Below, in pieces: positions 1 through 64,000 of a stretch of DNA of 64,000 bases (within the stretch, counting starts at the first letter, position 1; each line of letters starts with the position of its first letter). This DNA is from Marinitoga piezophila KA3. Its GTDB lineage: Bacteria > Thermotogota > Thermotogae > Petrotogales > Petrotogaceae. The position numbers and the translations under genes were made by a program. The DNA lies in assembly GCF_000255135.1 (NCBI RefSeq), contig NC_016751.1, positions 186,001 through 250,000 of the forward strand. Reading direction: 5' to 3'. The notes under the pieces were generated by a model. That model did no database searches. It worked only from the letters and a program-made list of their open reading frames with translations, and was not told where the DNA came from.

Positions 1-1862
1 TTCCAGCTATTTGTTTCTTGTTTAATTACACTAAGTGTAGCAAAGCATGGAATATATGTCAATACAAAGAATATTAAAGCTAAAGCTGAACGTTCTGTTA
101 AAATAGTTCTCAAAGCATATGAAATTCCGTCTTCTCCAACGTTTAATATGGTCATATATGATGATGCAACAACTTCTTTTGCAACAGCTCCGAATAATAA
201 GGAAATATTTGTTTGCCAATTCCATCCTAAGTGCATTGTTATAGGTTCAAAGAATTTACCAAGCATTGCTGCATATGAATTAGCTATATCATTATTATTT
301 GGAAAATAAGATAAAAGCCAGATAAAAATAGTTGCGATTAATATAATTCCTCCAGCTTTTTCAAGGAAATGTTTTCCTCTATTCCATGAATATAAAGCAA
401 GATTTCTAAATGTAGGCATTCTAAAACGTGGCAATTCTATTGTAAATGGAACTTCTTCACCACGGATAAAGAAGATTTGTAATATTTTAGCTGAAATTAA
501 AACTAATAAAATACTGGTAATATATACAGAAAGCAATATAAATGCAGCATTTTTATCGAAAAAGGCGCTTATTAAAAGTATAAATACAGGTAATCTTGCT
601 GAACATGAAGCAAATGGGATACTTAAAATTAAAGCCATTCTTTCTTTCTTATTGGCAATAGTTTTTGTTGACATTATTGCTGGAACACTACATCCAAATC
701 CTAAAATTATTGACATAAAAGAACGTCCGCTAAGACCGAATTTTCTAACCAGTTTATCAACAAGAAATGCGGCACGAGGTAAATACCCAGATTCTTCTAA
801 AAATCCCATAAAGAAAAATAGCACGAAAAGTTGTGGGATAAATACTAAAACTCCGCCAACTCCACCGATAATTCCATCTACAATCAATGAATTTAACCAT
901 GGAATTTGAATCTTACCATCAATTAAGTTACCTAATGCGCTAAATCCCATATCAATTAGATCAGAAAGAGGACTGGCAATATTAAAGGTTAAAGAAAATA
1001 CAAAATACAATGCAATAACATAAATTAATAACCCTAAAACTTTATGTGTCATTACATGATCTAAAATGTCCCTCATTGCCCAGCTTCTACCTTCTTCAAC
1101 GACAGCGCTGTTTATAAGAGAAGAGATAAATTTAAATTTCCAGTTCATGAATTCTGATTTTAATTTATTCATATCGAATTTTTTGTTAATATGTTCTATT
1201 AACTCTTCAGGATAATGAAAGTTTTTATTTCCAAATTCAAGATAGTATATTGCCAACCATCTTGAATCATATGAATTTAACATGGAATATTTTTTCACTT
1301 CATTTATAAATTCGTTTATGTACTCATTGATTTTATCTGTATAAAGAAAATTTTTCGCAGGAACATGTTTTGTTTCAGCAGTTTTATGAATTTCTTCAAG
1401 TAATTTATCAATACCAATATTTTTCTTCGCAGAAGTTAAAATTACGGGGATATTCAATGTTTTTGAAATAAATGAAGGATTTATAACCTTTCCTTTTGCT
1501 TCAGCTTCATCAATTGAATTTATTGCCAGAACAACCGGTAAATTCATTTCTAAAATCTGAGTCAAAAGATACATTGAACGTTCAAGGTTTAATGCATCAG
1601 CAACAACGACTACAGCATCAGGAGATTCATTTATTAAATAATCACGTGCAACCTTTTCATCGTCACTTTGGGCTGAAAGCGTATAAATACCGGGTAAGTC
1701 AACTAATTTAAAGTTGTGTCCCATGTATTTAAATGAACCAACCTTTTTTTCTACAGTAACTCCAGGCCAATTGGCAATATACTGCCTACTTCCAGTAATA
1801 ATATTAAATATAGAGGTTTTACCTACATTTGGATTACCTATTATGGCTATTTCAAAAGTCAT
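1..1862 (-). CDS. feoB: Ferrous iron transport protein B (partial, C-terminus beyond window)
   Basis: GTP-dependent inner-membrane Fe(II) transporter. Reading the minus strand from an ATG at 1862 gives about 620 residues without a stop to the window edge. The N-terminal G domain shows GNPNVGKT (G1), DLPGIY (G3) and NSID (G4). The membrane part contains the family's GFGCSVPAIM-type gate motif and, near the edge, YIPCFATLSVIKQET, typical of the FeoB C-terminal half. The start is supported by a GGAGGG site 6 bases upstream. It follows feoC by 3 bases in an feoA-feoC-feoB operon. Only the last few dozen residues should be missing. Confidence 0.95.
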   Translation of the reverse strand, partial: MTFEIAIIGNPNVGKTSIFNIITGSRQYIANWPGVTVEKKVGSFKYMGHNFKLVDLPGIYTLSAQSDDEKVARDYLINESPDAVVVVADALNLERSMYLLTQILEMNLPVVLAINSIDEAEAKGKVINPSFISKTLNIPVILTSAKKNIGIDKLLEEIHKTAETKHVPAKNFLYTDKINEYINEFINEVKKYSMLNSYDSRWLAIYYLEFGNKNFHYPEELIEHINKKFDMNKLKSEFMNWKFKFISSLINSAVVEEGRSWAMRDILDHVMTHKVLGLLIYVIALYFVFSLTFNIASPLSDLIDMGFSALGNLIDGKIQIPWLNSLIVDGIIGGVGGVLVFIPQLFVLFFFMGFLEESGYLPRAAFLVDKLVRKFGLSGRSFMSIILGFGCSVPAIMSTKTIANKKERMALILSIPFASCSARLPVFILLISAFFDKNAAFILLSVYITSILLVLISAKILQIFFIRGEEVPFTIELPRFRMPTFRNLALYSWNRGKHFLEKAGGIILIATIFIWLLSYFPNNNDIANSYAAMLGKFFEPITMHLGWNWQTNISLLFGAVAKEVVASSYMTILNVGEDGISYALRTILTERSALALIFFVLTYIPCFATLSVIKQETNSW

Positions 1863-1865
1863 ATC

Positions 1866-2084
1866 TTACCCTCCACAACTTTTTTTATTGCAAAAACCTT
1901 TTAAAGGACAACTTTCACAGGTTAAGTTCATTGATTCGAAAGTGTTTGTTTTGACACCGTTTGATAATAAAAAAGGATAAATAATGTTCCAATCACTATC
2001 AGAAAGATTAAAATATCTTTTTATATCATCAGTAGATACATTTTCCTGTTGACTATTAATATACTCCATTATTTCGTTTACCAT
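1866..2084 (-). CDS. feoC: FeoC-like small cysteine-rich protein
   Basis: A 72-residue protein between feoA and feoB. Residues 1-50 look like a small winged-helix domain. The C-terminus carries CESCPLKGFCNKKSCGG, a four-cysteine cluster typical of FeoC-like proteins, which in other bacteria binds an Fe-S cluster or protects FeoB. Position and cysteines together support the call; the exact role, as a regulator or as a FeoB partner, is inferred. It ends 3 bases before the FeoB start. Confidence 0.8.
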   Translation of the reverse strand: MVNEIMEYINSQQENVSTDDIKRYFNLSDSDWNIIYPFLLSNGVKTNTFESMNLTCESCPLKGFCNKKSCGG

Positions 2085-2100
2085 TATTCCACCAGCTTTA

Positions 2101-2556
2101 TTATCTGATTTTTCTGAGAATTATTTTTCTCGACCTTCCTTTACCAAATCCTATTTTTTTACCATTTGCATTAATTAAAACCTTTCCATAATTATTGCTT
2201 AAAACCTGAATTTTACTGCCTATAGTAATACCTGTCTTCTCCAATTCTTTTTTTAATAACATTCCGCCTTTAATCATAAAAACTTCATACATTCCCGGAC
2301 GTGCCTCATCCAAAGTAATATATTCTTCAGTAACATCAACAAAAATACGCTGAGCTTCACTTTTTCTTATCATGATTTTATTATCTTCAATTTTAAATAC
2401 CATTGGGTCTCCAAATGGTGATTCGTGAACATAAGTTATTTTCTTACCAGGTAATACCCCCATGGCAATAAATCTTTCCTTTATTGAATCTTCAAAATCG
2501 AGCCTTACAATTATTCCATCCATTCCTATTATTAAACTGCTTAATGGTATTATCAT
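2101..2556 (-). CDS. feoA: FeoA-domain protein with two tandem FeoA domains
   Basis: A 151-residue protein made of two SH3-like FeoA repeats. The first (about 3-75) contains RFIAMGVLPGKKI; the second (about 80-150) contains ELEKTGITIGSKI and ends in FGKGRSRKIIL. Single FeoA proteins are about 75-80 residues, so this is a duplication or fusion. FeoA is a cytosolic accessory of FeoB. It is first in the operon. Upstream on the minus strand a TATAAT (2627 to 2622) may be its -10 box; the -35 is poor. Confidence 0.88.
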   Translation of the reverse strand: MIIPLSSLIIGMDGIIVRLDFEDSIKERFIAMGVLPGKKITYVHESPFGDPMVFKIEDNKIMIRKSEAQRIFVDVTEEYITLDEARPGMYEVFMIKGGMLLKKELEKTGITIGSKIQVLSNNYGKVLINANGKKIGFGKGRSRKIILRKIR

Positions 2557-2948
2557 GGCGAATTCCTCCTAAATAGAATATAAAAACAAAATCAAAAAGT
2601 GTTGTGATATTTTTCATTACTATTATACTCTAAATCTGTTAAAAAGAGTCAGAATTAGAGCAAAGGTATTATTACCTATAAAGAATAAAAAATATTTTTT
2701 TATCTTTTACCGCAAAAAATCTTTCTTGAAAAAACAAATTCTTTTCTAAATAAAATTTATTTTTACATATTATTATTTTTTATTAACATATAATTTTGCA
2801 GCTAACCGATGAGATAATTAAATGACAAAAATTTAATATAACCAGGCATATTATATAACATTTTTATTGATTTTAGATGTAAGTATTTATAATTTTTGTG
2901 GTATGATAAAATGGTAAAGATAAAGATAATTACGGAGGAGGAAGTAGT
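2557..2948. other. Divergent intergenic region, feoA / O-antigen ligase
   Basis: About 390 AT-rich bases with no credible gene. On the minus strand TATAAT at 2622-2627 probably serves feoA. On the plus strand TATAAT at 2888-2893 with TTGATT at 2867-2872 (15-base spacer, short) or TATGAT at 2902-2907 may serve the ligase gene, whose start has a strong GGAGGAGG site. No iron-box-like palindrome was recognised by eye. Confidence 0.4.
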
Positions 2949-5585
2949 ATGAATGTCAGGTCAAAGTATCCAGCTGATATTATGGCAATGGGAGTTTTCT
3001 TTTTAGTATTACCATTTTTAATGGTGCCATCATGGGTTTATGAGTATTCAACACAAAAACATCTCGTTTTTGCTCTTTTTTATACTGCTATGTTTTTTGT
3101 TTATTTGTTCAAGCTTAATAAAGAAAAATATGAAATTTCTTATTCTCTAAATCACATATATTTCTCGTTATTTGGTCTGGCGTCTGTTTTTTCTTTGATA
3201 AACGTATTTATACAAAATAAATATTATTTCAGATATTCTTTTGAAGTAGCTTTATATATCTCAATAATTGTTTTTGTATCCTATATTTTAACAAATAGAT
3301 TTGGAAAAGACTTCAAATTTATTGAAGATGCGCTGTTTATATTCTTAATAACTGGTTTTATCATTGGAGTAGATGGATTATTAAATAAATTTTTCGGATA
3401 TGATATATTTTTTGGGAAATATGGTGATCCTTCCCAGAGAATAACCTTAAGAACAACAATAGGAAATCCAAATTTTGTTTCAGACTACATGGGACAAATG
3501 ATTCCAATAGGAATATATTTTGCATTATCAAAAAACTCTTCTCTTTTAAAAAGAGTCTTTAGTATTATCTCAATATTTGTTATGTTCTGGGTATTATTAT
3601 TTGCACAAACACGTTCAATTTATTTATCTTTTTTCCTTGGAATGGCAATATTTGCAATATTCTTTTCAATTAGTTTTTTAAAAAATAAAAACGATGAAGA
3701 TATTAATTATATAAAAAGCAAAAAGTTTTTAATTCCGATGATTTTAATTATTCTTATAATTTCCTTTTTATTAATTATGTTCAATATTCCATCACCATTT
3801 AACAAGGGTGGGGAAGTTGTTGCAGCAAAGAGATTCGAAGCAATTACATCGGTATCTTCATGGGATGAAAGAACTTTATCCTGGCTTGCTGCTGTTGAAC
3901 AGTGGAAAGACCCAAATCATCTATTAAATAGATTTATAGGTGGAGGAATTGTCACTTATCCTGTTTATGCTGTAAGATATATGGCTGATATTCAGGCAAG
4001 AAACCCTGAAAAATTTTATTATGCATGGAACAATTTTAAAAGAGCTCATAATGATTACTTACAGGTTTTAGGTGAAACGGGTTTATTTGGTTTTATATCA
4101 ATAATGTTATTATTATTTGGTTTAATAACTGTTTTCTTTAAAAGAGTTTTTAATATTAAAGACTTCAATAAACTTTTAATGTTCAATTTATTTGCATGGT
4201 CACTTACAATTGTAGCAATTCATAGTGCAACTGAATTCCCAATGCATTTACATCCAAATATAATGTCCGCATTGTTTATTATTTCTGTAGCTGTTTCAGA
4301 ACAGTTTGGAGAAACAAAAAAAGTATCAATTTCTTCTAAAACATTAAAGAGTGTATTTGTTGTATTTTTTATAATTGGAATTCTTGTATCATTTTTAAAA
4401 ATCAATTCTACAGCGGCAGAAATCTACTTTAAAACCGCCAATGCAGAATATATGAAAATTGATGCTTATCAAAATGTAGTTAAAAACCAAATTCCAAATA
4501 TAATAAATCAAATTGATACTCAAATAAGTAAATTAAAAAATTATAAAGTATCAAATCCGCTTGAATTACAAAAGATTTCTTCAGAAATACAGAAACTGGA
4601 AGATGAAAAGAAAAAATATCTAAATACAAAAAGAGAATATGAAAATAAAGCTTTTGAATCATATAAAAAAGCAAAAGAATATTTCTTAAAATCATTAAAA
4701 GCTAATCCAGCATTTGGAAAATCTGGATTTTATCTTGCGCAGTTACTTGCAAAAACGCCATATAGGTTAATGGAAATTGATTATAATAAATTAACTGATT
4801 ATATGGATATGAAATATCCTGAATATGATTTTATGTTTAAAAAATTCGAAGGCGCATTAGACTTAATGCCGTATTCTTCATCTCAGATTAGATTTACTAT
4901 AAAAAATCTTTATTTATTACTTAAAGAAAAAACAAACGGAAATCCAGAAGTATTACAGGCACTTGCATATATACAAAGTTTACAGGATGAAATTGATCAA
5001 TTAAAAAGTAATTATACATCTTTTAATGAAAAAAATGCGTATAGATTAATTTCAAAATTAAATGTTATCATTTTCCAGAATTTAAATAATCTAGAACGAT
5101 ATTTTAATGAAGATAAAAACATTGTTGAAGAGATAGAAAAGTTAAAAAAGCATTACTATACTCAATTTGTGTATTGGTATGATAAAACAATTGAAATACT
5201 GCCAGGAGGATGGAATAGATTTCCTGAATGGGAAGATGTATATACCGAATACATGAAAATAATGTTTAACTTTAATGGCTATATAGGTATGGAAAAAACA
5301 ATAAATAATATTTTAAAAATAGCCGAAAAAGAAGCAAAAGCAGATTATTATATGATGAAAAAAACAAGAGGAATACCTGATAAATCTTTTGCATTTTTTG
5401 AAGATCTCTATTTTTATCTAAAGTCAAATGGTAATTCGGAATTGGCAATAAAATTAGCGGAACATGTAACAAAATTTTATTCAGAAGTTTATAATTATAA
5501 TTTACTATATTTAGAGAGATATCCTGATACACGTTATAAATCCAGAATAGAAAATTTTAAAAGGGTGTATGAATTTTTAAAATGA
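2949..5585 (+). CDS. O-antigen ligase/polymerase-like membrane protein with helical C-terminal domain
   Basis: An 878-residue protein. Residues 1-470 hold about a dozen hydrophobic segments and a Wzy_C-type loop with AHNDYLQVLGETG near residue 365, typical of O-antigen ligase/polymerase (WaaL/Wzy) proteins of the inner membrane. Residues about 480-878 are soluble and helical, with possible coiled coil (500-560) and TPR-like repeats. The family transfers or polymerises glycans on lipid carriers; the substrate here is unknown. The start has GGAGGAGG just upstream. It overlaps the next small gene. With wecB and the barrel proteins it hints at surface polysaccharide production. Confidence 0.8.
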   Translation: MNVRSKYPADIMAMGVFFLVLPFLMVPSWVYEYSTQKHLVFALFYTAMFFVYLFKLNKEKYEISYSLNHIYFSLFGLASVFSLINVFIQNKYYFRYSFEVALYISIIVFVSYILTNRFGKDFKFIEDALFIFLITGFIIGVDGLLNKFFGYDIFFGKYGDPSQRITLRTTIGNPNFVSDYMGQMIPIGIYFALSKNSSLLKRVFSIISIFVMFWVLLFAQTRSIYLSFFLGMAIFAIFFSISFLKNKNDEDINYIKSKKFLIPMILIILIISFLLIMFNIPSPFNKGGEVVAAKRFEAITSVSSWDERTLSWLAAVEQWKDPNHLLNRFIGGGIVTYPVYAVRYMADIQARNPEKFYYAWNNFKRAHNDYLQVLGETGLFGFISIMLLLFGLITVFFKRVFNIKDFNKLLMFNLFAWSLTIVAIHSATEFPMHLHPNIMSALFIISVAVSEQFGETKKVSISSKTLKSVFVVFFIIGILVSFLKINSTAAEIYFKTANAEYMKIDAYQNVVKNQIPNIINQIDTQISKLKNYKVSNPLELQKISSEIQKLEDEKKKYLNTKREYENKAFESYKKAKEYFLKSLKANPAFGKSGFYLAQLLAKTPYRLMEIDYNKLTDYMDMKYPEYDFMFKKFEGALDLMPYSSSQIRFTIKNLYLLLKEKTNGNPEVLQALAYIQSLQDEIDQLKSNYTSFNEKNAYRLISKLNVIIFQNLNNLERYFNEDKNIVEEIEKLKKHYYTQFVYWYDKTIEILPGGWNRFPEWEDVYTEYMKIMFNFNGYIGMEKTINNILKIAEKEAKADYYMMKKTRGIPDKSFAFFEDLYFYLKSNGNSELAIKLAEHVTKFYSEVYNYNLLYLERYPDTRYKSRIENFKRVYEFLK

Positions 5586-5836
5586 GATTGGCAATAATTC
5601 TTTTAACAATAATTATAGTCATAAATTCAATAACTTTCTATTTCTATTTAAATGTTAGACAGCGTGAAAATCTAAAATCAAAATATAATATTTTTGATGC
5701 ATATTTAAAAGTAAGATTTTATGATAAATTACTCATGTTTATGAACAATCATTCAGAAATAAAAGAAGTAAAAATAAATAATTTGATTTTTAAACGAGAG
5801 GGTAATTATATAGTCGTAGAGGAGGAACAAAAATGA
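5582..5836 (+). CDS. Small membrane-anchored protein, unknown function
   Basis: An 84-residue protein with one N-terminal hydrophobic helix (about 3-22) followed by a polar, charged tail. Its ATG overlaps the stop of the ligase-like gene (ATGA) and its end overlaps the DegV start, so it is translated as part of the operon. No family is recognised. The compact coupling on both sides makes it likely to be a real gene. Confidence 0.6.
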   Translation: MRLAIILLTIIIVINSITFYFYLNVRQRENLKSKYNIFDAYLKVRFYDKLLMFMNNHSEIKEVKINNLIFKREGNYIVVEEEQK

Positions 5837-6708
5837 AAAGGGCAATAATCGTAGATTCAGGATGTTCTCCGACACCTGACTGGATTGAAAAATATAATCT
5901 GAAATTTATGGGAATGAAGGTATATATTGATGGAAAAGAATATACTGATGGTGTAGATCTTTCAAAAGAAAAATTTTATGATTTAGTAGAAGGTGCTGAA
6001 GAAATTCATACCGCTCAACCATCCTTAAAGGAAATAATGAATATTTATGAGTCATTAAAAGAAGAGGGATATGATGAAATTGTTGATATTCATTTTTCAT
6101 CGAAAATGTCAGGGTTATACAACACTGCTAATATGGCAAAAAATATGCTCAATGATATTAATCTAAAAATTGTTGACACCAAAATGGTTTCAATAGGAGC
6201 TTCTCTTGTTGCGAGAAGAATTGTTGAACTCTTAAATGAAGGAAGAGAATTTGAAGAAGTTAACGAATTAATTCCGAAAATTATAGATAATACATTTATG
6301 GAATTTTCTGTCCCAACATTAAAATATCTTATTAAAAATGGAAGGATTGGAAAAGCAGCAGGGATGGCAGGAACTTTATTAAAAATAATTCCAGTATTAA
6401 CTGTTGAAGATGCTGAAATTACTCCGTTAGCTAAGGTTAGAGGTTTAAATAAAGCATATAAAACTATGTCTGAATCATTGTTTGAATTTATAAAAAATAA
6501 ACCTTATAACATTAAAATATATAAAATACACGGATTTGAAAGCAATAAAGAACAGGAAGAAAAAGTGTTTAACATGTTTATGGACAAATTCCAAACACTT
6601 GGCTATGATTACGAACTAATTGAAGGTAGAATATGGCCAACAGTAGCATGTCATAGTGGTCCGGAAGTATTCGGGCTTGCAGTATATGGGGAGGAAAAAC
6701 CCTTATAA
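5833..6708 (+). CDS. DegV family fatty-acid-binding protein
   Basis: A 291-residue protein beginning IIVDSGCSPTPDWI, the conserved DegV opening, with HFSSKMSGLYNTA and the later FSVPTLKYLIKNGRIG motif. DegV/FakB proteins bind a fatty acid in a two-domain fold and, where a FakA kinase exists, present it for phosphorylation. Length is normal. The start has GAGGAGG 7 bases upstream. The stop overlaps the recG start by one base (TAATG). Confidence 0.88.
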   Translation: MKRAIIVDSGCSPTPDWIEKYNLKFMGMKVYIDGKEYTDGVDLSKEKFYDLVEGAEEIHTAQPSLKEIMNIYESLKEEGYDEIVDIHFSSKMSGLYNTANMAKNMLNDINLKIVDTKMVSIGASLVARRIVELLNEGREFEEVNELIPKIIDNTFMEFSVPTLKYLIKNGRIGKAAGMAGTLLKIIPVLTVEDAEITPLAKVRGLNKAYKTMSESLFEFIKNKPYNIKIYKIHGFESNKEQEEKVFNMFMDKFQTLGYDYELIEGRIWPTVACHSGPEVFGLAVYGEEKPL

Positions 6709-9050
6709 TGAATATAGAAGACTTTTTTAACGGTCTCGAAGCTAAATTAAAAGATGCTTTAAAAGAAAAACTAAAATGGGAATATTTATTTAAAGAGTTA
6801 TATAAATATTCCGCCAATTATATAAACATAATAGAACAGGAGAAGGGCCTAAAAGAAAAAATAGGCTCTTTTCTTGGTTATTATAAACCTATAGCTAATC
6901 TTTCAGATGAAAGGCGTATAAAAAGAGCTTTAAATGGTTTAGAACTAATAGAAAAATTGAAATATGAATATCTAATTGATTCACCAGAAAAACCATATAA
7001 AGATATGCCATTAGCTACAGATATTAAATTTATCAAAGGTGTCGGCAATAAACGTGCAAAAATATTAAGAGAATTTGGTATTAATTCAATTGAAGATACA
7101 TTTTATTTTTTCCCGAGAGATTATGAAGATAGAAGAGAAATTAAACGTATTATTGATTGTTATCATGGTCAAAATTGTCTTGTTGTTGGTAATATAGTAA
7201 ATTTTGAAGAAAAAAATATAGGAAGTTTAAGAATATTATCATATGCTCTTGAAGATAAAGATGGGAGTGTTTTAATTCTTACATGGTTTAACCAGGATTA
7301 TATAAAAAAATTTATTCAAGTTGGATTAAAGGTTGCAGCCTATGGAACAGTTGAAGTGGAGTTTGGCAGGAAAACCATTAAAAATCCTGATTTTCAGATA
7401 ATAACTTCTGAACAAGAAGTTCAAACTGGAATTCTTCCAGTATATCCTTTAAAAAGAGGTATATACCAAAACAATATGAGAAACATTTTTTCAGAAACAA
7501 TTCCCTATGTAAATTATAAAGAAGAATTTATTCCTGAAGAAATCAAAAATAAATATAAATTAATAAGTTTATCCAGGCGAATAAAAGGGATACATTTTCC
7601 AAAGAGTTTTTTTCATTATGAAAAAGCCAAAGAAGCTTTAAAATATGAAGAGATTTTTTTATTTGAATTTTCAGTATTAATGAAAAAAAGATTAATTAAA
7701 GAAAAAATAGGTATATCTAAAAAAAATGAAGGGAAATTAATTGAAGAATTTAAAAAGATATTATCTTTTAAATTGACTAATGCTCAAAATAAGGTTTTTA
7801 ATGAAATAAGAAAAGATATGGATTCCAAAGAACCTATGAACAGACTATTACAAGGAGATGTTGGTTCAGGAAAAACTGTAGTTTCAGAAATGGCATTATT
7901 ATACAATTATGAAAGTGGTTTTCAGGGAGCAGTGATGGTACCAACCTCTGTACTCGCTAAACAACAATTTTTAAAAATTAAAAAACATATGGAGAATTTT
8001 GGGATTAACGTGGAATTATTATTGGGTGAAACAAAAAATTCTGAGAAAAAAATTATTAAAGAAAAATTAAAAAATGGTGAAATAGATATTTTGATAGGAA
8101 CACATGCATTAATTCAGGAAGATGTAGAATTTAAAAACCTTGGTCTTGTTGTAATTGACGAACAACATCGTTTTGGAGTAAAACAGCGTTTAAGCTTAAT
8201 AAATAAAGGGGTAATGCCTGATATCTTATTTATGACAGCTACCCCAATTCCCCGAACGCTCGCCATGACATTGTATGGAGATCTTGATGTTTCAATAATT
8301 GATGAAATGCCATCTGGAAGGAAGAAAGTTAAAACAGTTTATGCAACAGAAGAAAAAATAAATGAAATATATAAATTTATAGAAGATGAATTAAAACAAA
8401 AACACCAGGTTTTCTTTATATATCCGCTAATTGAAGAATCTGAAGCAATAGATTTAAAAGCCGCAACGGAAATGTATGAAGTATTAAATAAAAGATTTAA
8501 AAAATATGGTGTTGAACTATTACATGGTAAAATGAAATCACAGGAAAAAAACGATATTATGGAACGATTTTCCAAAAAAGAATTCTTAATCCTTGTTTCT
8601 ACAACAGTTGTGGAAGTTGGTGTTGATATTCCAGATGCTACCGTAATTGTTATAGAACATGCAGAACGTTTTGGTCTATCACAATTGCATCAATTAAGAG
8701 GAAGAGTTGGAAGAAGCAATAAGCAGGCTTACTGTTTCCTTGTTGTTAGCAAAAAAACAACTTCTGAAACACGAGAACGCTTAAGAAAATTTGCTCAAAC
8801 AACAAATGGATTTGAAGTTTCAGAAATGGATCTGCAATGGAGAGGGCCTGGAAAATTCTTTGGCACTGAGCAGCATGGATTACCAGATTTTAAATTTCCT
8901 GATATATTAAGCAATCCAGAACTTATAAACACAGCAAGAAAAGATGCTAATGAAATATTGTCCAAAGATCCCGATTTAATAAAATATCCTGCATTAAGAG
9001 AAGAAATATATAAACGATATGGGAAAAAATTAAAAATGTTAGAAGCGTAG
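6708..9050 (+). CDS. recG: ATP-dependent DNA helicase RecG
   Basis: A 780-residue superfamily 2 helicase that remodels stalled forks and Holliday junctions. An N-terminal extension (about 1-100) precedes the wedge/OB domain, which begins with FIKGVGNKRAKILREFG. Helicase motifs are clear: GDVGSGKT (Walker A, about 382), DEQHRFG (about 483, the RecG form of DEAD), TATPIPRTLA, and QLRGRVGRS in the second lobe. The C-terminus is the usual RecG wedge-contact region. Thermotogal RecG proteins commonly have the extra N-terminal segment. Translationally coupled to degV. Confidence 0.96.
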   Translation: MNIEDFFNGLEAKLKDALKEKLKWEYLFKELYKYSANYINIIEQEKGLKEKIGSFLGYYKPIANLSDERRIKRALNGLELIEKLKYEYLIDSPEKPYKDMPLATDIKFIKGVGNKRAKILREFGINSIEDTFYFFPRDYEDRREIKRIIDCYHGQNCLVVGNIVNFEEKNIGSLRILSYALEDKDGSVLILTWFNQDYIKKFIQVGLKVAAYGTVEVEFGRKTIKNPDFQIITSEQEVQTGILPVYPLKRGIYQNNMRNIFSETIPYVNYKEEFIPEEIKNKYKLISLSRRIKGIHFPKSFFHYEKAKEALKYEEIFLFEFSVLMKKRLIKEKIGISKKNEGKLIEEFKKILSFKLTNAQNKVFNEIRKDMDSKEPMNRLLQGDVGSGKTVVSEMALLYNYESGFQGAVMVPTSVLAKQQFLKIKKHMENFGINVELLLGETKNSEKKIIKEKLKNGEIDILIGTHALIQEDVEFKNLGLVVIDEQHRFGVKQRLSLINKGVMPDILFMTATPIPRTLAMTLYGDLDVSIIDEMPSGRKKVKTVYATEEKINEIYKFIEDELKQKHQVFFIYPLIEESEAIDLKAATEMYEVLNKRFKKYGVELLHGKMKSQEKNDIMERFSKKEFLILVSTTVVEVGVDIPDATVIVIEHAERFGLSQLHQLRGRVGRSNKQAYCFLVVSKKTTSETRERLRKFAQTTNGFEVSEMDLQWRGPGKFFGTEQHGLPDFKFPDILSNPELINTARKDANEILSKDPDLIKYPALREEIYKRYGKKLKMLEA

Positions 9051-9061
9051 GTGAAAAAGAT

Positions 9062-9610
9062 ATGTTATCAATAGAAAGTGGAAGTTTAAGAGGAAAAAAA
9101 GTAATGACTGTTAATGATAAAAGAACACGTTATACACCGGCAAATGTAAGAAGAGCTATATTTAATTTTGTTGATGTGGAAGATATGAAATCTCTTGAAA
9201 TATTCGGAGGTTCAGGAATAGTTACTTTCGAATTTTTAAGTTCAGGAGCCACAGATGCAACTATTATTGAAGCATCTAAAAAAGCCTGTTCTACTATATT
9301 AAAAAATGCAAGGAATTTAGGAGTTAAAGACAAAATAAATTTAATATGTTCTGATTTTAGAAATGCTATTGCAAAATTAACAGAAAAATACGATATAATA
9401 TTTATGGATCCACCTTTTCAAATGGGACTTGCAGATGAAGCAATGAAAAAAATTAGTGAAAACTCTAATATATATGATGAAGATACTTTAATCATAGTTG
9501 AACATTCAAAAAGAGAAGAAATTTCAGAAAAATATGGTGAACTTGCAGTATATAAGGTGTATAATTATGGTGATATAAAACTAACATTATTTACAATGGG
9601 GGGAAAATGA
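9062..9610 (+). CDS. rsmD: RsmD-family 16S rRNA guanine-N2 methyltransferase
   Basis: A 182-residue SAM-dependent methyltransferase. The SAM-binding glycine-rich loop is LEIFGGSGIVTFEFLSSGA, and the catalytic MDPPFQMG motif marks amino-group methylation of guanine (m2G966 in E. coli). The N-terminal TRYTPANVRRAIFN is typical of RsmD. Length matches the family. It starts 11 bases after recG and overlaps comFB by ATGA. Confidence 0.9.
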   Translation: MLSIESGSLRGKKVMTVNDKRTRYTPANVRRAIFNFVDVEDMKSLEIFGGSGIVTFEFLSSGATDATIIEASKKACSTILKNARNLGVKDKINLICSDFRNAIAKLTEKYDIIFMDPPFQMGLADEAMKKISENSNIYDEDTLIIVEHSKREEISEKYGELAVYKVYNYGDIKLTLFTMGGK

Positions 9611-9987
9611 TGATTATTGAAAAGTATCATATTACTAATGTAATGGAACATATAGTTGAAGAAATAACCAATGAAATGTTTGCGATGCCAAATATCGATA
9701 TGTGTATATGCGACAGATGTAGAGCCGATGTTATTGCACTGGCATTAAACCATCTGCATCCAAAATATGTAGTCACTGAAAAAGGTAGATTATATTCAGA
9801 ATTGCAAAATTACACATTCCAGACAAGAGCGGAAGTATTAACAGAAGTATTAAAAGCCATGGAAAAGGTAAAAGAACATCCTTCACACCCTAAAGAAGAA
9901 TCTATATATAGAAATGAAGAAAATATAGATCTTGACGAACTTGAAAAGCATTTTGAAAATATAAGTAATAACAAAAAAAATAAATAA
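9607..9987 (+). CDS. comFB: Late competence protein ComFB family
   Basis: A 126-residue protein with the ComFB signature CDRCRADVIALALNHLHPKYVVT. The two cysteines in CICDRCR probably bind zinc. ComFB-type proteins lie next to competence or DNA-processing genes, and some bind cyclic dinucleotides. The charged C-terminal 35 residues are probably disordered. The start overlaps rsmD. An in-frame ATG one codon later is possible. The stop codon touches the stop of the convergent gene on the minus strand. Confidence 0.82.
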   Translation: MMIIEKYHITNVMEHIVEEITNEMFAMPNIDMCICDRCRADVIALALNHLHPKYVVTEKGRLYSELQNYTFQTRAEVLTEVLKAMEKVKEHPSHPKEESIYRNEENIDLDELEKHFENISNNKKNK

Positions 9988-10548
9988 TTAAAAATACGCA
10001 GAAAAAATCATACCTAAAATAGACTCATTCTGGGAAATGATTGTATTTCCCAATTTCATCATTATTAATTGATTTTCTAAAGAACGAATTTTTTCTTCTA
10101 ATTCAGATTTTATAATTGGATCAGTTTCACTTTGTGCATAATTTTTCAAACGTTTTATTAACATTTCCATTTCCAGGAGTTTTTTATCCTTATTTTTTGT
10201 AGGATTTAAAGAATTTTTTTCATCTTTATCACTTTCGGGATTTAATGGATTGGAATTATCCGGATTTAACGTATCATCAGATTTTTTATAAGCAACTTTT
10301 ACTTCTGTTTTTCCAGCAACAGCAGCCAGAAAGGCACCTCGCTTTTCCATATCAAGCGAGATTTTGCTATAAATTATATACCCGCCGTTTTTTGCGGCTT
10401 CTGCTTTAAAACGTACTAAATTTGAAGTTTCTTGGGAAAGAACACGTAAAATACTCAATGATGCAGGTGCTCCCGTTGAAAGACCAGGTTCTCCGGGATC
10501 AAGTTTATATCCAAGAATTGGATTTACAGCATCAGGATTTATTCGCAT
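9988..10548 (-). CDS. Conserved hypothetical protein with linker and C-terminal helix
   Basis: A 186-residue protein, family not recognised. Residues 1-95 are ordered, with GYKLDPGEPGLSTGAP and an alpha/beta-like segment. Residues 95-130 are a low-complexity linker rich in Asn, Pro, Asp and Lys containing LNPD, LNPE and LNPT repeats. Residues 130-186 include a charged helix. It has no signal peptide or membrane segment. It runs against comFB with no gap, and divergently from the nucleotidyltransferase gene. Its ribosome site sits in a small hairpin (10550-10571). Confidence 0.6.
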   Translation of the reverse strand: MRINPDAVNPILGYKLDPGEPGLSTGAPASLSILRVLSQETSNLVRFKAEAAKNGGYIIYSKISLDMEKRGAFLAAVAGKTEVKVAYKKSDDTLNPDNSNPLNPESDKDEKNSLNPTKNKDKKLLEMEMLIKRLKNYAQSETDPIIKSELEEKIRSLENQLIMMKLGNTIISQNESILGMIFSAYF

Positions 10549-10549
10549 A

Positions 10550-10571
10550 TTTTCAACTCCTAAGTTGAAAA
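10550..10571 (-). promoter_or_regulatory. Inverted repeat around the ribosome site of the 9988-10548 gene
   Basis: Nine-base arms TTTTCAACT and AGTTGAAAA flank a four-base centre. On the minus strand the AGGAG ribosome site is split between the loop and the stem, two bases before the ATG. This could tune translation or be a DNA operator for the divergent genes. Seen in sequence; function inferred. Confidence 0.4.
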
Positions 10572-10629
10572 CTCTAATACTTTAGAATAAACATATACTT
10601 AAAAAGTTCAAATAAAGAGAGATGGGAAG

Positions 10630-12669
10630 ATGGACAAAATAATTGATGAATTGAAGAAAAATTCACAGATAATTAAATTTAACTCTTATAATGTGTTTTT
10701 CTCATATATTGAGAAAACGCTAAATAATTATATAGATAAGTATGTAAATTCAGAAATTTTTGGAATTTATGATATTTACATAATTTTTATTATTGAAACT
10801 CATGAAAAAATAAAAGTTATAATAAAATCTGCAAATTCGGATATAGATATCAATAAATTAAAGAAATACTATAAAATAGATATGTTATCCCATAATATGA
10901 TTTCATTTGAAAGCTCAATAAAATCACCGGATATTCTTTTGAAAGAAATCTTAAATAACATAGATAATATCTGTATTCCAAAAATTAGAGCACAAGACAT
11001 TATGTCTTCACCTGTAAGAACAGTATTATCAGAAGAACCAATAGAAAAGATATATAAACTTATGATACAAACTGGACATAGCGGATTTCCAATTATTGAA
11101 AAAAATGAATTAATTGGAATTGTTACCAAAAAAGATGTTGAAAAAGCTATAAACCATGGTCTTGAAAAAGAGCCTATAAAAAAAATAATGTCAAAAAAGA
11201 TAATTTCCGTTTCACCTGAAACCTCTATTGAAAAAATTAGAGAAATAATGGCGGAAAATGGAATAGGAAGAATTCTTGTTTTAAATAAAGAGAATCTTCT
11301 TATAGGAATAATTACAAGAAGCGATTTAATAAAAGGGAAATTTTTTCACAAATCACCTGCAAAAATAATAATTGACTATACCAATACTCTTCATAAAAAA
11401 AATATTTTAAAAAAGATGTTAGAGATTATAGAACCAAAATATCTAAATCTTTTAAGATTACTCGGAATATATGGAGCAGAACTTAACTTTCCAGTATATG
11501 TAGTTGGAGGTTTTGTAAGAGATTTATTATTGGGAAAAAAGAATTACGATATTGATATAGTTATTGAAGGTGATGGATTAAAGTATGCAAAATACGTATC
11601 TAAATACCTTAGAACAACATTTGTTGAACATAAAGAGTTCCATACAGGTTCATTATTCTTTAAAGATGGATTTAGAATAGATATTGCAACTGCACGTGTT
11701 GAATATTATGAAAAACCTGCTGATTTACCAAAAGTTGAAATAAGTACAATAAAAAAAGATCTTTACAGGCGTGACTTTTCAATAAATGCAATGGCTATAA
11801 AATTAAATCCAGAAGAATTTGGTGTATTATTTGATTTCTTTGGATGTCAAAATGATTTAGAAAATGGCATAATAAGGATTTTATATAATTTAAGTTTTAT
11901 TGAAGATCCAACAAGGATTTTAAGAGCAATACGTTTTGAAAGAAGATTTAATTTTAAAATAGAAGAAAGAACACTTGAATTAATGAAAGAAGCTATAAAC
12001 AATAATTATATTGAAAAAGTTACCGGAATGCGTTTGAGAGAAGAATTAGAAAAAATATTATCTGAAAAAAATGTAATAGATTCTATTATTGAAATGGGAG
12101 AATTATCAATATTTGATCATTTATTCTGGCATTCAAAATATAAAAAAGAAAAAGTAGAACGCTTTAAAAAAATACTTAAATTTAAAAAATGGTTTGAAAA
12201 TAAATGTAATATAAAAAATAAGAAAATTAAGGATTTCCATATATTCTTATATAGCTATTTAGCCTGCGAAAATGGAGAGGCGGCGATATATGCAACTGAA
12301 AGATATGGGTTGCCAAAGAAATTTATAAATAACCTGAACAGATTAAACATCATAATAGAAAAGTTTAAAACTTTGCCATTTAAATGGAAAAATTCGGATT
12401 TTTATAATATTTTAGGAGATATAGATGATGAATTGAAGATTGTGATTTCTGGTTTTTTAACCAGTAAGGAAATGGAGGAAAAATATATAAAATATCTTAA
12501 GGCCATTTCAAATTTAGAATTAAAAATTACAGGAAAAGATATCATAAAAAAAGGTATTTCAGGAAAAAAAGTCGGAGAAATATTAGAATATATAAAAATC
12601 AAAAAACTTGATGGTGAAATTCAAGATGAAAAAGAATTTTTGGAACGTTTGGTGATATCAAATGAATGA
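10630..12669 (+). CDS. CBS-domain tRNA nucleotidyltransferase (CCA/A-adding type)
   Basis: A 679-residue protein. Residues about 120-245 are a pair of CBS domains (IMSSPVRTV, GHSGFPIIE, IMSKKIISV). The polymerase-beta-type head follows, with GGFVRDLLLGKKNYDIDIVIEG near 292 carrying the catalytic DxD, then the RRDFSINAMA and RILRAIRFERRF motifs of class II tRNA nucleotidyltransferases. These add the 3' CCA, or part of it. Many deep-branching versions carry a DHH phosphoesterase part before the CBS pair; here only about 115 residues precede it and no DHH motif is visible. First gene of the plus-strand run ending at wecB. Confidence 0.9.
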   Translation: MDKIIDELKKNSQIIKFNSYNVFFSYIEKTLNNYIDKYVNSEIFGIYDIYIIFIIETHEKIKVIIKSANSDIDINKLKKYYKIDMLSHNMISFESSIKSPDILLKEILNNIDNICIPKIRAQDIMSSPVRTVLSEEPIEKIYKLMIQTGHSGFPIIEKNELIGIVTKKDVEKAINHGLEKEPIKKIMSKKIISVSPETSIEKIREIMAENGIGRILVLNKENLLIGIITRSDLIKGKFFHKSPAKIIIDYTNTLHKKNILKKMLEIIEPKYLNLLRLLGIYGAELNFPVYVVGGFVRDLLLGKKNYDIDIVIEGDGLKYAKYVSKYLRTTFVEHKEFHTGSLFFKDGFRIDIATARVEYYEKPADLPKVEISTIKKDLYRRDFSINAMAIKLNPEEFGVLFDFFGCQNDLENGIIRILYNLSFIEDPTRILRAIRFERRFNFKIEERTLELMKEAINNNYIEKVTGMRLREELEKILSEKNVIDSIIEMGELSIFDHLFWHSKYKKEKVERFKKILKFKKWFENKCNIKNKKIKDFHIFLYSYLACENGEAAIYATERYGLPKKFINNLNRLNIIIEKFKTLPFKWKNSDFYNILGDIDDELKIVISGFLTSKEMEEKYIKYLKAISNLELKITGKDIIKKGISGKKVGEILEYIKIKKLDGEIQDEKEFLERLVISNE

Positions 12670-12994
12670 ATATAAAATATACATGAGTATATCAGCTTTT
12701 ATCATTATCGTTTCACTGATTTTAGCTGTTAAAATACTTCAAAACTCAGCAGATTTAATATATATTGCTTCATCTCAAAAAATTCCAGTGGAAATTACAA
12801 ATAATGGAACAAAAACTGTTTTTATAAACGATGAAATCTTAAAACCTGGAAATACAAAAAACCTAATAATAGGGAAAAATGAAAAATTTATTATTAAAGA
12901 CAATTATGGAATAATTACTGTAAAAACTTACGATAAAATATATAAAATTAAACTCAAAAAATTTGAGGTGGTGGTCGAAGATGGGAAAAATTAA
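12662..12994 (+). CDS. Small membrane-anchored protein, unknown function
   Basis: A 110-residue protein with an N-terminal transmembrane helix (about 8-27) and an extracytoplasmic-looking beta-rich tail (VEITNNGTKTVFINDEILKPG). It overlaps the nucleotidyltransferase gene by 8 bases and the next gene at its end. It resembles small anchored beta proteins in general, but no family is recognised. Confidence 0.55.
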   Translation: MNEYKIYMSISAFIIIVSLILAVKILQNSADLIYIASSQKIPVEITNNGTKTVFINDEILKPGNTKNLIIGKNEKFIIKDNYGIITVKTYDKIYKIKLKKFEVVVEDGKN

Positions 12995-13547
12995 AGATAT
13001 TGATAGAGTTAATTATGTCATACACTTCTTTTCAGCTGGTAATACCGATTACTGGTTATATACTGAGGGAGTATATAATGAACTTGTAAAACATTTTGGA
13101 GAAATAGATTATATTTCAGATGAAATTGACTTTCAAAAATATACATATTATTACAATATGGAAATGGGGCAAAACGTTAAAATAAAGGCGCGAATGATAA
13201 GTTTTAAAAACCTATATTCGCCTGGATTTCTTGCAGAAGCTAAAACAATAACAAATGATATAGAAAAAAAATATTCTGTTGATGGAAAAAGAAAGGTAAA
13301 TCTTGATATTGGTTATGTTCATCATATGCAATTTGTTTTAGCGAGTACTAAACCATGGGGTAATAGAATATATTTATCCAAAGGAATTTATGCCGAAATA
13401 ACCTTAATGTATGTATATGAACAATGGAAGGCTTTTGACCATTCTTATCAAAATTTTAAAGATAAAGAATACCAGGAAGAATTAACAAAAATAAGAAATC
13501 TATATCTTGAAAAAAGAAAAAAATGGCTGGCAGGGAAGATTAGATGA
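12981..13547 (+). CDS. DUF4416 family protein
   Basis: A 188-residue protein with the DUF4416 features GYVHHMQFVLAST near the centre and RIYLSKGIYAEITLMY after it. The family is common in thermophilic and sulfate-reducing bacteria, and its function is unknown. I place the start at the ATG at 12981 because GAGGTGGTGG (12965-12974) is well spaced for it; an upstream TTG at 12963 overlaps this site. The stop overlaps the next gene. Confidence 0.8.
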   Translation: MGKIKDIDRVNYVIHFFSAGNTDYWLYTEGVYNELVKHFGEIDYISDEIDFQKYTYYYNMEMGQNVKIKARMISFKNLYSPGFLAEAKTITNDIEKKYSVDGKRKVNLDIGYVHHMQFVLASTKPWGNRIYLSKGIYAEITLMYVYEQWKAFDHSYQNFKDKEYQEELTKIRNLYLEKRKKWLAGKIR

Positions 13548-14902
13548 AGAAAATAGTATTAATATTTTTTATAGCAATCTTAAATACTATATTATTTAGT
13601 TCCGCAAAATTACTTTTTCCTGGAACAATCGAATATTATTATCAAAAATCGTTAAACATGTATGCCGGTATTCAATATACCGGTTTTCCTTTATTATACA
13701 AAAATGATTCAGAATACAAATCTTCAATTTTATTTAAAATACCCCTGGGTTACGAAAAAAGATTAGAAAATACAGTAATATTTGATGGTGGAGGATATTC
13801 TACCCTTGAAAAAGATGAAATATTTTTTAGTAATATGTATAAAGAATATTATTCATGGTTGGATTTTGGCTTTGAATTTTATCATAATAAAAATTTATAT
13901 GCACAATTTATTGTTGATTTTAAAGAAGGAAATTCGCCTTACTTTAAATATAAAAGCATGAACATTTATGATATATACAAAGATGCATCAATCTTAACTC
14001 GAACAACTCTAGACACACCATCTCTTAGTTATCTCAGTTTAAACGAAAAAAAATGGAGCATGGTACTTGGACGTACTCCTATATCATTAGGCCCTTTAAA
14101 AAACTCACTTTTAATATCAGATGCATCTAAATACTATGAAAATATAAATTTTAAGATTAAATTAGCTGATTTTACATATAATTCCATATTAATTTCAATG
14201 CAGCCAATGATGACAAAAACGGAATATGAAAAACAATTTTCAACAGATGCAACACTTGCATTTAAAGAAGTATGGGTAAACAGAATAGATTATGAAAGTT
14301 ACGCAATAAACATAGGACTTTCAACCTTAGGATTATATGGTGGAGAAATTCCATCTACACCATTTGATGTAAAAAATGCTTTAGCAGGTATTGACATTCA
14401 ATATCAAAAAATGCCTTTTAGATTGTACTTTCAAGATGCATATAATCCTATAAAACAAAAAAATAGTTACGGATATGGTGTGGAAATATTATTAAAACCT
14501 TTAAAAGAACTATTTATTTCAGGACAATACGAATATTATTCTGTAGATGCTGGAATATACGAAGACGATATTCCATATAATAGATTATACAACCGTTCAC
14601 TTGAAATAATAAATGACCCGGGAGCAAGATATTTTTATGATTATCCCCTTGGATTTAAATATGATGAAAATTCAAAAGCAACTTCCATTTCAGGATATAT
14701 TTCTTCAAAAAACTGGTTGTTATACTATGAAAATGAATTTGGGATATCTTTTGGTGAAGAATTTAAAGTACAAAAAATAAAAGGGATAATAAACATACCT
14801 TTAATTGAAAATCTTGAATTTAAATATATTAATATGGAATACGGCGATGAAAGATACAATATATATTCAATATTTACAACAATACCACTTAAATTAAAGT
14901 AA
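13544..14902 (+). CDS. Secreted beta-barrel-like envelope protein (Wzi-like?)
   Basis: A 452-residue protein with a signal peptide (about 1-20) and then alternating aromatic/polar strands throughout, as in outer-membrane barrels. The segment around residue 175, GRTPISLGPLKNSLLISDAS, resembles the capsule-assembly Wzi family pattern of a glycine-rich turn followed by an S-D motif. It is followed by a related gene and then wecB, consistent with surface polysaccharide handling. Assignment to Wzi is tentative; an outer-membrane (toga) barrel is better supported. Confidence 0.6.
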   Translation: MKKIVLIFFIAILNTILFSSAKLLFPGTIEYYYQKSLNMYAGIQYTGFPLLYKNDSEYKSSILFKIPLGYEKRLENTVIFDGGGYSTLEKDEIFFSNMYKEYYSWLDFGFEFYHNKNLYAQFIVDFKEGNSPYFKYKSMNIYDIYKDASILTRTTLDTPSLSYLSLNEKKWSMVLGRTPISLGPLKNSLLISDASKYYENINFKIKLADFTYNSILISMQPMMTKTEYEKQFSTDATLAFKEVWVNRIDYESYAINIGLSTLGLYGGEIPSTPFDVKNALAGIDIQYQKMPFRLYFQDAYNPIKQKNSYGYGVEILLKPLKELFISGQYEYYSVDAGIYEDDIPYNRLYNRSLEIINDPGARYFYDYPLGFKYDENSKATSISGYISSKNWLLYYENEFGISFGEEFKVQKIKGIINIPLIENLEFKYINMEYGDERYNIYSIFTTIPLKLK

Positions 14903-14914
14903 TAGAGGTGTGTT

Positions 14915-16243
14915 ATGAAAAAAACAGTTATTTTGATACTATTTATAGTATTATCAGCAATACAACTATTTGCTTTTTCATTTGAAAACGATAATGAATA
15001 TAAAATTTACACAATCGAGAAAACTATATCTGGTGAGACACTTCCAACAGCAATTTCACCTTATCCTATTGAATATACCAAAAATATTTCCTTGTATTTT
15101 CCTTTTTTACGAAAAAATACAGGTTATGAATTATATGATCTTTTTTCATACAGAGCAAATAATTATGGTATACTTTTTGAAATAACTCCTGAAAACAATT
15201 TAAACTTTGAATATTACTTTGGAAAAAAGATAAACAGTTTCTGGTTTATCGCTGGAAAGTATAAAACAGATTGGTCTTTGTTGGAACATGGCGTGTTTTT
15301 TTCAGACGCACTTCCATATGTAAATGGAATTACAGGTGGTTTCACAACAGACTTTTTATTAGGTGAAATGGGAATATATTTTGGCGCATATTCATTTAAT
15401 GCATATCTTACAGATGAGGAATTAGCAATACAAAAAATGAATGTAGATGGAAATTCCGATAGAAGATCAATAGGTATAGGATATTATGATCCATACAAGT
15501 CTCTCTTAATTCATAGATTGGATATTAAACCTATAAAACAATTAAGAATTTCCCTCAATGAATTAAATTTAATTGGTGGTAAATTCCCTGATTTAGTCGA
15601 TTTAAATTTTATGAATATTTTACATAATACATATGGCGAAGGATATTCAAATGCTCTTTTTGGATTAGATGGAGAAATTGTTCCTTTTAAAGGAATAAAG
15701 TTATATGGCGAATTTGCCATGGATGACTATGTTGTACCTTTAACTGAAGCTGGTGCTGAATCATATAAACCAACAGCATTTGCATGGGGATACGGAAGCT
15801 CTATAAATGGAAAATATAAAAACACATATTTTATTTTAAAAGGTGAAAAATATAAAATATACTCCTGGATGTATAATAGATGGCAGGAACTATTAAAATT
15901 TACCGGACGATATATTGACGGAAATAAAATATACGATATACCAATGGGATATGATTATGGCAACGATATAGAAAGCTATCTCATTTCATTAGAATTTATA
16001 AATAAATTTGGCAATTTAAAGGTATTATATGAGCACATAATTAAAGGCGAAATAGATTTAAACACATCATATTTTAATACTGAATTAAAGGGAAATACCG
16101 AAACATGGCCAGGACCATATGGTGAAACAACTGAATTCAACTACACAACATTACAATTAAAATTCAAAAATTTAGAAATCAATACAACATTTGATAAATT
16201 TGAATTAATCAAATATACAGTAAAAATATCATATGAATTCTAA
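14915..16243 (+). CDS. Secreted beta-barrel-like envelope protein, second copy
   Basis: A 442-residue protein with a signal peptide (about 1-20, ending LFAF) and a strand-rich mature part that ends in KISYEF. A C-terminal aromatic residue is typical of barrels inserted by BamA. Length and layout are like the preceding gene, suggesting an old duplication, although sequence similarity by eye is low. The GAGGTG ribosome site is clear. Function unknown; probably in the outer sheath. Confidence 0.6.
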   Translation: MKKTVILILFIVLSAIQLFAFSFENDNEYKIYTIEKTISGETLPTAISPYPIEYTKNISLYFPFLRKNTGYELYDLFSYRANNYGILFEITPENNLNFEYYFGKKINSFWFIAGKYKTDWSLLEHGVFFSDALPYVNGITGGFTTDFLLGEMGIYFGAYSFNAYLTDEELAIQKMNVDGNSDRRSIGIGYYDPYKSLLIHRLDIKPIKQLRISLNELNLIGGKFPDLVDLNFMNILHNTYGEGYSNALFGLDGEIVPFKGIKLYGEFAMDDYVVPLTEAGAESYKPTAFAWGYGSSINGKYKNTYFILKGEKYKIYSWMYNRWQELLKFTGRYIDGNKIYDIPMGYDYGNDIESYLISLEFINKFGNLKVLYEHIIKGEIDLNTSYFNTELKGNTETWPGPYGETTEFNYTTLQLKFKNLEINTTFDKFELIKYTVKISYEF

Positions 16244-16288
16244 AATCAAATGCAATAAATCATCTAAATATATTAAAGGAGTGAAAAA

Positions 16289-17410
16289 ATGAAGGTTGGA
16301 CTAATATTTGGAACGAGACCAGAAGCAATAAAGATGGCACCGGTATATCATTCATTAAAAGAACATAATATAGACGCAAAAGTTATTGCAACTGCACAGC
16401 ATAGAGAAATGCTGGATCAGGTTTTAGAACTATTCAATATAAAACCTGATTACGATTTAAATGTAATGACACATCGCCAAACATTGCCGGAATTAACAGC
16501 AAATCTCGTAAAAAAAATAGATGATATCTTAAAAAAGGAAAAATTTGATTATATACTCGTTCAGGGAGATACAACTTCAACATTTATAGGTGCTTTAATC
16601 TCATTTTATTATAAAATTCCTGTTGGACATGTGGAAGCAGGATTAAGAACAAACAATAAATATAACCCTTTTCCGGAAGAAATGAATAGAAGATTAACTG
16701 GAGTATTAAGCACTTTACATTTTCCTCCAACACAAAATGCAAAAGAAAATCTATTAAAAGATGGAATAAACGAAAAAGATATATTTATAACAGGAAATAC
16801 GGTTATTGATGCATTGTTATGGGTTATAGATAAAAATAAAGAAAAAATAGAAAAAATAAAGGAAAAATACGGATTAAACGATAAAAGATACATACTAATG
16901 ACAATGCATAGAAGAGAAAATTGGGGAGAACCAATGAAAAATGTAATGGAAACAGTTAAAGAGTTCCTTGAAATAAATCCAGATATATATTTAGTATTTC
17001 CAGTACATTTAAATCCTGCAGTAAGAGAAGTTGTTTATCCAATATTAGAAAATATAAAAAATGCAATCTTAATAGATCCTGTTGAATATCTTGAATTTAC
17101 AGCTTTAATGACAGGAGCTGATTTTATTATGACCGATTCCGGTGGTATCCAGGAAGAAGCTCCAGCTTTAGGAAAACCAACATTAGTTTTAAGAAAAACA
17201 ACAGAAAGACCTGAAGCAATAGAAGCCGGGACAGCAAAACTCATAGGAACTGAAAAAGAAACAGTAAAAGAATATATAAATAAATTGGCATTTGATAAAG
17301 ATTTCTATAATAAAATGTCTCATGCAAAAAATCCTTTTGGTGATGGAAAGGCATCTTTAAGAATTTCAAAAATTTTACTTGGTGAAGATATAGAAGAATT
17401 TAATATATAA
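16289..17410 (+). CDS. wecB: UDP-N-acetylglucosamine 2-epimerase, non-hydrolysing
   Basis: A 373-residue enzyme converting UDP-GlcNAc to UDP-ManNAc for surface polysaccharides. It starts with FGTRPEAIKMAPV and has HVEAGLRTNNKYNPFPEEMNR (first-domain catalytic region), TMHRRENWG and DSGGIQEEAP, all diagnostic of the non-hydrolysing epimerase. Length is typical. The start has AAAGGAGTG upstream. It is last in its operon and is followed by a strong hairpin. Confidence 0.95.
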   Translation: MKVGLIFGTRPEAIKMAPVYHSLKEHNIDAKVIATAQHREMLDQVLELFNIKPDYDLNVMTHRQTLPELTANLVKKIDDILKKEKFDYILVQGDTTSTFIGALISFYYKIPVGHVEAGLRTNNKYNPFPEEMNRRLTGVLSTLHFPPTQNAKENLLKDGINEKDIFITGNTVIDALLWVIDKNKEKIEKIKEKYGLNDKRYILMTMHRRENWGEPMKNVMETVKEFLEINPDIYLVFPVHLNPAVREVVYPILENIKNAILIDPVEYLEFTALMTGADFIMTDSGGIQEEAPALGKPTLVLRKTTERPEAIEAGTAKLIGTEKETVKEYINKLAFDKDFYNKMSHAKNPFGDGKASLRISKILLGEDIEEFNI

Positions 17411-17443
17411 CAATAACATCCTCCCTTTTGGAGGATGTTATTG
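17411..17443 (+). terminator. Hairpin after wecB
   Basis: Perfect 14-base stem (17411-17424 with 17430-17443) and a five-base loop, starting at the wecB stop. The downstream bases are only moderately T-rich, so it is a probable terminator or 3'-end stabiliser. Confidence 0.7.
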
Positions 17444-17494
17444 TTATTCCTTGAAAAATTATTTTTTAATTTTTTAAATTCAAAAAAAATAATC

Positions 17495-17773
17495 TTAAAT
17501 TTTTCTATAGGTTTTTATAAAATCTTTTTCTATTTCGAAAATCTTTTTTAATAATTCTTTGTAATTATTATTTAGAGATATAAGAAGTTTTCTTTTACCT
17601 ATTCTTTTTAATTCAATTATATTCTTTTCATAAAAGAAATCAATAACTTTTTTCAAACTACCAGCACCACTATTTATTTTTCTTCTTAAGTCGTTAAAAT
17701 AAATTTCATCAGTTTCTACAAGAGTTCTTAAAACTTTTATTTTTATTTTACTGTTAAAGATAAATTCTAACAT
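17495..17773 (-). CDS. Small winged-helix DNA-binding protein
   Basis: A 92-residue protein whose whole length fits one winged-helix domain: KIKVLRTLVETDEIYFNDLRR (helices 1-2), a recognition helix in GAGSLKKVIDFFYEKN, and a wing in KRIGKRKLLISLN. It is probably a local transcription regulator of the MarR/ArsR-like fold. The GGAGG site is clear. It stands alone between wecB and clpX, on the opposite strand from both, so its target is unknown. Confidence 0.65.
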   Translation of the reverse strand: MLEFIFNSKIKIKVLRTLVETDEIYFNDLRRKINSGAGSLKKVIDFFYEKNIIELKRIGKRKLLISLNNNYKELLKKIFEIEKDFIKTYRKI

Positions 17774-18099
17774 ATTTAGCCTCCTGTAAACTTTCAGGAT
17801 TTAAAAAGAATTTTAAGTTTGAATATAAATAATTATACAAAAAATTTATATAAATGTCAAATTTATAGATATAATAAAATAGAAATTTGGTAAATTATAG
17901 TATTTAATAAAATATATTTAAGCTATTGATTTTAATTATTAAATACTAAAATTCGATAAAACTAAAAACTACATAAAATAAAAAATTTTATGATAATGTA
18001 TTTTTTTACAAAATATTAAAGAAAGTTATTGAAGAAAATCTACATGAAGGTGTTAAAATAGGATAAAAGAAATTATATTTAAACGGGAGGAATCGGTTT
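17774..18099. other. AT-rich region before clpX
   Basis: About 325 bases without a credible gene; very AT-rich with no clear repeat. It should contain the divergent promoters of the winged-helix gene and clpX. The best plus-strand candidate is TTGAAG (18029-18034) and TAAAAT (18054-18059), with a long 19-base spacer. Confidence 0.4.
18029..18059 (+). promoter_or_regulatory. Possible clpX promoter
   Basis: TTGAAG and TAAAAT separated by 19 bases, about 40 bases before the clpX ATG. The spacer is longer than ideal, so confidence is limited. Confidence 0.35.
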
Positions 18100-19332
18100 A
18101 TGAAAGAAAAATATTGTTCGTTTTGTGGAAGGCCAGCAAGCAAAGTTGATACATTAATCGCTGGACCTGGTGTGTATATATGTAATGAATGTATAGAATT
18201 ATTTGCTGATTTAATAGAAGAACAGGAAGCAAAAAATATCGAGGGAGAAAATGCAGGCGAAAAAAAGGAATTACCTACACCTGCTGAAATAAAGGCAGAG
18301 TTAGATAAATATGTAATTGGACAGGAATATGCTAAAAAAACACTTGCTGTTGCCGTTTATAATCATTATAAAAGAGTTTTCTACGGCAATAAACACGATG
18401 ATGTTGAAATTGAAAAGTCAAATGTATTATTAATAGGACCAACTGGTACTGGTAAAACATTAATGGCAAGAACCTTAGCTAAAATTCTTGGTGTTCCATT
18501 TGCAATTGCTGATGCAACACCTTTAACAGAAGCTGGTTATGTTGGTGAAGATGTTGAAAATATTATTTTAAGACTTTTACAGGCTGCTAATTTTGATACT
18601 AAAAAGGCTCAAATGGGTATTATATACATTGATGAAATTGATAAAATTACAAGAAAATCACCTAATCCTTCAATTACAAGAGATGTTTCAGGTGAAGGTG
18701 TTCAACAGGCATTATTAAAAATTGTAGAAGGAACTATTGCAAATGTTCCTCCTCAAGGTGGAAGAAAACATCCATATCAAGAATTTATTAAAATAGACAC
18801 TTCTAATATATTATTTATTGCTGGTGGTGCATTTGATGGACTTGATGATATTATTAAACAAAGAATTCTTACAACTACAATGGGTTTTGGTACTGAAATA
18901 AAGTCTAAAAAAGATTTAAAACTTGGAGAAATATTAAAGAATGTAACTCAAGATGATTTAGTACATTATGGTTTAATCCCAGAATTTGTTGGAAGATTTC
19001 CTGTAGTTTCTACATTAAGCGACTTAAGTGAAGAAGATTTAGTAAAAATTATGAAAGAACCCAAAAATGCATTGTTAAAACAATACCAGAAAATGCTTGA
19101 ATTAGATGGCGTTGAATTGGAAGTTACTGATGGTGCATTATATGAACTTGCTAAAGAAGCATTAAAACGAGGAACCGGTGCAAGAGCTTTAAAAAGCGTA
19201 TTTGAAGAAGTAATGCTTGATATAATGTTTGAAGTTCCTGGAAGAAAAGGCATTATAGAAAAAATTATTATTGATGAAGATGTTGTTAAGAAAAAGAAAG
19301 AACCTGTTATGATTGAGCGGGAGAGTGCATAA
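18100..19332 (+). CDS. clpX: ATP-dependent protease ATP-binding subunit ClpX
   Basis: A 410-residue AAA+ unfoldase partner of ClpP. The N-terminal C4 zinc domain is visible ([10 protein letters not shown] and ICNECIELF). The AAA+ core has GPTGTGKT (Walker A), GYVGEDVEN (pore loop), DEIDKI (Walker B), [11 protein letters not shown] and the sensor-2 GTGARALKS. The start has GGGAGG upstream. It heads a clpX-tsaD-dus operon, with its stop overlapping the tsaD ATG. Confidence 0.97.
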
Positions 19333-20339
19333 TGAAGGAAGAACCTATTATATTTTCTATTGAAACATCCTGTGATGAAACAGCTGTTGCAATTTTAAAG
19401 GGAAGAAATACAGTACTTTCTAACCTTGTTGTTTCACAAATTGATATACATAAGATATTTGGTGGTGTTGTTCCGGAAATTGCAGCAAGAAAACATCTGA
19501 ATTATTTAAATCAATTAACTAATAAGGCTTTTGAAGAAGCTAATATAAAACCTGAAGAAATTTCTGCTATTGCAGTTACATATGGCCCCGGATTAGTCGG
19601 GGCTTTGCTTATTGGTTTAAATTTTGCAAAAGGGTTGGCTTTAAATTTAAATAAACCATTAATTGGAGTTAATCATTTGTACGGGCATATTTATGCCAAT
19701 TTTATTGCCTTCGATGATTTAGAACCGCCATTTCTCGTTTTGCTTGTTTCTGGTGGTCATACTATGATACTTCATGCGAAAGATTATTTGCATTTTGAAA
19801 TTATTGGTCAAACTATAGATGATGCAGCAGGCGAAGCTTTTGATAAGGTTGCTCGATTGTTGAATCTTGGATACCCTGGCGGTCCTAAAATTGATAAATT
19901 AGCTCAAAATGGAAAACCTATTTATGATTTTCCAAAACCGTTGTATCATAAAGGATATGATTTTAGCTTTAGCGGATTAAAAACTGCACTATTATATTTT
20001 ACTAAGAAAAATGATAATTATAAGATTGAAGATGTGGCGGCTTCATTCCAAAAGGCTTTAATAGATACATTGATTCACAAAACTATGAAGGCAGCTAAAG
20101 ATTTAAAGGTTGATAAAATAATTATTGCAGGTGGTGTTGCTGCAAATTCATATTTAAGAAAAAGAATAGAAGACGAAAAAGCTAAAAGAAAAAATATGAA
20201 AATCTATTTCCCGCCGTTAAATTTATGTACTGATAATGCGCTTATGATTGCACGTGCGGGATATGAAAAATTTATTAGAAATAGTTTTGCCGATTTATCT
20301 CTTGATGCAGTTCCAAATTTGGGGTTGAGAGATATATGA
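19332..20339 (+). CDS. tsaD: tRNA N6-threonylcarbamoyladenosine transferase TsaD
   Basis: A 335-residue Kae1/Qri7 family enzyme that transfers threonylcarbamoyl to A37 of ANN-decoding tRNAs. Features are SIETSCDETAVA at the start, the metal-binding NHLYGHIYA (HxxxH), the ATP-binding VSGGHT, GEAFDKVAR and GGVAANSYLR. Length is normal. It is coupled to clpX (TAATG) and to dus (ATGA). Confidence 0.96.
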   Translation: MKEEPIIFSIETSCDETAVAILKGRNTVLSNLVVSQIDIHKIFGGVVPEIAARKHLNYLNQLTNKAFEEANIKPEEISAIAVTYGPGLVGALLIGLNFAKGLALNLNKPLIGVNHLYGHIYANFIAFDDLEPPFLVLLVSGGHTMILHAKDYLHFEIIGQTIDDAAGEAFDKVARLLNLGYPGGPKIDKLAQNGKPIYDFPKPLYHKGYDFSFSGLKTALLYFTKKNDNYKIEDVAASFQKALIDTLIHKTMKAAKDLKVDKIIIAGGVAANSYLRKRIEDEKAKRKNMKIYFPPLNLCTDNALMIARAGYEKFIRNSFADLSLDAVPNLGLRDI

Positions 20340-21229
20340 TAGAAGGTAAAATTGGATTGGCACCAATGGCAGATTATACAGATTATGCATATAGAGAAAT
20401 ATGCAGGAAGAATGGTGCAGAATTTACTTTTACTGAAATGATTAGTGTAGAAGCATTAATTAGAGATAAAAAAGAAAGTTTTTCAATGTTGCCAAAAGAA
20501 AATGAAAAAGATATTGGTATTCAATTATTTGGTTCTAATATAGAAAGTTTTATAAAAGCTGCAAAATTAGTTGAAAATAAAGGAAATTGGATTGACATAA
20601 ATGCCGGTTGCCCTGTTAAAAAAGTAATAAAAAAAGGAGCAGGTTCGGCTTTATTAAAGGATTTAGATAAGTTGGGAAATATTATTAAAGCATTAAAGGA
20701 AAATGTTGAAATTCCAGTGGGAGTAAAAATCAGATTGGGTTTTGATGAGGATATTGCAGAAAAGATAATCGAAGTTGTTCAAAAGAATAATGCTAATTAT
20801 GTTATTGTCCATGCCAGAACTCAAAAACAATTATATTCTGGAGAGGCGAATTGGAAAAGGTTTAGAGATTTAAAAAAAATTTGTGATATTCCTTTAGGAG
20901 CAAGTGGAGATATTTATTCATATGAAGATGCGCAAATTTTAATGAGTGAATATAATGTAGATTTTGTAATTGTTGCTCGTGGAAGTATGGGCAATCCATG
21001 GATTTTCTCAAATAGAAAGCCAGAATTTGAAGAATTTAAATTAACAATTTTAGAACATATTAAAATGATGATAGATGATTATGGTGAAGAAAAAGCAATT
21101 AGAAGATTTAAAAAGATTTTTATTGCTTACACAAAAGGTTTAAAAAATGCCAGGGAAATAAGAAAACAAATTCCATATATTAACACATATAACGATTTAG
21201 AAAAAATTGTTTATGCATTAGAAAAATAA
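20336..21229 (+). CDS. dus: tRNA-dihydrouridine synthase
   Basis: A 297-residue FMN TIM-barrel enzyme reducing uridines in tRNA. It opens with LAPMADYTDYAYR, and has the proton-donor cysteine in NAGCPVKKV, KIRLGF, VHARTQKQLYSGEANW and RGSMGNPWIF. It is slightly short in the C-terminal helical domain compared with E. coli DusB, as in Thermotoga homologues. Translationally coupled to tsaD; it ends in a shared terminator. Confidence 0.93.
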   Translation: MIEGKIGLAPMADYTDYAYREICRKNGAEFTFTEMISVEALIRDKKESFSMLPKENEKDIGIQLFGSNIESFIKAAKLVENKGNWIDINAGCPVKKVIKKGAGSALLKDLDKLGNIIKALKENVEIPVGVKIRLGFDEDIAEKIIEVVQKNNANYVIVHARTQKQLYSGEANWKRFRDLKKICDIPLGASGDIYSYEDAQILMSEYNVDFVIVARGSMGNPWIFSNRKPEFEEFKLTILEHIKMMIDDYGEEKAIRRFKKIFIAYTKGLKNAREIRKQIPYINTYNDLEKIVYALEK

Positions 21230-21255
21230 TACCCTTTTTAAGGGTATTATTTTTT
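21225..21255. terminator. Bidirectional terminator between dus and the GAF/kinase-like gene
   Basis: Stem of 12 bases (21225-21236 and 21240-21251) with a three-base loop and T runs on both strands. It overlaps both stop codons, so the convergent genes share it. Confidence 0.85.
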
Positions 21256-22614
21256 TGGGATAATGAAATCTAAAATTATTTTATCTTCGTTAATTTGAAC
21301 ATTTGATTTAATATGATAATTTTCAAATATACCAAATGGTATTTTAAAAAGCTCCTTAATCTTTTCTTCGCTTATTGACATATTAATTGGGTATGCTGTA
21401 ATTATCACTTTTATCTCACGTAAACTTATTTTTTCGTGTGAAATTTCAAAAGAAATGTTTTTATCTGTTTTTAAATCTTTTAATATTGTTAGGAAAATAC
21501 TGAAAAAGGCATTTGAAATAATTTCTTTCTGAAAGTATATTTTAGTATGAAAAATATTCAATATTTTAAAATCAATATCAGGTAAAAATATTTTTATACG
21601 TTTTCCAATATCTTCAAGTAAATCATAGATATCCACAAGTTCTATTTTTTTATCTTTAAAGAATTTAGATTTATATTTATCAGATGCACTTTGTAATCTT
21701 TTAACAGTTTCTTTTATATTTTCTGCTAATCGTGGATCTTTGTCTTTTAACATAAAAGCTATCATATTTAATGAGGTTAAGGTGCTATTTACCTCTTGAA
21801 GCAATTCCCAGGATACAAAATTCATCATTAAAATTTCTTTGGAATTTTCAGAATATACATCTATGGTTTTTGTAATTTCTTCAAGATGTTTTAATAATAA
21901 TATACTTTTAAAGAATTCTTCTATTTTTTCAACATACTCAATATCATAATTTTCACCATATACTATCTCAAGCACCTTGTCTCCAAATCTTATCCCCTTT
22001 CCAGTATATTGTGAATCATGAAAAACAAATGTAATTTTTGCATTCAATTCTTTTTTTACCGCACTTAAAACCTTTCCTAAAAATTCAAATGTATTTTTTG
22101 AGTTAGAATATGAATCTATCATAATTTTTAATGCAATAATAAATCTATTAAACTTTCTACGTTCCTTATTTATTTCTTCTAAAAGAACAATATTATATAT
22201 AGTAGGAATTAAAAAAACTTCCTGCTCTTTTATAATTTCAATATCTTTATTGATAAAAGACGAATTTTTTCTATTTAAATTTAAAAAACCTATTAATTTA
22301 TCTTTGAAATACATTGGAAAAATAATAGATGATTTTATTTCCTCTCGTTTTTTACCTTTTAAATCAGGAAATTCTGATAAATCTTCAAGAATAACAGGCT
22401 TCTTCATTCTGGAAACAAGTCTGTCAATTTCACCAACAGAGATTTTTTCAATTTCAATGGTAAGATTTTTTTCAGCCTTGTATATAATATTTTCATTTTC
22501 ATCAAGAACAAGAATAGAGCCAGAATCAGCTCTTACTTTTTTTATTATTAAATCAAAAATTTTACTAATATATTCATTAAACTCCGAAAAAGTTAGATTA
22601 GATATAAAGGACAT
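21247..22614 (-). CDS. GAF-domain protein with degenerate histidine-kinase-like C-terminus
   Basis: A 455-residue protein. Residues about 10-150 are a GAF domain (ADSGSILVLDE, IIFPMYFKDKLIGFLNL). Residues about 265-330 look like a kinase dimerisation helix pair (VSWELLQEVNSTLTSLN), but the expected phosphoacceptor His is Gln/Glu. The C-terminal ATPase-like part lacks clear N and G boxes. It is probably a signalling protein without kinase activity, acting by binding or on the response regulator gene immediately upstream (10-base gap). Confidence 0.65.
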   Translation of the reverse strand: MSFISNLTFSEFNEYISKIFDLIIKKVRADSGSILVLDENENIIYKAEKNLTIEIEKISVGEIDRLVSRMKKPVILEDLSEFPDLKGKKREEIKSSIIFPMYFKDKLIGFLNLNRKNSSFINKDIEIIKEQEVFLIPTIYNIVLLEEINKERRKFNRFIIALKIMIDSYSNSKNTFEFLGKVLSAVKKELNAKITFVFHDSQYTGKGIRFGDKVLEIVYGENYDIEYVEKIEEFFKSILLLKHLEEITKTIDVYSENSKEILMMNFVSWELLQEVNSTLTSLNMIAFMLKDKDPRLAENIKETVKRLQSASDKYKSKFFKDKKIELVDIYDLLEDIGKRIKIFLPDIDFKILNIFHTKIYFQKEIISNAFFSIFLTILKDLKTDKNISFEISHEKISLREIKVIITAYPINMSISEEKIKELFKIPFGIFENYHIKSNVQINEDKIILDFIIPKK

Positions 22615-22626
22615 AATATATAGCCC

Positions 22627-23016
22627 TCATAAACCCAAAGATTTTTTCCATCTTTTCACACGAGTAAGATTTTCCTTAACTAATTTTAATATCAGTTCTG
22701 GCTCAAACGGCTTCTCAACGAAATCAGTTGCACCAAGAGTTAGTGCATGCAAAACATAATCCGGACTTGAATAAGCAGTCATCATAATTACAGTAGTTAA
22801 TGGTGACATTTTCTTTATTCTTCTTAAAACCTCTATTCCATCTAAATCCTCCATTATTATATCCAATAATACAACATCATATTCTGTATGCTTAAGTAAT
22901 TCTATAGCTTCGCTTCCTTTTTCTACATCGTTAACTTCAATATTTTTTGAAGTTAGTAATTCTCTTAAAAATTCTCTAATTACTTTATCATCATCAACAA
23001 CTAGAACCTTTCCCAT
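22627..23016 (-). CDS. CheY-like response regulator
   Basis: A 129-residue single REC domain: VVDDDKVIR (acid pocket), phosphoacceptor D52 in VVLLDIIM, T in MMTAYSS, and K in VEKPFEP. There is no output domain. I start at the ATG at 23016 because GGAGG lies 8 bases before it; a longer frame would start with a TTG that overlaps this site. It is followed at once by the GAF/degenerate-kinase gene, suggesting a paired pathway. Confidence 0.88.
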   Translation of the reverse strand: MGKVLVVDDDKVIREFLRELLTSKNIEVNDVEKGSEAIELLKHTEYDVVLLDIIMEDLDGIEVLRRIKKMSPLTTVIMMTAYSSPDYVLHALTLGATDFVEKPFEPELILKLVKENLTRVKRWKKSLGL

Positions 23017-23477
23017 AATTTCATCCTCCAATCAAAAAATTTCTCCATGATAAGTATACCATAAAAATTCAAATCTGGAATTTTTTTATCAATTAAATTT
23101 ATACATTATATATTTTAATATATATTATATATTCATAGATAAAATTTATTTATTAAAAATTAAAAATAATCAATTTCATTTTTCTTATACATCAAATATT
23201 TATATTATACAATAGATAAATTATTATATATTCAATAATAAATTATATAATGCAATATACATTAATACGACCAATAGAAAAATCAAAAACAAACAAAGAC
23301 CACAAATACAATGTAATAATTATTATATATTGTATAAACTATATATATTATATAAAAAAGTACTAAAAAAATATTTCATCTAGAAAAAATAGATAATGTC
23401 TCATACTCAAATATTTGTATTTTTATAGGTATATTTAATAGAAAAATAGCGATTTTTAGCTTTATTAAAGACTTTCT

Positions 23478-23513
23478 CTTAACTTCGGTAAATTTTGATT
23501 TACCGAAGTTAAG
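23478..23513. repeat. Perfect 15-base inverted repeat
   Basis: CTTAACTTCGGTAAA and its exact complement flank a six-base loop (TTTTGA). It is not followed by a T run on either strand, so it is not an ordinary terminator. It lies alone in noncoding DNA; it could be a structured RNA, an operator, or a relic of a mobile element. Confidence 0.6.
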
Positions 23514-23581
23514 TGGAAAAATATAATTTTACCAGGTATCAAAATTTATGATTTTTAAAAATTAGCGATTTTAAAGGCAAT

Positions 23582-23615
23582 AAAAAAATCGGATGATTAA
23601 TTTATCATCCGATTT
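23582..23615 (-). terminator. Terminator of the ABC exporter gene
   Basis: Stem of 12 bases (23586-23597 and 23604-23615) followed on the minus strand by seven T residues, 75 bases after the exporter's stop. A classic intrinsic terminator. Confidence 0.85.
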
Positions 23616-23689
23616 CAAACAAAGGTCTTATATCGCGAAATTCTTTTTAAGGAAATTTTTCTTGAGTTTTACTATAAAATTAATAAAAT

Positions 23690-25417
23690 TCATTGATTTA
23701 TTTTAGATCGATTTTCAAAATTAACAGCTATATCTCTTAATTTTTTATATAAATCATTTTTCTTTAATAAATTTTCATGAGCATCAAATGAGGTTATCTT
23801 ACTGTTTTCTATTACCGCTATTAAATCACAAATATCTATGATATTAAATTTATGAGAAATTATAATTGCTGATTTATCTTTTAAATGTTCATTTAATATA
23901 TCCAGCAGTTCTTTTTCATTAATTGCATCCAGGTTGGTAAGCGGTTCATCAAGGATTACATATTTTTTATTTGAATACATAATTCTGGCTAATTGAATTC
24001 TATGTTTTTCACCACCAGAAATAAATTCACCATTGCTCCCTAACTTTCTATTTTCTAAATGTTTTAATTTTAATTTTTCGACTATTTCTTCATATCTTTT
24101 TTTATTCCATTCTCGACCTAAAATTATATTTTCCTTTAGTGATTTATTAAATATTTTTACATTTTGTTCATAATAATCCAATTCGTTAAATATTTCTTCA
24201 TGAGTTAAATTCCTTATGTCTTTTCTATTTAAGTATATTTCTCCTTCATATTCTTTTTCAAATCCTAATAAGATGTTTATCAGTGTTGATTTTCCTTCTC
24301 CAGATAAACCAACTATTCCTATTATTTTATTTTTAGGGAATACAATATTTATATTTTTCAATATTTTTCTTCCATTTATTTTGTAGTTTACATTTTTTAA
24401 TGTGTAAAAATTATCTTCAGATAATAACTCCATATATTTTTTATCTTTTCCTTTGTTTTCTTTTGTTTTACTATAAAATTTATTTATTTCATTAATAGTT
24501 ACATCACCTTCTAAAAATGCTTTAGAGAAGTATCTAAAGAATTCAAATGGTTGTTTTATATAAGAATAATAAGTCAATAATACCCATATCTGACCTATTT
24601 CCATATTTCCTTTTAAAACCAGATATGCAGAATAAACTATAATAAACACTTTTGTAAATGCTTCCGGAATTTCAGAAAGCAAAATATTCAATTTCACTCT
24701 TATATATTCTGATTTTAAAAAATAATCTGTTGTAATTTTATTCTTTTCCTGATATTCTCTTGAAAGTTTTTTAACGAAATTTCCGGAAAGTACCTGTATG
24801 ATATTATTAAACGATTCATTTAGAAAGGAATTTATTTTCCTTACTTCATTCATTCCTTTTTCTATATATGGTCTTGTCAATTTATTCATGTTTTTTGAAA
24901 ACAAATAAACTGCCACACCATTTAATAAAAATACTATAAATATTATTTTGCTCCATAAAAATACTATTCCCATAATAAATATCATTCGTACTGTAAGTAA
25001 AATATTTTGGATAAACGAATAATCAAGTACTGCAAATGCGTTATTTAATTGTTCTCTAATTAATGTAGAATAATATGCTGCACCATTTCTGTTAAATTCT
25101 TTTATAGGTATACTAAAAGTTTTTTCAAATATATAGTTTCTCATTTCATCTGCTGCTTTGTATTTATTGTACAAATATATTTTATTTCCTATATAATCTA
25201 ATATTATATTTAATGCAAATAATCCTATTAAAAGATATATATTATTTATATTTAGCGTTTGATTTGACAGATTATCGATTATTTTACCTATAATAACGGG
25301 CGTATATATATTTATGATTATTGGAAAGGAAAGAATTAGACCTCCAATAAGAGTTAAAATCAATCTTTTCCTGCTAATACATCTATAAAAATTTATTATT
25401 TCTTTTATCTTTTTCAT
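23690..25417 (-). CDS. ABC exporter, fused membrane and ATPase domains
   Basis: A 575-residue half-transporter of the type IV exporter class. Residues 1-310 hold about six membrane helices. The ATPase part has GLSGEGKST (Walker A), ISGGEKHRIQLARIM (signature) and YVILDEPLTNLD (Walker B). No C39 peptidase domain. I start at the ATG at 25417, which has AAGGAG 8 bases upstream; a GTG at 25426 overlaps that site. It is divergent from a truncated copy of the helical-repeat gene, echoing the RiPP locus at 27.8-33.2 kb, so it may export peptides. This role is inferred from context. Confidence 0.88.
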   Translation of the reverse strand: MKKIKEIINFYRCISRKRLILTLIGGLILSFPIIINIYTPVIIGKIIDNLSNQTLNINNIYLLIGLFALNIILDYIGNKIYLYNKYKAADEMRNYIFEKTFSIPIKEFNRNGAAYYSTLIREQLNNAFAVLDYSFIQNILLTVRMIFIMGIVFLWSKIIFIVFLLNGVAVYLFSKNMNKLTRPYIEKGMNEVRKINSFLNESFNNIIQVLSGNFVKKLSREYQEKNKITTDYFLKSEYIRVKLNILLSEIPEAFTKVFIIVYSAYLVLKGNMEIGQIWVLLTYYSYIKQPFEFFRYFSKAFLEGDVTINEINKFYSKTKENKGKDKKYMELLSEDNFYTLKNVNYKINGRKILKNINIVFPKNKIIGIVGLSGEGKSTLINILLGFEKEYEGEIYLNRKDIRNLTHEEIFNELDYYEQNVKIFNKSLKENIILGREWNKKRYEEIVEKLKLKHLENRKLGSNGEFISGGEKHRIQLARIMYSNKKYVILDEPLTNLDAINEKELLDILNEHLKDKSAIIISHKFNIIDICDLIAVIENSKITSFDAHENLLKKNDLYKKLRDIAVNFENRSKINQ

Positions 25418-25549
25418 GTATTCCACTCCTTAATCTCTGTATTGTATTAATTAAGTTATACATTTTTTATTTTTCACAAAGTTTTTAGTGTATCTTTGGC
25501 GCTTTATAACACTTTTGACTATCAATTTATATCTCTAATATCTTTTTAT

Positions 25550-25852
25550 CAAGAAAAAAACTCATCACTGAGCTTTTTAAGAAAACAAAGAACTTTAAGG
25601 AATTTGTTTTTAATTATTTTAAGCTCAGTGATGAGGAAATGAAAGTTTTTGATGTGTTTTTAAGAAATTGTGTTCGATACGATATTAAATGGTCCATTAC
25701 TCCTTATCCAAAAAGCAAGATTCGCGATTTTGCAATTAAATATGGTCTTGGTCAAAAAAGAATTGCTTTAGGATATTACTCATTTGAAGATGATGAAAGG
25801 TTTTTGATTGATGGGATTATTGAGGGGTTTTTAATTAAAACCTCATACTGAT
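25550..25852 (+). pseudogene. Truncated copy (3' end) of the 31636-33231 helical-repeat gene
   Basis: These roughly 300 bases are nearly identical to the last 280 bases of the intact gene (32949-33231), in the same frame, encoding MKVFDVFLRNCVRYDIKWSI and what follows. Similarity begins abruptly at about 25550, a few bases before a 15-base inverted repeat also present in the intact gene. The last dozen residues differ (GFLIKTSY at the end). No start region is present, so it is a remnant rather than a gene. It was left by duplication and deletion or by recombination. Confidence 0.85.
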
Positions 25853-25896
25853 TCTTTCACAATTTTCTTTACCTGGTTAAAAGTTTTATAATTTTT

Positions 25897-27597
25897 GGGA
25901 CTATCCAAAATACTGTGTAAATTAATTATAGTTGGTTATAAGAGATTATTTGTGTTTAGGAATAAATATGATGTTTATTCTTAATAATTCAAGAAAATTC
26001 AATACTTTGTGAAATCAAAATATTAGAGTTATAATTTTTAATGAGATATTAAAAATTGTTTGAATAATTTTTTTAATAATCTTTTTGTTTTTTAAGAAGC
26101 TAATTTTTGAGTTTTCACTCCTTTTGCACAATTTAGTGCAATCTTTTAAGAAATATTCACTTTTCAAAGTTTAATATATACAGAATTTTGAATTTTCTTT
26201 TTAATCGTTTGTTCTGTAAATAGGCACTCTATCATCTCCAAAATATATTCTTAACTCATTTAATATTTGTCCCCAATCCCTAATTCTTGTAGTCCATTTT
26301 TCCGTTATTCTCATTGCTGCAAAATATATTGCTTTTATCAATGAGTCATCTGTTGGAAATACGCTTTTGTTTTTGGTTATTTTTCTAAATTGTCTATGAA
26401 CATTTTCTATTGGATTGGTTGTGTATATCAGCCTTCTTATTGGTTCTGAATATTTAAAATAGGCTGATAATTTATCCCAATTATTTTTCCATATTTGTAC
26501 TGCCAAGGGGTGAGTTTCGCCCCATTTTTTTTCGAAATCTTCAAGTGCAGCTTCAGCAGCTTCAAGACTTGGAGCTTGATATATAGGTTTTAAATCCTTA
26601 ACAACAGCTTTTCTATGCTTATGAGGGACATATTTAAATGTATTTCTCAATTGATGGACAATACACATTTGAACTTCAGCATTAGGGAAAGCGGTATGGA
26701 TTGCATCAACAAAACCATTTAACCCATCAACAGAAGCGATTAAAATATCTTTAACACCTCTGGCTTTTAAATCATTCAAGACATTCATCCAGAATCTTGA
26801 GGATTCAGTTTTTTCTATGTATATACCAAGGATATCCTTATATCCATCAAGATTAATACCTATGACGTTATATATAGCCTTTCTTTTAACAACACCATCT
26901 TCTTTTACTGAATAAAATGAAGCGTCCAGATATACAATAGCATATATCTCTTCCAAAGGTCTATTTCTCCAATCATTTATTAAAGGCATTACAGAATTAG
27001 TAATCATACTGATTTTCTCTGGAGAAACTTCCACATCATATATTTCTTTAATATGGTCTCTAATATCCCTGACACTTAATCCTTTTGAATATAGCGATAA
27101 TACCAAATCCTCAATAACAGAAATATGTCTTTGTCTCTTTTAACAATTTGTGGTTCAAATTCTCCATTCCTATCCCTTGGAACTGTTAATTCCATCTCAC
27201 CATTTTTAGTTATTACAGTTTTTTTAGAATAACCATTTCGATAATTATCGTTATCCTCAGGTTTTCTGGAATACTTTTCATATCCAAGTTCATAATCCAT
27301 TTCTGCTTTCAACATTTCTTCAAGCATTATTTTTACAAGCTTTTTGCTTATATCCTCAACATCATTCCAATCCTTAATTCCATTTTCTTTTATATATTGT
27401 TTTATGAAATTCCTATCCACATTGCCAAGAATCTGTTCATTTTCCTCTTTTCTTTTTCTCGGCATTACTATCCCCCCATGTAACCTTTTTTTCAAAATCC
27501 CCTTTCTCTTTCACCACACTACTGGGCTTCCTTTTTTCACATATTCATTCTTTTTATTTTTCTATTTTTTTATTTACACACTTTTTATTATACTACC
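25897..27597 (-). mobile_element. IS256-family insertion sequence (ends tentative)
   Basis: The element carries an IS256-type transposase on the minus strand, split by a frameshift. The left end beginning GGGACTATCCAAAATACTG (25897) looks like an IS256 terminus, and its complement matches 19 of 27 positions ending at about 27597. No target duplication could be recognised, and the size is a little large for the family, so the borders are uncertain. The right side abuts a broken ABC ATPase gene; the left side abuts the truncated helical-repeat copy. Confidence 0.55.
26201..27465 (-). pseudogene. IS256-family transposase, frameshifted
   Basis: Two overlapping frames together make one mutator-type transposase. 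The first (27465 down to about 27076) starts MPRKRKEENEQ and covers the N-terminal domain (NYRNGYSKKTV, ELTVPRDR). The second (27106 to 26201) holds the DDE core: YLDASFY, SVDGLNGF and TTNPIENVHRQFR with the final Glu. The frame changes near 27120-27130, in a T run after the RDKDI motif; one extra T would restore it. IS256 elements are not known to use programmed frameshifting, so this copy is probably dead. Confidence 0.88.
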
Positions 27598-27795
27598 ATC
27601 ATTTATAATAATGTTTCCTGAAGTTGGTTTCAATAATTTTAAAATCTGTCTTATTAATGTTGTTTTTCCTGCTCCATTTGGACCAATTTATCCAATAATT
27701 TCATTTGTTTTTAAACTAAAATTTATATTATTATTTGCTCTTACTCCATTTGGATATGTTTTGCTTATTTTTTCTACTTTTAATAATTCTTCCAT
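27598..27795 (-). pseudogene. Truncated ABC transporter ATP-binding protein
   Basis: From an ATG at 27795 with a GGAGGT site, the minus strand encodes an ABC ATPase start (LLKVEKISKTYPNGVRANNN), then an in-frame TAA just before the Walker A region [13 protein letters not shown]. The reading is lost at about residue 65 near the IS end. The TAA replaces a codon that is usually Leu in this motif. It sits 26 bases after the exporter stop, so the RiPP operon once had a further ABC component, now broken twice (stop codon and truncation). Confidence 0.85.
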
Positions 27796-27821
27796 TTGTT
27801 ATACCTCCAGAGGATAATTGC

Positions 27822-29507
27822 TTAATAATATAAATTTTTATCAGTAAGCTTTTCTAATTCACCTTTTTCGATTTTTAGTTTCTCATCACATATCTCTAAT
27901 GTTGATTTCCTATGTGTTATTAAAACTATTATTTTTCCTTCTTTTTTTAACTTTTTTAAAATTTCATGTATTATTTCCTCATTTTTCGCATCCATTGCAG
28001 ATGTAAATTCATCAAGTAAGATAATCTGAGGTTCTGATATTAATGCTCTTGCTATTGCTATCATTTGCTTTTGACCACCAGATAAATTTATATTCTGCAC
28101 TTTTTCCTCTATTCCATTTTCAAATTTTGATATTATTTTTTCCAGATCAGTTATTTTCAAAATTTCCTCAAATTTCTCTTTTGAAATCTTTCTTCCCATC
28201 AATATATTTTCTTTAATACTACAATTTTTAAATAATACGGGTTCTTGTTCCACATATCCAATATGTTTTCTTAATATATTACTTTCTATTGTTTCTTTAT
28301 CATTTAATTTTATTTTTCCTTTTTTCGGTATATATAGACCTGTTATTACATTAAATAAAGTTGTCTTTCCTACTCCATTCTCTCCTGTTATACATATTAT
28401 TTTTCCTTTTTGTAGGTTTAAATTTACTGTTTCAAGTATTTTTTCATTATTAAAACCATATTCGATATTTTCCAGTTGAATTGAATTAATATTTTCTATT
28501 TTTTTCTCTTCAACCTTTTCTTCTTCATATTTTGTTATATCAACTATTCTCTTTATCCCACCCCATGAGCTTCTAAGTACCATATTTACCTTCATTAATA
28601 ATTGCAAAGGTGACATCAATGTTTGAATAAATGTCCAAAAAGCTATTAATGTTCCAAGAGTTATTTCATTTTTTATAATTAAATATCCTCCATATCCAAA
28701 TACTCCAACTGTTATTAATCCATTTATGGAATTACCTATTGCTCCGGATAATTTTATAAATTTTATAAACTTTTTCCCAACATTATAATGGTTATATAAT
28801 ATAGTATCCATCATTTCTTCTGTCCAACTATACACATTCATTACTTTTATTGTTTTTATATTATTTATAATATCTACTAATAAATTTGTAATTTCTCCAA
28901 ATTTTTCTCTTTCAATAATTGAGATATGTTCTGCTTTTTTATTTATGATCTTCAAAATTAAAAGGGATATTATTGTTAAAATTATTGGCACCATTGCTAG
29001 TTTCCAATTTAAATAAAACATCATTCCTATTATTCCTGCAATTTGTAATATCGATAATACAAAAACTGGAAACACCTGAGAAACTACAACTCCAACCATT
29101 TCAAGATCTGACATTAATTTTGATATTAACTCACCTGAATTAATTTTCATAAAAAATTCATATGGTAATTTTGTTAATTTTATTATAATTTCTTTTCTTA
29201 TATCACGTTTGGCTATTAATGCATTCATCTCAAATATTATTTCACCTAAATAACTTATCACAGAAGTTGCAATCAATACTCCTATCATTATAAATATATA
29301 TTTAAAGAGAATTTGAAAATTTTTTTCTGGTATTACAACATCTATCATATATTTAATCAGCATTGGAAAAACCAATGCTGATATTGCCATCAAACCAATA
29401 AATAAAATAGCTATTATTTGTCTTTTCCAATATCTTTTAAATATTTTGAATAAAAAATTATATATTTCTTTTTTTTCTAATTTGTTGTCATCTCTTCTTT
29501 TTTCCAT
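27822..29507 (-). CDS. ABC exporter in radical-SAM peptide operon
   Basis: A 561-residue half-exporter. Six membrane helices lie in residues about 30-310. The ATPase domain has GENGVGKTT (Walker A), NLSGGQKQMIAIARAL (signature) and IILLDEFTSAMD (Walker B with the catalytic Glu). No C39 leader peptidase is fused. Its ATG lies inside the end of the radical SAM gene (31-base overlap), so the two are co-translated, and it probably exports the modified peptide. A broken ABC ATPase gene follows. Confidence 0.92.
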   Translation of the reverse strand: MEKRRDDNKLEKKEIYNFLFKIFKRYWKRQIIAILFIGLMAISALVFPMLIKYMIDVVIPEKNFQILFKYIFIMIGVLIATSVISYLGEIIFEMNALIAKRDIRKEIIIKLTKLPYEFFMKINSGELISKLMSDLEMVGVVVSQVFPVFVLSILQIAGIIGMMFYLNWKLAMVPIILTIISLLILKIINKKAEHISIIEREKFGEITNLLVDIINNIKTIKVMNVYSWTEEMMDTILYNHYNVGKKFIKFIKLSGAIGNSINGLITVGVFGYGGYLIIKNEITLGTLIAFWTFIQTLMSPLQLLMKVNMVLRSSWGGIKRIVDITKYEEEKVEEKKIENINSIQLENIEYGFNNEKILETVNLNLQKGKIICITGENGVGKTTLFNVITGLYIPKKGKIKLNDKETIESNILRKHIGYVEQEPVLFKNCSIKENILMGRKISKEKFEEILKITDLEKIISKFENGIEEKVQNINLSGGQKQMIAIARALISEPQIILLDEFTSAMDAKNEEIIHEILKKLKKEGKIIVLITHRKSTLEICDEKLKIEKGELEKLTDKNLYY

Positions 29508-30865
29508 ATAAATAATTCACCTTCTTTCTTTTCTGAATAATTTAAACATCTTGGATCATGTTTGTTTATATCTCCATAATATTTATATGCAACTGCTCTG
29601 CAGCCACCATTACAGGTACTAAATTTATCACACTGAATACATTCTTTTAAATCTAAATTATATCTAAATCTATTCGCTTTTTCGGAAAACCATATATCTT
29701 TTATAGATTTTTCGAATATATTTCCATAACTGAATGCCGATTTATTTATTCCTTCTACTACATCACACAATATAACTTCCCCATCAGAACATATTTGCAT
29801 TGCAACTTTTGCACCGCCACAGGTTATATTTTTTGCAAATTTTTGTAATCCATATGTAATTTTGATACTTCCATTGTATATTTTTTCATATTTTTCTTTT
29901 AACGATATTGCATATTTTATTTCATTTTCTGTCAATGTTTGGGATAAAATTCCTCTTCCAATTGGAAGTATAGGAACTACTCTAATTTCTTCAACACCTA
30001 AAAAAGGTAATTTCTGAAATAAAATTTCTAAATCATTTAAGTTTTCCTTAGATAAAGTTATTCGCCCCCTGGTTTTTATATTAAACACATTGCACCAATA
30101 AAAAGCTTCTATAACTTTGTTAAAATCTTCTTTCTTTAAACCTGTTATTCTGGACCATTTTTCTGGTTCCCATGCATCTATACTTATTTGAATGTTTCTT
30201 AAACCCGCATCAACTAATTCTATAATTTTTTCTTTTGATAGAATTGTTCCTTTTGTTGAAACTTCATAATTTATTCTTTTTTTCTCCAAAAAATTAATAA
30301 TTTTAGCTAATCCAGAATGAGCTATAGGATCACCGCCTGATAAAGATACATATTCTACTTTTCCTAATTCTTCAGCTTCTTCAATAATTGAAATAACTTT
30401 TTCGGTTGGTAAATATTTTTTAGTATTATTTGAATTGAAATTACCAAAACAATAATTACAATTTAAAGGACAATAATCCGTTAAAGAAAAACCTATACTA
30501 TTAATTTTATGTGGAATAATAATAGGACTATCAATTTCAGGAATAAAAAGATATTCATTCTCAGTATATTTCGACAATCTTTTATGTAATTTTTGAGGTA
30601 AAAAATTTATTATATTAATTTTATTAAATTTGTCTATTAAAATATGTAAATCATTTTTTACTATATCAATCGAAACTTCATATAAATTTGATATCTTTTC
30701 ACTAATATCTTCAAAAGTTTTAGTTCCGTCACACAACGATAAAAATAAAGCTTCTGTTTGACTTAAAAATATCAGATTACTTCCACCCACACGCTTTAAA
30801 ATAGCGCCTTTATTAGTTTTTATTAAATTTACTTTTGGGGATAATAATAATATTTTATTTTTCAT
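29477..30865 (-). CDS. Radical SAM/SPASM peptide-modifying enzyme with PqqD-like N-terminus
   Basis: A 462-residue enzyme. Residues about 10-95 resemble a PqqD-type precursor-binding domain (FLSQTEALFLSLCDGTKTFE). The radical SAM cluster site is C132, C136 and C139 in DYCPLNCNYCFG. The C-terminal SPASM region has cysteines at 349, 359, 367, 409, 412, 418, 422 and 440, enough for two auxiliary Fe-S clusters. Enzymes of this layout form thioether or carbon-carbon links in ribosomal peptides. The start has AAGGAGG upstream. A 32-codon Cys-containing gene lies immediately upstream and is the likely substrate. Confidence 0.93.
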   Translation of the reverse strand: MKNKILLLSPKVNLIKTNKGAILKRVGGSNLIFLSQTEALFLSLCDGTKTFEDISEKISNLYEVSIDIVKNDLHILIDKFNKINIINFLPQKLHKRLSKYTENEYLFIPEIDSPIIIPHKINSIGFSLTDYCPLNCNYCFGNFNSNNTKKYLPTEKVISIIEEAEELGKVEYVSLSGGDPIAHSGLAKIINFLEKKRINYEVSTKGTILSKEKIIELVDAGLRNIQISIDAWEPEKWSRITGLKKEDFNKVIEAFYWCNVFNIKTRGRITLSKENLNDLEILFQKLPFLGVEEIRVVPILPIGRGILSQTLTENEIKYAISLKEKYEKIYNGSIKITYGLQKFAKNITCGGAKVAMQICSDGEVILCDVVEGINKSAFSYGNIFEKSIKDIWFSEKANRFRYNLDLKECIQCDKFSTCNGGCRAVAYKYYGDINKHDPRCLNYSEKKEGELFIWKKEEMTTN

Positions 30866-30897
30866 TTTGTTCCTCCTTACTTGATAATTTTTAAAAT

Positions 30898-30930
30898 ACG
30901 TTTCCCATCTTGTTTTATGATGGGAAACGT
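30898..30930 (-). terminator. Hairpin between precursor gene and radical SAM gene
   Basis: Twelve-base perfect stem ACGTTTCCCATC (30898-30909 with 30919-30930) and a nine-base loop, followed on the minus strand by ATTTTAAAAATT. It is probably a leaky terminator or RNA-stabilising hairpin that keeps the precursor message in excess over the enzyme message, as is common in peptide operons. Confidence 0.65.
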
Positions 30931-30958
30931 TTAACTATATTTACTAATAATTATGTAG

Positions 30959-31057
30959 TTACCATATAACTCCGCATACTACTATAGCAGATTGACAAAA
31001 AGAACATTCAACAACAGGTTCTATTTTACTATTAATAAAATAATAACCTTTTAGCAT
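30959..31057 (-). CDS. Candidate RiPP precursor peptide (32 aa)
   Basis: Minus-strand ATG at 31057 preceded by AGGAGG with good spacing (ribosome site at 31065-31070). It encodes 32 residues: a short leader starting MLKGYYFINSKIEP, and a core ECSFCQSAIVVCGVIW with Cys at 18, 21 and 28, then TAA. The size, the Cys-rich tail ending in Trp, and the location directly before a radical SAM/SPASM enzyme and an exporter fit a thioether (sactipeptide/ranthipeptide-like) precursor. The modification type is inferred. Very short genes like this are easily missed. Confidence 0.8.
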   Translation of the reverse strand: MLKGYYFINSKIEPVVECSFCQSAIVVCGVIW

Positions 31058-31094
31058 TTTATAACCTCCTTATATTTCCTTCTATTTTATATTT

Positions 31095-31123
31095 TTCTGG
31101 CGCCAGAACAAAACAGCCGGCTG
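31095..31123. promoter_or_regulatory. Two GC-rich palindromes upstream of the precursor gene
   Basis: TTCTGGCGCCAGAA (14-base palindrome, 31095-31108) and CAGCCGGCTG (10-base palindrome, 31114-31123) stand out in very AT-rich DNA. Their centres are 17 bases apart, about 40-65 bases before the precursor ATG. A further palindrome TATCTACGTAGATA lies at 31148-31161. They could be binding sites for a dimeric regulator or RNA processing signals. Confidence 0.5.
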
Positions 31124-31187
31124 AAAAAATTTAAATTTTTGATATAATATCTACGTAGATATAAAATAGAAAATAGATTCTATCTAA

Positions 31188-31319
31188 CTACTCAGAAAAT
31201 TCAATTTGGATTTGAGGATTGGTTGAATCTGTAGCATATTCATCATCATTATCTCCTGCAAATATTATTGTTGAAAATATTACTATTCCTATGATTATTA
31301 ATATAGTGATTTTTTTCAT
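31188..31319 (-). CDS. Small secreted peptide (43 aa), first gene of RiPP operon
   Basis: Minus-strand ATG at 31319 with GGAGGTG upstream. It encodes 43 residues: a typical signal peptide (MKKITILIIIGIVIFS, cleavage expected after FAG or nearby), then a short acidic tail rich in Asp, Asn, Thr and Ser that ends IQIEFSE. It has no Cys. It is transcribed from the promoter at 31339-31366 ahead of the precursor gene. It may be a signal peptide-type pheromone, an immunity factor, or a second substrate. Function not recognised. Confidence 0.7.
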   Translation of the reverse strand: MKKITILIIIGIVIFSTIIFAGDNDDEYATDSTNPQIQIEFSE

Positions 31320-31635
31320 ATTTTCACCTCCATTTTTGATTTTACCATTTCTAACATGACTTTCAAGTGTTTTTTCAAAAATAAAAATCCGTTATTTATC
31401 AATATTAGAAACTTCTATATTTTTCACAAAGTTGTAAATTATCAATGGTTACTTAATTGTAATTTTTTCTATTTTTCTTTTTTTTATGCCTCTTTTAAAC
31501 TTTTTATTTTTTTTATTTTATCCTTTTATTCCGCAAAAATATTTGTGAAAAAGTTTTTTATTTTTTATTTTTAAAATTTTGTATCATTTTTATTTCTGTT
31601 TATTTTCACAAAATTCAAATCATTGAGGTGATTGT
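31320..31635. other. Divergent intergenic region, RiPP operon / helical-repeat gene
   Basis: About 315 bases. Near 31340-31366 lies the minus-strand promoter of the peptide operon. The rest is T-rich on the plus strand (31430-31600) and holds no credible gene. The promoter of the plus-strand helical-repeat gene was not identified. Confidence 0.45.
31339..31366 (-). promoter_or_regulatory. Promoter of the RiPP operon
   Basis: On the minus strand TTGAAA (31366-31361) and TAAAAT (31344-31339) are separated by 16 bases, 20 bases before the first ATG at 31319. A good sigma-70-type match. Confidence 0.65.
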
Positions 31636-33231
31636 TTGACAATGAAAGATATATCCTTTAAAATACTTATCGATATTATAAAATATGGATACTATTCAAC
31701 ACCAATTATTAATTATATTTATAAAAACAATACAGAAGACGATTTAAAATATTATATTCTATTATTAAAATCAAAATGGAAAAAAGATTTTAAATCTGCA
31801 ATATTTTATGCAAATAAGGTTATTGCAACAACAACAACAACAATATTAAGAGAACTTGCAAGATTTGAACTCATATCTCTTTATGTGAAAAATAAAGAAT
31901 TTGAACCTGCTAAAAAACAGTGTGAATGTTTAAGAAATAACTTTAAGAATATTTCTGAATATGCCAGGAATTTAATGATTCCTGGTTTAAAATTATTGAA
32001 TACAAAATATAATATCCTTAATAAGGATTTTAAAGCGTATTCTGATAATTATGAAGAAAATAATGTAGATAAGGCTATTTTAAAATATTCTCAGGCAAGA
32101 GAATACATTAAGAATGAAGAATATAATAAAGCATATGAATTATTTATAGATGGTTATTTTCTTGCAAAAGACTTTCCACATCCAACAATGATGTGTAATG
32201 GTTTAAATGGTGCTGCATGGTGGATAAGAAAAGTAGATAAAAAGAAAGCTTTAATTGCTGCTGATTTATTGGAGTATTATATCGGTTATTATTTTGAGGA
32301 TTTAAATTATATTTATAACTGGTTTGATACTATTTTTGAAGTTAGAAGAATTAACAAGGATATAAAAATTTTTGAATGTTGTGATGTTGTGAATGCGATT
32401 TATCATAATAATTCAGAAATTTCTATTGATTTAAAATTTATGAAATTTTTATTTTCTCCAGTTACTTATTATAAAATTGATAATTCATTATTTCAGTATA
32501 TGAAAAATGTTTTGAATTTGAATGATATAAAAAAATATATGACTATACAAAGTGTTACTTTAAATAAATTGATAAGAAAATATCATCTTATTTTTTCCAG
32601 TAACCAACCGTATGAAATAAATAATGAAATATTCAAAAGGCAAATAAAGAATTTATTTGAAAAAAATAAAGAAGTATTTTTAAAAAAGACAATTGATCTT
32701 TCTGTATTATTTTTAGCTACATATATATCCTATATAAATAAACCCAAATATTCAAAATTACCTCTATTGAAATTAATATTTAAAGATGATAAAAATAAGA
32801 TTATTAAATTCTTCTCTGCTAATTATGAGAAGATGTATTTTTTTAATGTTATGATGGAGAATTTTCATGAGAAAATTCTCATAGATAATTTACTGAATAA
32901 AAATAATAATCCTCAGACTGCCGAAGGCTGTTTATTCTATTTAGCAAGAAAAAAACTCATCACTGAGCTTTTTAAGAAACCAAAGAACTTTAAGGAGTTT
33001 GTTTTTAATTATTTTAAGCTCAGTGATGAGGAAATGAAAGTTTTTGATGTGTTTTTAAGAAATTGCGTTCGATACGATATTAAATGGTCCATTACTCCTT
33101 ATCCAAAAAGCAAGATTCGTGATTTTGCAATTAAATATGGTCTTGGTCAAAAAAGAATTGCTTTAGGTTATTACTCTTTTGAAGATGACGAAAGAATTTT
33201 GATTGATGAGATTATTGATAAATTCTTATAA
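31636..33231 (+). CDS. Helical-repeat protein divergent from RiPP operon
   Basis: A 531-residue soluble protein, mostly helical. Residues about 45-260 look like TPR-type repeats (EYNKAYELFIDGYFLAKDF, KKALIAADLLEYYIGYYF). The C-terminal 95 residues (KLSDEEMKVFDVFLRN, then SKIRDFAIKYGLGQKRIALG) are duplicated as a remnant at 25550-25852. No family is recognised; TPR proteins beside peptide operons often act as peptide-sensing regulators, which is only inference here. The start may be TTG at 31636 or ATG at 31642; GAGGTG lies at 31625-31630. Confidence 0.75.
   Translation: MTMKDISFKILIDIIKYGYYSTPIINYIYKNNTEDDLKYYILLLKSKWKKDFKSAIFYANKVIATTTTTILRELARFELISLYVKNKEFEPAKKQCECLRNNFKNISEYARNLMIPGLKLLNTKYNILNKDFKAYSDNYEENNVDKAILKYSQAREYIKNEEYNKAYELFIDGYFLAKDFPHPTMMCNGLNGAAWWIRKVDKKKALIAADLLEYYIGYYFEDLNYIYNWFDTIFEVRRINKDIKIFECCDVVNAIYHNNSEISIDLKFMKFLFSPVTYYKIDNSLFQYMKNVLNLNDIKKYMTIQSVTLNKLIRKYHLIFSSNQPYEINNEIFKRQIKNLFEKNKEVFLKKTIDLSVLFLATYISYINKPKYSKLPLLKLIFKDDKNKIIKFFSANYEKMYFFNVMMENFHEKILIDNLLNKNNNPQTAEGCLFYLARKKLITELFKKPKNFKEFVFNYFKLSDEEMKVFDVFLRNCVRYDIKWSITPYPKSKIRDFAIKYGLGQKRIALGYYSFEDDERILIDEIIDKFL
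32956..33030. repeat. 15-base inverted repeat inside coding sequence
   Basis: CTCATCACTGAGCTT (32956-32970) and its exact complement AAGCTCAGTGATGAG (33016-33030), 45 bases apart, inside the helical-repeat gene. The same pair is at 25561-25575 and 25621-25635 in the truncated copy, which begins about 11 bases before it. This suggests a recombination or processing site. Confidence 0.7.
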
Positions 33232-33232
33232 C

Positions 33233-33256
33233 AAAATCCCTATAAATAGGGATTTT
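33233..33256 (+). terminator. Terminator after the helical-repeat gene
   Basis: AAAATCCCTA paired with TAGGGATTTT and a tiny loop, starting one base after the stop codon. It ends in a run of T residues. Confidence 0.75.
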
Positions 33257-33327
33257 ATTATATCTATTAAATTTTCTCAATTATATAATCCTCTGTATAT
33301 GGTAAAATAAATTGGTTCTTTCCAAGG

Positions 33328-34698
33328 TTACTTGATATTTACAATTTTCCATCCCTTTTCTTTTGTAAATTCTATAAGTGTAATTTTTTCTTCTTTGGCC
33401 AATGAAATTAGATTTTCTTCAAATCCGCTTTTTGATACCAAAATAAAATTATCCACACTTATTTTAGATTTTTCTGTTTTGAATTTTAGGTTATAAAAAT
33501 CTTTTATATTCATCTTCCTATTTCTCCATTTTATTTCTGCAGCATATATTTTATTTTCAAAATCCTTTCCAAGCATATCTATTTCAATATTTTTATTCCA
33601 ATAATTACCTGCTTCAGCAAGATTAAATTTTTCTTTCAAAAATATTATGCTTTGTTTTTCAAACTCAAAAGAAACATATTGCGTCAAATCATTTTTTATA
33701 ATTTCAATAACATTGGAATAATCATTTAAATCAACACTATCTTTATGTGGGAAAATGTATCTATACCAGAAATTAAATAATTGATCATCGATTTTATATA
33801 TAAAGTTCTTTATTCTATGTGGATTTTTAGTAAAAGCAGGATATTCCCTTTTTACTATTTTTAAAAGCTGCAATGATTTTAAATAAGGCTGTATCCTTCT
33901 TGAATCGGTTTCACCAATAAATGAGGTTATTTCGTTAATTCTTGTTTTTCCACTGGCGACTGCTTCAAGAATTGATTGATAAATAGATGTTTCTCTTAAT
34001 TCCTGTGTTAAAATAAAATATGGCTCTTCTTTTAAGGGTGCCCCAAGAGTTAAAAATAAATTTTCTATGTTTTTTAATATATCTAATTGACTATTCCACA
34101 ATTGAAGATAATATGGAATTCCACCAATAATGGAATAAATTGTCATTAATGAATGATAATCATTATCTGGAATAAATAAATTAATATCTTTAAAGGCTAT
34201 GGGATTTAATTTTAGATTTCCTGTTTTTCTACCATATAATGGATTATTATAACTTAAAATACCTTCCATAAAACTTATGCTCGAACCACATAGGATTAAT
34301 TTCATTTTTGATGATTCAAACTCATCAATTAATAATTGTAATATAGAAAGTATTTCCTGATTTTTTTCAACTAAATATTGAAATTCATCAAGAACCATGA
34401 TTATACTTTCTCTATTTGAATATTCGAATAAAACCCTAAAAGCATCTTCCCAATTTTCAAAAGATATTTTTCCAAATTTCAAAAATTCTCCAACTTTATT
34501 GGAAAATGTTTTTAATTGCTCTTTTGGAGAAATTTTTCTAGCTGTATAATATAATGTGTTTTTATTTTTTGTAACTTCTTTTAATAAAAAACTCTTTCCT
34601 ATTCTTCGACGACCATATAATACAAATACCTCTTTTTTATTTGAATTTAATATCTTTTCAAAAAATTCTCTTTCTTCAAATCTGTCTATAAAAATAAT
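33328..34698 (-). CDS. Archaeal-type ATPase (DUF234-like), non-ATG start
   Basis: Read from its first ATG (34482) this protein lacks a P-loop, but the same open frame continues upstream and encodes YGRRRIGKS (Walker A) and IDRFEEREFFEKI, matching the neighbour at 35854 residue for residue in layout. No ATG, GTG or TTG exists in that stretch after the in-frame TGA at 34705. An ATT at 34695 or 34698, just after GAGGTG, is the only plausible start. The Walker B is IIMVLDEFQYL; the C-terminal part has a PD-(D/E)XK-like DUF234 domain (IEIDMLGKD, AAEIKWRN). The gene is about 455 residues, or it lost its start codon. Confidence 0.75.
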   Translation of the reverse strand: MIFIDRFEEREFFEKILNSNKKEVFVLYGRRRIGKSFLLKEVTKNKNTLYYTARKISPKEQLKTFSNKVGEFLKFGKISFENWEDAFRVLFEYSNRESIIMVLDEFQYLVEKNQEILSILQLLIDEFESSKMKLILCGSSISFMEGILSYNNPLYGRKTGNLKLNPIAFKDINLFIPDNDYHSLMTIYSIIGGIPYYLQLWNSQLDILKNIENLFLTLGAPLKEEPYFILTQELRETSIYQSILEAVASGKTRINEITSFIGETDSRRIQPYLKSLQLLKIVKREYPAFTKNPHRIKNFIYKIDDQLFNFWYRYIFPHKDSVDLNDYSNVIEIIKNDLTQYVSFEFEKQSIIFLKEKFNLAEAGNYWNKNIEIDMLGKDFENKIYAAEIKWRNRKMNIKDFYNLKFKTEKSKISVDNFILVSKSGFEENLISLAKEEKITLIEFTKEKGWKIVNIK

Positions 34699-34712
34699 AT
34701 CACCTCACAATT

Positions 34713-34760
34713 AATTATACTAAACTAGATTAGTATAATTTAAATTAGTATAATAACACT
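34713..34760 (-). promoter_or_regulatory. AT-rich palindromic operator upstream of ATPase gene
   Basis: AATTATACTAA (34713-34723) and TTAGTATAATT (34730-34740) form a perfect inverted repeat around CTAG, followed by a further TTAGTATAAT at about 34746-34755. The same TAGTATAAT unit recurs upstream of the related gene at 35854. Probably a binding site shared by both genes. Confidence 0.55.
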
Positions 34761-34790
34761 TATAATTATATCATAAAAATCTAAATAAAA

Positions 34791-34818
34791 AAACAAGCTG
34801 AAAAATCTCAGCTTGTTT
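34791..34818. terminator. Terminator between alkD-type gene and the ATPase gene
   Basis: Eleven-base stem (34791-34801 with 34808-34818) with a six-base loop. On the minus strand it is followed by a run of seven T, ending the AlkD-type transcript. Confidence 0.8.
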
Positions 34819-34852
34819 TTATTCTGACAAGTCTATAATTTCTTAGAAATTT

Positions 34853-35545
34853 TTAAACTTCACCTTTCAAATATTTTTTTCTTTCAGTTTCTGGATACTT
34901 TTCAATTGCATATCTTAACATTGTTCTCGGCATTTTCTCATAATATTTCTTTAAAAATTCATCTTCAACTTTTTTATTTCTTTTTCCTATTTCACGTAAC
35001 ATCCATCCAACTGCTTTATGAATTAGATGATGTTCATGATTAATAAGAATTTCAGATATTCTAAGTGCATCACTAAAATCATTCCTTTTAATAAAATAAA
35101 AAGTTGATAAGATGGCTATCCTTTGCTTCCATAAATTATTTGACTTCGCAAAATCATACAGAAGACTTTTATCCTTTTCATATAAATATGCACCTAAAAT
35201 GTGTGGTGCAGAACTATCTACAAGATCCCAATTGTTTACATTATCAATATTTTTTAGATATACTTCTACTACTTTATCAGGATATTTTTTATATTTGTGT
35301 GTCAATATAAAAAGAGCTAATAATCTAAATTCATGATATTCAGAATTTAAAAATTTCTCAATTTCTGAAAAATCTAAATCTTTGTATTTTTTTGCAAATC
35401 TTCTTATAATAGGAACTTTTATTCCCAAAAATTTATCTCCTTTTCCATACCCATCATTACCTTTAAAATACTTTTGAGAATGTTCGGCTCTTTCACTATT
35501 TTTAAATTCAGATATTTCAGAAATGATTTTTTCAATTCTTCCCAT
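34853..35545 (-). CDS. alkD: DNA alkylation repair protein, AlkD family
   Basis: A 230-residue HEAT-like repeat DNA glycosylase that removes N3- and N7-alkylpurines. Family features are YFKGNDGYGKGDKFLGIKVP, NVNNWDLVDSSAPHI (Trp/Asp of the active cleft), LWKQRIAILSTFYFIK, HKAVGWMLREIGKR and PRTMLRYAIEKYP. I start at ATG 35545, 6 bases after GGTGGTGAT; an upstream ATG would add 11 residues over that site. It is isolated in an accessory region. Confidence 0.9.
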   Translation of the reverse strand: MGRIEKIISEISEFKNSERAEHSQKYFKGNDGYGKGDKFLGIKVPIIRRFAKKYKDLDFSEIEKFLNSEYHEFRLLALFILTHKYKKYPDKVVEVYLKNIDNVNNWDLVDSSAPHILGAYLYEKDKSLLYDFAKSNNLWKQRIAILSTFYFIKRNDFSDALRISEILINHEHHLIHKAVGWMLREIGKRNKKVEDEFLKKYYEKMPRTMLRYAIEKYPETERKKYLKGEV

Positions 35546-35762
35546 TATATCACCACCAAAAAATTCAATTTTTTTCATAACACTTCTCTTTTTTAACTTC
35601 TTGATAAGTTTTTAAAAAACTCCAATTTAACCACTTTCTTTTTAGATTAAATTCTATATTCTTATATAATATCATAATTTTTCTGGAATAAAGTCAATAA
35701 TAATATTAAAAAATTTTGACTATATTCCAATTTTATTTTATCATTTTAAAGTAATATTTCTA

Positions 35763-35791
35763 TTGACAAATAAATTTAAACGGTATATAAT
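35763..35791 (+). promoter_or_regulatory. Consensus promoter of the 35854 ATPase gene
   Basis: TTGACA (35763-35768) and TATAAT (35786-35791), 17 bases apart, both perfect consensus. The -10 box lies inside the operator palindrome at 35784-35815, so binding there should block transcription. Confidence 0.85.
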
Positions 35792-35847
35792 TATACTGTA
35801 TAGTATAATTATATATAGTATAATACTGATTAGTATAATACCGAGGT
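35784..35847 (+). promoter_or_regulatory. Operator cluster overlapping the promoter
   Basis: A 14-base perfect inverted repeat TATATAATTATACT (35784-35797, four-base centre, partner 35802-35815) covers the -10 box. It is followed by tandem TAGTATAATACTGAT and TAGTATAATACCGAG, the second running into the ribosome site. TAGTATAAT is also present at 34713-34760. Confidence 0.7.
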
Positions 35848-35853
35848 GAGAAT

Positions 35854-37203
35854 ATGAAATTTTATAATAGAAAAAAGGAATTGGATTTTTTTGAAAAAAT
35901 TAAGAATTCTAAAGATAAAAAATTTATTGTTTTATATGGAAGAAGAAGAATTGGAAAGACTACATTAATTAAAAAAGCTTTTAAAAATGAATATAATTCA
36001 TTCTATTATTTTATTGAAGTAAAAAAGGAAGAAACACTGTTAAAAGAGTTAAGTTTAGCTTTTTCAAAAAGTATATATATGCGATGGTATGATTTATTTA
36101 CAGAGCTGTTTGAAAAATATGATTATGTTATTTTTGATGAATTTCAAAATTTCTATAAAATCAATCCGGAAATTTTATATGCTTTTCAACATGCCTGGGA
36201 TGATACTGAAAATAATATTAAATTAATTGTTTTAGGTTCATATGTTGGAATGATTAAAAAAATATTTATGGAAGAAAAGATGCCATTATTTGGGCGAAGT
36301 GATTATTTTTTGAAAATAAAAGATTTTTCATTAAAAGATTCTCTTATTATGCTTAAAGATTTTGGATACGATATTATTGAATCTCTGGAAATTTATGGGA
36401 TGGTAGGAGGAATTCCAAAATATTTATGGCTTTTTAAAGAAAAAAAAGATATAAAAAGTTTAATTTATGATATTTTTATTGATGATTTTTCTCCTTTACG
36501 AGAAGAAGCTAAGAATATTTTAATAAGTGAATTCGGTTCTGAACATAAGTCATATTTTTCAATTCTTGAAGCACTTGCTGGTGGAATGAAAACAACATCT
36601 GAAATAAAGGATATTTCTAAAATCCCACAAACAAGTCTGCCAAAATATTTAAATGAATTGAGCGATATATACGAAATCATTTCAAGAGAAAAATCGTTGT
36701 TTTCAAAGAAAAATAAAGATATTCGTTATTCTATAAAGGATAAGTTTTATAATTTCTTTTTTTATCATATTTATAGAAATTACTCTTTAATTGAATTTTT
36801 TCCTGAAAAGGCAATTGAAAAGATTTATAATGAATTTAATACATATATGGGTTTTCAATTTGAAGAGATATGTAAAACTTTTATCCAGGAAAATCCTCAA
36901 TTATTTGACTTTATACCTGAAAATATTGGAAAAGTATGGGGACGGGTTCCTTATAAGAAAAATGAGTCGTATGATATTGACATTGTAGCTTATGATGAGA
37001 ATAATATACTTTTCGGCGAATGTAAATGGAATAACAAAAAAGTTGATTTATCAATTTATGATAAATTAAAATTGAGGAGCGAATTTGTAAATTACGGAAA
37101 TAAAAATAAGAAATTTGTGATTTTTTCTAAAAGCGGATTTGCAGAAGATTTACTTAGTTTAAAAGATAAAAATTTATTTTTGCTTACCCCTGAAAATTTT
37201 TAA
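35854..37203 (+). CDS. Archaeal-type ATPase (DUF234-like)
   Basis: A 449-residue STAND/AAA-type ATPase. It opens NRKKELDFFEKI, then YGRRRIGKTTLIKKAF (Walker A), YVIFDEFQNF (Walker B), a helical/winged region (GGMKTTSEIKDISKIPQTSL), and a DUF234-like C-terminal nuclease-fold region (YDIDIVAYDENNILFGECKWNN, with the D...E.K residues of PD-(D/E)XK enzymes). These proteins are abundant in thermophiles and of uncertain role, possibly defence or mobile-element related. A consensus promoter with overlapping operators suggests strict control. Confidence 0.85.
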   Translation: MKFYNRKKELDFFEKIKNSKDKKFIVLYGRRRIGKTTLIKKAFKNEYNSFYYFIEVKKEETLLKELSLAFSKSIYMRWYDLFTELFEKYDYVIFDEFQNFYKINPEILYAFQHAWDDTENNIKLIVLGSYVGMIKKIFMEEKMPLFGRSDYFLKIKDFSLKDSLIMLKDFGYDIIESLEIYGMVGGIPKYLWLFKEKKDIKSLIYDIFIDDFSPLREEAKNILISEFGSEHKSYFSILEALAGGMKTTSEIKDISKIPQTSLPKYLNELSDIYEIISREKSLFSKKNKDIRYSIKDKFYNFFFYHIYRNYSLIEFFPEKAIEKIYNEFNTYMGFQFEEICKTFIQENPQLFDFIPENIGKVWGRVPYKKNESYDIDIVAYDENNILFGECKWNNKKVDLSIYDKLKLRSEFVNYGNKNKKFVIFSKSGFAEDLLSLKDKNLFLLTPENF

Positions 37204-37208
37204 AAAAC

Positions 37209-37242
37209 AAACTCTTCTGGATTGTAATTTCCAGAAGAGTTT
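37209..37242. terminator. Bidirectional terminator, ATPase / Wadjet JetB
   Basis: Twelve-base stem AAACTCTTCTGG (37209-37220 with 37231-37242) and a ten-base loop, with T-rich tails on both strands, between convergent stops. Confidence 0.85.
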
Positions 37243-37249
37243 TAATTTA

Positions 37250-37945
37250 TCAGTCTCTTTCCTCAAAATATTTTTTTAATGTAAGATATGTATCGTTTTT
37301 TGAAAGTTCAAATATAATTGCATGCGTTTTTTCAGTCATTTTTATGGCATTTATGCTTTCGCCTATATATTCAATAATTTTTTCTTCACTTAATATATTT
37401 ATTGTTTTTTTCAACATACCGATTTTATTATGAATACTGCTTCTTTCTTTTGTTAAATCACTTCTCGAAATTTCTTTCATTTCATCCCATATTTTTATAA
37501 GCCCTTCAAAATTCCAATTGTATTTTTGATTGATATTTTCTTTTGAAAGGTCTGTTTTTATTTTGTTTATATACTCTTCTGCTATTTCATATACTTTATC
37601 AACCTTCACGCTAATTTCCTGTAAGTCATTAAAGATATGCAATATACAAAATGTATAGAACATAAATAACATATATGAATTTTTTTCTAATCCGTATCGC
37701 TTATATATATCATCTTTAGTGTAGGCGTAAATACTTCTTACACTTCGTGGAATAATACATATATAATTTTCCGATGGAGATTCATATAATGAAAGGTTGG
37801 CTTTTTCAGCAAATATTTCAACAATTTTTTTTACTTCTTCATCATTGAAATATATATGAATTAATTCTCTATTTTCCTCTTCTGAAATCTCTGTTTTTTC
37901 TATTAATTTTGTTATTATCTGTATTGCATTCTCTATGGATTCCAT
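37250..37945 (-). CDS. Wadjet-like JetB subunit (MukE-like)
   Basis: A 231-residue protein, last gene of the Jet operon. Its length, winged-helix-like helical content (EENRELIHIYFNDEEVKKIV, then YTKDDIYKRYGL) and position next to the kleisin-like gene fit the small MukE/JetB subunit. Identity rests mainly on operon context. I start at ATG 37945, 5 bases after AAGGTGAG; a longer frame beginning at 37996 overlaps the preceding gene. Confidence 0.7.
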   Translation of the reverse strand: MESIENAIQIITKLIEKTEISEEENRELIHIYFNDEEVKKIVEIFAEKANLSLYESPSENYICIIPRSVRSIYAYTKDDIYKRYGLEKNSYMLFMFYTFCILHIFNDLQEISVKVDKVYEIAEEYINKIKTDLSKENINQKYNWNFEGLIKIWDEMKEISRSDLTKERSSIHNKIGMLKKTINILSEEKIIEYIGESINAIKMTEKTHAIIFELSKNDTYLTLKKYFEERD

Positions 37946-37949
37946 TTTC

Positions 37950-39320
37950 TCACCTTGATTTTTTAAATATGTATTCTGTAAATGTAAAATCTTCAATTGT
38001 TATTTCCTCTTCAAGGGGTATAATATGTATTTTTTTAAATTCAAATATTTCGTTGAAATCTTTTAAAGCTTTTTTAAATAACGGCTCTCTGGTAATATTT
38101 ATTGTCTTTAGCTGGTGCATATATAAGACTGTATCCAGGATAATTTTATTTGGTTTTTCTATAATCTGACTTAAATATATTTTATTTTCGACCTCTTTTA
38201 AAGCTTTTAATAATTTTTTTAGAAAAGAAATTTGCATTTCTTCTATCATTTTTTGTTCGTCTATATTTTCTACTTCATTTTCATCTAAAATTATACTGCT
38301 CTTTTGATTATGTTCATATGAATTATTAAAGAATACATTAAAGGCTATGCTTTTTTTTGGTTTTAATGATGAAAATATGTATATTGAAAAAGGATTTAAT
38401 TCTTTGTATAAAAATAATTTATCAAGGTATTTCTTTTCAATATTTATTTCATTTATTATATGTTCCCAGAAGTTCTTTTCACCAGCTCTCATGATTTCCG
38501 TTGTTATCTGTTGATACTTTGTAAGCAATCTGGAATGCATTTCCCTTGATTCTAATAATATTTTCTTTATATAATTCAGATTTTTTGCTTTTTCTTCTGA
38601 TAAAGTATCAAGATTGTATTCATCAATTAAAAAGAATATCCTGTCAAATATTTGTTTTTCATTTTGTAATTGATTTAGAGTAAAATCATACGTTTCCTCT
38701 ATTTTTTTAAATTCCACTCTCCATGGAGCTCTGCGGATTTCATATATTAATTTTTCAATATTTTCCAGCTCTGATGAAACCACTAATTTCAATTTTTCAG
38801 CTGAGTTTCTTGCATTTATAAATGTTCCTTTTCTAAATTGTTCTTGAAGAAATAATAATTCCATGGTTATCTGTAGCTCTTTATAAACTTCCAGTGTTTT
38901 AAGCATAAAATCCTTGCCTGACTTTGTTAAAGAAACCACCGTTTTTATTCCGCTAATATCCCTTTTGGGAAGTATATCAAGAAAGTTATATTTTATTTTT
39001 TTCTCTATTCCCTCTACATAATCATAATATTGAAAGGACAAACCTTTAAAACCATTTTCAAAGATTAGTCTTTCAAATATTTCCTTTAATAGATCCTCAG
39101 ATATTTTATTATCTATATTTTTCATATTTTCTATTATAGATTTAACTTCAACCTCTTTTTCACCTTCAAGTGTTTTATTAAATATATATATTAGCATGAG
39201 TATTCCAATTGAAAAGGAACGTGAAGGAGAAATTTTTTTAAAGGATGTGAGATTTCTATATAATGCTGCAAATTCTCCAATTGTAAAAACTCTTTCATGA
39301 AATGTTTTAAACACTTTCAC
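37950..39320 (-). CDS. Wadjet-like JetA subunit (MukF/kleisin-like)
   Basis: A 456-residue helical protein placed between JetD and JetB. It begins with a winged-helix-like segment and has a long coiled-coil centre (about 140-270) and a C-terminal domain, the layout of the kleisin-like JetA/MksB protein that links the SMC-like ATPase heads. Sequence motifs are weak, so the call depends on the operon. The start is GTG at 39320, or 39314 with better spacing from GGTGA. Confidence 0.72.
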   Translation of the reverse strand: MKVFKTFHERVFTIGEFAALYRNLTSFKKISPSRSFSIGILMLIYIFNKTLEGEKEVEVKSIIENMKNIDNKISEDLLKEIFERLIFENGFKGLSFQYYDYVEGIEKKIKYNFLDILPKRDISGIKTVVSLTKSGKDFMLKTLEVYKELQITMELLFLQEQFRKGTFINARNSAEKLKLVVSSELENIEKLIYEIRRAPWRVEFKKIEETYDFTLNQLQNEKQIFDRIFFLIDEYNLDTLSEEKAKNLNYIKKILLESREMHSRLLTKYQQITTEIMRAGEKNFWEHIINEINIEKKYLDKLFLYKELNPFSIYIFSSLKPKKSIAFNVFFNNSYEHNQKSSIILDENEVENIDEQKMIEEMQISFLKKLLKALKEVENKIYLSQIIEKPNKIILDTVLYMHQLKTINITREPLFKKALKDFNEIFEFKKIHIIPLEEEITIEDFTFTEYIFKKSR

Positions 39321-40248
39321 TCACCAGCTTTTTTAATAACTGATAATTAATTGCTTCCTGAGGAATATTCTTCCCTTCTCTTATTATATTTAATAACTCT
39401 TTTATAAGGTTATTTTCACTTTTTATACTGAACTTTCTTTCCTTGCTTTTTTTAGATTTTTGATTAAGCATAGCTTTATATCCCTTTTCCCAGGGGATAA
39501 TATGATGTTTATTATATCTTTCTATTAATTTGTTTAGAATAAATATACCATCATAATCTATATCTCCCCAATAATAAAAAATGGTATTAACAGGCACATA
39601 TTCATATATAAATTCAAAACTGCGTAAAATCTTTTTTCCTTCGCCAAATATAACTGCATCAAAAGGATTTATTCCTTCTTGGTGTAAAAGATAAAAATTA
39701 TAAAATGGTGTTTGATTTTCTGATATTAAAACCTTTTTTATATTGTTATTAAATGCAAATATATAAAATGGTTCTCTTGAATCAAAGGTATATAAATCTT
39801 CTTTTATGTTTATTTTTATGTTTCTTAATACATTTAGTACTTCTCTATCCCTTTCAAATGCCTTTTCATTATCAAATATTTCATAGGCCCTTTCACGCAT
39901 AGCAACATACTTTTTATCACCGTTTTTCAAGTAATTATCTATCTTCAAAATAATTTCTCTATCTTTTTGATACTCATTTATATGGTTTAAATAATAATCT
40001 ATATTTATTTTAGGATGTAATAAAAAGAGTTCGTCTTTTTTATTATTTATATTTATACGATATTTGGCCGGTAATGAGGGATATCTTCCATTTTCTTTTT
40101 TATTTTTTACAGGTATTAGAATTCCTTTATTCATTAAATTTGTTATTTTTTTATATATTTCTTCATATTCATTATTTGAAATTTTTTCCAGTTCTTCATA
40201 GGTGATATATTTCTTTTTATATGATTCAAGATATTTTTTTAAATTCAT
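39307..40248 (-). CDS. Wadjet-like JetD nuclease subunit (toprim/DUF2220-like)
   Basis: A 313-residue protein. The C-terminal half carries a toprim-type fold: VLISENQTPF (acidic Glu near 177) and FYYWGDIDYDGIFILNKL (DxD near 228), matching the JetD relative of topoisomerase VI subunit A. In Wadjet systems JetD is the DNA-cutting subunit acting on small circular DNA. The N-terminal 120 residues are a helical arm. I start at ATG 40248, just downstream of GGTGAAAAT; its start region follows the JetC stop closely. Confidence 0.8.
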   Translation of the reverse strand: MNLKKYLESYKKKYITYEELEKISNNEYEEIYKKITNLMNKGILIPVKNKKENGRYPSLPAKYRININNKKDELFLLHPKINIDYYLNHINEYQKDREIILKIDNYLKNGDKKYVAMRERAYEIFDNEKAFERDREVLNVLRNIKINIKEDLYTFDSREPFYIFAFNNNIKKVLISENQTPFYNFYLLHQEGINPFDAVIFGEGKKILRSFEFIYEYVPVNTIFYYWGDIDYDGIFILNKLIERYNKHHIIPWEKGYKAMLNQKSKKSKERKFSIKSENNLIKELLNIIREGKNIPQEAINYQLLKKLVSESV

Positions 40249-40252
40249 ATTT

Positions 40253-43200
40253 TCACCATTCCACATAATACCCTTTTTCAAATGTTTCTTTATGTTCTTT
40301 TCTGGCTATTTTTAATATGTTATTAGAAACAACCTTATTTTTTACAAGGACAAGGCTATAATTATAATTAAAATATCTGGATATATTCATGTCATTATGT
40401 GCCGTAAAGGTGATGAATTGTGCATTATTCTTTTTCATGAGTATCATTAATGGTGAAAGTATATGTTCTGAACTTGCCTTTCCAAATGGATTATCTGATA
40501 TAACAACCATATTTCCGCCAATATTATTTTTTAATACTTTTACAATTGATATGTATATTGAAAAAAATGCAAAGAACTTTTCTCCACCAGACCAGGCTGA
40601 TACATTTTCAAGAAAATACCATCGTGGATTTTCAAATGTTTTATCCGGTTTTAATATTTTAATCTTTATCGGTCCATTATTAACCACTTTTAAGAGATTA
40701 AAAATTGAAAAACTAATATTTATATACTTCGTTATCTCCTCTTCGCTTTTAAACTTTTCGTTGTTTTTATCTGTGATATGCTTTATTATTTCATCTATAT
40801 ACTCTGAAATTTTTGAATATGCTTCTTCTTCGTTATATTTATTAAATATTATTTTTATTGTTTCAATTTTTCTATCTTCAACATATATTTCTGAATATTT
40901 TGAGAGTTTTTTTAATGCTGACATGTATATTGAAACTTCACTCAGAATATTTTTTATCATCTCATTTTTAAATCGCATGGCTTTTTCTTTATAACTTTTT
41001 AATGTGTTAATTTTCTTTTCTATTAAATCTTTTACTGTTATATAGAGATTTTTAGCGGTTTCATAGTTAAATTGAAAATCATTTCTTTCATACAAAAATC
41101 CCATATTTACTATTAAATCAAATCCTTCTTCTGAAATTAATAATTTTATTTTCTGCCAACCATCTGATATCTCTTCCCTTTTCTTCTTTTCGGTATTTTC
41201 CAGATCTTTTAATTCCTGAAAAACTGCTATAAAATTATTATGCAAATGTTCTTTTTGAAATACTGATAAATTTGTTATTATCTGTTTTCCAGGGAATTCA
41301 TATGGTTGAAGTAATTTTTCTTCATCATTTATATTCATTTCCAGACGCTCTATATTTTTTTCAAGCGCGTTTATTTGATTTTCAATTACTGATAAATTTT
41401 CTTTTTTGTCGGATAATTCTTTTTCAAATTTTTCTTTTAAAATAATATATTTTTCTTCAGGAATTTCTTCTACTTCAAAATTGGTTATATCCTTTTTCAA
41501 CAATTTTATTTCGGCTTCAATTTTTCCAATTTCTCTATTGAATTCACCTATTTCATTTCTATAACGCCTAATATTACTTCGATAATAACTTTCATCTTTT
41601 AATTCTGCATTTTTAAGATTTTCAAGTGTTTCCAATTCATATTTATAGCGTTTTATTTTCTGTAATTTATTATTGAGCTTTTTCTGTAATTTTTCTTTCC
41701 TTTTATATAATTCTTTTGTATCAATTTGCTGTATAAGATATTCATAGCGTGAAGACAATTCATAAATATCTTCGTTTTCATATTTCCATATTCCCTTTTC
41801 ATATATATTTAAATATGATTTATATTCAGACTTTTTTAAAAATGTTTCATCTTTTTCTGCACTGATGTATCTCTTTTCTTCTTTAAGTTTTTCCAGCTCT
41901 TTGTTTAATTCCAATAATTTGAGATCTATAGATTCTTTTTCTCTATATAATTTTTTATTGAATTCATTTATCTGGAATATATCTATTCCAAATCGGTCAT
42001 TTAATGTGTTTCGAATATCTCTAATTTTCATCTGTTTTTCCAGTAACTGATTTAACTTATTTGATATCTCTTTTATTTCCGTTTCTAATCTGGATTTTTC
42101 ATTGATAAGTTCTGCTTTTTCAGAATTTAATTTTGAAATCTTTAATAGGATATTATCTTTATCTTTTTCTAAAACCTTTATTCTTTCTTGAAATTCATTA
42201 TCTTTTTCAATATCATTTTTTCCATATAGATTTTCAAATTTAATTACAATATCCTGATATTCTTTTATACGATTGTATTCTTCGGATATACTTTCCAGCT
42301 TTTTTTCTAATTTTTCTTTATCTGTTTTATATCTCTCATATAATTCTTCAATAGAAATTTCACCAGAAACAAATTTATGATAATCATTCATAATTATCTG
42401 AATTCCAGAATTATAAATACTATCATTTATTTCATAATTTGCAAGATTTTCCCTATTTTGTATAAAAATTATGTCATTTGAAAATCTATATTTTCTAAGT
42501 TTTTCAGATAATTTTTTTATATCCTTTTTTTCCACTATAATAGAATTTAACAATATTGGATTTTTGTGTTCTATTCCATCTCTTAATAATTTATATCCTG
42601 TTGTATAATCATAAAAATTTTTCTCCTGAAGATAATTATCAAGTTTTTCTATAGATTCCGGTATTGGAATATAATTATCTCTTTTAATTCTATCCATTAA
42701 AATATCTATAGCTGTTATTTTTTTTGAAATTGATTCTTTTTCAATAAGCAACTTTTTTGAATTTTCTAAAATCTCTATATATAACACTTTAAAAGTTTTT
42801 ACTCCATACAGTTTTTTTAGAGCATCAATATCATTATATAACTCCTTAAACTTTTCATATTCATCTTTTAATTCTTTTATTTTTTCGACTAAGTTTTCTT
42901 TTTTACTTGTATTACCTATTAAATCATTATCAATGGTTTTTATATTGATGTTTATTTCACTAATCTTTTCCTGAATAACATTTACTTTATTCTTTATCTC
43001 TTCTATTTGAATATCAAGTGTTTTTATCTTTTTAATTTCAATTATTTTATTTATCTCGGATAGCTTTCTTTCAAGGTATTTTATATCATTAACAAGTGTT
43101 TTGATTCTATTATTTTTTTCAGATATGATTTTTATAACTTTATCTCGTCTAACTTCAAGTTTATATATATTTGATTCCAGATCCCTTAATTTTTTATTTA

Positions 43201-44443
43201 ATTCTTTTATCTGCATATCATAATAATCATATAATTTTGAAGATACCTTTTTTATTTCTCTTTTTAAATCTTTATTTGAACTCTTATTTTTTATTTCTTC
43301 ATCAATAACATTTATCTCATTTTCTAATTCACAATATTCGAGATACTCATCCAACGCTTTTTTTAAGGATATTTTTTCTTCCTCTTCTTCAATTAACCTT
43401 TCATATTCGTATTTTGAATCTTCAATTTTTTTAAGTTTTTTCTCATTATTTTTTAATTGATATAATAAATAACCGTTTTTTATATTTTCAATTTTATGAT
43501 AAATAAAATTTATTTCATTTTGAAGATTTTCAAAAATAGCCGTGTTTTTCACATACTCTTCTTTATATTCTTCTTTTTGAATTTTTAATAATCTATTTAT
43601 TTCAAATAATGTATATATCTTTTTATTAATTTCAATCTGCGTTTGATATAATTTTTCCAGTTTTTCTACCTGCACTTTAAATAGATTTTCTACCCTTTTA
43701 CTATCTTCAATCTGTTTTTCCCATATTGGTAGATTTTTAATATTGTCAATTTGTTTTTTGAAAGCTTCAGCAATTTCATTATTTGATTTCTTTCTTTTCA
43801 AAGAATACGTAATATTCGGTATAATAAATTGAGAAAGTAGTTTTTCTGTACTTTTCCTTGCTCCAGAGGATATAAACTCCGATACCCCACCTTCGATACG
43901 ATTGGTACGTGCCATCATTTCCCATTCACTTTTAAATATTCTATATGTTTCAAGATATTTTCTATATTCACTTTTTAAGGTTTCACCGAATATTCTTATG
44001 TTATATACTTTCTTATTTCTTTCAAGGTATTCACGAAATTCATTATATTCTACAACTTCACCATTTTCTTTTACATATTCTATATCCTTTAATGTATAAT
44101 CATATGGAATTTCTATAGTGTAATTATAATAATTTATCCTTTCCGCCTTTTTAGCAACAAACCCTGTAATTAGTTTCTTATTGTTATCGAGTATATGACA
44201 TAATGTTATATGTGCTGTTCCCTCAATATCCTTTAGCATTGTCTCAAAGGTTCTACCCTCTGCAGAGATTTGTCCAGGAATAATTGTTTGGAATAACAAT
44301 GAAATAATAAAGGTTTTACCAGAACCATTAGCTATTATAATATTGGTATTTTTTCCAGACATTTCAATATATAGATCATTTATTTTCTTTGTTTTATTAT
44401 CATAATCAACATTAATTATTCTAAAACTATCTATTTTAGGCAT
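40253..44443 (-). CDS. Wadjet-like JetC SMC/MukB-type ATPase
   Basis: A 1396-residue SMC-like protein. The N-terminal head has IIIANGSGKTFIISLL (Walker A, 38-44). Two long coiled-coil arms (about 260-550 and 690-1010) flank a hinge-like segment around 560-690. The C-terminal head has WSGGEKFFAFFSIY (signature, about 1284) and VVISDNPFGKASSEHI (Walker B-like, about 1316), where Asn follows the Asp instead of the usual Glu. The PFGKAS motif is seen in JetC-type proteins. It drives DNA-loop extrusion in the defence complex. GGGAGAAG precedes the ATG. Confidence 0.85.
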   Translation of the reverse strand: MPKIDSFRIINVDYDNKTKKINDLYIEMSGKNTNIIIANGSGKTFIISLLFQTIIPGQISAEGRTFETMLKDIEGTAHITLCHILDNNKKLITGFVAKKAERINYYNYTIEIPYDYTLKDIEYVKENGEVVEYNEFREYLERNKKVYNIRIFGETLKSEYRKYLETYRIFKSEWEMMARTNRIEGGVSEFISSGARKSTEKLLSQFIIPNITYSLKRKKSNNEIAEAFKKQIDNIKNLPIWEKQIEDSKRVENLFKVQVEKLEKLYQTQIEINKKIYTLFEINRLLKIQKEEYKEEYVKNTAIFENLQNEINFIYHKIENIKNGYLLYQLKNNEKKLKKIEDSKYEYERLIEEEEEKISLKKALDEYLEYCELENEINVIDEEIKNKSSNKDLKREIKKVSSKLYDYYDMQIKELNKKLRDLESNIYKLEVRRDKVIKIISEKNNRIKTLVNDIKYLERKLSEINKIIEIKKIKTLDIQIEEIKNKVNVIQEKISEININIKTIDNDLIGNTSKKENLVEKIKELKDEYEKFKELYNDIDALKKLYGVKTFKVLYIEILENSKKLLIEKESISKKITAIDILMDRIKRDNYIPIPESIEKLDNYLQEKNFYDYTTGYKLLRDGIEHKNPILLNSIIVEKKDIKKLSEKLRKYRFSNDIIFIQNRENLANYEINDSIYNSGIQIIMNDYHKFVSGEISIEELYERYKTDKEKLEKKLESISEEYNRIKEYQDIVIKFENLYGKNDIEKDNEFQERIKVLEKDKDNILLKISKLNSEKAELINEKSRLETEIKEISNKLNQLLEKQMKIRDIRNTLNDRFGIDIFQINEFNKKLYREKESIDLKLLELNKELEKLKEEKRYISAEKDETFLKKSEYKSYLNIYEKGIWKYENEDIYELSSRYEYLIQQIDTKELYKRKEKLQKKLNNKLQKIKRYKYELETLENLKNAELKDESYYRSNIRRYRNEIGEFNREIGKIEAEIKLLKKDITNFEVEEIPEEKYIILKEKFEKELSDKKENLSVIENQINALEKNIERLEMNINDEEKLLQPYEFPGKQIITNLSVFQKEHLHNNFIAVFQELKDLENTEKKKREEISDGWQKIKLLISEEGFDLIVNMGFLYERNDFQFNYETAKNLYITVKDLIEKKINTLKSYKEKAMRFKNEMIKNILSEVSIYMSALKKLSKYSEIYVEDRKIETIKIIFNKYNEEEAYSKISEYIDEIIKHITDKNNEKFKSEEEITKYINISFSIFNLLKVVNNGPIKIKILKPDKTFENPRWYFLENVSAWSGGEKFFAFFSIYISIVKVLKNNIGGNMVVISDNPFGKASSEHILSPLMILMKKNNAQFITFTAHNDMNISRYFNYNYSLVLVKNKVVSNNILKIARKEHKETFEKGYYVEW

Positions 44444-44462
44444 ATTAATCTTCTCCCAGATT

Positions 44463-44491
44463 TATATATTAAATTAGTTTTCAATTATCAA
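44463..44491 (-). promoter_or_regulatory. Promoter of the Wadjet operon
   Basis: On the minus strand TTGATA (44491-44486) and TATATA (44468-44463) are 17 bases apart in the 52-base gap before JetC. The -35 box lies just after the response regulator stop codon. Confidence 0.55.
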
Positions 44492-44495
44492 TACA

Positions 44496-45146
44496 TTATA
44501 TTTCAATATCGACATCGCCACCATGTCGCTTTATTTTTAACATTATATCATTTAACGATTTTTTTAATGCAAATATGTTATGTTCATTATCAAAGTACGT
44601 AAATACAATCTTTAGAGGTTTTATTATTAGAAGCCCATCAACTACCTTATTTATCTTTTCAAGAACTCTCCCGCTTATTGGTTTTTTTATATATATCTTT
44701 AAAACTCCATCTATATTGTAAACTTCAACTATATCTTCTTCATCCTGTTTTTTGTACAAATTCCTTATTTTAGAAACTTTATTTGGTGAAATAAAGATTT
44801 TATTAAGTGCTTTTCTTAATTTTTCTTCGGTGATTGGTTTTATGATAAAATAATCAGCACCGAAATTTAAAGCATCAAAAATTTCTTTTTTATTATTTGT
44901 AACACTAATAATTATTACTTTTGAATCCGGGAAATTTTTTTTAAGTTTTTTTAATGCATCTAATCCATTGCTCTTTTTCAAAACCAGATCCAGGGTTATT
45001 ATATCCGGTTGTAACTTTTGATACAAATTAACTAAATTATTACTATCTTCTAATTCGCCAATTACTGTATGGCCAAGACTTTCAATAATTTTCTTTAAGT
45101 CTTTTCTTACAACTATATTATCTTCAACAATTAATATTTTGGCCAT
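44496..45146 (-). CDS. Response regulator with extra C-terminal domain
   Basis: A 216-residue protein. The receiver domain is ILIVEDNIVVR, D53 in IITLDLVLK, T in IISVTNNK and K in IIKPITEE. Residues about 130-216 (EVYNIDGVLKIYIKKPISG, then KIVFTYFDNEHNIF) form a compact alpha/beta domain somewhat like a STAS fold but not assigned. It is the last gene of the Sia-like operon, 19 bases after the histidine kinase, its probable phosphodonor. Confidence 0.8.
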   Translation of the reverse strand: MAKILIVEDNIVVRKDLKKIIESLGHTVIGELEDSNNLVNLYQKLQPDIITLDLVLKKSNGLDALKKLKKNFPDSKVIIISVTNNKKEIFDALNFGADYFIIKPITEEKLRKALNKIFISPNKVSKIRNLYKKQDEEDIVEVYNIDGVLKIYIKKPISGRVLEKINKVVDGLLIIKPLKIVFTYFDNEHNIFALKKSLNDIMLKIKRHGGDVDIEI

Positions 45147-45165
45147 ATATATTCAATCACCTCTA

Positions 45166-46764
45166 TTAAAAATTTTCAGGAAGTATAAACTCAAATGTAG
45201 TCCCTTTATTTTCTTCTGAGTAAACCAGTATTTTACCATTAAGTTTTTCAATTTCTTCTTTTACTGCAGATAAACCAACACCTTTACCTCCATATTCATC
45301 AGGATTTTCTTTCGTTGTAATTCCATCTCTAAATATAAGATTTAGTATATCTTTTTCTTTTATATTTTCTTTCTCAGCCTTCTCTTTTAATTTTTGCTTA
45401 TCAATACCTTTACCATCATCGGAAATTTTTATATGTATTTCATTATTTTCAGTATAAACTTTACAATATATATTCCCACCGTAAGATTTTCCTAATATTG
45501 AACGTTCCTGTGGATATTCAATCCCATGAACTATTATATTTCTAAATATGTGAATAAGTGATTTATTGAAATTGTAAAATATTTCTGGATCAAAAAGTAT
45601 ATTATCATCAACTTCAACTATAAAATTATCTATTTTCTTTTCAAATTTTTCAGCAAGATCTATAGTATAGTTTTTATACATATTAAAAAGATTGTTGAAA
45701 TCTTTATAATATAATCTTTTTAATTCTTTTAATATATATTCTGCCTGATCTTCTGGAATACTCTTTTGTACATATTCTTCTAAGGAAAGTATCTTCTTTT
45801 TATCAACCCAGATCATCTCATTATTTAGAAATTCTTTACCCAATACTTTTTTTATTAGATCCAGTTCATACATTAAATATGTATCCATTTTTTTCTTTTT
45901 AATAAAAGATATTATTTCAGCTTTACTCTTGATGTTTGATTCTTTTAATATATTTATCTCATTTTCAAGTTTATCCAATTCTTTACCAAATTTCAACATA
46001 TTCCATTGTAAAAATATTCCTTTATATGTATGAATTTTTCTATAAAATTCTGATATAAATTTTTCAATGGTATATAATTCTATATCTTCATATATTTTAG
46101 AAGTAACATATTGAAGATAATCGTCTATGTATTTTTTTACTAAATCTTTATATATTATCACATTTAATAACATTTTATTGTTATTTTTTTCCATTTCGAG
46201 ATTTTTTTCCAGCTGTTTTTTTTCAGTTATGTCTTTTATTATACACATAATTCTTTTTTCAGAATTCATATATATAATCTTATATCTAACCTTTAAAATT
46301 TTATCTTTTCTTTTTATTTCCTGCGGTAAAAGTTCTAAATAAACATCTTCCTTTTCCGAATCTTCAAAAATATGTTCAAAAATTCTTTTTTCTATGTCAT
46401 AATCCTTTTCAAAGAGTAACTCGAATATATTTTTTTTTGAAATATCTTCCATGTTAAAAATATTCAAACATTCGTGACTATATTCATTGTAAACTAAAAA
46501 ATCCTTCCCAAATGCAAGAAATCCTTCTTCTGAATTATCCAGAAGTAATTTCAGATGCGTTTTGGTTTCATTAAGTAATCTATGATTAATATCGCTTATT
46601 TTTGAAATTTTTTGTGTTTGTTTTAATAAGCGTTTATAACTCTTTATTAGATCATTATAATGTGATTTTAATTCTTCATATGAAATATCTTTTTTGATAA
46701 ATTCTTCATGTTCTTTTAAGTTATTAATTTCATTAAAAAAGATATTTTCAGACATATTTTTCAT
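45166..46764 (-). CDS. CheA-like histidine kinase with Sia-type coiled coil, PAS and HPt
   Basis: A 532-residue cytosolic kinase. Residues 28-72 are a coiled coil with the motif LIxxYxxLLKxxxKIxxISDI that also begins the cyclase upstream. Residues about 72-185 are PAS-like (EEGFLAFGKDFLVYNEYSHECL). Residues about 200-320 resemble an HPt domain, with H245 in KIHTYKG. The ATPase core has the CheA-type HIFRNIIVHGIEYPQER and ISDDGKGID and GGKGVGLSAVKEEI. There are no membrane segments. The coupled response regulator follows. Confidence 0.85.
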   Translation of the reverse strand: MKNMSENIFFNEINNLKEHEEFIKKDISYEELKSHYNDLIKSYKRLLKQTQKISKISDINHRLLNETKTHLKLLLDNSEEGFLAFGKDFLVYNEYSHECLNIFNMEDISKKNIFELLFEKDYDIEKRIFEHIFEDSEKEDVYLELLPQEIKRKDKILKVRYKIIYMNSEKRIMCIIKDITEKKQLEKNLEMEKNNNKMLLNVIIYKDLVKKYIDDYLQYVTSKIYEDIELYTIEKFISEFYRKIHTYKGIFLQWNMLKFGKELDKLENEINILKESNIKSKAEIISFIKKKKMDTYLMYELDLIKKVLGKEFLNNEMIWVDKKKILSLEEYVQKSIPEDQAEYILKELKRLYYKDFNNLFNMYKNYTIDLAEKFEKKIDNFIVEVDDNILFDPEIFYNFNKSLIHIFRNIIVHGIEYPQERSILGKSYGGNIYCKVYTENNEIHIKISDDGKGIDKQKLKEKAEKENIKEKDILNLIFRDGITTKENPDEYGGKGVGLSAVKEEIEKLNGKILVYSEENKGTTFEFILPENF

Positions 46765-46782
46765 AATGTCACCTCAAGAGTT

Positions 46783-47160
46783 TTACTTTTTTATCATTTC
46801 AAATGGAATATTTAAATCCTCCATAAAATTTTCTGCAATTTCATATGAAAATTCATTATCTTCATCATAATACCAGTTTATTTTTATTTTTTTATTTTCT
46901 TCATAAGCTTCTTCAAGTATATCTAATATAAACATTATAGATTTTGTGCTGCTTGTATTTAAATAACTAATTTCAAATTCAAAAATTACTTCTTCATCAG
47001 AAATTTCATTAAAAAAATCTTCTAACCATTTAAATATTGGATTATAAAATTCAAAAGAATTTTCCGGATAAGATTCACCACGTATAGATAATTTCCTTTT
47101 TTCTGGATCAAAATTTATTTCAGGTGTAGATTTTGTTGGTTTAATATATAATTTTTCCAT
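46783..47160 (-). CDS. siaC: SiaC family regulatory phosphoprotein (DUF1987)
   Basis: A 125-residue STAS-like partner protein of the DUF1987/SiaC family: EKLYIKPTKSTPEINFDPEK at the start and FEFEISYLNTSSTKSIMFIL, in which T69 is the expected phosphorylated threonine. In Pseudomonas, SiaC binds the SiaD cyclase when unphosphorylated and is controlled by SiaB (kinase) and SiaA (phosphatase), all of which are present here. GGAGGG precedes the ATG. Confidence 0.92.
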   Translation of the reverse strand: MEKLYIKPTKSTPEINFDPEKRKLSIRGESYPENSFEFYNPIFKWLEDFFNEISDEEVIFEFEISYLNTSSTKSIMFILDILEEAYEENKKIKINWYYDEDNEFSYEIAENFMEDLNIPFEMIKK

Positions 47161-47171
47161 TATTGTCCCTC

Positions 47172-47717
47172 CTATATTTTTACTATTAGTATGAAATAAT
47201 AAAAATTATTTTCAAGTTTTATGAATTCATACTCTAATTTTCCTTTTGAATGTCTTGCCATTTCCAAAAAACCCAATCCAGCCCCACCAGTATTACTATT
47301 TATACTCTCGCGTAATTTCTTTTTATATAATTTTTTTATTTCAGACTTTTCAAGAGAATTAATCTCATCCAATCTTTTTTTTACTCCATTTATATGCTCT
47401 TCTCTTATTGCATTTCCTGAACAAATAAAATAATTTTCACCATCTTTACCTACTAATAAAATAGAATCAAGATGAACTTTATTAATATCCTCTTTTGAAA
47501 GAATACGTTCATAGTTTTTTATATTCTGGCTTTGTTCAATAAATACTGAGAAAACATTATTTGATCCTACACTCAGATCAGGATCATTTTTTAAATGTTC
47601 TCGTAACGCACTTCCAATTTCTTCTATAATACCCTGCGAAAAAGGTCCTATAAAACTAATTATTACATTATTTTCTGTAATTTTGTTTTTCAATTCTAAA
47701 ATCTTTTTTGGATTCAA
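47172..47717 (-). CDS. siaB: SiaB family protein kinase
   Basis: A 181-residue protein. It has the SiaB opening VIISFIGPFSQGIIEEIG, and NTGGAGLGFLEMAR near residue 145, resembling the G box of GHKL kinases. It should phosphorylate the adjacent SiaC-like protein on threonine. Length and gene order match known sia operons. Confidence 0.88.
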   Translation of the reverse strand: MNPKKILELKNKITENNVIISFIGPFSQGIIEEIGSALREHLKNDPDLSVGSNNVFSVFIEQSQNIKNYERILSKEDINKVHLDSILLVGKDGENYFICSGNAIREEHINGVKKRLDEINSLEKSEIKKLYKKKLRESINSNTGGAGLGFLEMARHSKGKLEYEFIKLENNFYYFILIVKI

Positions 47718-47736
47718 TTCTCTCCCCCCTAAATAA

Positions 47737-48417
47737 TTAAGAAATCATATTTCTCCCATTTTCTTTAGATTTATATAAAGCTTTGTCTGCCAATTCAATA
47801 ACCTCATCTATACTCAAACCCTTTTTATATTCTTCAACTCCAAAGCTAGCTGTTAAATTAATCTTTTTCAGAAATTTATCTTGCAAAATTTTTCTTTTTA
47901 GTTTTTCAGCAACTTTATGTGCTTCAAATTTATTTGTTTCCGGCAAAAGGATAATAAATTCATCTCCGCCCCATCTAAAAACATAATCAATTTTTCTTAA
48001 ATTTTGAATTAAAAGCTTTGAAAACGCTACTAAAACTTCGTCTCCAAAGTTATGACCATAGGTATCATTAATATTTTTAAAATAATCAATATCACACAAA
48101 ACTAATGAAAAAATACGATTATACCTTTTAGCATATTCTATCTCCTGAGAGATTACTTTATCAAATTTTAATCGATTATATAAATTTGTCAATTTATCTC
48201 TTTCAGATAAATTTTTCAATTTTTTATTTGAAATTAATAGCTCATCTTTTAGTTTGTGTAAATAGTTTCCCTGAATATCAGAAATATTGGTTATCTTTAC
48301 AACCTCTTTTAGTAATTTTTCATATTTTTCAATTAGATATTTATATTCCTCTTTTAATTTCTCAAAAGTTATTTGTTCATCTTTTAGTATTTGTTTAGCG
48401 TGATTTAATATTTCCAT
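47737..48417 (-). CDS. siaD: Diguanylate cyclase (SiaD-like)
   Basis: A 226-residue protein making cyclic di-GMP. The N-terminal 65 residues are a coiled coil with EYKYLIEKYEKLLK and KITNISDI; in known SiaD proteins this stalk is where SiaC binds. The GGDEF domain has DIDYFKNIND and GGDEF at 150-154, with an RxxD inhibitory site (RKID, 141-144) exactly five residues before it, so product inhibition is likely. No membrane segments. Confidence 0.9.
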   Translation of the reverse strand: MEILNHAKQILKDEQITFEKLKEEYKYLIEKYEKLLKEVVKITNISDIQGNYLHKLKDELLISNKKLKNLSERDKLTNLYNRLKFDKVISQEIEYAKRYNRIFSLVLCDIDYFKNINDTYGHNFGDEVLVAFSKLLIQNLRKIDYVFRWGGDEFIILLPETNKFEAHKVAEKLKRKILQDKFLKKINLTASFGVEEYKKGLSIDEVIELADKALYKSKENGRNMIS

Positions 48418-48448
48418 TTCTATTTTAAAATTTTTTTCTAAAATAATA

Positions 48449-50170
48449 TCACCTCAATTTAAACCCTAAAATGGTTATATCATCTCGCTGTTCTTCTCCA
48501 TTCATATGTTCATATAATGCTTTTTGTAATATTTCCTTTTGTTTTTCCATTGGATATATTTGTATTTCACGAAGCAACTGTATAAATTTCTTTCTTCCAA
48601 ATCTCTTATTTTGTGGATCATTTTGATCTTCAAATCCATCAGTTGCTAGATAAAAATTCATATTTTTTTCTATATCTATCGATATCTCTTCAAAATCATA
48701 ATGTGTTTTTGATCTTTTATATCCTATTCCAATATTTTTCCCTTTTATTCTTGTTACTTCTCCATTATTAGTATAATATAAAGATATCCCGGCACCGGCA
48801 TATAATAATCTGTTTTCATCAGGAATTATATGACAGATACCAATTTCTAAACCATCGTCCATTCTAAAATCCTTTTTATTTGAATTTAATGTTTTTTTAA
48901 ATATGAGATTTAATCTATTAAGTATTTCTGAAAGGGATAAATGATTAAAATCTTCTGTTATTCTATTTAAAATGGAATTTACTGTCATTGTCATCAATGC
49001 ACCTGGAACTCCATGTCCAGTACAATCAACTATTGCAAGATAATATGATCCGTCATCATTTTGTTTAAACCAATAAAAATCGCCACCAACACCATTTGCT
49101 GGATTCCAGAAAACAAAAATATCTTCAAAATAATTTTTTAAACTATTTTCAGATGGAAGAATTGAATTTTGAATATGCCTGGCATAATTTATACTATCAG
49201 TTAATTTTCTATTAGTTTTTTCAAGAACTTTATTCTTTTCTTCAAGAGTCTTTTTTAATTTTAAATTAGAATATACTATATTTTGAATATATAAGAATGC
49301 TATTAATAATGTCAATAGAACTACTGAATACAAACTCACACCCTTTATAACAGGCGAAGTAATTTCCGAAGCTTCAACCATTGTAATAACATACCATCCT
49401 GTTGAAGGCAATCTTGTGTAGGCAATATAATATTTTTTCGAATTAAAAGTTGATTTAATAATTCCATTATTTCCTTTAAATTCACTTAAATCATTAAATA
49501 ATTTTTTATTTATATATTCAAGATCTTTATGTAAGATAACCATTCCATCTTTATTTATTACAAAAGATTGTCCTGTTTTATAGCTTAATTCACTGTTAAT
49601 AAGATTTACAAAATCTTTTATTGAACAATCGGCAGAAAGGACACCTACAACTTCTCCATCTTTTATCAGAGCCTTTCCTGTTGAAATTAACCATTGTTTG
49701 CTTGTATATTCTCTATATGGTGTTCCAATATACACCGAATTCGGATCTTTAAGACCTTCTGTATACCACGGCCTTATAGTTGGATCATAGTCTTCAGGAA
49801 CTTCCCAATTATCAATGATTATTTTTTTATTTTTGTATCCAGTATATATAAACTCAATATTTTTATTTGCGTTTCTATAATTTCTTAATGTTTCCAAAAC
49901 TTTTTTCTCACTTTCCTTAGAAAAACCGCCATTAATAAAATCTTTATCATTGGCAAATGTTTCAATGATATGTATTAATTCAGTAAAGTAATCATCAATA
50001 AATGTTGAGATTACAGAATTTTCACTTTTAATATAATCCTGTGATTTATTTAAATTTGTATTGTAATAATATACAGCAGAAATAACGCTGATAGTTGTAA
50101 TAATTATAAATGAAATAATCAAAGCTAAACTAAGCAGTCTATTTTTTTTAAAATCACTTATAGCCATCAT
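48449..50170 (-). CDS. siaA: SiaA-like membrane sensor phosphatase
   Basis: A 573-residue protein. A membrane helix (about 12-33), an extracytoplasmic dCache-like sensor (about 35-285; RPWYTEGLKDPNSVYIGTPY and GVLSADCSIKDF), a second membrane helix (about 290-310), a coiled coil, then a SpoIIE/PP2C phosphatase (about 340-573) with VGGDFYWF and YYLAIVDCTGHGVPGALMTM metal-binding residues. It should dephosphorylate the SiaC-like protein upon sensing an external ligand. First gene of the operon; its promoter is at 50202-50230. Confidence 0.92.
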   Translation of the reverse strand: MMAISDFKKNRLLSLALIISFIIITTISVISAVYYYNTNLNKSQDYIKSENSVISTFIDDYFTELIHIIETFANDKDFINGGFSKESEKKVLETLRNYRNANKNIEFIYTGYKNKKIIIDNWEVPEDYDPTIRPWYTEGLKDPNSVYIGTPYREYTSKQWLISTGKALIKDGEVVGVLSADCSIKDFVNLINSELSYKTGQSFVINKDGMVILHKDLEYINKKLFNDLSEFKGNNGIIKSTFNSKKYYIAYTRLPSTGWYVITMVEASEITSPVIKGVSLYSVVLLTLLIAFLYIQNIVYSNLKLKKTLEEKNKVLEKTNRKLTDSINYARHIQNSILPSENSLKNYFEDIFVFWNPANGVGGDFYWFKQNDDGSYYLAIVDCTGHGVPGALMTMTVNSILNRITEDFNHLSLSEILNRLNLIFKKTLNSNKKDFRMDDGLEIGICHIIPDENRLLYAGAGISLYYTNNGEVTRIKGKNIGIGYKRSKTHYDFEEISIDIEKNMNFYLATDGFEDQNDPQNKRFGRKKFIQLLREIQIYPMEKQKEILQKALYEHMNGEEQRDDITILGFKLR

Positions 50171-50201
50171 TCACCTCTCGATAACAAAATATTATAATAT
50201 C

Positions 50202-50230
50202 ATTATATCAAAAAAAATAGGAATTGTAAA
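50202..50230 (-). promoter_or_regulatory. Promoter of the Sia-like operon
   Basis: On the minus strand TTTACA (50230-50225) and TATAAT (50207-50202), 17 bases apart, about 32 bases before the siaA ATG. Strong match. Confidence 0.8.
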
Positions 50231-50316
50231 TTCAAGAAAATCATACTGTTTTTTTATTTTTGAAAAGAGTCTTTTTAACAGTATAAATTACAAATATACA
50301 CAATAAGAGTTAGTTA

Positions 50317-50360
50317 TTAAGTGTATAATCTAGTATAATTGATTATACACTTAATTTTTT
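50317..50360 (+). terminator. Terminator-like hairpin upstream of the EamA gene promoter
   Basis: A perfect 14-base stem TTAAGTGTATAATC (50317-50330 with 50341-50354), a 10-base loop containing TAGTATAATT, and six T residues. No plus-strand gene precedes it, so it may insulate divergent promoters or act as an operator. Confidence 0.6.
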
Positions 50361-50363
50361 ATA

Positions 50364-50392
50364 TTGAAAAATTTTTCAATAAAGGTTATAAT
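50364..50392 (+). promoter_or_regulatory. Promoter of the EamA gene
   Basis: TTGAAA (50364-50369) and TATAAT (50387-50392), 17 bases apart, about 32 bases before the TTG start at 50425. Strong match. Confidence 0.8.
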
Positions 50393-50424
50393 GGAGATGA
50401 AATTGAATTTTTGGAGTGATCAGG

Positions 50425-51303
50425 TTGCATTATTGGTTAGCTGTAGTCTCAGCATTTTCATCATCTATAACGTCTGTATTAGGTAAATTTTCCTATACTT
50501 TAGGTGCTACTGTTACGCAAATCCTATTTTTAAGATTCTTTTTTTCTTTTTTAATTGCTCTTGTTTTATTTATGGGGTTTGGGTATAAGTTTAAATTTAA
50601 AAAATTTTTTATTTTTGGCAGTTTAGGAATTGTTAATTATGGAATAGCTGCCTATTCATTTTTTTTGGGACTTCAATATCTAAGCCCAGCTTATGCAACT
50701 GTAGTATATTTCACCAACCCTATTTTTGTTTCTCTATTACAAACGAAAACTACTAATAGAAAGCTCAACTTTTATAATGCAGTTGCGGTAGGCTTATCTT
50801 TTGCAGGAGTTTTAATTGCCAATATGGGTGAAAAAGCATTTTTGCAAAATGAAAGCCTGATTTTTGGAACTATAATGGTTTTATTTGCTGCTTTTGTAAA
50901 CGCTCTTTTTGTAGTTACTGTAAGTGAAAATATAAAAACAAAATATCCAAATCCTCTGGAAAATAGTTTTTACACTTTTTTAGGAACATTTATTTATTAC
51001 TTTATTTTAATGTCAATTACCAACGGTTTTGAAACTTTAAGTTCCAAATTCTTATTATCAGGATTTTTATTGGCAGTTTTTGCAACATTTGTACCATTAA
51101 CTTTAAATTATTTCGCACTTAAAAAATTACAATCTCACACTTTAGCCTTATTAATGCCTTTAGAATTAATTTTTGCTTCGGTTTTATCTGCAATTTTTTT
51201 ATCAGAACAATTTAATGTTTTAAAAGTTTTAGGCTTTTTAATGGTTGCTTCTGCTCCAATTATAGACATTACCTCTATTGAATCACAGGAATCCAATTTT
51301 TAA
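50425..51303 (+). CDS. EamA/DMT family transporter
   Basis: A 292-residue membrane protein with ten hydrophobic helices in two EamA halves, typical of drug/metabolite exporters. The first half has FLRFFFSFLIALVLF and LSPAYATVVYFTNPIFV; the second LQSHTLALLMPLELIFASVLS, ending near the C-terminus. The start is a TTG at 50425, 8 bases after GGAG; a GTG at 50416 would overlap that site. The neighbouring cysteine desulfidase gene suggests that it may move an amino acid or its product. Confidence 0.85.
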   Translation: MHYWLAVVSAFSSSITSVLGKFSYTLGATVTQILFLRFFFSFLIALVLFMGFGYKFKFKKFFIFGSLGIVNYGIAAYSFFLGLQYLSPAYATVVYFTNPIFVSLLQTKTTNRKLNFYNAVAVGLSFAGVLIANMGEKAFLQNESLIFGTIMVLFAAFVNALFVVTVSENIKTKYPNPLENSFYTFLGTFIYYFILMSITNGFETLSSKFLLSGFLLAVFATFVPLTLNYFALKKLQSHTLALLMPLELIFASVLSAIFLSEQFNVLKVLGFLMVASAPIIDITSIESQESNF

Positions 51304-51329
51304 ATTAAAATAGATATAGGAGGTTGAAT

Positions 51330-52526
51330 ATGTTAAAAGAAATACTTTTCGATCAGGTTAAACCCGCATACGGCTGTACAGAACCTATTGCTGTTGCTTT
51401 GGCCGTTGCAGCTGCTAAAAAACATTTTGAAGGCGAAGTTGAAAGGATAGAAGTAGAACTTGATAAAAATACATATAAAAACGGTCTTGAAGTAAATATT
51501 CCTGGAACTCCATTTATAGGTTTGGAAATTGCAGCTGCATTATCTTACACATGTGGCGATGCAAGTTTAGGCCTTGAAGTTTTAAAGAATGTTAATCAGA
51601 AATGCATAGATGAATCGCATAAATATCTTGGAAAAGTAAAGATTAAGGTGAATAAGGATTTTAATGGTTTAAAGGTTAATTGTGTTTTAAGAGGAAAAAG
51701 CAATGTTCAGGTAATTATTGAAGGAAAACATGATAATATCGTTCACATAGAAAAAGACGGGACACCTATTTTAGATAAACCTTTTGAACCTGGTGGAACT
51801 TTACTTGATAAAATTAAGGATTATTCAATTGATGAAATTTTGGATTTTATTGAAGATTTTGATGAAGATATTAGAGAATTACTTGAAAAAGCTATTGAAA
51901 TGAATACTGGTATTGCAGAAAGAGGTTTAAAAAATCCTCAAAATTTCGGAAATGTACTTGATTATGAACCGGTAAATATTGTTCAGGCTGCTGTTGATGC
52001 AAGAATGAGTGGTGAGTTAATGCCTGTAATGACTGTTGCAGGAAGTGGCAATCAAGGATTATCCTGTACATTACCTGTAATTGAAATTGGAAAAAAATAT
52101 GATAATGAAAAAGTATTAAAAGCTATATTATTAAGCATGTTAGTGACTATCTATATAAAAGCATATACAGGAGTTTTAACTCCAATTTGTGGTGCAGGTT
52201 CTATTGCGCCAGCTGGTGCTGCTGCAGGTATAGTTTATCTAAAAGGAGGAAATCGTGATCAGATAAAAAACGCTATTAATAATGTTCTCTCTACATTATT
52301 TGGTTTAACCTGCGATGGAGCTAAAAAAGGCTGTGCGCTAAAAGCAGGAACTGGAAGTTTTACGGCACTTCAAAGTGCTCAACTTGCATTAAATAATATA
52401 AATATTCCGTGTGGTAACGGAATAGCTGCAGACGATGTTGAAGAAACTATTAAAAGAGTTGGAATTTTAACAACTTCTATTAAGAAGTTTGACGAAGATG
52501 TTTTAGATTTTATCGGAAAATGCTAA
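51330..52526 (+). CDS. L-cysteine desulfidase / UPF0597-family protein
   Basis: A 398-residue enzyme of the CyuA/YhaM family. It has AYGCTEPIAVALA (catalytic Cys region), GSGNQGLSCTLPVIE, CGAGSIAPAGAAAGIVYLKGG and CDGAKKGCALKAG, whose Cys residues fit an Fe-S cluster as in serine dehydratase relatives. It probably degrades L-cysteine to pyruvate, ammonia and sulfide. I start at ATG 51330, with AGGAGG seven bases before it. In an operon with the EamA transporter. Confidence 0.88.
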   Translation: MLKEILFDQVKPAYGCTEPIAVALAVAAAKKHFEGEVERIEVELDKNTYKNGLEVNIPGTPFIGLEIAAALSYTCGDASLGLEVLKNVNQKCIDESHKYLGKVKIKVNKDFNGLKVNCVLRGKSNVQVIIEGKHDNIVHIEKDGTPILDKPFEPGGTLLDKIKDYSIDEILDFIEDFDEDIRELLEKAIEMNTGIAERGLKNPQNFGNVLDYEPVNIVQAAVDARMSGELMPVMTVAGSGNQGLSCTLPVIEIGKKYDNEKVLKAILLSMLVTIYIKAYTGVLTPICGAGSIAPAGAAAGIVYLKGGNRDQIKNAINNVLSTLFGLTCDGAKKGCALKAGTGSFTALQSAQLALNNINIPCGNGIAADDVEETIKRVGILTTSIKKFDEDVLDFIGKC

Positions 52527-52529
52527 TAT

Positions 52530-52561
52530 AAAAGGCGAGTCCATATTAGGATTCGCCTTTT
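52530..52561. terminator. Bidirectional terminator, cysteine desulfidase / ligA
   Basis: AAAAGGCGA paired with TCGCCTTTT plus three more pairs, six-base loop, just after the plus-strand stop and before the ligA stop. It is T-rich on both sides. Confidence 0.85.
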
Positions 52562-52565
52562 ATAA

Positions 52566-55237
<2,672 letters not shown>

Positions 55238-55594
55238 TTATTCCACCTCTTCTATAACTACCATAGTTACAACGTAATGTTTTTCATGAGAAATAGATAT
55301 ATGTATATTCTTTTTGCCAAATTTTTTGAATAGATACTCTTTTGATTCTTCAATTATATAAGGCTTACCAATTTCATTATTTAAAATAGCAATTTTTTTT
55401 AATGGAATATATTCTCCAAATGCTTTAATAAGAGATTCTTTTAAAGAGAATCTCCCGGCAACAAATTCTTTTTTTCGTCGTTCTCCATTAAATTTTTCAA
55501 GGATTTCCAATTCTTTATCATGCAATACTTTTTTCTCTAAGCCTTGAGAAATTCTATCAATTTCAACGATATCAACACCTATTCCTTTGATCAT
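55238..55594 (-). CDS. acpS: Holo-acyl-carrier-protein synthase
   Basis: A 118-residue enzyme that attaches phosphopantetheine to acyl carrier protein. It opens IKGIGVDIVEIDRI (magnesium-binding Asp) and has GRFSLKESLIKAFG, matching the AcpS WAAKEA-type motif, and ISISHEKHYVVTMVV. Normal length. Its start overlaps the FtsA-like gene by 4 bases. Confidence 0.93.
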   Translation of the reverse strand: MIKGIGVDIVEIDRISQGLEKKVLHDKELEILEKFNGERRKKEFVAGRFSLKESLIKAFGEYIPLKKIAILNNEIGKPYIIEESKEYLFKKFGKKNIHISISHEKHYVVTMVVIEEVE

Positions 55595-57672
55595 TCAAAT
55601 TCCATCCTTATTTCATCACCAGGATTAAGTTTTTCATTAAAACTGAATATTTCTTTGTTATTTATATATATTTTGTATTTTGTAAAATTTGATACATCAA
55701 AATCTATATGAGTAAATAAATCCAATAAACGTATTTCTTTTTCTCTTTTTTCTACTTTCAAATGCATATCATCATATACTTTACTGTTTATATTTACTCT
55801 CTTTTCTCTGTCCTTTACTATTATTTCTTCTAAAGGTAATTCTATTGGTGAGCCGTTTAAAACTATACTCATAACTTTTTCGGGATTAACATCTATAAAA
55901 TCTTTTATTAATGGTACTTCTACCATTTGCGTATATAATTTATCGTTATCATATATTTCATCAAAATCATTCAATATTTCATTTTTTCTCATTAATACTT
56001 TACCAACAGGTATTTCATAAAATTTGTCATTGATAGAGAATTTTATTGTTTTTGATTTTAATTTGCTTTTTAATTCTTTTACAAGAGGATTCCTTATTTC
56101 AAATTTATCGCCATCATGAACAATATCTTCTAAATTTACTTCTTCATTGTTTTTATATACTCTGGGATAGATAGAATATAATTCGCCATCAATAAATATT
56201 TTATAAGGTTTTATAATCTCTTTCACAGTTGGATAATGAATCTTTCCATCTTGAGGTTTACCAACCTCCAATACATCACCAGGTTTAACAGGACTTTTTA
56301 AATCTGCTTCTTTTCCATTTATTTTTATAGGTGCTTCTTTACCTTTTTCTCCCGGCAAGAATTTTAATTCACCATTTATTTCATACGATATCGCAGGTGC
56401 CGGTTTTCCAACAATATCATTTATTCCAAATCCAGCCTGTAATAAAACCTGCATTACACTTAATTCTCCACCAACAAGCATCATATTTATTGGCTTATCA
56501 TTTACTATAATTCTTGCAAAAACATTCCCTTCATTTTTATGTGCAACATATGCAATTCCAACAGGTGTAATAAATTCGCTTCCTTCAAGTGTTTCATCAG
56601 TTAAAAATTCAACATATTCTATATTTTTTATATCCTTTAAAGTAATTCTATTTCTGGAAAGGTTGAGTTTTAATGCAAGTTTATCAATAAATTGCGGTAC
56701 TTTCCCTCCACCACCAACAACCATAACAGCTATTGGAGGTTTTCCATTTAATTCAAGTATTTTTTCTGCTATTTTTGAAGTTATTTCCTCAACTACAGGT
56801 TCGATAATTTCAAGAATTTTTTCTTTTGAAATTTCCTGTTCAAAATCAAGTATATCTTTGTATGTAAATACATCTTTTTCCTGATTATTTAATTCTCTTT
56901 TTAGTCGTTCTGCTGTTTTAAAATCCACTAATAATTCTTTTGAAATGGCTTCAGAAATTTCATCTCCTGCCATTGGAACCATACCATATCCGATTATTGT
57001 TCCATCTTTTGCTATTGCAATATCGCTTGTTCCAGCTCCTACATCAACCATGGCGATATTTAATGTTCTTAAATCTTCCGGAACAATTAGATTCATAGCT
57101 GCTATAGGTTCAAGAGTAATGTGAACTGGCTCTAAATCATTTAATTCTAAAACGGCAAGCATTGCATCAACAACATTTTTAGGCAAAAATGCTGCAATAA
57201 CCTTTGCCTTTGCTTTTTCACCTTTTTGTCCTTCTAATTTTTTTATCCATTCTCCATCTATTTCATAATATAATACAGAATAACCTACGCAATAGAAATT
57301 TTTTTCTATTTCTAAATTTTTAACTGCATCTTTTACTGCTTCCAATTCCAATGTCTTAACGGTATTATAATCAATATAATTCATGTTAGAAATTTCCATT
57401 TCATATTCGCCTATTGTTGTTACTAAAAACCTTCCTGCAAGAGCAACGGCTACATTTTTTATTTTGGATTCATCATCTATGTTTTCTTTTAATTGTTTAA
57501 TTATCTTTTCAACACCTTTTGAAACCTTTGTAACATCATGTATTTGTCCATCAAGCATTGCACGATTTTCATGTTCTTTTACGGCAAAATTTTCTATAAT
57601 AATTTCTCCATCTTCTGTCATTTCTGATATTATTCCAACTATAAAGCGTGTTCCTATATCAAGAGCAAACAT
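55591..57672 (-). CDS. FtsA-like actin-fold ATPase with long C-terminal repeat region
   Basis: A 693-residue protein. Residues 1-360 have an FtsA/PilM-type actin fold: FALDIGTRFIVGIISE (phosphate 1), VALAGRFLVTT (SHS2-like subdomain), MVDVGAGTSDIAI (phosphate 2) and VVGGGGKVPQFIDKL (adenosine). Residues about 430-693 contain repeated short segments with ING, PVKPGD and a final NPGDEIRMEFE, like beta-grasp or S4-like units. FtsA proper is about 420 residues, so the tail is distinct. It lies between mutS2 and acpS; role in cell division or envelope is inferred. Confidence 0.8.
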   Translation of the reverse strand: MFALDIGTRFIVGIISEMTEDGEIIIENFAVKEHENRAMLDGQIHDVTKVSKGVEKIIKQLKENIDDESKIKNVAVALAGRFLVTTIGEYEMEISNMNYIDYNTVKTLELEAVKDAVKNLEIEKNFYCVGYSVLYYEIDGEWIKKLEGQKGEKAKAKVIAAFLPKNVVDAMLAVLELNDLEPVHITLEPIAAMNLIVPEDLRTLNIAMVDVGAGTSDIAIAKDGTIIGYGMVPMAGDEISEAISKELLVDFKTAERLKRELNNQEKDVFTYKDILDFEQEISKEKILEIIEPVVEEITSKIAEKILELNGKPPIAVMVVGGGGKVPQFIDKLALKLNLSRNRITLKDIKNIEYVEFLTDETLEGSEFITPVGIAYVAHKNEGNVFARIIVNDKPINMMLVGGELSVMQVLLQAGFGINDIVGKPAPAISYEINGELKFLPGEKGKEAPIKINGKEADLKSPVKPGDVLEVGKPQDGKIHYPTVKEIIKPYKIFIDGELYSIYPRVYKNNEEVNLEDIVHDGDKFEIRNPLVKELKSKLKSKTIKFSINDKFYEIPVGKVLMRKNEILNDFDEIYDNDKLYTQMVEVPLIKDFIDVNPEKVMSIVLNGSPIELPLEEIIVKDREKRVNINSKVYDDMHLKVEKREKEIRLLDLFTHIDFDVSNFTKYKIYINNKEIFSFNEKLNPGDEIRMEFE

Positions 57673-57674
57673 TT

Positions 57675-59996
57675 TTACACCTCCACGTAGGTAACTCCTG
57701 TACCCCCTTCATTATCATTTCCTAATCTGAAAGATTTTATTCTCCTATTTTTTCTTAGATATGCCCAGATTCCCATTGCAAGTTTTCCGGTACCTTTCCC
57801 GTGAATAATATATCCACCTTTCATATTAGAGGCTATTAAATCTGATATGAATTTTTCTATTTCTGGAATTGCGTCTTCTACTGTATAACCTCTAATATCA
57901 ATTTCATTTTTTATAGGTTTTAATACCGGAATATGCATAGAATTTTTTTGATTTTTATTTTTTTCGTCTTTACTTTTTTCTAATTTGATTTCATCTGGAG
58001 AAACAGTCAATTCAAATGGTTTTTCAATAAATTTTACCTGTATTTTATCTTTTAAAATTTTTATTACCTTTGCCTTTTCACCACCAATTAATACTACATC
58101 CCCTATATTTATATTATTTTCATTCTTTTTATTATTGTTTTTTATCTTAGTTTTTTCTAATTCTCTTTTTTTCTTTTCAATTTTTTTATTTAAATCCTTA
58201 ATTTTGTCTATATTCTTTTCGTTTTTCAATATGGAAATATAATTTTCTACATCTTTTTTTAGATTTTTTAGATATTCCTTATACTCTTTTATTTCTTCAT
58301 CAATTTTTTCTAATTCTCTTTTCTTAATTATTTCCAATTGTTCTTCAAGATTTCTTTGAAGTTGTATAACTTCTTTATGCTTTTGTTTATGTAATTCTTT
58401 TTCTTTTTCTAATTCTTCATATATTTGCGAAAGATTTTCTATTATTTTTTCATCATATACCTGTTCTTTACTTAAAAAGTTGTTGGCTTTAACCAATACA
58501 TCATGAGGAAGCCCAAGACGTTCTGCAATATCAATTGCATGTGATGCACCTGGGACACCTATTAATAACCTGTACGTTGGAGATAATGTATTTTTATCAA
58601 ATCCCATAGAAGCCGATAATAATCTTTCATTTTCTATAGAGTACATTTTTACTGCGGATAAATGTGAAGTAATAAAAAATGTGCTGTTTAATTCGAGAAG
58701 TTTTTCTATTATGGCTATTGCTAAAGCGGATCCCTCAATAGGATCAGTTCCCGTGCCAAGTTCATCAATTAATACCAATGTTTTTTCATGTGCATTATCC
58801 AATATATTTTTTATATTTTTCAAATGCGAAGAAAAAGTACTCAATGTTTGTTCAATACTTTGTTCATCACCAATATCAGTAAAAATATTTGTTATATATG
58901 GGATATTCGCCATTTCCGCAGGTACTGGATATACAGCATGAGAAAATACAACGCTTATCCCTACAGATTTTAAAACTACAGTTTTTCCGCCTGTATTTGG
59001 CCCTGTAATAATCATTCCAGACTTATCTTTAGGTAATTTTAGAGTTACTGGAACTACCTTTTCTTTTTCTATTAAAGGATGTCTTATATCGGAAAGATAT
59101 ATATACTTTTTATTTTTCTCTGGTTTTGAAAATACATATCTATTTTCTTTAGCGTATTTTATTCTAGCCTGTAATGAATCAATATACTCAACTATACTTA
59201 TAGTTTTTTTTACTTTGGGAAGTATTTTTACAAGTTTAAGGTATATTTCACCTAAAATCCTTGATATTTCTGCTTTTTCCTGAGCAAATAAATCAGAAAG
59301 TTCAGCATTGAGTTTTCCTACTTCATACGGTTCAATATATACCGAAACTCCTCTATCTGAATATGCAATAATAGAACCATTTATTTTATTTTTATATTCA
59401 CTTCTTATAACTATGCAATATCTATTATTTTTTACAGTAGGCTGTTGAATACTTACATATTTTTGATATTTTCCTATTATTCTTCTTAAAGTTACAGAAA
59501 TGCTTTTTTTATTATTTTCTATTCTTTTTCTTATTCGTCTCAATAAATCGCTTGCGGAATCTTTTACATTCCCATCTTCATCAATAGCTTTATATACAAT
59601 ATCAATAAAATTATCTGTTTCAGGAATAGAAAATATTAAATCCTGTAAATGAGTATATTTAATAAGATTTTTTCTATTTTCTTTATATAAATTTTGTGTC
59701 TGAGAAAGAAAATCAGCAATTCTTTTATATTCAATTGGATCTAAATATGTACCATTTTCAACTTTTTTTATTTCATCATATATTATAGGGATTCCGCGAA
59801 TATCAAATTCACCGTATTCATATATATAATTATTAATCTCATCTATTATTTTGTATTCTTCTTCAATTTTTTCATAATCTTGGAAATATTCAAACTCTTC
59901 AAGTATATATCTTTTTCCATATCTTGAAGAGGCTTTTGAGGATATTAAATTTAGTATTTTATCTATTTCAAGATCTTTATATGTTTTGGAATTCAT
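57675..59996 (-). CDS. mutS2: Endonuclease/ATPase MutS2
   Basis: A 773-residue MutS homologue without the mismatch-recognition domain. It has the MutS clamp and ATPase with ITGPNTGGKTV (Walker A), LVLIDELGTGTDPIEGSALA (Walker B) and FITSHLSAVKMY. A long coiled coil (about 505-620) precedes a KOW-like segment (NIGDVVLIGGEKAKV) and the C-terminal Smr nuclease domain (DIRGYTVEDAI, IIHGKGTGKL). MutS2 suppresses recombination or rescues collided ribosomes in different species. Confidence 0.95.
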   Translation of the reverse strand: MNSKTYKDLEIDKILNLISSKASSRYGKRYILEEFEYFQDYEKIEEEYKIIDEINNYIYEYGEFDIRGIPIIYDEIKKVENGTYLDPIEYKRIADFLSQTQNLYKENRKNLIKYTHLQDLIFSIPETDNFIDIVYKAIDEDGNVKDSASDLLRRIRKRIENNKKSISVTLRRIIGKYQKYVSIQQPTVKNNRYCIVIRSEYKNKINGSIIAYSDRGVSVYIEPYEVGKLNAELSDLFAQEKAEISRILGEIYLKLVKILPKVKKTISIVEYIDSLQARIKYAKENRYVFSKPEKNKKYIYLSDIRHPLIEKEKVVPVTLKLPKDKSGMIITGPNTGGKTVVLKSVGISVVFSHAVYPVPAEMANIPYITNIFTDIGDEQSIEQTLSTFSSHLKNIKNILDNAHEKTLVLIDELGTGTDPIEGSALAIAIIEKLLELNSTFFITSHLSAVKMYSIENERLLSASMGFDKNTLSPTYRLLIGVPGASHAIDIAERLGLPHDVLVKANNFLSKEQVYDEKIIENLSQIYEELEKEKELHKQKHKEVIQLQRNLEEQLEIIKKRELEKIDEEIKEYKEYLKNLKKDVENYISILKNEKNIDKIKDLNKKIEKKKRELEKTKIKNNNKKNENNINIGDVVLIGGEKAKVIKILKDKIQVKFIEKPFELTVSPDEIKLEKSKDEKNKNQKNSMHIPVLKPIKNEIDIRGYTVEDAIPEIEKFISDLIASNMKGGYIIHGKGTGKLAMGIWAYLRKNRRIKSFRLGNDNEGGTGVTYVEV

Positions 59997-60002
59997 ATTT
60001 TA

Positions 60003-60563
60003 TTAAAAAGACACCTCCAGAGCTATATTAAGAGGAAAATAATTGATAGTTGCCATTTTATTATCAGTAGAGAAATATCTTGACTCGTATCCACCCAATA
60101 ACATAATATTGAAATTAGAAAATTCATATGACAATCCAAGATTAATGTTTATTATTGTAGAAAGAGTTTTAAACTCATCTTCTGTATGCATTCCACCAAC
60201 TGCTAATACATTGAATTTTGTATTAAATAAAAAATCGGTGTTATATGTTGTAATTATCCCGATTTCATAACCAGTATCTTCTATAATTGCATTTAAATCT
60301 TTTAATTGTGTTTGTGATATATTATCATAAACTGTATAACCAAAATATGGACCAAATGACATTTCTGGAGAATCTTCTGCTGGAAAGAGCAAACCTATTC
60401 TAACTGTATAATAATCAAAGTTTTTAAATGTATCATCCCAACCAGCTATATCAATAGATGTAGAAGATGCAGTAATTCCATATGTTCCCATAACAGCTAT
60501 GTTAATAGTAAAAGCAGTAATGGCAACAACAAATATAGAAATCAATAATAAAACTTTTTTCAC
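60003..60563 (-). CDS. Small secreted beta-barrel-like protein
   Basis: A 186-residue protein with a signal peptide (MKKVLLLISIFVVAITAFT type) and a strand-rich mature part ending NIALEVSF with a final Phe, as in small outer-membrane barrels. No named family. I start at GTG 60563, with GGGGC 7 bases before; an ATG at 60581 would overlap the dxs end. Lies between dxs and mutS2. Confidence 0.6.
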   Translation of the reverse strand: MKKVLLLISIFVVAITAFTINIAVMGTYGITASSTSIDIAGWDDTFKNFDYYTVRIGLLFPAEDSPEMSFGPYFGYTVYDNISQTQLKDLNAIIEDTGYEIGIITTYNTDFLFNTKFNVLAVGGMHTEDEFKTLSTIININLGLSYEFSNFNIMLLGGYESRYFSTDNKMATINYFPLNIALEVSF

Positions 60564-60577
60564 TTTCAACGCCCCTT

Positions 60578-62419
60578 TCATTTTGTTTTATGGGTAATTC
60601 CTATTTTTTCTCTTAAATACTCTGGTTTTACTATATATTCATCTAATAATTCTTTTCTTGTTCCCTGAGGAATAAATTCATCGTTAGCTCCTAATTCTAC
60701 TAATGAATCTATATTTATTTTATTCTTTATAATATATGTTTTTATTTCTTCATTAAATCCGCCTTTTATCGCATTCTCCTCTACAATAAAAATATTTGTA
60801 TTATCCTTTATATATTCTTTTAAAATCCCTTCATCAATTGGTTTAACGCTTCTAACACCAATAATTGTTGCATTAAGTTCATCCCATAATTCTTTATATT
60901 CTTCAATTAATTGTCCAACAACAAAAACGATATTTTCTTTTGATTCTTCTTTTATTACTTTCCATTTTTCATCCACTAATTCTAAATTATTTATTATATC
61001 TTTTATATCTATATATTCTCCACCTCTTGGAAATCTTATAAATGTAGGTTTTTCCAGATCGTTTTCCAATACGGTATATAGCATATTAGCTAAATCCTGG
61101 GCATTTAATGGTGTCAATATTTCAATATCTGGCACCAATCTCAAATAAGATATATCAAATACACCATGATGAGTTGGTCCGTCTTCTCCAACGATACCAG
61201 CTCTATCGAGCAAATATAATACAGGAATTTTTTGTAAAGCTATATCATGAATAATTGAGTCAAATGCTCTTTGCATAAATGATGAATATATATCAACAAT
61301 TGCGAATGTCCCTGCAAGTCTCGTCGCTCCTGCAGCTGTAACTATTGATGGTTCTGTAATTCCCATATCAATAACCTTTTCAGGATATCGGGACTTTAAA
61401 ATATTTAACCCTGTTCCTTCCTCCATAGCAGCGGTAAAGGAAACAAAATTATATTTCTCACCTAATTCTTTAAGAACATTACCAACTACCTTACTATAAG
61501 AAAGTTTTTCTGATTTTTTATTGCTCACTCCATGATATTTTGTTGGATTTTCTTCAGCAAAGTCCATTCCTTTACCTTTAATGGTTTTTAAATGTAAAAT
61601 ACATGGACCATCATCATAATTTTTTATAAATCTAAGATATTTTTCAAGGGATTTTATATCGTGCCCGTCTACTGGACCATAATATTTTATTCCCATACCT
61701 TCAAATATACTCATTGCTTCATTATATACTGTATGTTTAATACCATCACGTATTTTTTTCAATGTGTGTTCAATATCCTGACCAACTTCTGAACTTTCAA
61801 GAGTATCTTTTATTTTTTCCTTTATTGCATAATAATCATTTGATAATCTTACTTTATTTAAAATTTTTGCAATAGCTCCAACATTTTCTGAAATAGACAT
61901 TTCATTATTAACAAGTATTATTTTTATTTTAGAATGAAGTGATTTTAACTGATTTAATGATTCAAGTACCATACCACTGGTAAATGCACCATCACCAATA
62001 ATAGCGATAATATTCTTATCAATATTTTGATTTTTAAACCCTATTTCATATCCCAAAGCAGCAGAAATAGAAGTGCCAGCATGCCCAGCACCAAAATAAT
62101 CATATTCACTTTCGAATATATTTGTAAATCCACTAATTCCATTTTTCTGTCTTAATGTTTTAAATGCTTCCCATCTTCCAGTTAGTAATTTATGTATATA
62201 TGCTTGATGACTTGTATCCCAGATAACAATATCCTCTTTCGGGTCAAAAATTCTATATAGTGCAAGGGTTAATTCAACCACTCCAAGATTTGAGGCAAGA
62301 TGTCCTGTATTTTTTGTAACCGTTTCATATATATAATTCCTTATTTTATTCGCTAAACTCTCTAATTCTTCATAATCCATTTCCCGTATCTTGTGGTACA
62401 AAGGGTTTTCCATATCCAT
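60578..62419 (-). CDS. dxs: 1-Deoxy-D-xylulose-5-phosphate synthase
   Basis: A 613-residue thiamine-diphosphate enzyme, first step of the MEP isoprenoid pathway. It has GHLASNLGVVELTLALY, GDGAFTSGMVLESLNQ (cofactor-binding GDG) and DRAGIVGEDGPTHHGVFDISYL. GAGGTGG precedes the ATG, 10 bases after nusB. Length is normal. Confidence 0.96.
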   Translation of the reverse strand: MDMENPLYHKIREMDYEELESLANKIRNYIYETVTKNTGHLASNLGVVELTLALYRIFDPKEDIVIWDTSHQAYIHKLLTGRWEAFKTLRQKNGISGFTNIFESEYDYFGAGHAGTSISAALGYEIGFKNQNIDKNIIAIIGDGAFTSGMVLESLNQLKSLHSKIKIILVNNEMSISENVGAIAKILNKVRLSNDYYAIKEKIKDTLESSEVGQDIEHTLKKIRDGIKHTVYNEAMSIFEGMGIKYYGPVDGHDIKSLEKYLRFIKNYDDGPCILHLKTIKGKGMDFAEENPTKYHGVSNKKSEKLSYSKVVGNVLKELGEKYNFVSFTAAMEEGTGLNILKSRYPEKVIDMGITEPSIVTAAGATRLAGTFAIVDIYSSFMQRAFDSIIHDIALQKIPVLYLLDRAGIVGEDGPTHHGVFDISYLRLVPDIEILTPLNAQDLANMLYTVLENDLEKPTFIRFPRGGEYIDIKDIINNLELVDEKWKVIKEESKENIVFVVGQLIEEYKELWDELNATIIGVRSVKPIDEGILKEYIKDNTNIFIVEENAIKGGFNEEIKTYIIKNKINIDSLVELGANDEFIPQGTRKELLDEYIVKPEYLREKIGITHKTK

Positions 62420-62429
62420 CCAACCACCT

Positions 62430-62858
62430 CTATAGCCTTTTAAATTCTTCTTTTGCTATTTTATCTAAAATACCGTTTATAAATTTGGCACTTTTTTCAT
62501 TGGAATATTTTTTTGCTAATTCAACAGCTTCATCAAGAATAACCTTAGGCGGAATATCCTTTCTTTTTTCTAACTCAAATATTGCAAGTCTTAAAATAGT
62601 TTTTTCAATATTTGCAACTCTATCAAAATCCCAATTAATAAGATATTTTTTTATATATTCATCATATCTATCTTTATTTTCCAAAATATTTTGTAAATAA
62701 ATTTCCCCTTCTTCAAATAGGTTTTGAGGGACCTTTTTTTCTTTTAAAAGGTCCCTCAATAAATCTATTACATTTTCATATTCTATACCCTCAATAAAAT
62801 CAAGTTGAAATGTCGCTTCTAATACTGCTTCTCTAACATATCTTCTTTTTGGAATCAA
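62430..62858 (-). CDS. nusB: Transcription antitermination factor NusB
   Basis: A 142-residue helical RNA-binding protein. It has VREAVLEATFQLDF at the start and INWDFDRVANIEKTILRLAIFEL and PPKVILDEAVELAKKYSNEKSAKFINGILD, the family's C-terminal signature. It acts in rRNA antitermination with NusE. Its start overlaps the Asp23-family gene by 4 bases. Confidence 0.94.
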   Translation of the reverse strand: MIPKRRYVREAVLEATFQLDFIEGIEYENVIDLLRDLLKEKKVPQNLFEEGEIYLQNILENKDRYDEYIKKYLINWDFDRVANIEKTILRLAIFELEKRKDIPPKVILDEAVELAKKYSNEKSAKFINGILDKIAKEEFKRL

Positions 62859-63289
62859 TTTTCAACACTCCCATTTTCATCTTCGATTTTTTCATAGTCT
62901 ATTTCTTCTTCAATTTCTGGTTTTTCTGCTTCTTCTAATTCTTCATAATTATCTTCCGTAGAAGAAATAATTAATCCATCAAGAACAATATCAACATTTC
63001 TTACAGGCACTTCTGTCATTTTTTCTACTTCTGATTTTAAGAATTCCTGTAAATCCTTTGCGAATTTTATTATGCTCTCACCATATTTTGCTTTTGTTTT
63101 TACGAATACTGATATTGTTCCGTCATCATTTTCATTTACTTTAATCAATTTTGCTAAATCTCTTTCATTTAAATCTGCACCTTCAACATTTTCTTTAAAA
63201 AATAATTGATACGATTTCATGGCCAATTCTTTTAATGCACTATCAGTGAAGGTTAATTCACCAAATTGATTTTTTTCATACATGGCCAT
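62855..63289 (-). CDS. Asp23/Gls24 family protein
   Basis: A 144-residue cytosolic protein with a DUF322/Asp23 core (GELTFTDSALKELAMKSYQL, then VFVKTKAKYGESIIKFAKDL and VRNVDIVLDGLII) and an acidic disordered tail of about 25 residues. Homologues next to nusB and efp are common in Gram-positives and Thermotogota and are linked to the cell envelope. GGGAGGG precedes the ATG. Confidence 0.88.
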   Translation of the reverse strand: MAMYEKNQFGELTFTDSALKELAMKSYQLFFKENVEGADLNERDLAKLIKVNENDDGTISVFVKTKAKYGESIIKFAKDLQEFLKSEVEKMTEVPVRNVDIVLDGLIISSTEDNYEELEEAEKPEIEEEIDYEKIEDENGSVEN

Positions 63290-63304
63290 ATTATCCCTCC
63301 CTTC

Positions 63305-63862
63305 TCAGGCTCTTTCAATATATTCACCGGTTCTTGTGTCTACTTTTACTTTTTGTCCCACTTCAACAAAAAATGGAACTGTTGTTTTTAATCCAGTCTG
63401 TAAAATTGCTGGTTTTCCTCCTCCTGAAGCAGTATCTCCTTTAAAATTAGGTTCTGTTTCAACAACTTCAAGTACCACAACTGTTGGCAATACTATTCCA
63501 ACAGGTTTTTCATCATAGAATGTTAAAGTAACTTCGAGATTGTCTATTAAATAATCTTTAGCATCTGCAACATCTTCTTCTGATAATAAATATTGCTCAT
63601 ATGTGTTTAAATCCATGAATACATAACTATCTCCATCGTGATATAAGTATTCAGCTGGTCTATATTCAAGAGCAGCTTCTTCAACCTTTTCACCAGAGTT
63701 GAAATTTTTATCTATTACATAACCTGTTTTTATATTCTTTAATTTTGTTTTTATTATTCCACTACCTCTACCTGTGAAATGTTTCTGCATTCCTAATACT
63801 CTGTATAATTCCCCATCTAAAAGTATAATCATTCCTTTTTTTAAATCTCCAACTACTACCAT
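63305..63862 (-). CDS. efp: Elongation factor P
   Basis: A 185-residue three-domain factor relieving ribosome stalls at polyproline. The N-terminal KOW domain loop reads [15 protein letters not shown], so its tip carries Arg (R32) where E. coli has the lysine modified by EpmA/EpmB. The third domain ends [14 protein letters not shown], typical of EFP. GGAGGAATG precedes the ATG. Confidence 0.95.
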
Positions 63863-63891
63863 TCTTACATTCCTCCTATCTTTTTTCTTTT

Positions 63892-64000
63892 TTATATTAT
63901 AATAAGATTTTTATCAAAAGTTGTTAATAATTCATAACCATCTTCTGTTACCAATACATCATCTTCAATTCTTATTCCAACTTCTCCTGGAATATAGATT
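63892..64000 (-). CDS. M24 (Xaa-Pro) peptidase, C-terminal end only
   Basis: The last 36 codons read [22 protein letters not shown] and end in LII then TAA. This is the classic C-terminal motif of Xaa-Pro aminopeptidases with the metal-binding Glu in the RIED segment. The rest lies beyond the window. Heads the visible part of the efp operon. Confidence 0.85.

Follow-up and report, generated by a model that had tools for sequence, protein, structure and literature searches.

A candidate peptide-sensing module beside varied radical SAM peptide operons in Thermotogota

Peptide pheromone receptors that adjoin RiPP operons are documented in Firmicutes, and in the open papers we found no report of such a receptor beside a RiPP operon in Thermotogota. 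Within this phylum, the TM1315-TM1319 locus of Thermotoga maritima, with its peptide TM1316, is reportedly the subject of a study by Frock et al. from 2013 (AEM 79:6637). Going by the title of Frock et al. 2013, as cited in PMC13157175, transcription of the TM1316 locus is triggered in stationary phase. The RaS-RiPPs streptide, tryglysin and streptosactin of streptococci are controlled by Rgg/SHP pairs (PMC13361665, PMC8092268), and RRNPPA receptors with their propeptides (Rap/Phr, NprR, PlcR/PapR and AimR) have been described in Firmicutes (PMC9765709).

Here we describe a locus of Marinitoga piezophila KA3 in which a RiPP operon lies next to a divergent gene for a helical-repeat protein (REG), a gene for a small secreted peptide (SP) and three palindromes (Table 1); the window, that is, the whole stretch of DNA that was analysed, is 64,000 nucleotides long. 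Like the Rgg/SHP loci, it sets a helical-repeat putative regulator and a small exported peptide beside radical SAM RiPP operons that vary between loci, but REG belongs to another family without an N-terminal HTH, SP is a Sec-type peptide of ~43 aa in place of the short SHP, and the phylum is a different one. The locus also resembles RRNPPA systems, whose hallmark of an adjacent secreted propeptide with a conserved C terminus is present at REG in the form of SP: a putative TPR-like protein is encoded beside a propeptide of ~40 aa with a signal peptide. It differs from them in that REG has no sequence match to RRNPPA proteins in Pfam or PDB, lacks the N-terminal HTH found in all of them but Rap, and carries an extra conserved C-terminal domain. 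By analogy, REG may resemble RRNPPA receptors in how it works; we do not count it as a member of that family. We consider it probable, on the same analogy, that REG, SP and the palindromes form a Rap/Phr- or Rgg/SHP-like peptide-sensing switch that controls RiPP operons. We found no earlier description of a module of this type in the open literature.

Table 1. Features of the locus, with positions in the window
Feature	Position	Strand	Remarks
RiPP precursor, 32 aa	30959..31057	-	MLKGYYFINSKIEPVVECSFCQSAIVVCGVIW, then stop; invariant core C-x6-C-x3-W
Hairpin with 12-bp stem, precursor/radical SAM intergenic	30899..30930	-	MFE compared with shuffles
Radical SAM/SPASM maturase, PqqD-like N terminus	29477..30865	-	Pfam; PqqE closest in NCBIfam
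ABC exporter (membrane + ATPase)	27822..29507	-	Pfam; L075 and L076 have a homologue in the equivalent position
Second ABC ATPase, 5' fragment with in-frame stop	27520..27797	-	full-length homologue in L085
Second REG remnant, 283-bp direct repeat of REG 3' end	25541..25823	+	95.8% identical
Second ABC exporter	23690..25426	-	assignment by inference
Palindrome 3	31095..31108	.	TTCTGGCGCCAGAA; beside palindrome 2 elsewhere
Palindrome 2	31114..31123	.	CAGCCGGCTG; genome-wide copies
Palindrome 1	31148..31161	.	TATCTACGTAGATA; extended 21-mer
SP, 43-aa secreted peptide	31188..31319	-	MKKITILIIIGIVIFSTIIFAGDNDDEYATDSTNPQIQIEFSE; candidate pheromone precursor
REG, 531-aa helical-repeat (TPR-like) protein	31636..33231	+	candidate peptide-responsive regulator

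Results

A sequence-only reading of the window had proposed a Cys-rich 32-codon frame behind a well-spaced AGGAGG as the precursor of a radical SAM RiPP, followed by its maturase and an exporter. Both the frame and the AGGAGG, 7 nt upstream of the ATG, were confirmed in the sequence, and related genomes encode homologues of the peptide. Searches of 103 Thermotogota genomes with a peptide profile recovered 12 copies in 8 genomes (E 1e-19 to 4e-8), with genomes G006 and G088 contributing members that this search added. Most copies sit immediately 5' of an orthologous radical SAM/SPASM gene, frequently as a tandem pair upstream of the orthologues of both the enzyme and the ABC exporter. The condition that would have refuted the sequence-only reading did not arise: at each examined locus whose orthologous radical SAM gene is intact, the frame stood upstream of that gene. 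Pooled substitutions per site were more frequent at synonymous (pS 0.77) than at non-synonymous positions (pN 0.32), and the precursor is under purifying selection. Because of the 12 profile copies, the adjacency to the enzyme and this excess of pS over pN, the frame is not a product of chance, and we identify it as the precursor of a radical SAM RiPP.

Upstream of the radical SAM orthologues we read the precursors MLKGYYLVNKSQDPILACAFCQNAIVVCGIVW and MLKGYYSISKTPIIASECYFCQGAIVVCAITW in G005, MLKGFYSISKEPIIASECYFCQGAIVVCAVTW and MLKGFYSVNKSNTPLLLCAFCQSAIVVCGVVW in G003, and MLSGYYEISTDLVNLSLCSFCESAIVICGIIW and MLLGYYMLSSDFPEIVSCSFCRDAIVICGITW in G029 and G024. G016 encodes a two-Cys form, MLKGYYRIKKGREAEIQGVCKAAIVICGVAW, and the more distant G088 peptide, MLRGYYSISKKSVSLNKWCETTIFVCGVFW, likewise has two Cys. 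The end C-x6-C-x3-W-stop is common to all members. Of the three-Cys core with a terminal Trp that had been read from the window peptide, the Trp stands and the count of three Cys does not: the first Cys is dispensable, two members having two only. The spacing C-x6-C-x3-W is invariant, and precursors of this form are a new family. Matches of the profile at L029-L031 were weak and chance-like in appearance and were set aside.

The radical SAM/SPASM identity of the enzyme encoded directly after the precursor was borne out by Pfam (Radical_SAM, 9.5e-25; SPASM, 8.5e-10). Its N terminus matched PqqD with E 8.6e-5 and 23.2 bits, 0.2 under the cut-off of 23.4, and by this likeness is a candidate RiPP recognition element. 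The best NCBIfam model was PqqE (1e-37), so that the enzyme resembles PqqE and PqqD-fused radical SAM-SPASM maturases in its closest model and its N-terminal segment, but it scored far under the PqqE cut-off (129.9 bits versus 381) and has a short Cys/Trp precursor rather than PqqA. The window enzyme reached no curated cut-off for sactipeptide, ranthipeptide or other named RiPP maturases, and a C-C link or a Cys-Trp crosslink is therefore as open as a thioether. Orthologues are 79% identical in G005, 72% in G003 and 51% in G029 and G024. Stops or frame breaks interrupt the maturase gene in G003, G006, G016 and G088 (L003, L007, L008 and L073) beside an intact precursor, which indicates that some copies are decaying or misassembled. 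Outside Thermotogota we found no close homologue, only four matches of 21-24% identity, in a contig scan that also missed known Thermotogota loci.

A hairpin separates precursor and maturase, with an MFE of -21.1 in the window versus a shuffled mean of -8.1 (0/200 shuffles). Hairpins at this place occur in 5 of 6 loci, with unrelated sequences in L076, L077, L078 and L073; at L075 none is clear. The hairpin is likely an attenuator or processing site, which would suit a high precursor-to-enzyme ratio. After the maturase, the predicted ABC exporter was found (Table 1). Pfam detected no C39 protease domain in it, so leader removal would fall to something else or not take place at all. An IS256 insertion damages the downstream end of the operon and cuts off the second ABC ATPase gene; the IS256-family transposase (26201-27495) lies after the start of that gene and is split into two overlapping frames. 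The second ABC exporter is probably left from a decayed second module.

REG, SP and palindromes, which the sequence-only reading had not picked out, recur across Thermotogota ahead of differing Cys-peptide/radical SAM/ABC operons, the TM1316 locus included, and the REG family was found in 54 of 103 genomes, with 18 matches in the window genome. We compared the flanks of 34 REG genes that had enough of them with those of 194 other genes: a radical SAM motif lay within 3.5 kb of 20 REG genes and 4 others (5e-16), and a short divergent signal-peptide ORF adjoined 22 REG genes and 1 other (Fisher 5e-21), P values that are too small because the loci were picked by REG and the modules are paralogous rather than independent samples. 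The cargos vary: many encode small peptides (8-Cys, 11-Cys, subtilosin-like and others), and some consist of ABC genes only. Ten radical SAM neighbours that we tested match models of RiPP maturases (PapB, Clo7bot, TIGR04463, CcpM and others), all below equivalog cut-offs. Subtilosin-like precursors at the REG modules L042 and L090 read MPTPEMVTSDITCWSCLACAFCGLSFTVISALSGLSTAS and MKIVNDAKNESLKCFIVCSGACVVICSLDTITPLLDAMGVASYANAENVSL. At L066 and L067 (T. maritima) and at L088 and L091 (G003), REG-SP-cargo units follow one another in the same orientation ~6-10 kb apart and resemble a cassette array. In G005, G003, G029, G024 and G016 the precursor has neither REG nor SP beside it; the module is therefore not obligatory for the C-x6-C-x3-W RiPP.

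In genome G093, which we take to be T. maritima MSB8, the TM1316 locus runs from a divergent REG-family gene through a secreted ORF and the 31-aa peptide MQKMPKPVVPNDYLNPGKGCGGAGLVCGWCG to a radical SAM gene and ABC genes. The likeness to TM1316 that had been proposed for the window holds for the layout, now including REG, the secreted small ORF and a palindrome, but not for the peptide and its enzyme: MQKMPKPVVPNDYLNPGKGCGGAGLVCGWCG is unrelated to the window peptide, the radical SAM enzymes align over 58 residues at 17% identity, and the tail of the secreted peptide differs. We rejected homology of the two peptides and of their radical SAM enzymes.

The AlphaFold2 model of the window REG is all-helical (pLDDT 91). 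Foldseek placed TPR proteins first, with RapI, NprR, RapF and RapH within the top 50, all hits at E > 0.001 and those to Rap and NprR weak (E 0.04-0.09). Some relatives match TPR_12 (1.3e-9); the window REG itself has no Pfam match. The window REG gave no match in a defence library, and a REG search outside Thermotogota, which covered plasmid and phage records, found none there. In some relatives a Cro/C1 HTH scores above the Pfam cut-off (4.5e-7) and lies in the middle of the protein, not at the N terminus. It is intact in several other genera, broken in the window REG and lost in the aligned Marinitoga copies of ~480 aa, which leaves direct DNA binding via the HTH unsupported here. The most conserved part is the C-terminal domain, in which R436, F453, Y457, R477, Y478 and R518 are invariant; profile and fold searches of this domain against the PDB gave no match, the isolated model reaching a pLDDT of 75 only. 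REG may bind DNA by this domain, or it may work in the manner of Rap proteins, through a partner. The latter variant, in which REG would bind SP and act by protein contact on another transcription factor, the HTH being a relic, has in our view a real chance of being right that falls somewhat short of even: the Marinitoga copies kept their flanks and the C-terminal domain while the HTH was lost or broken, but several other genera retain an intact HTH, and the partner factor is still hypothetical.

On the far side of REG, two ATPases (33328-34482 and 35854-37203) that match the PADLOC candidate PDC-S27 lie between the RiPP module and a complete Wadjet type III locus (37250-44443; JetB3, JetA3, JetD3 and JetC3, PADLOC).

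All three palindromes are perfect and are located between SP and the cargo. The extended 21-mer of palindrome 1 (up to 3 mismatches) and CAGCCGGCTG each occur seven times in the 2.24-Mb genome, never away from REG modules or their remnants. Across seven genomes of the genus we counted 20 CAGCCGGCTG sites. Fifteen belong to REG modules or remnants, and where REG is intact they lie ~490-530 bp from its start. Of the other five, three are followed by Cys-rich peptides but lack an intact REG, one stands ahead of a secreted protein, and the last is an isolated remnant with both palindromes. Cys-rich RiPP-like precursors after CAGCCGGCTG without an intact REG (L122, L126, L130 and L115) begin MEWIMKPIDEGDELDCFCLLVICY, MEFLNHPNNEYQTDFCDKDQNC and MKIVNDEKNESLKCFVVCSGTC. 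Palindrome 3 stands beside palindrome 2 also in L085/L111, L122 and L127. At the same place, the TM1316 locus has a perfect 20-bp palindrome, TCCGAACACCGGTGTTCGGA (0/100 shuffles), and the G088 locus a perfect one that, at 10 bp, is no longer than chance would produce. Between SP and the precursor we detected no Rfam element, and this leader folded no better than shuffles. A sigma-70 scan did no better than chance (10 matches against an expectation of 7.9), and we draw nothing from it.

Mean identity between modules drops from 0.72 in the 85 nt after SP to 0.41 in the next 100 nt, around palindrome 2. Since homology ends near CAGCCGGCTG, the palindromes could mark recombination boundaries. They might even be recombination sites or duplication footprints without a role in transcription, with palindrome 2 and the 3' ends of REG as the points of exchange. 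The tandem arrays of T. maritima, L088 and L091 would agree with this, as would the 283-bp repeat of the REG 3' end, whose two copies (the remnant in Table 1 and 32936-33218) bracket the RiPP module. We regard it as unlikely, however, given that the sites at L122, L126 and L130 precede Cys-rich peptides with no intact REG nearby, that palindrome 3 recurs next to palindrome 2, and that the perfect palindromes of TM1316 and G088 are unrelated and yet sit at the same place. Other parts of the window genome hold several further fragments of REG 3' ends.

After its start, SP is best conserved in its tail, T-x-S-x-N-P-Q-I-Q-x-E, within the C-terminal stretch TDSxNPQIQxEFSE (for example, STNPQIQIEFSE). 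Comparison of synonymous with non-synonymous changes places SP under purifying selection, and its tails are almost identical ahead of unrelated cargos. Outside the genus, matches to the Marinitoga SP profile lay divergently beside REG in 34 of 48 short frames versus 4 of 29 long frames. That REG and SP adjoin the RiPP operon without controlling it, for example as an immunity or envelope peptide (SP) with its partner protein (REG), is distinctly improbable to us: five genomes do hold the core cassette without them, and an immunity role would likewise keep SP beside many bacteriocin-like operons, but near-identical tails before unrelated cargos are easier to reconcile with a common signal than with immunity specific to each cargo, an HTH scores above the Pfam cut-off in some REG relatives, and the palindromes are in the upstream region of the cargo.

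Discussion

In the peptide-sensing switch that we favour, the RiPP operon would be the cargo of a reusable REG/SP/palindrome regulatory module. SP would leave the cell via Sec and be cleaved after its signal sequence, and its C-terminal part would accumulate outside and then be re-imported. The groove of the REG helical repeats would bind the re-imported peptide, and at high density REG, directly or via a partner, would act from the palindromic sites to shift cargo transcription. As for the product, the maturase would hold the leader by its PqqD-like N terminus and modify the core, C-x6-C-x3-W; export of the modified peptide would fall to the ABC transporter.

We also lean towards a broader reading, with less assurance than we have in the switch itself: that Thermotogota possess a peptide quorum-sensing family of their own, formed by SP and by REG with its unmatched C-terminal domain, which controls rotating radical SAM RiPP operons via the palindromes, many parallel modules of one genome using near-identical signals. 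If the switch is real, the combination of REG, SP and palindromes becomes a search handle, one that has already led to many RiPP precursors not studied before, the C-x6-C-x3-W family among them, and heat-stable crosslinked peptides together with a new sensor domain would be useful and testable. The proposed switch agrees with the induction in stationary phase that is reported for the TM1316 locus and, if true, would explain it; a hyperthermophilic diderm phylum would then have its own peptide-sensing switch.
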